Made by a program: the position numbers and the translations under genes | Notes under the pieces: model-generated | Database searches by the model: none | Seen by the model: the letters and a program-made list of their open reading frames with translations, nothing else | Told to the model about the DNA's origin: nothing | Shown here: piece after piece, positions 1 through 23,731 of the stretch | Layout of the letters: every line of letters starts with the position of its first letter | Position numbering within the stretch: position 1 is the first letter of the stretch | Source: a virus | DNA: 23,731 nucleotides | Reading direction: 5' to 3' (one strand) | Virus record (IMG/VR): IMGVR_UViG_3300020442_004062 | Span: 1-23,731 of that record

Positions 1-429
1 CAAATAGCTTTTTGGATACGTGTTAATGTGGGAACGCTAAACAACACAATCAACCAAGCTTATGCGATTGACGATAATACCTTAGAAATTTCACCAGACC
101 CAGGCTTAGAAGAAAAATCAATTCTTAAAAAGCTGTACACGATGCACTATTACGACTTGAAGATAAGGAGCACTCTTGGGGCGGCGGCAACCGACCCAAT
201 CGTTGAAGTGACTTCTGATGGGGCTTCAGTTAGGAAAATAAATCGAAACCAAACAAGTCAATTATTTTTAAGCTTGAAAAAGCAAGAAATGGAAGATTAT
301 AATAGCTTAGTAGCTAATTACAAGATGCTCAAATCTAAACCAATTCAGGTAGTCGGAGACGATACTGTTGAAGGTTTCGAGCAGCCTAACGCTAACTACA
401 ACAGGCTTGATAAAAGCACTGATTATTAA
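1..429 (+). CDS. Head-tail adaptor-like protein, 5' partial
   Basis: The frame is open from the first base of the window. A GTG at 28 could serve as a start, but the upstream codons read QIAFWIRVN and join smoothly to what follows, so the gene most likely begins outside the window and 142 codons are visible. The visible part is mostly helical-looking and charged, with an N-terminal amphipathic stretch, a central segment (KLYTMHYYDLKIRSTLG) and a polar C-terminal tail. It stands first in a neck-gene series and is separated from the next start by 2 nt. In siphophages the gene between capsid and head-closure genes is usually the helical connector that docks on the portal (HK97 gp6 type). The role is inferred from position and helical character; I do not recognise a diagnostic motif. 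Confidence 0.55.
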   Translation, partial: QIAFWIRVNVGTLNNTINQAYAIDDNTLEISPDPGLEEKSILKKLYTMHYYDLKIRSTLGAAATDPIVEVTSDGASVRKINRNQTSQLFLSLKKQEMEDYNSLVANYKMLKSKPIQVVGDDTVEGFEQPNANYNRLDKSTDY

Positions 430-431
430 AA

Positions 432-866
432 ATGGCAAGTTTAATTTCAAACTCCACTAAAGCTGAGTTTTCCAAAGTTTTGGAAGATCATTTTGACACG
501 TTCAAAAGAGAGATAATTGTTCATAGAGAACCAATAAAATCAGTTACCGACATACAAAACAATGCTCTTCATGGATATGGAGATGCTGCTGAAAATGGCA
601 ACATTTCTTACATAACCCAAAAGAAGAGCTTCTTTGCTATAGTCAACTACAACAATCAACAGCTAGAAAGCTCCACAGAAGTAGGAACTTTAGAGTCTGG
701 AACAGTTAAAATCAAAGTGCAAAAAGAAGCTGCTGACTACATTAAAGGCGGTAAAGTGGAAAAAATAGAAGTAGATGGTCAAACCTTCAACAAGGTAACA
801 GACGATAAAGTACAAGACTATCTAGGAACAAAATTTTACATATTTTACCTAAAGGCTACTACTTAA
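432..866 (+). CDS. Probable head-closure (stopper) protein
   Basis: This 144-aa protein has a short helical N-terminus followed by strand-rich sequence. The C-terminal half has alternating strands (TVKIKVQKEAADYI, KIEVDGQTFNKV) and ends in a Y-L-G-x-K-F-Y-I-F-Y-L strand. That is the expected look of the small beta-barrel head-closure or head-tail joining proteins (SPP1 gp16 / HK97 gp7 type), which seal the portal channel and accept the tail. It begins 2 nt after the adaptor-like gene, and its stop overlaps the next start as TAATG, so translation is probably coupled. No strong Shine-Dalgarno sequence precedes its ATG, which also suggests coupling to the upstream gene. The functional name rests on gene order, size and predicted beta content, not on a family-defining motif. 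Confidence 0.5.
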   Translation: MASLISNSTKAEFSKVLEDHFDTFKREIIVHREPIKSVTDIQNNALHGYGDAAENGNISYITQKKSFFAIVNYNNQQLESSTEVGTLESGTVKIKVQKEAADYIKGGKVEKIEVDGQTFNKVTDDKVQDYLGTKFYIFYLKATT

Positions 867-1468
867 TGGCTAAAATATACGCTACAAGAATTAAAAAAGC
901 TGCAATTAAATCTATGGGAGCCAAGTCTCTCAGGGAGCAAGCTTTTAGAATAGCTCAAGACAGCTTAGAGCAAGCGCAAAAGGAAACCTTAGTAGAATTT
1001 AACTCTCATCCAGTTACGACTGAAATTGAGGCTGGCCCTAGATCAGAAAACTTGTCGGGCACTTTGGGCGGCTATGGTAATTTATTTAGTTATATAGGTT
1101 TCAACCAAGGGTCGGACCCGATTGAAACTTTAAGAGATTTTTTAATTAAAACACCAAGAGTATTTAAAAACTCAAGATTTGTAAAAAGATCAAGCTCTGT
1201 TGAATTTACTTTTAGAATGCAGATTCCAACTCTTGACCAAATGGAAGCTTTAGCTCCGTCACCATACGAGGGAAGAAGTTGGTTGAGAGGCGTAGAGAGA
1301 GGTATATCTGGATTAGGTTATTATTTACACTCTAGATCAGGTCAGTTATCTGGAAGTCGAAGCGGGTATGGTTTACAAGCCGAAAATAGACTCAGAGCTA
1401 TGACTTTTAAACCGATAAGGTACATGTCAAGCATACTAACAAAATTTAGAAAAAGGGCAACAAACTAA
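866..1468 (+). CDS. Basic neck / tail-completion protein (HK97 gp10-like position)
   Basis: This 200-aa protein is strongly basic at both ends (start MAKIYATRIKKAAIKS, end SILTKFRKRATN). The N-terminal third is a helix rich in Ala, Gln and Glu. It is followed by a glycine-rich segment (LSGTLGGYGNLFSYIGFNQG, residues about 63-82) and a strand VEFTFRMQIP near 113-122. A basic protein of this size between the head-closure and tail-terminator genes matches the HK97 gp10-like neck/minor tail proteins. Its start overlaps the previous stop (TAATG) and its own stop overlaps the next start the same way. The role is inferred from position and composition. It could be any neck or tail-completion component. 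Confidence 0.5.
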   Translation: MAKIYATRIKKAAIKSMGAKSLREQAFRIAQDSLEQAQKETLVEFNSHPVTTEIEAGPRSENLSGTLGGYGNLFSYIGFNQGSDPIETLRDFLIKTPRVFKNSRFVKRSSSVEFTFRMQIPTLDQMEALAPSPYEGRSWLRGVERGISGLGYYLHSRSGQLSGSRSGYGLQAENRLRAMTFKPIRYMSSILTKFRKRATN

Positions 1469-2352
1469 TGCAAGCTCAATATGATAATGTCGTAATGTCC
1501 AGCACGTTACTGTGGCTTGACCATACAATACTCAATAAAGGCAAGGCGTTTACTAATACGAGCTCTTTTTTCTATGATGTCGATAGCCTTTACAACGGTT
1601 ATTATACATATGGCTCCCCATTTAGGCAGTTTGTCGCTGACGAGTCTATCAAAAATATTCATAATGCAGACATAATTAATACTGTTAGCCTAAACAATTC
1701 TTTGACAGTTAGGGGTGCGTCAAATTTTGCTAACATTAATTACGAGCAAGGGCAGGTTTATTTTTCCAGCGCAGTTTCAAACCCAAGCACAACTCTTAGC
1801 GGTGATTTTGCAGTAAAAGACTTCAATACTTACATAACTAACGATTTAGAAGAAAAATTGCTATTTGAGACTCAATTTACAGTCAGAAACAAAACAGATT
1901 TGACCGCTGCTGGCTTGCCGCCTAGCACAATGACATATCCAGCTATTTTCCTCAAAAACAACGGAAGTAGAAACGAGCCTCTCGCTTTTGGCGGCACAGA
2001 CCAAACGGAAACTGACATCAGAGCGATAGTTTTATCTGACGATCAGTATAAAATTGACGCTGTGGGCTCGATTTTAAGAGACAAAGTAAGGACTTTTATT
2101 CCCCTAATTCCAGAGGCTAATATGCCTTTTAATGCTTTAGGGGATTATAAAAATAACGTTCAATTTAACTACACTGGGCTAACTGACCAACGTTCTCCCG
2201 ACTGCGTGTCAACAACTGGTGTATTTATAGACAACGTTTACACAAGCAAAATCGGAGGAATCACCTATACGCAGAAAACTAACATAAATCCAGATGTTTT
2301 CAGCATGATAATTGACTTCGAGATAAGCGATATTAGAACTCCGAGACAGTAA
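1468..2352 (+). CDS. Probable tail-terminator / tail-completion structural protein
   Basis: This 294-aa protein starts with ATG overlapping the upstream stop (TAATG). It is acidic and strand-rich. The N-terminal 110 residues are Asn/Ser/Tyr-rich. The middle part contains YPAIFLKNN and EPLAFGGTDQTETDIRAIVL (residues about 158-189). The C-terminus ends in a strand, MIIDFEISDIR, a common ending for tail-terminator-like folds. It lies immediately upstream of the major tail protein, the usual place for the gpU/gp17-type terminator that caps tail length and joins the neck. It is about twice the usual terminator length (roughly 130-150 aa in lambda-like phages), so it may carry an extra domain or be another neck component. 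A 57-nt AT-rich gap follows, in which I see only the ribosome binding site for the next gene. Confidence 0.42.
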   Translation: MQAQYDNVVMSSTLLWLDHTILNKGKAFTNTSSFFYDVDSLYNGYYTYGSPFRQFVADESIKNIHNADIINTVSLNNSLTVRGASNFANINYEQGQVYFSSAVSNPSTTLSGDFAVKDFNTYITNDLEEKLLFETQFTVRNKTDLTAAGLPPSTMTYPAIFLKNNGSRNEPLAFGGTDQTETDIRAIVLSDDQYKIDAVGSILRDKVRTFIPLIPEANMPFNALGDYKNNVQFNYTGLTDQRSPDCVSTTGVFIDNVYTSKIGGITYTQKTNINPDVFSMIIDFEISDIRTPRQ

Positions 2353-2395
2353 AATATGTTCTCAAAATTAAAAAAAACATGTAATAATCAACAAT

Positions 2396-2400
2396 AGGGA
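2396..2400 (+). promoter_or_regulatory. Ribosome binding site of the major tail protein
   Basis: AGGGA lies 9 nt before the ATG at 2410. It is one of the clearer Shine-Dalgarno sequences on this strand, in contrast to the upstream genes that start by stop/start overlap. It fits independent, strong translation of the tail tube gene. Confidence 0.6.
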
Positions 2401-2409
2401 ATAATCACT

Positions 2410-3558
2410 ATGGCTAGAAATAGAGTAATTTATCAATCCGAGGCACTATACGTAGGTCCAACAACTATTGCACAGCAACACGATGTGGATAATGTTTTGC
2501 AATTACAGAGGGTCCAGAGTGCGAACTACAGTTTTAACCTAGAACGTCAAGACGTTAACCAATTTGGTGAGTTGGCTTCTATCGACCGAGTTATCTTGAG
2601 CGCCCCCACGGTGTCGCTCGATTTCTCGTATCTGGTGGCTAACTTGCATAACGAGTCTGGATTAGGATTCACTACGCTAGATGCGGGACATACAGATTAT
2701 ATTTCTTGTATTTCTGGTATCTTGAACAAGACTTCAGACGAGAAAAACTACTTCATCAAGACAGTTAAAGAGGGTGCTGACGCACTTAACATTTCTTCTG
2801 ACAGTCGTCTTGACACATTTGCAGAAGGCGTTGGAGGCCACCTGACACAAAGCACGATTGGTATTGGTAATGGATTTATTACCTCATATACCGCTGAAGG
2901 TTCTGTGGGTAACTTCCCGACTGCCACTGTTAACGTGGAAGCACTTAATATGGTCATCAACTCTGGCGCTTCTGGGTTTAATGTGCCTTCTGTTGATCCT
3001 GCTAACGGTACTGCTATTACAGACTACCAAGTTGTTCTGCCGACTGCGACCTCAACTCCTGCTGGTGATACGACTTCGGTTCTAAGACCAGGTCAAATTA
3101 CCGTGAGTATCGTTGACAATGGGCAAGCATTTGCTGGAACCGCATTTGACGAAATGGGTGTTCTCGTGAGTGACGCTAAGATTCAGAGCTACAACATCAG
3201 CTTTGACTTGGGCCGTACTCCTCTTGAGAAACTCGGAAGTAAGTTTGCGTTTGCTCGTGAAATTGACTTCCCTGTTACCATTACCGCTTCTATCGAAGCT
3301 AACGTTGGTGAATTGACGACTGGTAACTTGGCTGATATGATCAGTGCAGACCAAAACTACGACTTGTTCGTGCGTCTTAAAGACCCAACAAACAACAGCA
3401 CCATTCATGTTGACTACCACATCAAGAAAGCGAAACTCGATAGTGAAGAGTTCTCTTCCGCGATTGGTGACAACAAGAGTGTGACGCTCAACTTCTCCGC
3501 TCAGGTCGGTGGTCCTTCTCAGAATGACATCGGCTTCTTTATGAGTGGTATTTGCTAA
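2410..3558 (+). CDS. Major tail (tube) protein with duplicated tube domain
   Basis: This 382-aa protein should polymerise around the tape measure to form the tail tube. Two halves resemble each other. Residues 35-180 start with VQSANYSFNLER and residues 258-366 start with KIQSYNISFDLGR. Both continue through a G-x(4-5)-R-x-I/V-x(2)-P/A-x-T pattern, a 'NY' strand near 113 and 316, and a final strand set with S-x-x-G-[ND]-x(3)-[AS]-[TV]-x-[NL] (near 165 and 350). The intervening 190-250 region is Pro/Thr/Gly-rich and linker-like. Doubled tube domains are known from T5 pb6, which builds trimeric rings with pseudo-sixfold symmetry, so the same ring type is inferred here. The codons differ from the neighbours: arginine is mostly CGT here but mostly AGA/AGG in the genes before and after, consistent with very high expression. 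A strong terminator follows. Confidence 0.85.
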   Translation: MARNRVIYQSEALYVGPTTIAQQHDVDNVLQLQRVQSANYSFNLERQDVNQFGELASIDRVILSAPTVSLDFSYLVANLHNESGLGFTTLDAGHTDYISCISGILNKTSDEKNYFIKTVKEGADALNISSDSRLDTFAEGVGGHLTQSTIGIGNGFITSYTAEGSVGNFPTATVNVEALNMVINSGASGFNVPSVDPANGTAITDYQVVLPTATSTPAGDTTSVLRPGQITVSIVDNGQAFAGTAFDEMGVLVSDAKIQSYNISFDLGRTPLEKLGSKFAFAREIDFPVTITASIEANVGELTTGNLADMISADQNYDLFVRLKDPTNNSTIHVDYHIKKAKLDSEEFSSAIGDNKSVTLNFSAQVGGPSQNDIGFFMSGIC

Positions 3559-3581
3559 TAGTCTTTCTAGATTATTTCCAT

Positions 3582-3608
3582 GACCCCCAGAAATGGGGGT
3601 CTTTTTTT
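3582..3608 (+). terminator. Intrinsic terminator after the major tail protein
   Basis: A perfect 7-bp stem, GACCCCC (3582-3588) with GGGGGTC (3595-3601), closes a 6-nt loop AGAAAT and is followed by seven T residues. It begins 23 nt after the tail-tube stop codon and should end most transcripts there, keeping tube protein mRNA in excess over the chaperone and tape measure messages. Confidence 0.93.
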
Positions 3609-3647
3609 ATTTATTTGTGTAAATTTATGTAAGGAAAAAGGTTAGTT

Positions 3648-3893
3648 ATGTCTAATATGGACAGAAAGGAATTGGAGCAAAAACTTCAAGATTACGTTAG
3701 CTTCCAGATATCTAGGAAAGTTACTCATTTGTACAAAAATTTTCTTTTTATTTTAGAAGATTTAAAATCTCAAGGATATGATATATCAGATGAGGATTTC
3801 CAGCGCTGTAGGAAAAGAGTGCTGGACCAAGGAAATGACGCGATCAGAGAAATTGAAGATTGCTTAAAGGATTTGGACGTAAGGTTTAAATAA
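3648..3893 (+). CDS. Small helical protein, 81 aa, unknown function
   Basis: It is an all-helical-looking, charged protein. N-terminal residues 5-20 are Glu/Lys/Gln-rich, then comes an amphipathic segment (SRKVTHLYKNFLFILEDLKS, about 22-41) and an acidic C-terminal helix. It is preceded by purine-rich AAGGAAAAAGG at 3631-3641, a good ribosome binding site. Its stop lies 1 nt before the ATG of the next gene, so the two are co-transcribed and probably coupled. It is the first gene after the tail-tube terminator. In siphophages this interval holds tail-assembly chaperones that bind the tape measure, so a chaperone or chaperone partner role is possible. I do not recognise a family. Confidence 0.7.
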   Translation: MSNMDRKELEQKLQDYVSFQISRKVTHLYKNFLFILEDLKSQGYDISDEDFQRCRKRVLDQGNDAIREIEDCLKDLDVRFK

Positions 3894-3894
3894 T

Positions 3895-4758
3895 ATGAAA
3901 AAACTATTTGATTTCAGAATCAAAAGAACTATCAAGGAAACTAAGGAAGAGTCTTCTAAAAACGAAAAAGGCGAAACAGTCACAGTGACTAAAGACGTTG
4001 AAGTCGTTAAATCTCAAAAAATAGTTCTTAGAAAGCCCAACCGTTCTCTTTTCGACGAAGCGGAGCTATTCTATGGCGTGCGTTTATCTGAGGGCATTAA
4101 AGCGGGGCTGTTAACTCGCGCTCTTCTCTCTAAAAGATTTTCTAACGATGGGGGCATCCTTTCCGAAAACGAGAAAAGCAAATACGCCGATCTCTACCTA
4201 AAGCTCTATGATGTTCAGCTAGAGCACGATAGGCTTGTTCAATTGGGCGAGAAAAAAAGAACCAAAACTCAAGAAGAAAAGCTTAAAGGCATACAAGAAG
4301 ATTTAGCAGTAATTAAAAAAGAGCTAACTGATTTCGAAATGGCTCAATCATCTTTGTTCGAGCAGACCGCTGAAAATAGAGCTAGAAACAAAACCATTCT
4401 TTGGTGGACTTTGCATTTAGGATATTTTTCCGATGACGAAGACAAACTTACCCCAGTGTTCAGTGGAGACACATACGAAGAAAAGCTAGCCGAATATGAT
4501 GATCTAGAAGAGTCCTCTGATGAATTTCACGAAGAGCTACTCTCTAAGCTTTTGTATTATGTAAGCTTTTGGTATGTCGGCAAGGTAAATAGCGAAGACG
4601 AATTCAAACAGCTTTTGCTTGAAACAGAAAAAGCCGAACAAGTCGAACAAGTCGAAGAAGCAAAAGAAGAGCCCAAAAAAGAATCACCCAAAGTGAAAGA
4701 AACCCCCACACCCAAAAAAAAGAGCAGCACGCCCAAAGATGAAGCTAAAGCTGACTAG
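3895..4758 (+). CDS. Putative tail assembly chaperone, first large gene
   Basis: This 287-aa soluble protein lies between the tail tube and tape measure genes. Residues 1-45 are a basic, strand-like start with an E-K-G-E-T turn. Residues 50-80 hold a conserved-looking helix (FDEAELFYGVRLSEGIKAGL). Residues 100-160 are charged coiled coil. Residues 168-230 contain a Trp-rich segment (ILWWTLHLGYF and YYVSFWYVGKV). The last 50 residues are a disordered Lys/Glu/Pro tail starting with a twice-repeated EQV encoded by the tandem 9-mer GAACAAGTC (4636-4653). By position it corresponds to lambda G, but I see no sequence similarity to that family. An A-AAA-AAG heptamer in the tail (4716-4722) does not create a fusion to the next gene. 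Confidence 0.5.
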   Translation: MKKLFDFRIKRTIKETKEESSKNEKGETVTVTKDVEVVKSQKIVLRKPNRSLFDEAELFYGVRLSEGIKAGLLTRALLSKRFSNDGGILSENEKSKYADLYLKLYDVQLEHDRLVQLGEKKRTKTQEEKLKGIQEDLAVIKKELTDFEMAQSSLFEQTAENRARNKTILWWTLHLGYFSDDEDKLTPVFSGDTYEEKLAEYDDLEESSDEFHEELLSKLLYYVSFWYVGKVNSEDEFKQLLLETEKAEQVEQVEEAKEEPKKESPKVKETPTPKKKSSTPKDEAKAD

Positions 4759-4786
4759 CCATAAGCACATCGAGTAGGTAGCTCTT

Positions 4787-4809
4787 AGCCCCTTCATGGG
4801 GCTTTTTTT
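4787..4809 (+). terminator. Intrinsic terminator between the two chaperone-like genes
   Basis: A 6-bp stem, AGCCCC (4787-4792) with GGGGCT (4798-4803), closes a TTCAT loop and runs into seven T residues (4803-4809). It starts 28 nt after the stop of the upstream gene and ends 3 nt before the ATG of the next one. It should reduce, but not abolish, transcription into the second chaperone-like gene and the tape measure gene. Confidence 0.88.
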
Positions 4810-4812
4810 CTC

Positions 4813-5826
4813 ATGGAACATATAGTACCTAAAGAAGAATTGAGACTTGTATATGGAGAAATAGTCCGTGGCAGTTCTTATTTTTACTCTTCAAAATATG
4901 GGGAAGTAATTGTCAAGCATCTTACACAGCACGATACAGAGCTACTTGATGTTAAGAAGTTAAAATACAAGAGAAAAGCCGAAGAAAGAGGATTACCAAC
5001 AGAAGATCAAAGAGTAGAAGATTTGATTGCAGAAAAGCTTTGGAGTGATAAAAACGAAAAAGACATAAAATCCAGTCAAGATTTCATATCTAAGATGGAG
5101 GACACCAAAAAGAAAATGGCCCTCAAATCAGAAAGAGCAAGGGTTCAAGAGTCAATAGATCAAGAAATAGACAAGCTGCAAAAAACCTTAATTGAAAAAA
5201 ACGAATTAGTTGGTTTAACTTCAGAAAGCTATTCAAACAAAAAAGTTAACGATTACTACGTTTATCTCTCACTGTATAAAGATAGAGATTTTAAAGAGCC
5301 TCTTTTTTCCGAGGAAGAATTTGATGAAGTGTCTGAGAGTGATTTAGAAGATATAGTCACGCATTTTAATAAATCGACGAAGCGCTTTGAGCCAAGCTCA
5401 ATAAAAAGAATCGCATTGTCTAGCTTTTTTCTCAATAATTTTTACCTCTGCAAAGACAATCCGTTTATTTATTTTGGCAAGCCAGTGATTGATTTGACTT
5501 ATCATCAGGCTGATCTTTTCTCTTTTGGGCGATATTACAAGCAAATCATGCAAGACATGAAGAATCCAATCACAAACGAGATGATGGACGATCCTGACAA
5601 GCTAACAGATCAGTATGAAATTGAACAAAATAAGGAAGATGTATTGAAAGAAAACGGTAAATCTGGCGAAGCCAGTACCATCGTAGGCGCTACGAAAGAA
5701 GATTTGGATGCTCTTGGTATTTCTGCTACCGAAAATATTGGCGAAACAGTTGATCTTAACGATGAATTAGCGAAAAAAGGAGGTGTAATGAGTATGGAAG
5801 ATATCATGAAATTGCACGGACAGTAG
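4813..5826 (+). CDS. Putative tail assembly chaperone, second large gene
   Basis: This 337-aa protein lies directly upstream of the tape measure gene. The N-terminal 50 residues are strand/helix (VYGEIVRGSSYFYSSKYGEV, then KHLTQHDTELLD). Residues 85-140 are a Lys/Glu coiled coil. Residues 200-255 are aromatic-rich (SSFFLNNFYLCKDNPFIYF). The C-terminal 70 residues are acidic and probably flexible. The ATG at 4813 has no Shine-Dalgarno sequence, because a terminator hairpin and its T-tract occupy 4787-4809. I keep this start because the next in-frame ATG is about 94 codons later and would remove well-structured sequence. The position corresponds to the T part of lambda G-T. It is in the same frame as the upstream gene, but three stop codons lie between them, so frameshifting cannot join them simply. 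Confidence 0.55.
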   Translation: MEHIVPKEELRLVYGEIVRGSSYFYSSKYGEVIVKHLTQHDTELLDVKKLKYKRKAEERGLPTEDQRVEDLIAEKLWSDKNEKDIKSSQDFISKMEDTKKKMALKSERARVQESIDQEIDKLQKTLIEKNELVGLTSESYSNKKVNDYYVYLSLYKDRDFKEPLFSEEEFDEVSESDLEDIVTHFNKSTKRFEPSSIKRIALSSFFLNNFYLCKDNPFIYFGKPVIDLTYHQADLFSFGRYYKQIMQDMKNPITNEMMDDPDKLTDQYEIEQNKEDVLKENGKSGEASTIVGATKEDLDALGISATENIGETVDLNDELAKKGGVMSMEDIMKLHGQ

Positions 5827-5861
5827 TGAAATTTCGTGTAATTACAGACAGGTAAAAGGAA

Positions 5862-8800
5862 ATGGCAGAAAGACCTATAGCAGAAGGCACTATTCGTTTT
5901 AGTCCAGACATGCGCTCGCTGGCGAATGTCGAAAAAAGCGTTAAAAAGGCCATAGGAAGAATCGAGAATATATCCGCTCGCGGTGGATTACTCTCGAAAA
6001 ACTACGTGCAGCCCTTGGGGCAAATAACTGGTGCTGCTGACGAATTCACCAAATCTCTAGAAGCCTCAAATGCTCGTGTTATCGCCTTCGGCGCATCAGC
6101 AGGAATCATTTACAACGTACAACGAGCCATAACAGCTAGTGTTAGCGCTGCTGTTGAATTGGAAAAAACTCTTGCTGATATCAACGTAATTTTAAACGAG
6201 ACCAATTCGGGTCTACAGCGTTTTTCAAACGAACTATTCAACATAGCAAAAGGCACGGGACAAGCCTTTAATGCTGTTAGCGAAGCTGCTCTTGAGTTTG
6301 CTCGTCAAGGTCTAGCGGTAGAAGAAACCCTCAAGCGTACCAGAGACGCAATGATTCTTGTGCGTTTGTCTGGCTTGGACGTTAAAAGTTCTGTTGAGTC
6401 GATTACTGCGACCTTAAACAGTTTTAACAAAACAGTTATTAACTCTACCGAGTTAGTTAACAAACTGGCAAATGTTGACGCGGCTTTTGCTGTTAGCTCC
6501 GCTGACCTTGCTGAAGCTATTCGTCGTGTGGGTAGTTCAGCGCAAGATTCAAACGTAAACATCGATCAGCTTATCGCGCTTGTTACCACTGCCCAACAAG
6601 TTACTGCTCGTGGCGGTTCTGTTATTGGTAACTCACTCAAAACGATTTTCACAAGACTGCAAAGACCTCAAGTAATTGCGGACCTTGAAGCTTTCGGTAT
6701 CGTAGTCAGAGATCAACAGCAGAATATGTTAAGCACAATGCAAGTGCTGCAAAACTTTGCTAATACATATGACCAACTTTCTCCTAGCGCAAAAGCAGTT
6801 ACCGCCGAGCTTGTTGGTGGTGTTTTCCAAATCAACGTGCTGAAAGCTGCATTGGGTGATTTGGGCAAACAATATTCAATTTACGATAGGGCTTTAAATG
6901 TCTCTCTAAGCTCAACAAACGAAGCCATAGCAAGAAACGAGTTACTAAACAAGACCCTATCTACTTTAATAAATGAAACCCTAGTAAACGTGCAAAAAGT
7001 AGGTGCGGCGTTTGCTAGTATGACAATCACGCCAACCTTAACAAACGTTTTGGAAAGCGTAAACAGCGCGGTTGAAAAATTAGAAGAAAAAGCCGCCGAT
7101 GGAGACTTGGGCGTAACCTTTGGTAAGGGTATCCTTCAGGGATTAAGTAATGTACTCAGCGGTCCAGCTTTGATAGCAATTGCTGGTGTTTTGGGCAAGC
7201 TAACTTTTAGTTTCTTTAAGTTTTCTTCAGAAGCTGTTAAGACTTTTGCGGGATTAAACAGTACGGCCAACCAGCAAAAAGACGTTCAAACTTTGATTCA
7301 AAACCTACTGATTAAAAACCCCTCCTTAATCCAAGCGGCAACTTCAAGCGCCGAAGGTTTGAAGATGGTTGAGCAAGAAATATTAAGAATTGTTCAAAAT
7401 AGAAATGTTGCTTTAAATGAATCTTCGATTCTTGCCGCTAAGATGTCCGCTAATTTAAGCGCGGCAGACTTCAAAAGCGTAAGAAGTATAAACGCTAGTA
7501 ATTCTAGCTCCTCTTCTGATACTAGTAGTGAGGGCTTTGTACCCACATTTTCAAATGGCTTTGTTCCTAATTACAACCGCAAAAACGAGCAAGCCGAAGT
7601 AATCGGCGCTTTGCAAGGTGGTTATATGCCAGGCAAGATCGACACAATGCAAATTCAAGGCATTGGCAGAGTTACTTACAATCAAGCTGAAGAAGTAAAA
7701 CAATTCCCAGGCATGGATCAGCCTGCGATTATTCCACCAAGAGAAAGTGAAGCGGGCAAAAATTACGAGAGAAGATTCAAAGCCGCGCATGGATTCAATC
7801 CTTATCACCAAGGAATGATTCCTAACTTCAATAAGGAAGAGGGAATAAGAGTCGTTGATGGTGACACTATCGAGGCTATGGCCACTCAAGCGAAAAGCTA
7901 TAGACTATCAAAAGTTGACGCTGCTGAGACGAGTGATCAAGTGCATGGAGCAGCAGCGACAAGGCTATTACAGAATTCAACTTTAAGTAAAAAAGAACGA
8001 TTTGAAAGAGCTATTGCAAAAGGCGAAAAAGCCGCTTACGGGCGGGGCTTGTTTGTTGATGAGCCGTTTCAAAGACTTTTAGTAAGGAGAGGACTTGGAG
8101 TCCCTGATTTAAGATACGCTAGTAAAGACTATCTTAGTAAAGATATTGAATTCGCAAGAGAGAGAGGACATGGAATATGGGGAGACAAAAGCAACCCAAA
8201 AGCTGAACAATATGACCGACAGGTTGGATTGGTGGCCAAAGAGAAAAACCTAGACTATCTAACCAAGGGAGGGTCTATCAGCACGATGGATCGGAAGAGA
8301 GCAAGAAGAATGGGTCTCGAAACGCGCCTTTCTCAACGCGCCCATCACCGCAACATGGCTCAAGGTTTTGTTCCCAATTTAATTACAGACGCCATATACG
8401 AAAAAAACCTTGAAAACAAAATCAAACAAGGCAAAATCTCAAGAGAAGAATTAGAAATAATAAGAAACGAAAAAATCGTTCCAAGTTTTGCTTATGAAGG
8501 TTTGCGTGATGAAGATTTAGGTAATGCATTTGTTAATGTAAACCCAAATAACAAAGCAAAAACAATCGACACTCATTTAACTGAAAAAGAAATCACCAAA
8601 CGTGTTGGTGGCAAAACTCTTATCAGAGGCCCAGAAGGAGAAACACTTATTTTTGGCGGTGACTTAGAAGGCAGAGCGGGCTCTATCACCGTTGGAGGCT
8701 TGAACGCCAGAAAGATCAAAAAAAGTAACGCAAAATTCGCGCCGCTACTCAATCAAATGCCAAACCTGTTCGACGGTTTAGCTTACCAGATCCAGGGTGC

Positions 8801-11800
8801 TATAGGCGCTAAGTTCGATCCAGGAAGCACAAGTGGCGCTGTGGCTGGTGTTAAGTTTGAAGAAGAATTTGCTGAAAAGTATGGACTGCCAGACGCTGGA
8901 GCCAAAAAAGGCAGTGACTTTGTTATTGCTGAAGAACTGGCGCGAGAGTTGGGCACTTCAAAACATTTACAGCTAAAACTTTCTGTGTTCGAGCGAAGCA
9001 AGCGTGATATTAAAAAAGTTGTGGATGTTGCAAGCGCGTTCAGCAACTACTTGGTTCACATGCTCACCAACAACATCAAAACCCAAGGACTTTCAAAATT
9101 AGTTGGCCCAGAAAGATACAGGCAGGCTATGGCCGTTATGAATCAAAACCCTGCTATGAAATCTGATTGGACAAAATACTTTGGCCAGAAGGGCATAATG
9201 GCTGACGGGTTTGTTCCGAACTTTGCACAAGACGCTCTTAAAGCCGCTATTGGCCGTGAGATGGCGGCTGGTTATTCCCGCAGTCAAGTCAAAGTTGGTT
9301 ACGATTCGAGACTCGCCGCAAGCGGTGGCATCGGAGTGTACAACGCGTCTGAGGGCTCGCTTGGTCGCGCTATCAACATGCACAGAGCTTCTGGAAAGAG
9401 CATGAAAGACTTGCAGACCCAAGGCGCGAGTCATGGGTTTGTACCAAATTATGCAACAGACTTTGGAGACTTTGTTGGCGGAGGAATGGGTTTAGCTTTA
9501 ATCGCTCCTGCGGTAATGAACATGGTATCCTCAATGAGAGAGATTAGGGATGAAAGAGATAAAGAGGCTAAATCTATTGCAAATCTTGAAGATAAATTCG
9601 CTAAAGCAGGTCAAGCCGCAGAAAACCACGCCGCTAATCTTCAAACTTTAGAGACCGCAGAAAGCGAAGCTTCAAATAATGTTAGCACATTAGCCCAAAG
9701 AAAAGAGCGAGCTCAAAGAGACTTGGCTGATCTTAAACCAGAAAGTTTTGAGGGTCTTGGGCCTAGCGGTAGTGGGGGTCGCTTTTCAGTCAACGAAGTC
9801 AAAGATTTTGGAGCAGGGCTCGGCCTTGAGAGTAGGAAAGGCAAAGCAGGATTTAAAGACTTAAGTAAGCCAGGTAGAGAAAATGAACTGAGCTATACAG
9901 AAGTTGAAGACCTACTAAAAAAAGAACACGCTGCGGAGCAGAGAAAGCAATTTAACGAAGAACAGGAAAGAAGACAGCAAATAATAGATGAGCTAGACTC
10001 TCAGTTAGAATCAGAAAGAGAAAGCGCAACCGAGGCTAAAGAAAAAAAAGAAGCCCTATCTAAAGAAACAAGCTCTAGAAAAAAAGCTTCAGACGAAGCT
10101 AAAGAAGAGCTAGAAAGCGCTAAGAAAAACAGAACAGGAAGATTCAGTAACGAAGCAATTTCCAAGGTGGGCCTAGGGTTATCATTTGCAGCGCCGATGG
10201 TAGCTGGTCAACTTTCTCAATTTGCTGGCAGCAACACTGGTGTATTTGGCAGAGCATCAATAAACGCCTTGGGTCAAGGCATCGGTACTGCTGGTATCAT
10301 GGGCACAGCAGGCGCTGAATTTGGCACAAAAATAACAAAAGACTTGCAAGAAGGAACTGGGTTTGTAGGTGAGACGTTGGGATTAAGCGCTGACAAAGGA
10401 GCAGGAAGAGCTCTTGGGGCGGTAGCAAGAGTCGCTGGCCCTGCTGCAATGGCAATAGGCATAGGTAAAGCCATAGACGACATGGGCAAAGCAATGGCCA
10501 AAGCCGAAATCCAAGAAAAAGCTGATAAGATAGGCGGAGAACTAGAGCTTTTAAGCACACAATTCAATAGAGTGCAGCAATCAGGCCAAGCATTCATGAC
10601 TAGCTTTGACAAGCTGCAACAAGCTTATGACAGCCCGCTAGACACAAACCCAGCAGACGTTCAAAGAGTTCAAGCTGACCTAGCAAAAGCCTTAAGTGAC
10701 GCTCCCGCAGAATTTAGAGAAAAAATAAGAGCAGCCGCTGGTGACGCAGACAAAATCAGAGAAGCTTTCAGCGAAATAAGCACTGAACTCCAAAGACAGC
10801 AGGCATCATTAAAGGCTGCTCAAGACTTGTTTACTATGCAAGCTGATATGGCTGCTGGAGGGGGCTTCTTTTCTCAGATTCTTGGAAGAGAAGACACCAC
10901 AATTTTTGAAAATGATGCTGAAGGCAAAAAAGCCCTTTCTGCCGCAAAAGCCACCGTAGCTGGCGGATTGGATAGGCCAGGAATAATCAAAGCTTTAGAG
11001 CAAGGCAGGGAACTTGATGTCGCTGGTAAAGACATGTCTGAGTTTTTAGGCGAAGATTTTAAAGAAGCTTTTGACGGATTAAAAGACGCTGGAGACCAAG
11101 AAAAAATAAGACAAATAATCAGAAAATTCTTTAAAGAAATCAAAGATGGAGCCGCAGACGCCGCCAAGGTAGCAAAAGATTTAGAGCGCAGACAAGCAAT
11201 CGAAAAAGCTTATCAAAAAGAACTTAAAAACTTAAACACACAATTAGACACATTTGTTTCTAGCTTGGGTAAAGTTGCAGCTAGAGTTGAAAACAATCTC
11301 AAGTCAGTGTCTAAGCTAGCCGATAACATCAAAGACTTTCAGTTAGACATGCAAAAAGCCCGATTCGAAGGGGCTAGAACATTACAGCAGCCATTCCTAA
11401 CAAAACAGGAGCAAGTGAGAAGCAACGCCGAGTCGCGTCAATTCGAAATAAGAGCCGATTCTATAAAACAAATGCGTGACGCAGTCAGAGACGGTAGCTT
11501 CAACGTCTTAAACGCTGTATCTGGACAATTCAACGAGGCTGCTGGCAAAGTACAGCAAGCTGCTACAGATTTATCAAAACCACAAAGCAGAGAAAACGTT
11601 GTAGCGTTCCAAAGAACCAACAGAGCATTAAATGGTCTTGCTCCAATTATTGAAAGCGCATTTAAAACATTTTCTCAAAACTCAGGAAAACTTGACGCTC
11701 TCATTGGCATAGAAAAACAAATAGAATCAGAACTAGTAAATGCAGGCTACACAAACCAGCAGGCCAACGCTATTGCTGAAAATGTTAAGCAAGAAATTTT

Positions 11801-14800
11801 ATCACAAAAAGACGCCACTGTTAATAAACTAAGCGAAATCGCTCAACAACAAGTTATGCAGTTAAAGCTGCAAGAAGAGCAAGCTTATTGGGCGCAAGAA
11901 GAAGCCAAGCTTCAAGCTAGGTTAAACTCTTTCGGCGGAGCTTCTGATTTCGGAAGAGGCGGTGCAACTAATTTATCTGGTAACTTTGACAGATTCCAAA
12001 CCGCATTAAGCTCTGCGATAGGCGCTCAGATTTCTAAGGGAATAATTGAATTAGGTAGAGCCAACTCTCAGATTCTTGATCTATTGTTAAACAACATGAA
12101 CATGGATTTCTTGAGAGACAATGTGGAGGGTCTCACGCCATTACTTGGGCCAGCTATCCAAGGAAGAGCCGCAGATATTCAATCTCAAATAAGCTTTGCT
12201 TCAAGGCTTGCTAACATACAAGGAGTAGACATTGATACTAGCGGTATTGACGCAACTCAAATAGCCACCGAACAAATCGCTTCGCAGCTTAAGCTAAAAG
12301 ACCTGCCTGATGATGTAGCCAAAATCAGAGAGAACACCGCTTTGCTTAATACTCTTATTGCTTCTCAAGCAAATGATATTGCAGCCGCAAATAGAGGGGC
12401 ATTCGAAGACGCTCTTAACGCTACTGGTCTTCACAATGTTGATCATAACACTAATCAAGGTATTTTAGCTACCCAAACTGCTGGTGTGAATTCAGTCCGT
12501 GTCGGTAACGCAATAGGCACAACAAACAGAGACGGCTTTAATGCGCTACTTGACCTTCAAAAGAACACGCTGCCAAGCGCTATAGGTCAGAACATTAATT
12601 CTAGTTTAAAACCGTTCTCTGACCGCTTAGAGAATCTTCAAACAATAATCAAGCAAATAACAGCTTTAACAGCGGGTAGAGATTTAGAAGTTAAACTGCT
12701 TGAAGCAAAAACAGAATTTAACGCCACTAGAAGTGGTGATCAAATAAAACAAATTGAAGACGCCACAGATTTTGTAGAACTCTCTAATATGGATCAGGAT
12801 TTTGGTGGCAGAGCCCGAATGAAAGCCGACGACAAGTTTGTACAGGCAATTGCAGACGCTGGCGGCGGAGACATGAGGACGGGCTTGGTAGATGTTCTTC
12901 GTAGAAGAGTTAGGGGTGCTGGTGGAAGTAAAGGCGCTAGAGAAGCTAACGAAGAATTGTTTCAAAGTTTCAGAAATGCCGCTAAAGCTAAAGGTCTCGA
13001 AGACGTATTCGACTTAAGGGTTGAAGGGGCTACTCGATTTCTTCAGACAGGATTCAAAAATCAATTAGTTAATGTTCCAGATATGGTTGGAAGGACCAGA
13101 GATGGAAAAATATTAGGCGAAGGAGAGCAGGGATTTAATGAATTAAGAAGTCAAAGAGGTTTTGGTTCAGCCGAGGGGCCATTATTGTTTGCCGAGTTTT
13201 TAACAGGTAGAAAAGATAAAATTTTAGCACCCGCTAGGGCAGCAGAAGCCAAATTAGCTACTGCTCAAGGCGAAATAAACGAATTCATAACAAGAACAGA
13301 GCAAGAGACTGGGGCTAAATTAAAACTAAGCCCCGAAGGCAAGCTAGTAAGAGTAGCAGAAAAAGTTGAGCCCCCAAAACCACCCGCCCCTATCCCTGTT
13401 CCGCCGCCAGTTGGAAAACCGCAAACTGCGGCAGCGGCAGCAGCACCAAAGAAGCCCATACAGTTTATCGAAGCAAAACCCGATGTTAGCGGAGAAGGAA
13501 TAGTAGGAGGCGGAGTCACGCCATTCTCTTCTTCCCGTAACGTAATGGTTGAAATATCTCAATTCAGAGAAAAATCAATAGAAGCACTAAAAGAAGAGTC
13601 TGAAAAACGAAGATTAGGGGTTGAAAAAGATAGAGAGGCTTTAACTCAATTAGATAATAATCTAGTATTAACAGAAGAAGGTAAAGCCAAACAAAAAGAA
13701 CAAATAAGAAAAAGATTAGAGTTTAATATTTTAGTAAAGCAAGGGCTCGATACTTTGGTTAAAAATAAAGAGGCCGAGCAAAAGAGAAGAGACCTCATTG
13801 AGAAAATGGTCGCTGAAACCAGAGCTCAAGTTGCCACAATGGAAGCCATTGCTGGCAACACACCAAAGCTAACTGAGTTGATGGAGTTGTTCCGAGACGT
13901 GCAAATGAAAATGCTGGACAAAAAAGCATTTAGTGCCGCCGAAGAAATTCTTAAATTAGGTGTTACTGGAGGAGACCCAGAGCAAATCAGAAACCAAATT
14001 CAAAGCCAATTTGAAACTGGAGTTAATGCTTTAACTCGCGTCGAAGGAGGGAACACAGAGCTAGCCAAACAAAGAGCCCAGAGAATTGCTCAAATGGGCC
14101 TAGATAGAAGGCAGGCTGGTTTAGATCAATTTGCTTTAGGCATAGGCTTAAGCGAAGGCTCCTCTCTTCAAGATATTCTTTCTTCTACTGGGTCAGACAC
14201 TGAGGTTGGCAAGCTACTTCAAGCTGGAGATATAGTTGGGGCCGCTGTGGCAGCAAATAAAAGTGGCGAAGCAAATATTGATATCGAAGAACTCAAAAAG
14301 AAAATGAATGAAGTCGGCTTCTCTACTGTTGAAGCCGCAAGAATAATTCAAAACTCTCAAATAGACAAAGAACTTAGGTCTCTAGGCAACTTCGTTGAAA
14401 AAGCAAAAGCTGGCTTGATAGACTCCGAAGCCATAAACGCAAAAGTCGAATCAACGTTTGCTAGATTTGTTAAAAACGGTAAAAATGAAGAAGCAGTTTT
14501 CCAGAAAATCGCAAAGCTAAGAGAAGCCCAAGTACAAAAAAGACAAGAAGAATTTGCTAGAGAAATCAAAGTATTAAAAGAAGCAAGAGACTTTGAGTTG
14601 AATCAGAAAATCCCGCAAGACCTTACCGAAGCTCTAACAAAAGCTCAAGAAGGCTTGTCAAGCTTCGGGGAAATCAATCAAGTTATAGGTGGCGCTATTC
14701 AAACGTTTATCGAGAAAGGCGGCGATTTAGACAAAATAGGAAAAACATTAGAGCAACTTCAATTAGAGAAGTCTTCCAAAGCAGCAGACGAATTCGCTCG

Positions 14801-16646
14801 CACGCTGGAACTAGTGAACGCAGGGCTTGCGTCAGCCTCTCTATTAGAGGAAAGAAGAAAACAATCATTTGATAGAATATTCCAAGAGAGAGCTCAACAA
14901 GGCAAGGGAACTTTTGGTGGAGCTAATCGCGCTGAATTGAGAATGCAAAAAGAAGAGTCAGAAGCAGCAATGGCCGCAGAGCTAGAAGCCAAGCTCAAAC
15001 TCTTAAATGATGCTAGAAAACATGAATTACTAACAGCCGATGAGCTAAGACAAAAATCAGCCGAGCTAGCTGACCAAATGGCCGCAACAGGAAATCTTGG
15101 TTTCAAAGGGTTTATTGGAGCTTTACAAGCAGAGCTTACGTACAGTCAAGCCGACTACCAAAAAGACATTCTTTCAATGGGCCGTGAATTCACACGAGAC
15201 TTCAAGAGCGGAATGGCTGGCGCATTTGGCGAGGCAATCAGAGGAACCAAGAAGCTCAAAGACGCCTTTAGCGATATGATGGCTAACATGGCCGACAAGC
15301 TGCTTGATAGGTCTTTGGATATGGCCACCAACTCATTCTTTAGTTTCATGGGGTTCAACAAGGGCGGTTACGTTAAAGGCTACAGTAGTGGCGGTATAGT
15401 GAAAGGCGGCTCTGGCATCAAAGACGACGTACCAGCTTACCTGAGTCGCGGCGAATACGTGATTCGCAAGAAAACTGTAAACGAATACGGTAAAGACTTT
15501 TTCGACTCTTTGAACTCTGCTAAAGTTGTAGCAGCGAATAAGGGAGGAATGATTGATAACACTAGACTAACCAAAGAAACCGCAGACAGAATCTTTGGCG
15601 GTAGTGCCAGAAACATGGCCGCGATTCAAGCCGAAAGACAAAAGCGTCAGTCAGCGCTACAAAGAGCGGGCATCGAAGCATTTGGCTACAAAGAATCTAC
15701 TGGAGACACCAAAAAAGACTGGCTCGGCAGAGACACTGGGCAAAAAGTTTTAGCAAACAGAGTAGGCTTTAGATTAGACTTTGGCAAGCCACTGAACGAA
15801 AAAAGAATTCAGGATATTCAAAGCGCTGTAAATGCTTACCCAGAAATCGGACCTTTCATTGACCCAGATATCTTTAAGCGTTCGACGGTTGAGATTGGCG
15901 GCGGCGCGACAAAGCTCAAGCTCAAAAACAGCTTCATCTATAACGAAACCAAGCGGCCCGATCAGGGCAGATTCGTCGCAGACCCAAGACTCAGCACTTT
16001 GGCTTTGAACGACGAGAACAACCCGCAAAACAAATACAAATTTGAAAAAGCTGACACGTTCTTTAACTATCAAAAAGACCGTTTAGATTACTACGCCGAA
16101 AAACAAAAAGAGCTAGAAGAATTCCAAGAGCAAAAAGCCAACAGAAGAAGAAGCTTCTTGTTTGGCGCAGGAGCACTATTGTTTGCTGGAGCACTCAAGG
16201 GCTTCAACAAGGGTGGCCCCAACAAAGAAGACGATATCCCAGCGCTGCTTACTGGTGGTGAGTACGTGGTCAGAAAGGGCATCGTAGATAAATACGGACT
16301 CAACTTCTTTGAGAATCTCAATAGAGGTAAAATCTCAGCGTTTAACAAGGGTGGTTACGTAGCCCCTGTGACTGGCGCAAGACCCACCACAGAATTTCAG
16401 GGAGGCTCACCAAGCACTTCGGTTGAAGGAATCAACACTACAAATAATATCAACATTTCTGTAAACGTAGATTCCACAGGAAACGTGACCACTCAAACTG
16501 ATCAAGGAGGCTCCAGAAACACAGACGCAGCGTCACAAGAAGAAACCAAGCAAATGGCAGACAGAATCAAGGGTGCTGTAATCGGAGTAATCGCAGAACA
16601 AAAGAGACCAGGCGGAATGCTCTACGGGACATCAGGAAGCGTTTAA
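5862..16646 (+). CDS. Giant tape measure protein with embedded nuclease-like modules
   Basis: This 3594-residue protein would set tail length and line the tube, to be ejected at infection. Residues about 70-400 match the TP901-type tape measure core (for example LEKTLADINVILNETN, then the VSSADLAEAIRRVGSSA region). A hydrophobic stretch follows at about 422-456. Residues 558-1198 hold six G-F-V-P-N-type motifs enclosing an SNase-like domain and a possible second nuclease. Long coiled coils run from about 1225 on, broken by Gly/Ala-rich hydrophobic segments (about 1432-1490 and 1515-1540) and a Pro/Ala linker (about 2504-2531). The C-terminus has two copies of an FNKGG...DD[VI]PA.L..GEYV.RK motif (from 3165 and 3448), common at tape measure C-termini. 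AGG at 5850 precedes the ATG by 9 nt. Arginine codons are CGT-rich at both ends and AGA-rich in the middle. Confidence 0.93.
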   Translation: MAERPIAEGTIRFSPDMRSLANVEKSVKKAIGRIENISARGGLLSKNYVQPLGQITGAADEFTKSLEASNARVIAFGASAGIIYNVQRAITASVSAAVELEKTLADINVILNETNSGLQRFSNELFNIAKGTGQAFNAVSEAALEFARQGLAVEETLKRTRDAMILVRLSGLDVKSSVESITATLNSFNKTVINSTELVNKLANVDAAFAVSSADLAEAIRRVGSSAQDSNVNIDQLIALVTTAQQVTARGGSVIGNSLKTIFTRLQRPQVIADLEAFGIVVRDQQQNMLSTMQVLQNFANTYDQLSPSAKAVTAELVGGVFQINVLKAALGDLGKQYSIYDRALNVSLSSTNEAIARNELLNKTLSTLINETLVNVQKVGAAFASMTITPTLTNVLESVNSAVEKLEEKAADGDLGVTFGKGILQGLSNVLSGPALIAIAGVLGKLTFSFFKFSSEAVKTFAGLNSTANQQKDVQTLIQNLLIKNPSLIQAATSSAEGLKMVEQEILRIVQNRNVALNESSILAAKMSANLSAADFKSVRSINASNSSSSSDTSSEGFVPTFSNGFVPNYNRKNEQAEVIGALQGGYMPGKIDTMQIQGIGRVTYNQAEEVKQFPGMDQPAIIPPRESEAGKNYERRFKAAHGFNPYHQGMIPNFNKEEGIRVVDGDTIEAMATQAKSYRLSKVDAAETSDQVHGAAATRLLQNSTLSKKERFERAIAKGEKAAYGRGLFVDEPFQRLLVRRGLGVPDLRYASKDYLSKDIEFARERGHGIWGDKSNPKAEQYDRQVGLVAKEKNLDYLTKGGSISTMDRKRARRMGLETRLSQRAHHRNMAQGFVPNLITDAIYEKNLENKIKQGKISREELEIIRNEKIVPSFAYEGLRDEDLGNAFVNVNPNNKAKTIDTHLTEKEITKRVGGKTLIRGPEGETLIFGGDLEGRAGSITVGGLNARKIKKSNAKFAPLLNQMPNLFDGLAYQIQGAIGAKFDPGSTSGAVAGVKFEEEFAEKYGLPDAGAKKGSDFVIAEELARELGTSKHLQLKLSVFERSKRDIKKVVDVASAFSNYLVHMLTNNIKTQGLSKLVGPERYRQAMAVMNQNPAMKSDWTKYFGQKGIMADGFVPNFAQDALKAAIGREMAAGYSRSQVKVGYDSRLAASGGIGVYNASEGSLGRAINMHRASGKSMKDLQTQGASHGFVPNYATDFGDFVGGGMGLALIAPAVMNMVSSMREIRDERDKEAKSIANLEDKFAKAGQAAENHAANLQTLETAESEASNNVSTLAQRKERAQRDLADLKPESFEGLGPSGSGGRFSVNEVKDFGAGLGLESRKGKAGFKDLSKPGRENELSYTEVEDLLKKEHAAEQRKQFNEEQERRQQIIDELDSQLESERESATEAKEKKEALSKETSSRKKASDEAKEELESAKKNRTGRFSNEAISKVGLGLSFAAPMVAGQLSQFAGSNTGVFGRASINALGQGIGTAGIMGTAGAEFGTKITKDLQEGTGFVGETLGLSADKGAGRALGAVARVAGPAAMAIGIGKAIDDMGKAMAKAEIQEKADKIGGELELLSTQFNRVQQSGQAFMTSFDKLQQAYDSPLDTNPADVQRVQADLAKALSDAPAEFREKIRAAAGDADKIREAFSEISTELQRQQASLKAAQDLFTMQADMAAGGGFFSQILGREDTTIFENDAEGKKALSAAKATVAGGLDRPGIIKALEQGRELDVAGKDMSEFLGEDFKEAFDGLKDAGDQEKIRQIIRKFFKEIKDGAADAAKVAKDLERRQAIEKAYQKELKNLNTQLDTFVSSLGKVAARVENNLKSVSKLADNIKDFQLDMQKARFEGARTLQQPFLTKQEQVRSNAESRQFEIRADSIKQMRDAVRDGSFNVLNAVSGQFNEAAGKVQQAATDLSKPQSRENVVAFQRTNRALNGLAPIIESAFKTFSQNSGKLDALIGIEKQIESELVNAGYTNQQANAIAENVKQEILSQKDATVNKLSEIAQQQVMQLKLQEEQAYWAQEEAKLQARLNSFGGASDFGRGGATNLSGNFDRFQTALSSAIGAQISKGIIELGRANSQILDLLLNNMNMDFLRDNVEGLTPLLGPAIQGRAADIQSQISFASRLANIQGVDIDTSGIDATQIATEQIASQLKLKDLPDDVAKIRENTALLNTLIASQANDIAAANRGAFEDALNATGLHNVDHNTNQGILATQTAGVNSVRVGNAIGTTNRDGFNALLDLQKNTLPSAIGQNINSSLKPFSDRLENLQTIIKQITALTAGRDLEVKLLEAKTEFNATRSGDQIKQIEDATDFVELSNMDQDFGGRARMKADDKFVQAIADAGGGDMRTGLVDVLRRRVRGAGGSKGAREANEELFQSFRNAAKAKGLEDVFDLRVEGATRFLQTGFKNQLVNVPDMVGRTRDGKILGEGEQGFNELRSQRGFGSAEGPLLFAEFLTGRKDKILAPARAAEAKLATAQGEINEFITRTEQETGAKLKLSPEGKLVRVAEKVEPPKPPAPIPVPPPVGKPQTAAAAAAPKKPIQFIEAKPDVSGEGIVGGGVTPFSSSRNVMVEISQFREKSIEALKEESEKRRLGVEKDREALTQLDNNLVLTEEGKAKQKEQIRKRLEFNILVKQGLDTLVKNKEAEQKRRDLIEKMVAETRAQVATMEAIAGNTPKLTELMELFRDVQMKMLDKKAFSAAEEILKLGVTGGDPEQIRNQIQSQFETGVNALTRVEGGNTELAKQRAQRIAQMGLDRRQAGLDQFALGIGLSEGSSLQDILSSTGSDTEVGKLLQAGDIVGAAVAANKSGEANIDIEELKKKMNEVGFSTVEAARIIQNSQIDKELRSLGNFVEKAKAGLIDSEAINAKVESTFARFVKNGKNEEAVFQKIAKLREAQVQKRQEEFAREIKVLKEARDFELNQKIPQDLTEALTKAQEGLSSFGEINQVIGGAIQTFIEKGGDLDKIGKTLEQLQLEKSSKAADEFARTLELVNAGLASASLLEERRKQSFDRIFQERAQQGKGTFGGANRAELRMQKEESEAAMAAELEAKLKLLNDARKHELLTADELRQKSAELADQMAATGNLGFKGFIGALQAELTYSQADYQKDILSMGREFTRDFKSGMAGAFGEAIRGTKKLKDAFSDMMANMADKLLDRSLDMATNSFFSFMGFNKGGYVKGYSSGGIVKGGSGIKDDVPAYLSRGEYVIRKKTVNEYGKDFFDSLNSAKVVAANKGGMIDNTRLTKETADRIFGGSARNMAAIQAERQKRQSALQRAGIEAFGYKESTGDTKKDWLGRDTGQKVLANRVGFRLDFGKPLNEKRIQDIQSAVNAYPEIGPFIDPDIFKRSTVEIGGGATKLKLKNSFIYNETKRPDQGRFVADPRLSTLALNDENNPQNKYKFEKADTFFNYQKDRLDYYAEKQKELEEFQEQKANRRRSFLFGAGALLFAGALKGFNKGGPNKEDDIPALLTGGEYVVRKGIVDKYGLNFFENLNRGKISAFNKGGYVAPVTGARPTTEFQGGSPSTSVEGINTTNNINISVNVDSTGNVTTQTDQGGSRNTDAASQEETKQMADRIKGAVIGVIAEQKRPGGMLYGTSGSV
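7842..8187 (+). other. SNase-like (thermonuclease) domain within the tape measure
   Basis: TMP residues 661-776 follow the staphylococcal nuclease pattern from end to end. IRVVDGDTIEAM carries D668 (equivalent to Asp21). YRLSKVDAAET carries R681 (Arg35), D686 (Asp40) and E689 (Glu43). AYGRGLF carries R728 (Arg87). The family's later L-V-x-x-G-L-x and A-R-x(4)-G-I-W signatures are also present (LLVRRGLGV and the final GIWGD). The usual D-x-P-E proline is replaced by alanine. The calcium-binding and catalytic residues are all kept, so activity is plausible. Family members cut DNA and RNA in a calcium-dependent way. It is bounded by motif copies at 651 and 835. Confidence 0.85.
8847..8990 (+). 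other. Possible PD-(D/E)XK-type nuclease core within the tape measure
   Basis: TMP residues 996-1043, in the module between motif copies 835 and 1116, contain FEEEF (E1000-E1002), then GSDF (D1019), then HLQLK (Q1037-x-K1039). The order E ... D ... Q-x-K with about 18 residues between D and Q resembles the PD-(D/E)XK fold in its Q-x-K variant, as found in Mrr-type endonucleases. The basic stretch after it (ERSKRDIKKV) would suit DNA contact. This is pattern reading on a very degenerate fold, so it is a suggestion only. Confidence 0.4.
15354..15516 (+). repeat. Tape measure C-terminal motif, copy 1
   Basis: TMP residues 3165 to about 3218 run FNKGG, a Gly/Ser-rich stretch, KDDVPAYLSRGEYVIRKK and EYGKDFFDSLN. 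The same order of elements returns at 16203 (copy 2). This motif is frequent near the C-terminus of tape measure proteins, the end that meets the tail tip. Codons here are CGC/CGT/GGC-rich compared with the AGA-rich middle of the gene. Confidence 0.75.
16203..16347 (+). repeat. Tape measure C-terminal motif, copy 2
   Basis: TMP residues 3448 to about 3495 run FNKGG, KEDDIPALLTGGEYVVRK, DKYGLNFFENLN and then FNKGGY again. It parallels copy 1 at 15354 with the same spacing of DD[VI]PA, GEYV and FF elements. A hydrophobic segment (FLFGAGALLFAGAL) lies just before it. Confidence 0.75.
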
Positions 16647-17392
16647 GAATAATAAGACATAGTGTTCGCAACAATATCTTGCTGGCTTAACACACTATTT
16701 TCTGGGTAAGGAAAAGAAGCCACAGCTTGTTCACCATTTTCAGGCGCTGCAATTGTAACTTTGGGCGCAAAATCATAACCACATCCAAAATCAGTAACTT
16801 CAATTTTTACTACTTTACCATCGGCTATTAAAGCTTTCGCCTTTGCGGCAAAACCAAAATGAGAACCATTTGGAGCATCGATAGTAACTTCTGGAGGAGA
16901 GGTATAGCCGCTACCAGTTTCCAGTATAGTAATTCCAAATATGTTAGAGAAAGGGTTGTATCTCAAGATATCGACATCACTTTCTATCTCTGAAAACTTA
17001 AGGTTATCTGGTAGGTCTCTAAGGAAACTTTTTAATTTGATTACATGGTTTTTGAGTTCAATATCATCATTTTCTATAGACACCATAAACGGTATGTCTA
17101 AAGATTTCAGGTAATTGTCTCTTTGTTTTTTTATTTCGGCGTAAGCTTTCTCTATAAAAGCATTTCTCATGTTCATACTAAGCTCGCCGTTTTCATTAAG
17201 CTCGTAGTGGGCCTTGTAGACGCTAGGAGAAACCGTGTCGTTTTTTAGGTAAAAGTATTTTTTAAAATTAGATTTATCTTCACCATAAACGTCGCTATAA
17301 GAACTCAGGGCGCTCTCTTCGGCGGTATCCAAGGGGAAACTCATAATCCTCTTGTTTCCATCATTTAAAAAAACTAGTAAATTATTGTTCAT
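16643..17392 (-). CDS. Tail-tip accessory protein, assembly-chaperone-like plus GSGYT repeats
   Basis: This 249-aa protein is the last gene of the left-pointing operon. I choose ATG at 17392 because it forms the classic ATGA overlap with the stop of J; a TTG two codons upstream (17398) is possible but less likely. Residues 80-130 (KKQRDNYLKSLDIP ... FLRDLPD) resemble the helical R-x(2)-L-x(2)-D ... L-R-x-[LI]-P pattern of tail-fibre assembly proteins. Residues 154-187 and 197-226 are two beta repeats, with GSGYTSPPEVTIDAP and GCGYDFAPKVTIAAP as matching cores. Such G-x-GY-x(2)-x-P-x-VTI repeats occur in phage tail and fibre proteins. Whether it stays in the virion or only helps fold J or a fibre is unknown. 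Its stop overlaps the tape measure stop on the other strand. Confidence 0.6.
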   Translation of the reverse strand: MNNNLLVFLNDGNKRIMSFPLDTAEESALSSYSDVYGEDKSNFKKYFYLKNDTVSPSVYKAHYELNENGELSMNMRNAFIEKAYAEIKKQRDNYLKSLDIPFMVSIENDDIELKNHVIKLKSFLRDLPDNLKFSEIESDVDILRYNPFSNIFGITILETGSGYTSPPEVTIDAPNGSHFGFAAKAKALIADGKVVKIEVTDFGCGYDFAPKVTIAAPENGEQAVASFPYPENSVLSQQDIVANTMSYYS

Positions 17393-20300
17393 GTGCAAGA
17401 AGGCGTGGTTGTGTTGTTTCTTGTGTTGGTTTCTTCGGTTGTGCCCATTACAAAAAATATGGCTCTAGAGAGGTAAGATTTATCAATCATATGTCCCATG
17501 TGAATTACAAAATGATCCGATTTCTTAGGTAAGCCTCCAAAACCTTGAACGAACCCTGCTGGGTGAAAGTTAAAATAGCCATCACTTGAGCCTATTTGTA
17601 CTTTGCCTACGTTAGCTTGATCTTCTTCTGCTTTGGCTAAAGCATCTGTAGCGCCTGCTTTCATATCTTCGGCCCATTGTGGGCTTACGTCGCTAGGAGA
17701 GAAAAATGTTTCCAAATTTTCTAGTAAAGTGTCGCTGTAATATTTTTCATTATTTACATTCATACCCATAACCCAATAAGGGTTGCTCCTTTGTTTCTCT
17801 AAATGCACTTTAAATCTTTTGAAACCTTTTGTGCCCTGCATAGCCGTTGACCAAGTGTCGTCGTTGTTTGTTTTAGCAATAGTTGTCGTACCGTTCGCTG
17901 CTCCTTTTAAATCAATTTGCGCGGTTGGCAGATTTGTATCATACTCTTCACCAATGCCGTTGCCTTGTGGTGTGTAATAATTACAAGCCATTGTAAATGC
18001 GCCTCCATTTGTATAACCTGCGTTTCTGGTAAAGTGACTCCCCACTCTAGGCTGACCTTGGCCATCAAAACCAATAATCGGAGCTTTTCTTGTACAATAG
18101 AATTGCAAGTAGCCTTTGTAGTCAGTTCCTCCGCCAGCCTCGCTTGCGTCATTAGTGATGTCTTCGACGCATTTAATGCCTCTACCATACCAGTTTCCGT
18201 CAACATCAATTTGAATCCAAGCTTTCCAGCCCTCACCAAGAAGATCAAGAGTATCTTGCGTGACTTTATCTATTTTGACGGCCTGAGAAAATCTATTTGT
18301 GAGTCTCTTGGTTAAATCAAATGTGGTCTCACCATTTGCAACAGCTAAAGATTCAACGTCAAGATCAAATTGGTCAACGTAAGCTACCATGAAATACGCT
18401 GAAATATTCTCGTTCGTTACGCTTTGAGTAGACCAAGTTGGATTAATTTCGAATACGTCTACATCAGCACTAATTCTTTTTGCTTCAATATCTGTTCTAC
18501 TTCCCTCTGTATAATCAGAATAACTGAATGAGCTTTCAGCGGTAAGAATAATAACCTCTTTTACGTCTGGTGGTCTATTTAAATTAAAAATCTTAATATG
18601 ATTATCTAAATCAATAAATCCATCACTGCTCGCAAAAGAGGGTACGCTTGGCTGTGGGTTTTCTATTTTTAAAACATCATGATCTGGAGCAGAGGTTTCT
18701 CCAGCTTCGTTCACGGCAAAAACCTTGAAGGACAAAGCTCTTTTTATGAGGTCGTAGTTATTAGAATGGTCAGCGAAGTTATTGGCCAGTGTATAATTGA
18801 AAGTTGTGATAGAGCCCTCGGAATCATCAGGCTTGTAGTTATTGACTGTTCTTATAACATTGCTTGGTCCATGATCGTCGTAGACTTCTACCTTGTATTG
18901 AAAGTCTAATGCTATGTTTGCTCCTTTGAACTGAGGCACTGAGGTTTTCCACTTTAGCCTAGCTGTTGAGTCAGTAAAGAAATCTACTTGACCATCAGTT
19001 GTCGGATCGCTTTCATTTGGATTTGCTCCACCAGCCGCATCATCAATGAGAGATAAGTGGGTTATTGCGATATCTCTAATCGGTGCAATATTATTTACGT
19101 TTATAGAAACTACCGTGGCAGAAGTACCATTTGACTGCCCAAGAACATTGTAAGCATAAGCTGATACATAATACTCGCCATTACTAGCTGGTATAAAATC
19201 AGAAGTTAATTCGTTGAGAGAGTAAATTTTAGCGGAAGAATCAAAATCTGTTTCGCTACTTGCCGAGCCTTTTTTGATATAAACTTGATAGTAAGAAACA
19301 GAAGATGCGTGGTCAGCGCTTTCTCCCAAACCTATTTCTACAATTTTGGTATTCGGCGCTCCTTCAGCAGTAAGCTGTCGTTGGGTCAGGGTGATCAAAC
19401 TTGGAGCAGCAGGAACTTGAAAGGTGACATTATTTACTGGCTTGGTGGCCTTATCTATTTCTCCATACTTAACCCTAGCATATTCAGCCGCTGAAATTTC
19501 GTACTTACCTTTGTCAGACTCGCTGATATTGATTACCCTATATTCTTGTTGCTGCCTTAAAGTTTCGAAAAATGTGTCGGCCTTATCGTTTACTCCTGTG
19601 GTGGCAATACTCCACAATGACTCACCATCAAAACCAGATGTTGTGTAAGCTGTTTCGTCTAGATTCCCACTTACAGTAATTACGCTTACGCCGCTATTTG
19701 TGTCATACGAAACGGTATTTGGGCTAATATCAAACGTCTGTATTTGCTTGTTTCTCATCAAGCTTGTTTCGGTAGAATTACCTAAATCAACCTGAGAGGT
19801 GTCGTAATAAAAAGAAGGAGTAGAGACTGTTAGCTGGTACTCTATCTTTCCGTCTAAATTGTCATTTGATACGAAATTATTACCATCCCAGCTTTTTCCA
19901 CCCTTTAGTTGGGAGTCTAAAGCGATCTTGAAAGTAGAGTCGCTAGTGCGCTCTAGAGCCCTTATTCTGCCTCCCCTGCGGGTCATAGACCTGTTGGAGT
20001 CAGAAACGCTGAAAACGTCTCCTGGGCGCAATATGGCCCCTTCTTGGCCGCATGTGAAAGAGACTGTTTCGGTCTCATTTGACTCTGTGGCAAGAATCCA
20101 TCGCCCAAGTCTTTGGGCTTGAGATTTGCTTGTGCAGCCAAACGCCGAAATCTCTTTTTCCTTGATCCCGTATTTTCTAATTGAATCTACGTCTTCGACA
20201 TATTCAACTGCTGGCTCGAACTTGTTATTTTTGTCATTGTATCTGACGATAGCGACTGTGTGGCGAACTTTAGCGCTGGTGCTAGAATATTTAAACTCAC

Positions 20301-21708
20301 CATTTTCGACGCTTGTATTGTTAAATTGAAATATTGGGTCTTTTAGAGAATCTTGAACCGCGAAAAGATTGCCTCCATTGTAATAAACAATACCTCTGAA
20401 AATACTTGCCATGTCATTGAGGACTTGATAAGCGTCTTCGCGGGATTGAATAATTATATTACAACTAAATCTAGGCTCTAAACCCCCATCAAAATCCTCT
20501 ACTAGCTCATCACAATATTGAGCAATTTCATAAAGAGTCCACTTATCTAAAGTCGAGGTGTCTACGTATTTACCTAAACCATATCGTTTGTTGGTAATTA
20601 AATCATAAAAACACCAAGCGGGATTATCAGTCCAGTGTTTGCCCTTTTCAGTTCGAGTGCCAATAGCGGAGCCATTTAAATCTCCGTATTCACCAACCGC
20701 TTCGGTAGAAAACTCACCGTTCCAAGAGCCATGATATGTTCTCGTTATGGGGTCGTAATTTTTAGGGATTTTAACCTTCATCAACCGCATGTCGTAAGCT
20801 CTCTCTGGTATGGAGGCAAAGTTTTCTGCGTCAAAGGTATTTTTTACTACATAAGATTTCGGGTAAATAAAAGAGTCTTGAATTTCTTCGACAATGTTAT
20901 CTACAAATATTTCATTTCTAGTGTCTGGGGTGGTGGGCTCTTCTTTGTCTTTGAAGATTCTAATCTCCCAGCCGATAAAATCGCCTCGGCCTTCTAAGTT
21001 TCTAGCCTTTTCCAACGGCAAGTCTAACTCAAAGCTTCTAGCGTAAGGTGAAGATAATGAGCCTTCTATTTTGACAATTCCACCAGTTTCGTATTGCGCT
21101 TTCGAGCCTAAAGCGTATTTAGCCCTAAAGTCAACTTTAACAGAAACATCTGAGTCTCTAAGTTTACCATAAGTTTCATTAGGATCGCTTGTTGTGCCTG
21201 GGTCTCTATCTATATTTCCTAGACTGCCTATTTTAAAGTTTATAATTGCTTTATTGCAGTATTTATTTCTTATGGTATAGTATCGATGATATTTGATGAA
21301 CTCAATCGTGCTACCCGTTTTTCTTTCTAGACCTCTAAGTTTTTCGTTGATTTGGACCAACCTTCTTGAGCTTAAACCTTCTTGAGATATTGTTTGCTGA
21401 TTGGTAACTAAATCAACCGCTCCGAAGTTAAACTTCTCAGACTCTTTATCGTAAACTGGGGTTTTGTTCCAATATATAGATGCTAATTCACCCGAAGGCT
21501 GATACAAAGAGTAGGAGTCAATTGTGATGCCTTTTGTAAAACCAATCGAGCCTTCTTGGTTAGAGCCATTATCTTTCCACTCTCTCCAAACTGGGCCATC
21601 AATTTCCCCTTCGCAAAGCAAGTCTACAACATAGCCAGTAGTGTTAGACATGAATCTAACACCTGTCTCGCCGTTAAAAAATACGCCTTGTACTTGATCG
21701 CTAGCCAT
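17389..21708 (-). CDS. J: Tail tip / host-specificity protein J
   Basis: This 1439-aa protein is the central tail-tip protein that contacts the host receptor; lambda J is about 1130 aa. Residues about 1-60 form the hub start (TGYVVDLLCEGEIDGPV). Residues about 355-570 carry the diagnostic J core: NPAWCFYDLITNKRYGLG, then EIAQYCDELV, EPRFSCNIII, NGGNLFAVQDS, ISAFGCTSKSQAQRLGRWIL and LRPGDVFSVSD. From about residue 770 there are strand-rich segments that read like fibronectin type III domains. The last 250 residues are Asn/Gly/Thr-rich with FNFHPAGFVQGFGGLPKKSD, likely the variable receptor-binding end. The start overlaps the I stop by one base (TAATG), and the stop overlaps the next gene as ATGA. 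The family call is firm; the receptor is unknown. Confidence 0.9.
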   Translation of the reverse strand: MASDQVQGVFFNGETGVRFMSNTTGYVVDLLCEGEIDGPVWREWKDNGSNQEGSIGFTKGITIDSYSLYQPSGELASIYWNKTPVYDKESEKFNFGAVDLVTNQQTISQEGLSSRRLVQINEKLRGLERKTGSTIEFIKYHRYYTIRNKYCNKAIINFKIGSLGNIDRDPGTTSDPNETYGKLRDSDVSVKVDFRAKYALGSKAQYETGGIVKIEGSLSSPYARSFELDLPLEKARNLEGRGDFIGWEIRIFKDKEEPTTPDTRNEIFVDNIVEEIQDSFIYPKSYVVKNTFDAENFASIPERAYDMRLMKVKIPKNYDPITRTYHGSWNGEFSTEAVGEYGDLNGSAIGTRTEKGKHWTDNPAWCFYDLITNKRYGLGKYVDTSTLDKWTLYEIAQYCDELVEDFDGGLEPRFSCNIIIQSREDAYQVLNDMASIFRGIVYYNGGNLFAVQDSLKDPIFQFNNTSVENGEFKYSSTSAKVRHTVAIVRYNDKNNKFEPAVEYVEDVDSIRKYGIKEKEISAFGCTSKSQAQRLGRWILATESNETETVSFTCGQEGAILRPGDVFSVSDSNRSMTRRGGRIRALERTSDSTFKIALDSQLKGGKSWDGNNFVSNDNLDGKIEYQLTVSTPSFYYDTSQVDLGNSTETSLMRNKQIQTFDISPNTVSYDTNSGVSVITVSGNLDETAYTTSGFDGESLWSIATTGVNDKADTFFETLRQQQEYRVINISESDKGKYEISAAEYARVKYGEIDKATKPVNNVTFQVPAAPSLITLTQRQLTAEGAPNTKIVEIGLGESADHASSVSYYQVYIKKGSASSETDFDSSAKIYSLNELTSDFIPASNGEYYVSAYAYNVLGQSNGTSATVVSINVNNIAPIRDIAITHLSLIDDAAGGANPNESDPTTDGQVDFFTDSTARLKWKTSVPQFKGANIALDFQYKVEVYDDHGPSNVIRTVNNYKPDDSEGSITTFNYTLANNFADHSNNYDLIKRALSFKVFAVNEAGETSAPDHDVLKIENPQPSVPSFASSDGFIDLDNHIKIFNLNRPPDVKEVIILTAESSFSYSDYTEGSRTDIEAKRISADVDVFEINPTWSTQSVTNENISAYFMVAYVDQFDLDVESLAVANGETTFDLTKRLTNRFSQAVKIDKVTQDTLDLLGEGWKAWIQIDVDGNWYGRGIKCVEDITNDASEAGGGTDYKGYLQFYCTRKAPIIGFDGQGQPRVGSHFTRNAGYTNGGAFTMACNYYTPQGNGIGEEYDTNLPTAQIDLKGAANGTTTIAKTNNDDTWSTAMQGTKGFKRFKVHLEKQRSNPYWVMGMNVNNEKYYSDTLLENLETFFSPSDVSPQWAEDMKAGATDALAKAEEDQANVGKVQIGSSDGYFNFHPAGFVQGFGGLPKKSDHFVIHMGHMIDKSYLSRAIFFVMGTTEETNTRNNTTTPSCT

Positions 21709-22352
21709 TAGTTGTAATACTCTCCGTTCTCAAAAATTTTCCTATCACCATGCTCGTGAGAATAAGCAATGGTAAGCGACCCAACCATCACACGCCCATA
21801 ACCAATAGGTACGGGGCCACCTGGGTTATAGGTGTTAAGCGGGCCATTGAAAAGGTAAGATTCTTTTTTGTTTGTTTGTTGAATCTCTCTAAAGTCTTCA
21901 AATTCAGGCGGCTCTGCCAGCAAGTTACTCATGCCAGTTAAAAACGAATAAGCGCCAATCATCATCATCATAGTGTTTTCCATTGCGTAGCCCATGCCAA
22001 ATAAAAGCCCGCCGCCAAGAACCATAGTTAAGTCTTTTGCGTCGTCTCCAGCGCCCTCTAGAACAGGTACGATATCTATAGTCTTGTATTTTTTGTTAAT
22101 AAATAACTCTGAATTTTTAATCTTCTCTATCTTGTCGATGTTTTCAGAAAAGAGCGGTTTTTCGTCTGTTAATACTTTGTATTTAATGTTTTGCTTTTCA
22201 TTTTCTACGATAGCTTTTGCAAGCTTTCGCTTTGATAGAATGTCCACCGCTCTCAATCCTTCAGCTACATTTTGGACTTTAAGCTCAAAGTCTTTTTGAC
22301 CTAGAGCTTCCGCTAGATTGCCGTGAAAAGTGATTTTAGTTAGCTTTGACAT
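21708..22352 (-). CDS. I: Tail assembly protein I (ubiquitin-like N-terminus)
   Basis: This 214-aa protein has the three-part layout of the lambda gpI family. Residues 1-100 look like a beta-grasp, ubiquitin-like domain (KLTKITFHGNLAEALG, DFELKVQNVAEGLRAV). Residues 108-145 are Gly/Met-rich and hydrophobic (LGGGLLFGMGYAMENT). The C-terminal part has the family signature YLFNGPLNTYNPGGPVPIGY followed by G-R-V-M-V-G-S. It acts with K and J during tail-tip assembly. The gene overlaps the end of K by 17 nt and the start of J by 1 nt. Its ATG has a weak AGG about 10 nt upstream, so coupling to K is likely. The pairing of a ubiquitin-like domain with the JAB peptidase of the neighbouring K gene is a known feature of lambda-type tails. 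Confidence 0.85.
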   Translation of the reverse strand: MSKLTKITFHGNLAEALGQKDFELKVQNVAEGLRAVDILSKRKLAKAIVENEKQNIKYKVLTDEKPLFSENIDKIEKIKNSELFINKKYKTIDIVPVLEGAGDDAKDLTMVLGGGLLFGMGYAMENTMMMMIGAYSFLTGMSNLLAEPPEFEDFREIQQTNKKESYLFNGPLNTYNPGGPVPIGYGRVMVGSLTIAYSHEHGDRKIFENGEYYN

Positions 22353-23055
22353 TTTTGTGCCTAATAACTTTCTTAATTAATTTTAAGTGCCTGCCTGTTA
22401 GTGATTCTATCTTAGAGTAGCTTTTTTCAGGTTGATGTAGAATAAGATCATTTCCTAAATACAAAGATATATGAGAACATGGCTTGTTTTTTCCATTACT
22501 AAACAGTATGCAGTCATACTTTTTTAATTCATCTACTTCATAAAACCCTTCGTTTTCGAAATGCTTTTCAAAAAGATCGCTTAAATAGCTTCTCCAGTTT
22601 TTGTCTCTGTAATGATGTCCTAAACTTACACCTAACTCCGCCTCGTAGAACGACCTCACCAAAGAATAACAGTCTGATTCGCCTATCTCAAACTTCCTGC
22701 CTATATAGTTGTTGAACTCACCGCAGGAAGGAGAAAATTGAATTAAAGAGTTATTTTCGGGGCAGTACATCACATAAGTAATATTGTGATTAATACTGTT
22801 GAACTTATCAAATTCAGAGAAATTTTGGTTGCCATTAGTGTGAGAATGATAGACAGCTACTATTTCGCCAAGGTTCGAGGCTTGCAGGTAATCTCTTGGG
22901 TTGACCCTAAATAAATCTTTTTCTAGAGAGTCGTTTTTAGTTGGAACGCAAATTAAATCGCCTTTATCGGACACAATCAAACCACAACACTCTTTAGGAA
23001 ACTCTTTTTCGTATTGAGCTTTAATCTGTTTTTTAATGTGGCCACTTAAAATCAA
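22336..23055 (-). CDS. K: Tail-tip peptidase K (JAB/JAMM + NlpC/P60)
   Basis: This 239-aa protein starts at TTG 23055, chosen because a perfect AAGGAGG lies 8 nt upstream and the TTG overlaps the L stop (TTGA). An ATG at 23136 would lie 85 nt inside L and add residues unlike the family. Domain 1 (about 1-115) is JAB/JAMM: E22 in ECCGLIV, then H70-S-H72-x7-S80-x2-D83, a complete zinc-site motif. Domain 2 (about 122-239) is NlpC/P60: C129 in GESDCYSLVRSF, H195 in CSHISLYLG and H207 as a possible third polar residue. The usual G-D before the central strand is replaced by Y-D-C. The JAB part may process another tail protein, and the NlpC/P60 part may cut peptidoglycan at infection; both roles come from family knowledge. 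Confidence 0.9.
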   Translation of the reverse strand: MILSGHIKKQIKAQYEKEFPKECCGLIVSDKGDLICVPTKNDSLEKDLFRVNPRDYLQASNLGEIVAVYHSHTNGNQNFSEFDKFNSINHNITYVMYCPENNSLIQFSPSCGEFNNYIGRKFEIGESDCYSLVRSFYEAELGVSLGHHYRDKNWRSYLSDLFEKHFENEGFYEVDELKKYDCILFSNGKNKPCSHISLYLGNDLILHQPEKSYSKIESLTGRHLKLIKKVIRHKNVKAN

Positions 23056-23731
23056 TCTATTGCCCTCCTTGAAGTTGGAAACCCACCAAAAGGCAACGGT
23101 CCAGAAAGTACCCCTAGCTCTGGGTTGTTTGCCCATCTGATCCTACAGCCTTCGACGGTCTTAGAGCATTGATCTGCAACCCAAAAGTTATCGTTCGGGG
23201 GAATTTTGCCCTTGTTGTCTACGCCTTCGATCTGACCTTTTGAAACAAAGTAATAATTTACGCCCTTTACTTTGATCCTAGCTACATGACCTTTAGGATA
23301 GACTGTATTAGAATTCCATTCTTCAGCTACGCCGTTTTCATAGTCAACGCTTATCGCGTCTACATTTAAAATAGTTTTAATTAATTCATTGTTATGCGTA
23401 GCTACTGGAGGGGCTGCGCCGTTAGGGTTCGAGGCTACTTTTGGAGTCGGATTAGGCGTAGATTTGCAGTCTAAATTCGAGTTTTCATGATTCACATTAT
23501 CTGGCTTATCATAAATAGAATCTGTGGCGTTTTTCTGTTGGTTCCACTCATAACAGCAACCCTCGCCCCTATAAGTCCAAGGACAGTTGAAGTCATTTAC
23601 AACACGAGCGGGAAGCTTTAAGTCTTGGGTATCGAAGGGTGACGCCAATTCTAGCTCCATCACGTTTTTAGTTTCTGCTGATTTTCTGTCAACAAAATAA
23701 ATGTCAGGAGGGAATTGCGCGTTTGGGTCTG
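23052..23731 (-). CDS. L: Minor tail protein L (Fe-S tail-tip protein), 5' partial
   Basis: The frame stays open to the window edge. A GTG at 23663 could start a 203-aa product, but the upstream codons (DPNAQFPPDIYFVDRK...) fit the L family, so the true start lies outside. Counting from that GTG, the cysteines fit the gpL cluster pattern: C27-x8-C36 (CPWTYRGEGC) and C166-x6-C173 (CSKTVEGC). The family ending PLPFGGFP follows. gpL caps the tail tube near the tip and in lambda binds an iron-sulfur cluster. In lambda the two Cys pairs are only about 22 residues apart. Here 129 residues separate them, including a Pro/Asn-rich stretch and a segment (114-161) resembling a small carbohydrate-binding module. 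The K start and ribosome site lie at its 3' end. Confidence 0.85.
   Translation of the reverse strand, partial: DPNAQFPPDIYFVDRKSAETKNVMELELASPFDTQDLKLPARVVNDFNCPWTYRGEGCCYEWNQQKNATDSIYDKPDNVNHENSNLDCKSTPNPTPKVASNPNGAAPPVATHNNELIKTILNVDAISVDYENGVAEEWNSNTVYPKGHVARIKVKGVNYYFVSKGQIEGVDNKGKIPPNDNFWVADQCSKTVEGCRIRWANNPELGVLSGPLPFGGFPTSRRAID
23064..23070 (-). promoter_or_regulatory. Ribosome binding site that fixes the K start
   Basis: AAGGAGG on the minus strand, inside the last codons of L, sits 8 nt before the TTG at 23055. It is the strongest Shine-Dalgarno match I noticed in the window and argues for a TTG start for K over the ATG 81 nt upstream. Confidence 0.8.

Follow-up and report, generated by a model that had tools for sequence, protein, structure and literature searches.

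The tape measure gene and its motif-bearing segment

The window, by which we mean the whole stretch of 23,731 nucleotides that was analysed, contains a very long ORF among tail genes, 3' of the tail tube and chaperone region. Its product matched PhageMin_Tail PF10145 (E=1.2e-24, 87.7 bits against a curated cut-off of 33.2) and seven PHROG tape measure families, the best at 9.4e-46, and it is referred to here as the tape measure protein (TMP). The N-terminal core of this TMP (N-core) is 79% identical to that of relative L002 and 49% identical to that of L003. The genes located 5' of the TMP gene are syntenic in 64 to 77 of 80 TMP loci, and the two genes directly upstream are related to each other, as they were merged by iterated searches. 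Homologues of J, I and K, which are lambda-type tail tip genes, are found after the TMP gene on the minus strand; no sheath gene was seen in the window, which is a partial contig.

Table 1. Location of the genes, motif copies, bookends and modules in the window
Feature	TMP residues	Window positions	Strand	Basis or remark
287-aa gene, first of the pair directly 5' of TMP		3895..4758	+	homologues in 76/80 TMP loci
337-aa gene, second of the pair		4813..5826	+	homologues in 77/80 TMP loci
TMP, 3594 aa		5862..16646	+	PhageMin_Tail PF10145 and PHROG matches
N-core, common to the family	46-533	5997..7460	+	identity to L002, L003
Motif copy 1, GFVPTF	558-563	7533..7550	+
Motif copy 2, GFVPNY	566-571	7557..7574	+	G, P, N unchanged at the matching copy of 35 relatives
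N-side bookend, fixed domain, not cargo	572-650	7575..7811	+	63-member cluster
Motif copy 3, GMIPNF	651-656	7812..7829	+
Cargo module 1, staphylococcal-nuclease-like	657-834	7830..8363	+	PDB thermonuclease match, conserved residues
Motif copy 4, GFVPNL	835-840	8364..8381	+
30-aa spacer between copies 4 and 4b		8382..8471	+	no spacer in L124
Degenerate motif copy 4b (seventh copy), KIVPSF	871-876	8472..8489	+	alignment with copies of relatives
Cargo module 2, PD-(D/E)XK-like pattern	877-1115	8490..9206	+	invariant KFE, GSDF, QxK
Motif copy 5, GFVPNF	1116-1121	9207..9224	+	two extra modules here in L124
C-side bookend, fixed domain	1122-1191	9225..9434	+	74-member cluster
Motif copy 6, GFVPNY	1192-1197	9435..9452	+

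A preliminary description of this DNA had reported six copies of a short motif, confined to one stretch of the TMP and separated by four unrelated segments of about 79, 178, 275 and 69 residues. The six copies (window 7533-9452) and the sizes of the segments (69-70 residues for the last) were recovered; neither the rest of the TMP nor the other frames of the window contain a further intact copy, and 2000 shuffles of the window TMP produced none. Copy 4b, which is degenerate, aligns with GFIPNL, EIPNF, GFVPSF and GFVPNL of relatives, and the DNA homology between the window and L204 begins at 8479, inside this copy. Since KIVPSF stands where relatives have the motif, the true module on its C side corresponds to residues 877 to 1115, and the 275-residue segment also holds the spacer and the degenerate copy. 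The description of four unrelated segments does not hold for those of 79 and 70 residues, which are fixed bookends of the family. The cassette is located between the N-core and the hydrophobic, coiled-coil remainder of the TMP, and about 2400 TMP residues follow the modules.

Cargo module 1 matched the PDB thermonuclease 3shl (E=8.8e-5) and a PHROG endonuclease (0.0016), which is consistent with the earlier suggestion that at least one segment is an enzyme domain, while no Pfam model, that of staphylococcal nuclease (SNase) included, gave a match at E<=1 for the 179-aa segment. Its catalytic-type residues D666, D668, R681, D686, E689 and R728 are invariant across six SNase modules from different TMPs, and equivalents of the SNase catalytic residues D21, R35, D40, E43 and R87 are present and invariant in the six modules. 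The conservation of these residues in six different contexts argues for active enzymes. Module 1 is at best a divergent member of the staphylococcal nucleases. The assignment of module 2 as a PD-(D/E)XK-like nuclease is tentative, since it comes from a pattern read by eye (KFE, GSDF and QLK, invariant in an alignment of only three sequences) without a profile or fold match; no Pfam match was found for this module and hhalign gave no profile link to other modules.

Distribution of the motif in the tape measure family

We assembled an unbiased set of homologues by using the N-core alone as bait, without reference to the motif (n=72 TMPs). At least two motif copies were present in 71 of the 72 TMPs, with a mean of 3.8, and the remaining one is a broken gene; the shuffled expectation for at least two copies is 0.0006 per protein. 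An independent scan of DNA with the motif only showed that 40 of 40 five-prime-complete ORFs with at least two copies are TMPs and that 29 of the 31 truncated multi-copy ORFs carry a bookend. The motif was absent from neighbouring ORFs (352,000 aa) except for the downstream half of one broken TMP. It is practically confined to these TMPs, and the occurrence at random frequency in other proteins that would have refuted the preliminary description was not observed.

The order of the domains is N-core, motif, a fixed bookend of about 76 aa, motif, cargo, motif, a fixed bookend of about 68 aa and motif, where the cargo consists of one to six modules per TMP with a motif between each. Clustering of the 431 inter-motif segments yielded 117 clusters, 110 of which are cargo, so the intervening sequence is not the same in all homologues, which would have been the other refutation. 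The consensus of the motif across the family is [AK]-[SA]-x-G-[FY]-[IV]-P-N-F-[AS], and 35 relatives show no substitution of the G, P or N at any of the four motif copies. The motif copies had been said to use different codons, and codon agreement between copies of the same gene was indeed, across relatives, only slightly above the prediction from codon usage (0.43 versus 0.35 for G, 0.54 versus 0.45 for P and 0.83 versus 0.76 for N). Spread of the motif as DNA-level repeats was rejected because this agreement is close to codon usage.

A search of 50,697 records of cultured phages with three cassette queries gave no match, and the single match of an additional SNase query was weak (E=0.05). 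A scan of genome contigs with the N-core gave no match, and the same scan with the cassette retrieved four MAG contigs. No relevant paper on the motif was found in a literature search by motif strings. The cassette is the architecture of a whole TMP family in a large group of uncultured phages.

Cargo repertoire and exchange of modules

Many phages have this motif on either side of enzyme domains of varied kinds, an outcome that the preliminary description had named as support for its proposal. The cargo of other TMPs includes GNAT, nucleotidyltransferase and P-loop domains and many PD-(D/E)XK-like domains; the GNAT and nucleotidyltransferase modules exceed the Pfam cut-offs. Several biochemically unrelated enzyme domains can be located in one TMP polypeptide, as in polyvalent proteins, with P-loop, GNAT and other modules in the cassette of L201 and a nucleotidyltransferase among others in that of L125. 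Profile comparison joined about twenty nuclease-like clusters into one superfamily, and HExxH zincin-like motifs are seen in some modules. The zincin, ADP-ribosyltransferase-like, HAD, kinase and PD-(D/E)XK assignments rest on motifs read by eye, and the ADP-ribosyltransferase-like and HAD readings had no database support. Comparison of the cassette profile with PDB gave nothing convincing.

Between L085 and L100 the difference amounts to two whole modules, while L016 and L088 differ by a one-module swap, and the breakpoints are located in motif codons in both pairs. The window carries the SNase at a site occupied by a different module in L204, and motif copy 5 is the site of two extra modules in L124 relative to the window. 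When 90 non-redundant breakpoints were considered, 64% were located at most 5 aa from the motif in both proteins, versus 1.7% for random positions. By these alignments, close relatives exchange, gain or drop whole modules at the motif. Domain shuffling has been described for phage proteins, with sequence signals extending to TMPs (Smug et al. 2023, PMC10684548), but no genuine recent TMP case could be confirmed in that study. The L085/L100 and L016/L088 pairs look like genuine recent exchanges of modules in TMPs, as far as sequence comparison can tell.

TMPs are known to vary, and apparent mosaicism in these proteins can be spurious (PMC10684548), so the motif could be part of one fixed tape measure fold whose variable parts are ordinary fast-evolving TMP sequence. 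We give this very little credence, as whole modules are cleanly present, absent or swapped in otherwise closely similar genes, SNase and GNAT domains are found again in different contexts, and two related outgroup TMPs are without the motif.

The predominance of nuclease-like modules and the apparently frequent and recent exchange would also suit selfish modules, in which the nucleases cut module-less alleles and home into the motif, the cassette being mobile DNA rather than a function. This appears improbable to us, since non-nuclease modules are numerous (GNAT, nucleotidyltransferase, P-loop), no splicing domain was recognised, the reading frame is kept across the insertions and neither bookend is lost. 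The motif codons are, in addition, near the usage of the gene, so that no fixed DNA target site is visible.

Possible roles of the motif and inferred delivery of the modules

The AlphaFold model of the L131 cassette placed four motifs in linkers with a pLDDT below 50, between flanking domains of about 80; both bookends are folded in this model, the N-side one with a pLDDT of about 80. This model points to folded domains joined by flexible linkers in which the motif is placed. The model of the window cassette was unusable (mean pLDDT 43). Foldseek gave no match for the L131 cassette at E<=0.001 against PDB and BFVD, and the fold of the common cargo was therefore not confirmed. The earlier proposal of a modular cassette with the motif as a linker is supported by these low-pLDDT linkers and with the exchange of whole modules at the motif, with the correction that two of its four segments are not cargo.

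A conserved motif in flexible linkers would appear identical were it a cleavage site. The main rival reading is that the TMP is a polyprotein-like precursor whose motifs, G-[FY]-[IV]-P-N-F-A, are each cut by a protease, of phage or host origin, to free modules and bookends within the tail or once the cell has been entered. There is one motif copy per junction, its spacing is indifferent to the cargo and about nine positions are conserved, with PN followed by F-A/S and G preceded by small residues; the HExxH-bearing modules could also be invoked, since such peptidases have been proposed to process polyvalent proteins (Iyer et al. 2017, PMC5512222). However, cleavage would part the N-core from the length-measuring remainder, and both bookends, although fenced by the motif, are strongly conserved, which suits an assembled structure. 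Most TMPs of the set have no recognisable embedded peptidase, and no candidate protease could be linked to the motif. We regard cleavage as unlikely, but not to be dismissed.

We lean, without much assurance, towards a cargo cassette in which the motif is a linker read by a virion partner and the domains are released from the tail along with the TMP to act on the host; this is a reading in which delivery is inferred, without virion, proteomic or infection data. Sequence comparison shows that one to six exchangeable modules, enzymes for the most part, stand between the two fixed bookends; reading of the motif would string the domains along the tube regardless of the cargo. Any module could join any neighbour without harm to folding or assembly because all are bounded by the same linker. 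The partner is unidentified; by inference, either the tail tube or the conserved upstream pair of proteins is the likeliest candidate. The 287-aa and 337-aa gene products, by their tail assembly chaperone position, are candidate readers of the motif, a role that is inferred. The domains would exit the tail with the TMP, before the DNA, and then act on the host early in infection; the cargo delivered in the case of the window would be the staphylococcal-type nuclease together with module 2, a further probable nuclease. A difficulty for cargo carried in the tail tube is that the tube has to accommodate folded modules of 130-330 aa or let them through.

Some known TMPs also have a core and an extra internal domain, such as that of phage Staley, with its annotated lysin domain, but known enzyme-bearing TMPs have one or few wall-associated domains, whereas up to six exchangeable domains, including intracellular-type ones, are fenced by the motif here. 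Tme of the Streptomyces contractile injection systems (PMC11126660) is likewise a TMP-like protein with a nuclease in a tail-like particle; it has a single C-terminal EndA-like nuclease and a contractile particle, in contrast to the internal, variable SNase or PD-(D/E)XK-like modules and the lambda-type tail tip genes found here. Polyvalent proteins (PMC5512222) are large phage proteins, presumed to be injected with DNA, that also combine unrelated enzyme domains in a single chain, and their repertoire overlaps with that of the cassette (GNAT, nucleases, zincin-like, ADP-ribosyltransferase- and kinase-like), but here a TMP is the carrier, the bookends are fixed and the junctions bear a motif. 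In a term search, tape measure, SNase and linker did not occur in PMC5512222, and 105 module representatives had no Pfam match to polyvalent signature domains (ArdC-N, LPD and similar), not all of which have models. Polymorphic toxins (PMC3482391) combine a constant carrier with recombining effector modules, as here, but their variable part is a C-terminal tip, usually with an adjoining immunity gene, rather than several internal modules in series.

A bolder form of the cargo reading, which we put forward tentatively and do not yet hold to be probable, is a peptide-coded plug-in effector system in the tail ruler, where one motif is a universal connector and any folded enzyme can be loaded serially and swapped by recombination, giving a standing counter-host arsenal. 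If the cargo reading is true, a TMP can carry multiple cargoes by means of a defined connector, beyond being a ruler with an occasional wall-degrading domain. Any stretch flanked by two motifs counts as a module, which provides a sequence signature for the cargo enzymes of uncultured phages, and the way in which the tail tube holds and releases folded enzymes would become testable. The connector would also be a possible lead for loading proteins into tail-like particles.

Distribution of the motif in the tape measure family

The window TMP is part of a tail gene cluster with homologues of lambda-type J, I and K. Exactly six copies of the motif G-[FM]-[VI]-P-[NT]-[FYL] were found in this protein, all within residues 558-1197, with none elsewhere in the six frames of the window and none in 2000 shuffles of the TMP; the preliminary description, which had confined the copies to one region of the protein, was thus correct. 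KIVPSF (residues 871-876) was taken as a seventh, degenerate copy because relatives have GFIPNL, EIPNF, GFVPSF or GFVPNL at the equivalent place.

Homologous TMPs were gathered from IMG/VR with the N-terminal part common to the family (N-core) alone as bait, which avoided selection on the motif; 80 were among the matches listed. Two or more strict copies were present in 71 of the 72 TMPs, among these matches, whose ORF ends inside the locus, and the mean was 3.8 copies per TMP versus 0.0006 per shuffled protein. The lone exception, L141, is a broken TMP with four copies in a downstream ORF. It is split after 500 aa, by a natural break or a sequencing error, and the downstream ORF has 3066 aa. 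This ORF aside, the 1262 additional ORFs around the TMPs, 352,000 aa in total, contained no further copy, and two cultured TMPs sharing the core, Staley and SPBc2 YomI, have none.

In the reverse approach, ORFs were sought by the DNA pattern encoding GFVPNFA, which gave a sample of at least 120, at least 87 of them with two or more copies. Among the matches listed, the TMP core was present in 40 of 40 multi-copy ORFs with a complete 5' end, and a bookend (a fixed domain enclosing the cargo) in 29 of the 31 remaining multi-copy ORFs without the core. The consensus of 557 instances was [AK]-[SA]-x-G-[FY]-[IV]-P-N-F-[AS].

Cassette organization and module exchange

Cutting the proteins at the motif yielded 431 segments, which form 117 clusters; 81 of these clusters are singletons. 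Seven clusters consist of fixed bookends, which are of two kinds, N-side (about 76 aa) and C-side (about 68 aa); the other 110 are cargo, with one module in most TMPs and up to six in some. The window's four segments had been considered unrelated; those of 79 and 70 aa proved to be bookends. The segment of 178 aa is cargo, and so is most of the 275-aa one (its C-terminal 239 residues).

The TMP loci L085 and L100, from different samples, differ by two whole modules that one has and the other lacks, with about 96% protein identity around the breaks, and L016 and L088 differ by the swap of a single module between the same pair of flanks; the breakpoints of both pairs lie in or beside motif codons. 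The DNA identity of 82.7% between the window and the related locus L204 begins within the degenerate motif, at 8479; on the upstream side L204 has a different nuclease-like module in place of the staphylococcal nuclease (SNase). A further relative, L124, has about 980 extra bases, corresponding to two modules, at motif copy 5, and window positions 9213-9227 match both sides of these modules. Overall, 64% of 90 non-redundant breakpoints were at most five residues from the motif in both partners, versus 1.7% of random positions (all proteins), although some breakpoints come from shared proteins, so that the counts are not wholly independent. All data are metagenomic and single exchanges could be assembly chimeras, though many independent contigs agree. 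Codon sharing among motif copies was only modestly in excess; the motif is therefore conserved at the protein level, as its differing codons had suggested earlier.

Cargo modules and neighbouring genes

Features of the window and of related TMP loci
Locus	Coordinates	Strand	Feature	Support
Window	3895-4758; 4813-5826		Two mutually related proteins, directly upstream of TMP	No clear family match
Window	5862-16646	+	TMP, 3594 aa	PhageMin_Tail core; tape measure PHROG matches
Window	16643-17398	-	250-aa protein	Segment resembles repeats in many virion structural PHROG families
L125	13031-14293		TMP module, P-loop motif and cytidylyltransferase-type domain	Pfam HIGH_NTase1_ass, 3.4e-8
L075	12662-13237		ADP-ribosyltransferase-like module	By eye (YRG, STS-type motifs)
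L083	2529-3278		ADP-ribosyltransferase-like module	By eye (YRG, STS-type motifs)
L069	5703-6323		ADP-ribosyltransferase-like module	By eye (YRG, STS-type motifs)

Window module 1 is SNase-like (match to 3shl, E=8.8e-5), which bears out the proposal that at least one segment is an enzyme domain; it is divergent, since it has no Pfam match. The catalytic-type residues of SNase are retained in six modules that belong to different TMPs. PHROG 8809 (2317 aa, function unknown) matches window module 1 (7830-8363) in mid-protein (E=1.1e-4), a hint that a further very large phage protein may contain an SNase internally.

About twenty cargo clusters merged into one superfamily by profile comparison, probably PD-(D/E)XK. 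A pattern of this type was seen in window module 2 by eye only, without profile or fold support. GNAT modules (L054 and L201) and the cytidylyltransferase-related domain of L125 were above Pfam cut-offs, P-loop and ParB-like matches were weaker, and HExxH, ADP-ribosyltransferase-like, HAD-like and kinase-like modules elsewhere are by-eye readings. The three tabulated ADP-ribosyltransferase-like modules had no Pfam support, and the sole one tested against the PDB, that of L083, had no match. The L125 module resembles by eye a NadR-like NMN adenylyltransferase plus kinase, a reading which, if true, would suit repair of NAD loss.

The upstream protein pair, possibly tail assembly chaperones, is conserved in 76-77 of the 80 TMP loci among the matches listed. 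The tail tip genes at 16643-23731, homologous to J, I and K, are encoded on the minus strand and converge on the TMP; 34 of the same 80 listed loci have J homologues on this strand downstream of the TMP, and this unusual arrangement may be a lineage marker.

Proposed docking, possible cleavage and known systems

A set of 35 single-cargo cassettes shows no variation in G, P or N at any of the four motif copies. The AlphaFold model of L131, which is one of these cassettes, has a mean pLDDT of 69; its bookends and cargo are folded (about 80), and all four motifs lie in stretches below 50. We infer that strict conservation of a peptide within a flexible linker marks it as a short linear motif and not a fold. 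Such a peptide could also be a cleavage site, the main rival explanation, which cannot be excluded from sequence.

The closest known counterparts are TMPs that carry wall-degrading domains, the nuclease effector Tme, which is related to TMPs (PMC11126660), and polyvalent proteins (PMC5512222), but all lack a motif-fenced, bookended and exchangeable series. Recent TMP cases could not be confirmed in a survey of phage protein mosaicism (PMC10684548). Our literature search found no mention of the motif in this context, and the tested cassettes had no match in cultured phages. The cassette TMPs are distributed in uncultured viral contigs; four (L211, L212, L213 and L214) are on contigs that binning placed in MAGs of Neomarinimicrobiota, Halobacteriovorax and Flavobacteriaceae, and whether these are hosts or the phages were mis-binned is uncertain.

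TMPs exit the tail ahead of the DNA. Because of this, and because catalytic residues are kept, delivery of the cargo domains into the host is inferred, as yet untested. The most economical account is a cassette of cargo domains with a docking motif in its linkers, which would bind a reader, perhaps the tail tube or the two upstream proteins, whatever cargo lies between the copies: one connector, any cargo.

Follow-up and report, generated by a model that had tools for sequence, protein, structure and literature searches.

We find that the tape measure protein (TMP) of an uncultured tailed virus contains, at residues 659-776, a segment that is, by sequence comparison, a homologue of the staphylococcal nuclease (SNase) family. 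The segment is lodged in an array of modules punctuated by a recurring GF(V/I)PNF motif. The virus is represented by a metagenomic contig, IMGVR_UViG_3300020442_004062, and the window analyzed here is the whole record (23,731 bases). Its TMP gene (5862..16646, + strand) is a single ORF coding for 3594 aa without any Cys; residue numbers throughout follow the Met numbering. The product contains PhageMin_Tail (PF10145; E = 1.2e-24 in a Pfam scan) and matched tape-measure PHROGs in a PHROG search, and the gene is set among tail genes, so both domain content and setting are those of a TMP. Downstream, at 17389-23136 on the minus strand, are a gpJ-like tail-tip gene (Phage-tail_3) and a gene for a JAB plus NlpC/P60 protein; these and the TMP gene lie on opposite strands with their ends facing each other. 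A search of genome_contigs for a host via prophages confirmed none.

The SNase module spans about 7836..8189 (+), as delimited by Pfam, PDB, profile and relatives. An earlier note, made from the letters of the sequence, had reported an SNase-like domain with a complete active site at 7842-8187 (residues 661 to ~775). That interval does fall within the TMP ORF, and the identification holds. Scored alone against the Pfam SNase family (PF00565), the window module reached 18.1 bits (E = 0.0038), below the 21-bit cut-off. The modules of two related contigs from other metagenomes, L002 and L086 (L-numbers denote the related contigs or loci compared with the window), passed it with 29.4 and 35.0 bits. 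Moreover, a profile built from the three modules matched thermonuclease 3shl in the PDB with E = 9e-12, over SNase residues 15-137. Because both relatives and the joint profile match the family, the sub-threshold score of the window copy no longer gives reason for doubt. In a phmmer search of the PDB, the window module alone matched 3shl with E = 5.4e-5. The matches listed at E <= 10 comprise 37 distinct sequences, every one of which bears the name thermonuclease, staphylococcal nuclease or nuclease A. PHROG 452, 'endonuclease', was matched with E = 5.9e-4. The thermonuclease models of NCBIfam were matched far under their cut-offs, and PADLOC returned only weak SNc+LTD matches for the window. 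Separately, positions 1104-1242 (of 2317) of phrog_8809, a group of very long proteins without an assigned function, match the SNase module (window 7782-8258, E = 8.6e-5).

Alignment to thermonuclease places D668 (codon 7863..7865), R681 (7902..7904), D686 (7917..7919), E689 (7926..7928) and R728 (8043..8045), all on the + strand, at positions that we take to be Asp21, Arg35, Asp40, Glu43 and Arg87 in SNase numbering, the same assignment as the earlier note had made. D666 and Y726 are also present, as is the GIW ending (GHGIWGDK). Loss of active-site residues in homologues, which would speak against the nuclease assignment, was not what we saw: all five equivalents are invariant in 3/3 modules, the close L002 copy and the distant L086 copy included. 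The modules do depart from the family in the vicinity of the last Arg. In the alignment, the beta-5 strand after R728 is short by about 3 to 5 residues in all three. The usual T-D-(K/R) before Y-G-R is replaced by K-A-A in the window and L002 modules, and the L086 module has K-S-A followed by Y-F-R in place of T-D-(K/R)-Y-G-R. When the TMP modules were placed with stand-alone SNases in a tree of 9 rows, all three grouped together with support of 92/91, the other branches being weak or long; judged from these alignments, they look like one TMP-borne subfamily. AlphaFold2, run on the three-sequence alignment, gave a poor model (pLDDT 47.7). Nearly all of the 50 rows shown when this model was submitted to Foldseek were SNase or SND1 SNase domains, none of them significant (best E 0.27, TM-scores <=0.34).

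The earlier note had treated the SNase as a single odd domain. The domain is there, but the comparisons below make it a member of a motif-bounded array whose several modules are exchangeable. With a profile of the TMP N-terminus we matched at least 518 related stretches, and the best 80 of these, together with L003, L086 and the window, make up the 83 TMPs compared here. Counting the pattern G(F/L/Y/M)(V/I/M)P(N/S/T/G)(F/L/Y), we obtained 318 copies in the 83 TMPs, whereas 20 shuffles averaged 0.6. At least one copy occurs in 80/83 TMPs, and the remaining three ORFs are just 420-500 aa long. The consensus, (A/K)-(S/A)-x-G-F-(I/V)-P-N-F-A, is sited at module borders, and the usual layout is N-domain, motif, ~82 aa, motif, ~270-aa core module, motif, ~75-aa module, motif. 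For some relatives, absences from the array mean little because their contigs stop inside it.

In the window TMP, a motif scan located GFVPTF (residues 558-563; 7533..7550, +) and GFVPNY (566-571; 7557..7574, +) at the start of the array, followed by GMIPNF (651-656; 7812..7829, +) directly ahead of the SNase module, which comes after the 82-aa stretch. GFVPNL (835-840; 8364..8381, +) lies past the SNase module. Next is a module at residues 878-1115 (8493..9206, +) which has no assigned function and which, by sequence comparison, is 74% identical in L002. It is followed by GFVPNF (1116-1121; 9207..9224, +), then by a ~75-aa module recognized by layout comparison (1122-1191; 9225..9434, +), again with no assigned function, and the array ends with GFVPNY (1192-1197; 9435..9452, +). 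Possible readings of the GF(V/I)PNF motif are a cleavage, docking or chaperone site.

SNase modules are uncommon in these proteins. They were found in 3/83 clade TMPs, namely those of the window, L002 and L086, each with the same layout in one open frame; a home-built SNase profile picked out 2 of 82 TMPs, and L086 brings the total to 3/83. The L002 TMP is a close relative, with an N-terminus 79% identical to that of the window in the best segment and an SNase module 74% identical. The L086 TMP is distant (39% identity over residues 48-787), and its SNase module is 43% identical to the window module. The L086 module recurs at 99% identity in L088 and L089, which were matched by the module stretch alone. 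Two scans of viral_contigs with SNase alignments confirmed 4 contigs, implying that the SNase-TMP fusion is rare at that sensitivity. The window SNase module alone confirmed no close relative in viral_contigs and found none among isolate phages at E <= 0.01. Among isolate phages, 5 records matched the L002 module at E <= 10, the best of them at E = 0.1, and 4 records matched the L086 module at E <= 1. In two of the latter, at 6e-8 and 1e-5, the matched genes encode hypothetical proteins 193 and 239 aa long that stand alone. The L086 module also matched 791 plasmid records at E <= 1e-4, and the 20 listed are stand-alone Acinetobacter thermonucleases.

Several comparisons support the exchange of modules between relatives in clade TMPs, as read from their sequences. 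L093, otherwise close to the window, has the window's next module (79%) and almost the same 75-aa module. What precedes them, in the part where the L093 contig begins, is non-SNase sequence with a faint core-module resemblance (E = 0.05), and in that position L006 and L095 have a nucleotidyltransferase-like module. We also compared the window with L002 region by region, asking how often identical residues use the same codon. The proportion was 60/86 for the SNase module versus 167/402 for the N-domain (P = 2.5e-6), 88/173 for the next module (P = 0.005) and 24/60 for the 75-aa module (P = 6e-4); the difference from the preceding stretch (36/62) was not significant (P = 0.16). For the same pair, dN/dS was 0.27 in the SNase module, in keeping with amino-acid conservation, and 0.14 in the preceding stretch. 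The lower values of 0.10 for the next module and 0.06 for the C-terminus come with dS near saturation in both, and in the N-domain dS was saturated and the ratio not computable. We read the SNase module as a probably younger, selected cassette, with an exchanged tract that may take in the preceding stretch. GC3 of the module is 0.28 versus 0.36, with lower values in 11/174 windows, a difference that is not decisive.

Other modules occupy the arrays of relatives. When 15 arrays chosen as unusual were scanned whole, a family scored above its cut-off in 4: SNase in L002 and L086, HIGH_NTase1_ass in L006 (34.2 vs the Pfam cut-off of 26.7, covering 41/205 profile positions) and an acetyltransferase in L084 (31.9 vs 20.7). 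Most array modules have no family assigned. The ParB_N score in the L036 array, 17.3, is under the cut-off of 26.3. An HExxH sequence occurs in 3/83 TMPs, each time within the array, and the window TMP has none. HAD-like modules (L071, L084) and peptidase-like modules are readings by eye. In L084, a P-loop-like stretch and then the acetyltransferase domain lie inside the TMP at 12995-14059; in L003, the segment 16262-16897 of the TMP was judged by eye, without Pfam support, to be a protein kinase-like module. Within the window TMP, the SNase is the sole module with a family assigned by Pfam and PDB. The module at 878-1115 had no PDB match of note and no relation to the clade core module (hhalign probability 0.3). 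For the ~270-aa core module itself (L009:8161-8973), the predicted model is confident (pLDDT 88.5), and aligned copies show a conserved G-F-E, D and D-x-K pattern (35/45 non-redundant modules). The core module had no match of note by sequence, and Foldseek searches with the model gave 0 hits at E <= 0.001 in both PDB and BFVD; the best VIA Z was 4.5, over 46 residues. From its residue pattern, this module is a candidate PD-(D/E)XK nuclease. As predicted, it is possibly an unusual enzyme fold, a missing match not being in itself proof of a new one.

Cysteine is almost absent from these proteins. The 76 TMPs longer than 1500 aa contain 7 Cys in 184,554 residues, and their array regions contain 0 in 39,712, where 235 would be expected. 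By comparison, 403 other ATG-started ORFs of at least 250 aa from the same loci have 1068 Cys in 180,430 residues (0.59%). One caveat here is that these counts are not independent, as some loci are near copies. Six cultured-phage TMPs, among them lambda H, SPBc2 YomI and TM4 gp17 (annotated as an endolysin, which we take to be the TMP), likewise contain 0 Cys, with one of the six cut at the stretch end. Given that these cultured-phage TMPs are also Cys-free, absence of Cys is a property of TMPs, one that inserted modules obey. The SNase module itself proves little in this regard because S. aureus SNase has no Cys, and it is the other modules that carry weight: eight array modules examined, including the acetyltransferase and the kinase-like module, have 0 Cys. 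The simplest cause may be shared storage and transit, either unfolded or through an oxidizing space.

What could an SNase do in a tape measure? The TMP would be kept in the tail tube and pushed out ahead of the DNA. Once inside the cell under attack, the SNase module would cut RNA or the DNA of the host, of a rival or of a plasmid, and such cutting would help the phage take over. We put at close to an even chance the reading that the SNase-family module serves as the exchangeable payload of a polyvalent-protein-like TMP and is released at ejection. Points against it are the rarity of SNase in the clade, the altered surroundings of the last Arg, a dN/dS above that of the next module and the C-terminus, and the many array modules to which no family is assigned. 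More tentatively, the same idea may extend across the clade. On that reading the TMP is a Cys-free payload rail bearing effectors, SNase included, between GF(V/I)PNF motifs; recombination would swap these effectors, which would pass along the tail ahead of the DNA and be set free in the host, and the motif would act as a cleavage or docking site. As a rule, enzymes of the SNase family are secreted and depend on calcium, and the low level of free calcium in the cytosol is a problem for an SNase working there. On the other hand, this requirement could itself silence the module during TMP synthesis in the producing cell. It is also possible, as the earlier note proposed, that location in the tail shields the phage genome. 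Delivery of the array to the cytoplasm is favoured because the modules of relatives, if active, need acetyl-CoA or nucleotide.

In the available text of the papers concerned, TMPs are described as exiting the tail ahead of DNA (PMC8718954), the lambda TMP as touching inner-membrane entry proteins during injection (PMC13190303), and TMPs as believed to aid DNA passage over the inner membrane (PMC8718954, PMC13190303). Hydrophobic stretches at residues 427-449 and 1201-1222 flank the window array (558-1192), and because the array sits between them, its membrane side is not fixed. The SNase might leave the host chromosome alone and be active outside the cytoplasm, on extracellular or envelope-associated DNA or in the periplasm with its abundant Ca2+. 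Both the position between hydrophobic stretches and the usual secretion and calcium dependence of the family fit such a location. So does a TMP that is first out of the tail, as the available part of PMC8718954 has it. Modules of relatives, such as the acetyltransferase, would find no substrate there, and on balance we consider an extracytoplasmic role unlikely, albeit worth keeping in view. A separate NlpC/P60 protein is encoded in the same genome, so the SNase module would not have to take on cell-wall work.

The deviations around the last Arg raise another question, namely whether the module is an OB-fold with weak activity or none, which binds nucleic acid or simply forms a folded spacer in the TMP. 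The short beta-5 strand and the changed context of the last Arg, seen in all three modules, are consistent with this, as is the lack of a confident structure model (pLDDT 47.7). Yet all three lineages, at 43-74% identity, retain the five active-site residues, which a binder or a spacer would not need; we regard this reading, like the extracytoplasmic one, as unlikely but worth keeping in view. Action late in the producing cell, for instance on host DNA, with the tail location incidental, would take advantage of the many copies of TMP that an infected cell makes. A free cytosolic nuclease would, however, endanger the phage's own DNA, and the array stays Cys-free like the rest of the TMP, suggesting selection on the tail-borne form. 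These points make late action very improbable. As for an assembly artefact or chance resemblance, the window is a metagenomic contig and its match alone is sub-threshold, but the same one-frame layout recurs in L002 (74%) and L086 (43%), from other metagenomes, and the three-sequence profile reaches E = 9e-12. This explanation is largely refuted and deserves hardly any credence.

How does the fusion compare with known systems? To the SNase/thermonuclease family (PF00565) the module is linked by a profile match over most of the domain and by the five active-site residues; it differs in its place inside a TMP, in the short beta-5 and in the replaced T-D-(K/R) before Y-G-R. A tail-borne SNase has a precedent in BtI1, a B. 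thuringiensis prophage element whose baseplate hub protein carries an SNase domain (PMC2147016). There too the SNase is fused to a tail protein and swapped for other domains in relatives, but the hub is T4 gp27-like with an N-terminal SNase and is not a TMP, and the available text describes no motif-bounded array. Polyvalent proteins resemble the TMPs of this clade in carrying several exchangeable enzyme-like modules, HExxH modules in some members among them, on one long protein thought to enter with phage DNA (PMC5512222); in the window TMP, the SNase is the one such module with an assigned family. The available text of that paper, from which the word 'tape' is absent, does not present them as tape measures. 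The window TMP for its part has the repeated GF(V/I)PNF motif and contains no HExxH to suggest the self-processing metallopeptidase domain that is common, though not universal, in polyvalent proteins. Tme and Sle1 of contractile injection systems likewise combine a TMP-like protein with a variable functional domain and tail-tube ejection; they belong to bacterial injection systems, not phages, and a nuclease goes unmentioned in the available text (PMC13277306). MuF polymorphic toxins also place toxin or nuclease domains on a virion protein with proposed entry alongside DNA, but according to the available text they are portal-associated, with a C-terminal toxin and usually a small ORF next (PMC5576092). 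Pfam matches of the full window TMP include no MuF domain.

Each ingredient therefore has precedent, and it is the combination that appears new: an SNase in a TMP, as part of an exchangeable array with motif borders, did not turn up among the matches listed from the open PMC literature. Among those matches, no paper on a TMP with an SNase domain stood out and there was none on Cys-free tape measures; a search of the open PMC literature for the string GFVPNF found no paper. In their available text, a paper on large aquatic phages reports no TMP (PMC12619734), and a survey of mosaicism among phage proteins was unable to establish that TMPs had recently become mosaic (PMC10684548). Set against that survey, the array supplies a tangible example of modules being exchanged in TMPs. 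If tape measures do carry swappable enzymes into the host, effectors would arrive with every virion at the moment of infection, before phage genes are read, and their carrier would be the first protein out of the tail. The module borders, marked by the motif, give a handle on the role of TMPs inside the host beyond measuring the tail.

SNase genes were also seen next to tape measures or elsewhere in such genomes. The L003 record has a stand-alone SNase gene outside its TMP. In L092 (Anoxybacillus phage A403), a stand-alone SNase-like gene (315-1475) lies 14 bases past the annotated tail tape measure gene.
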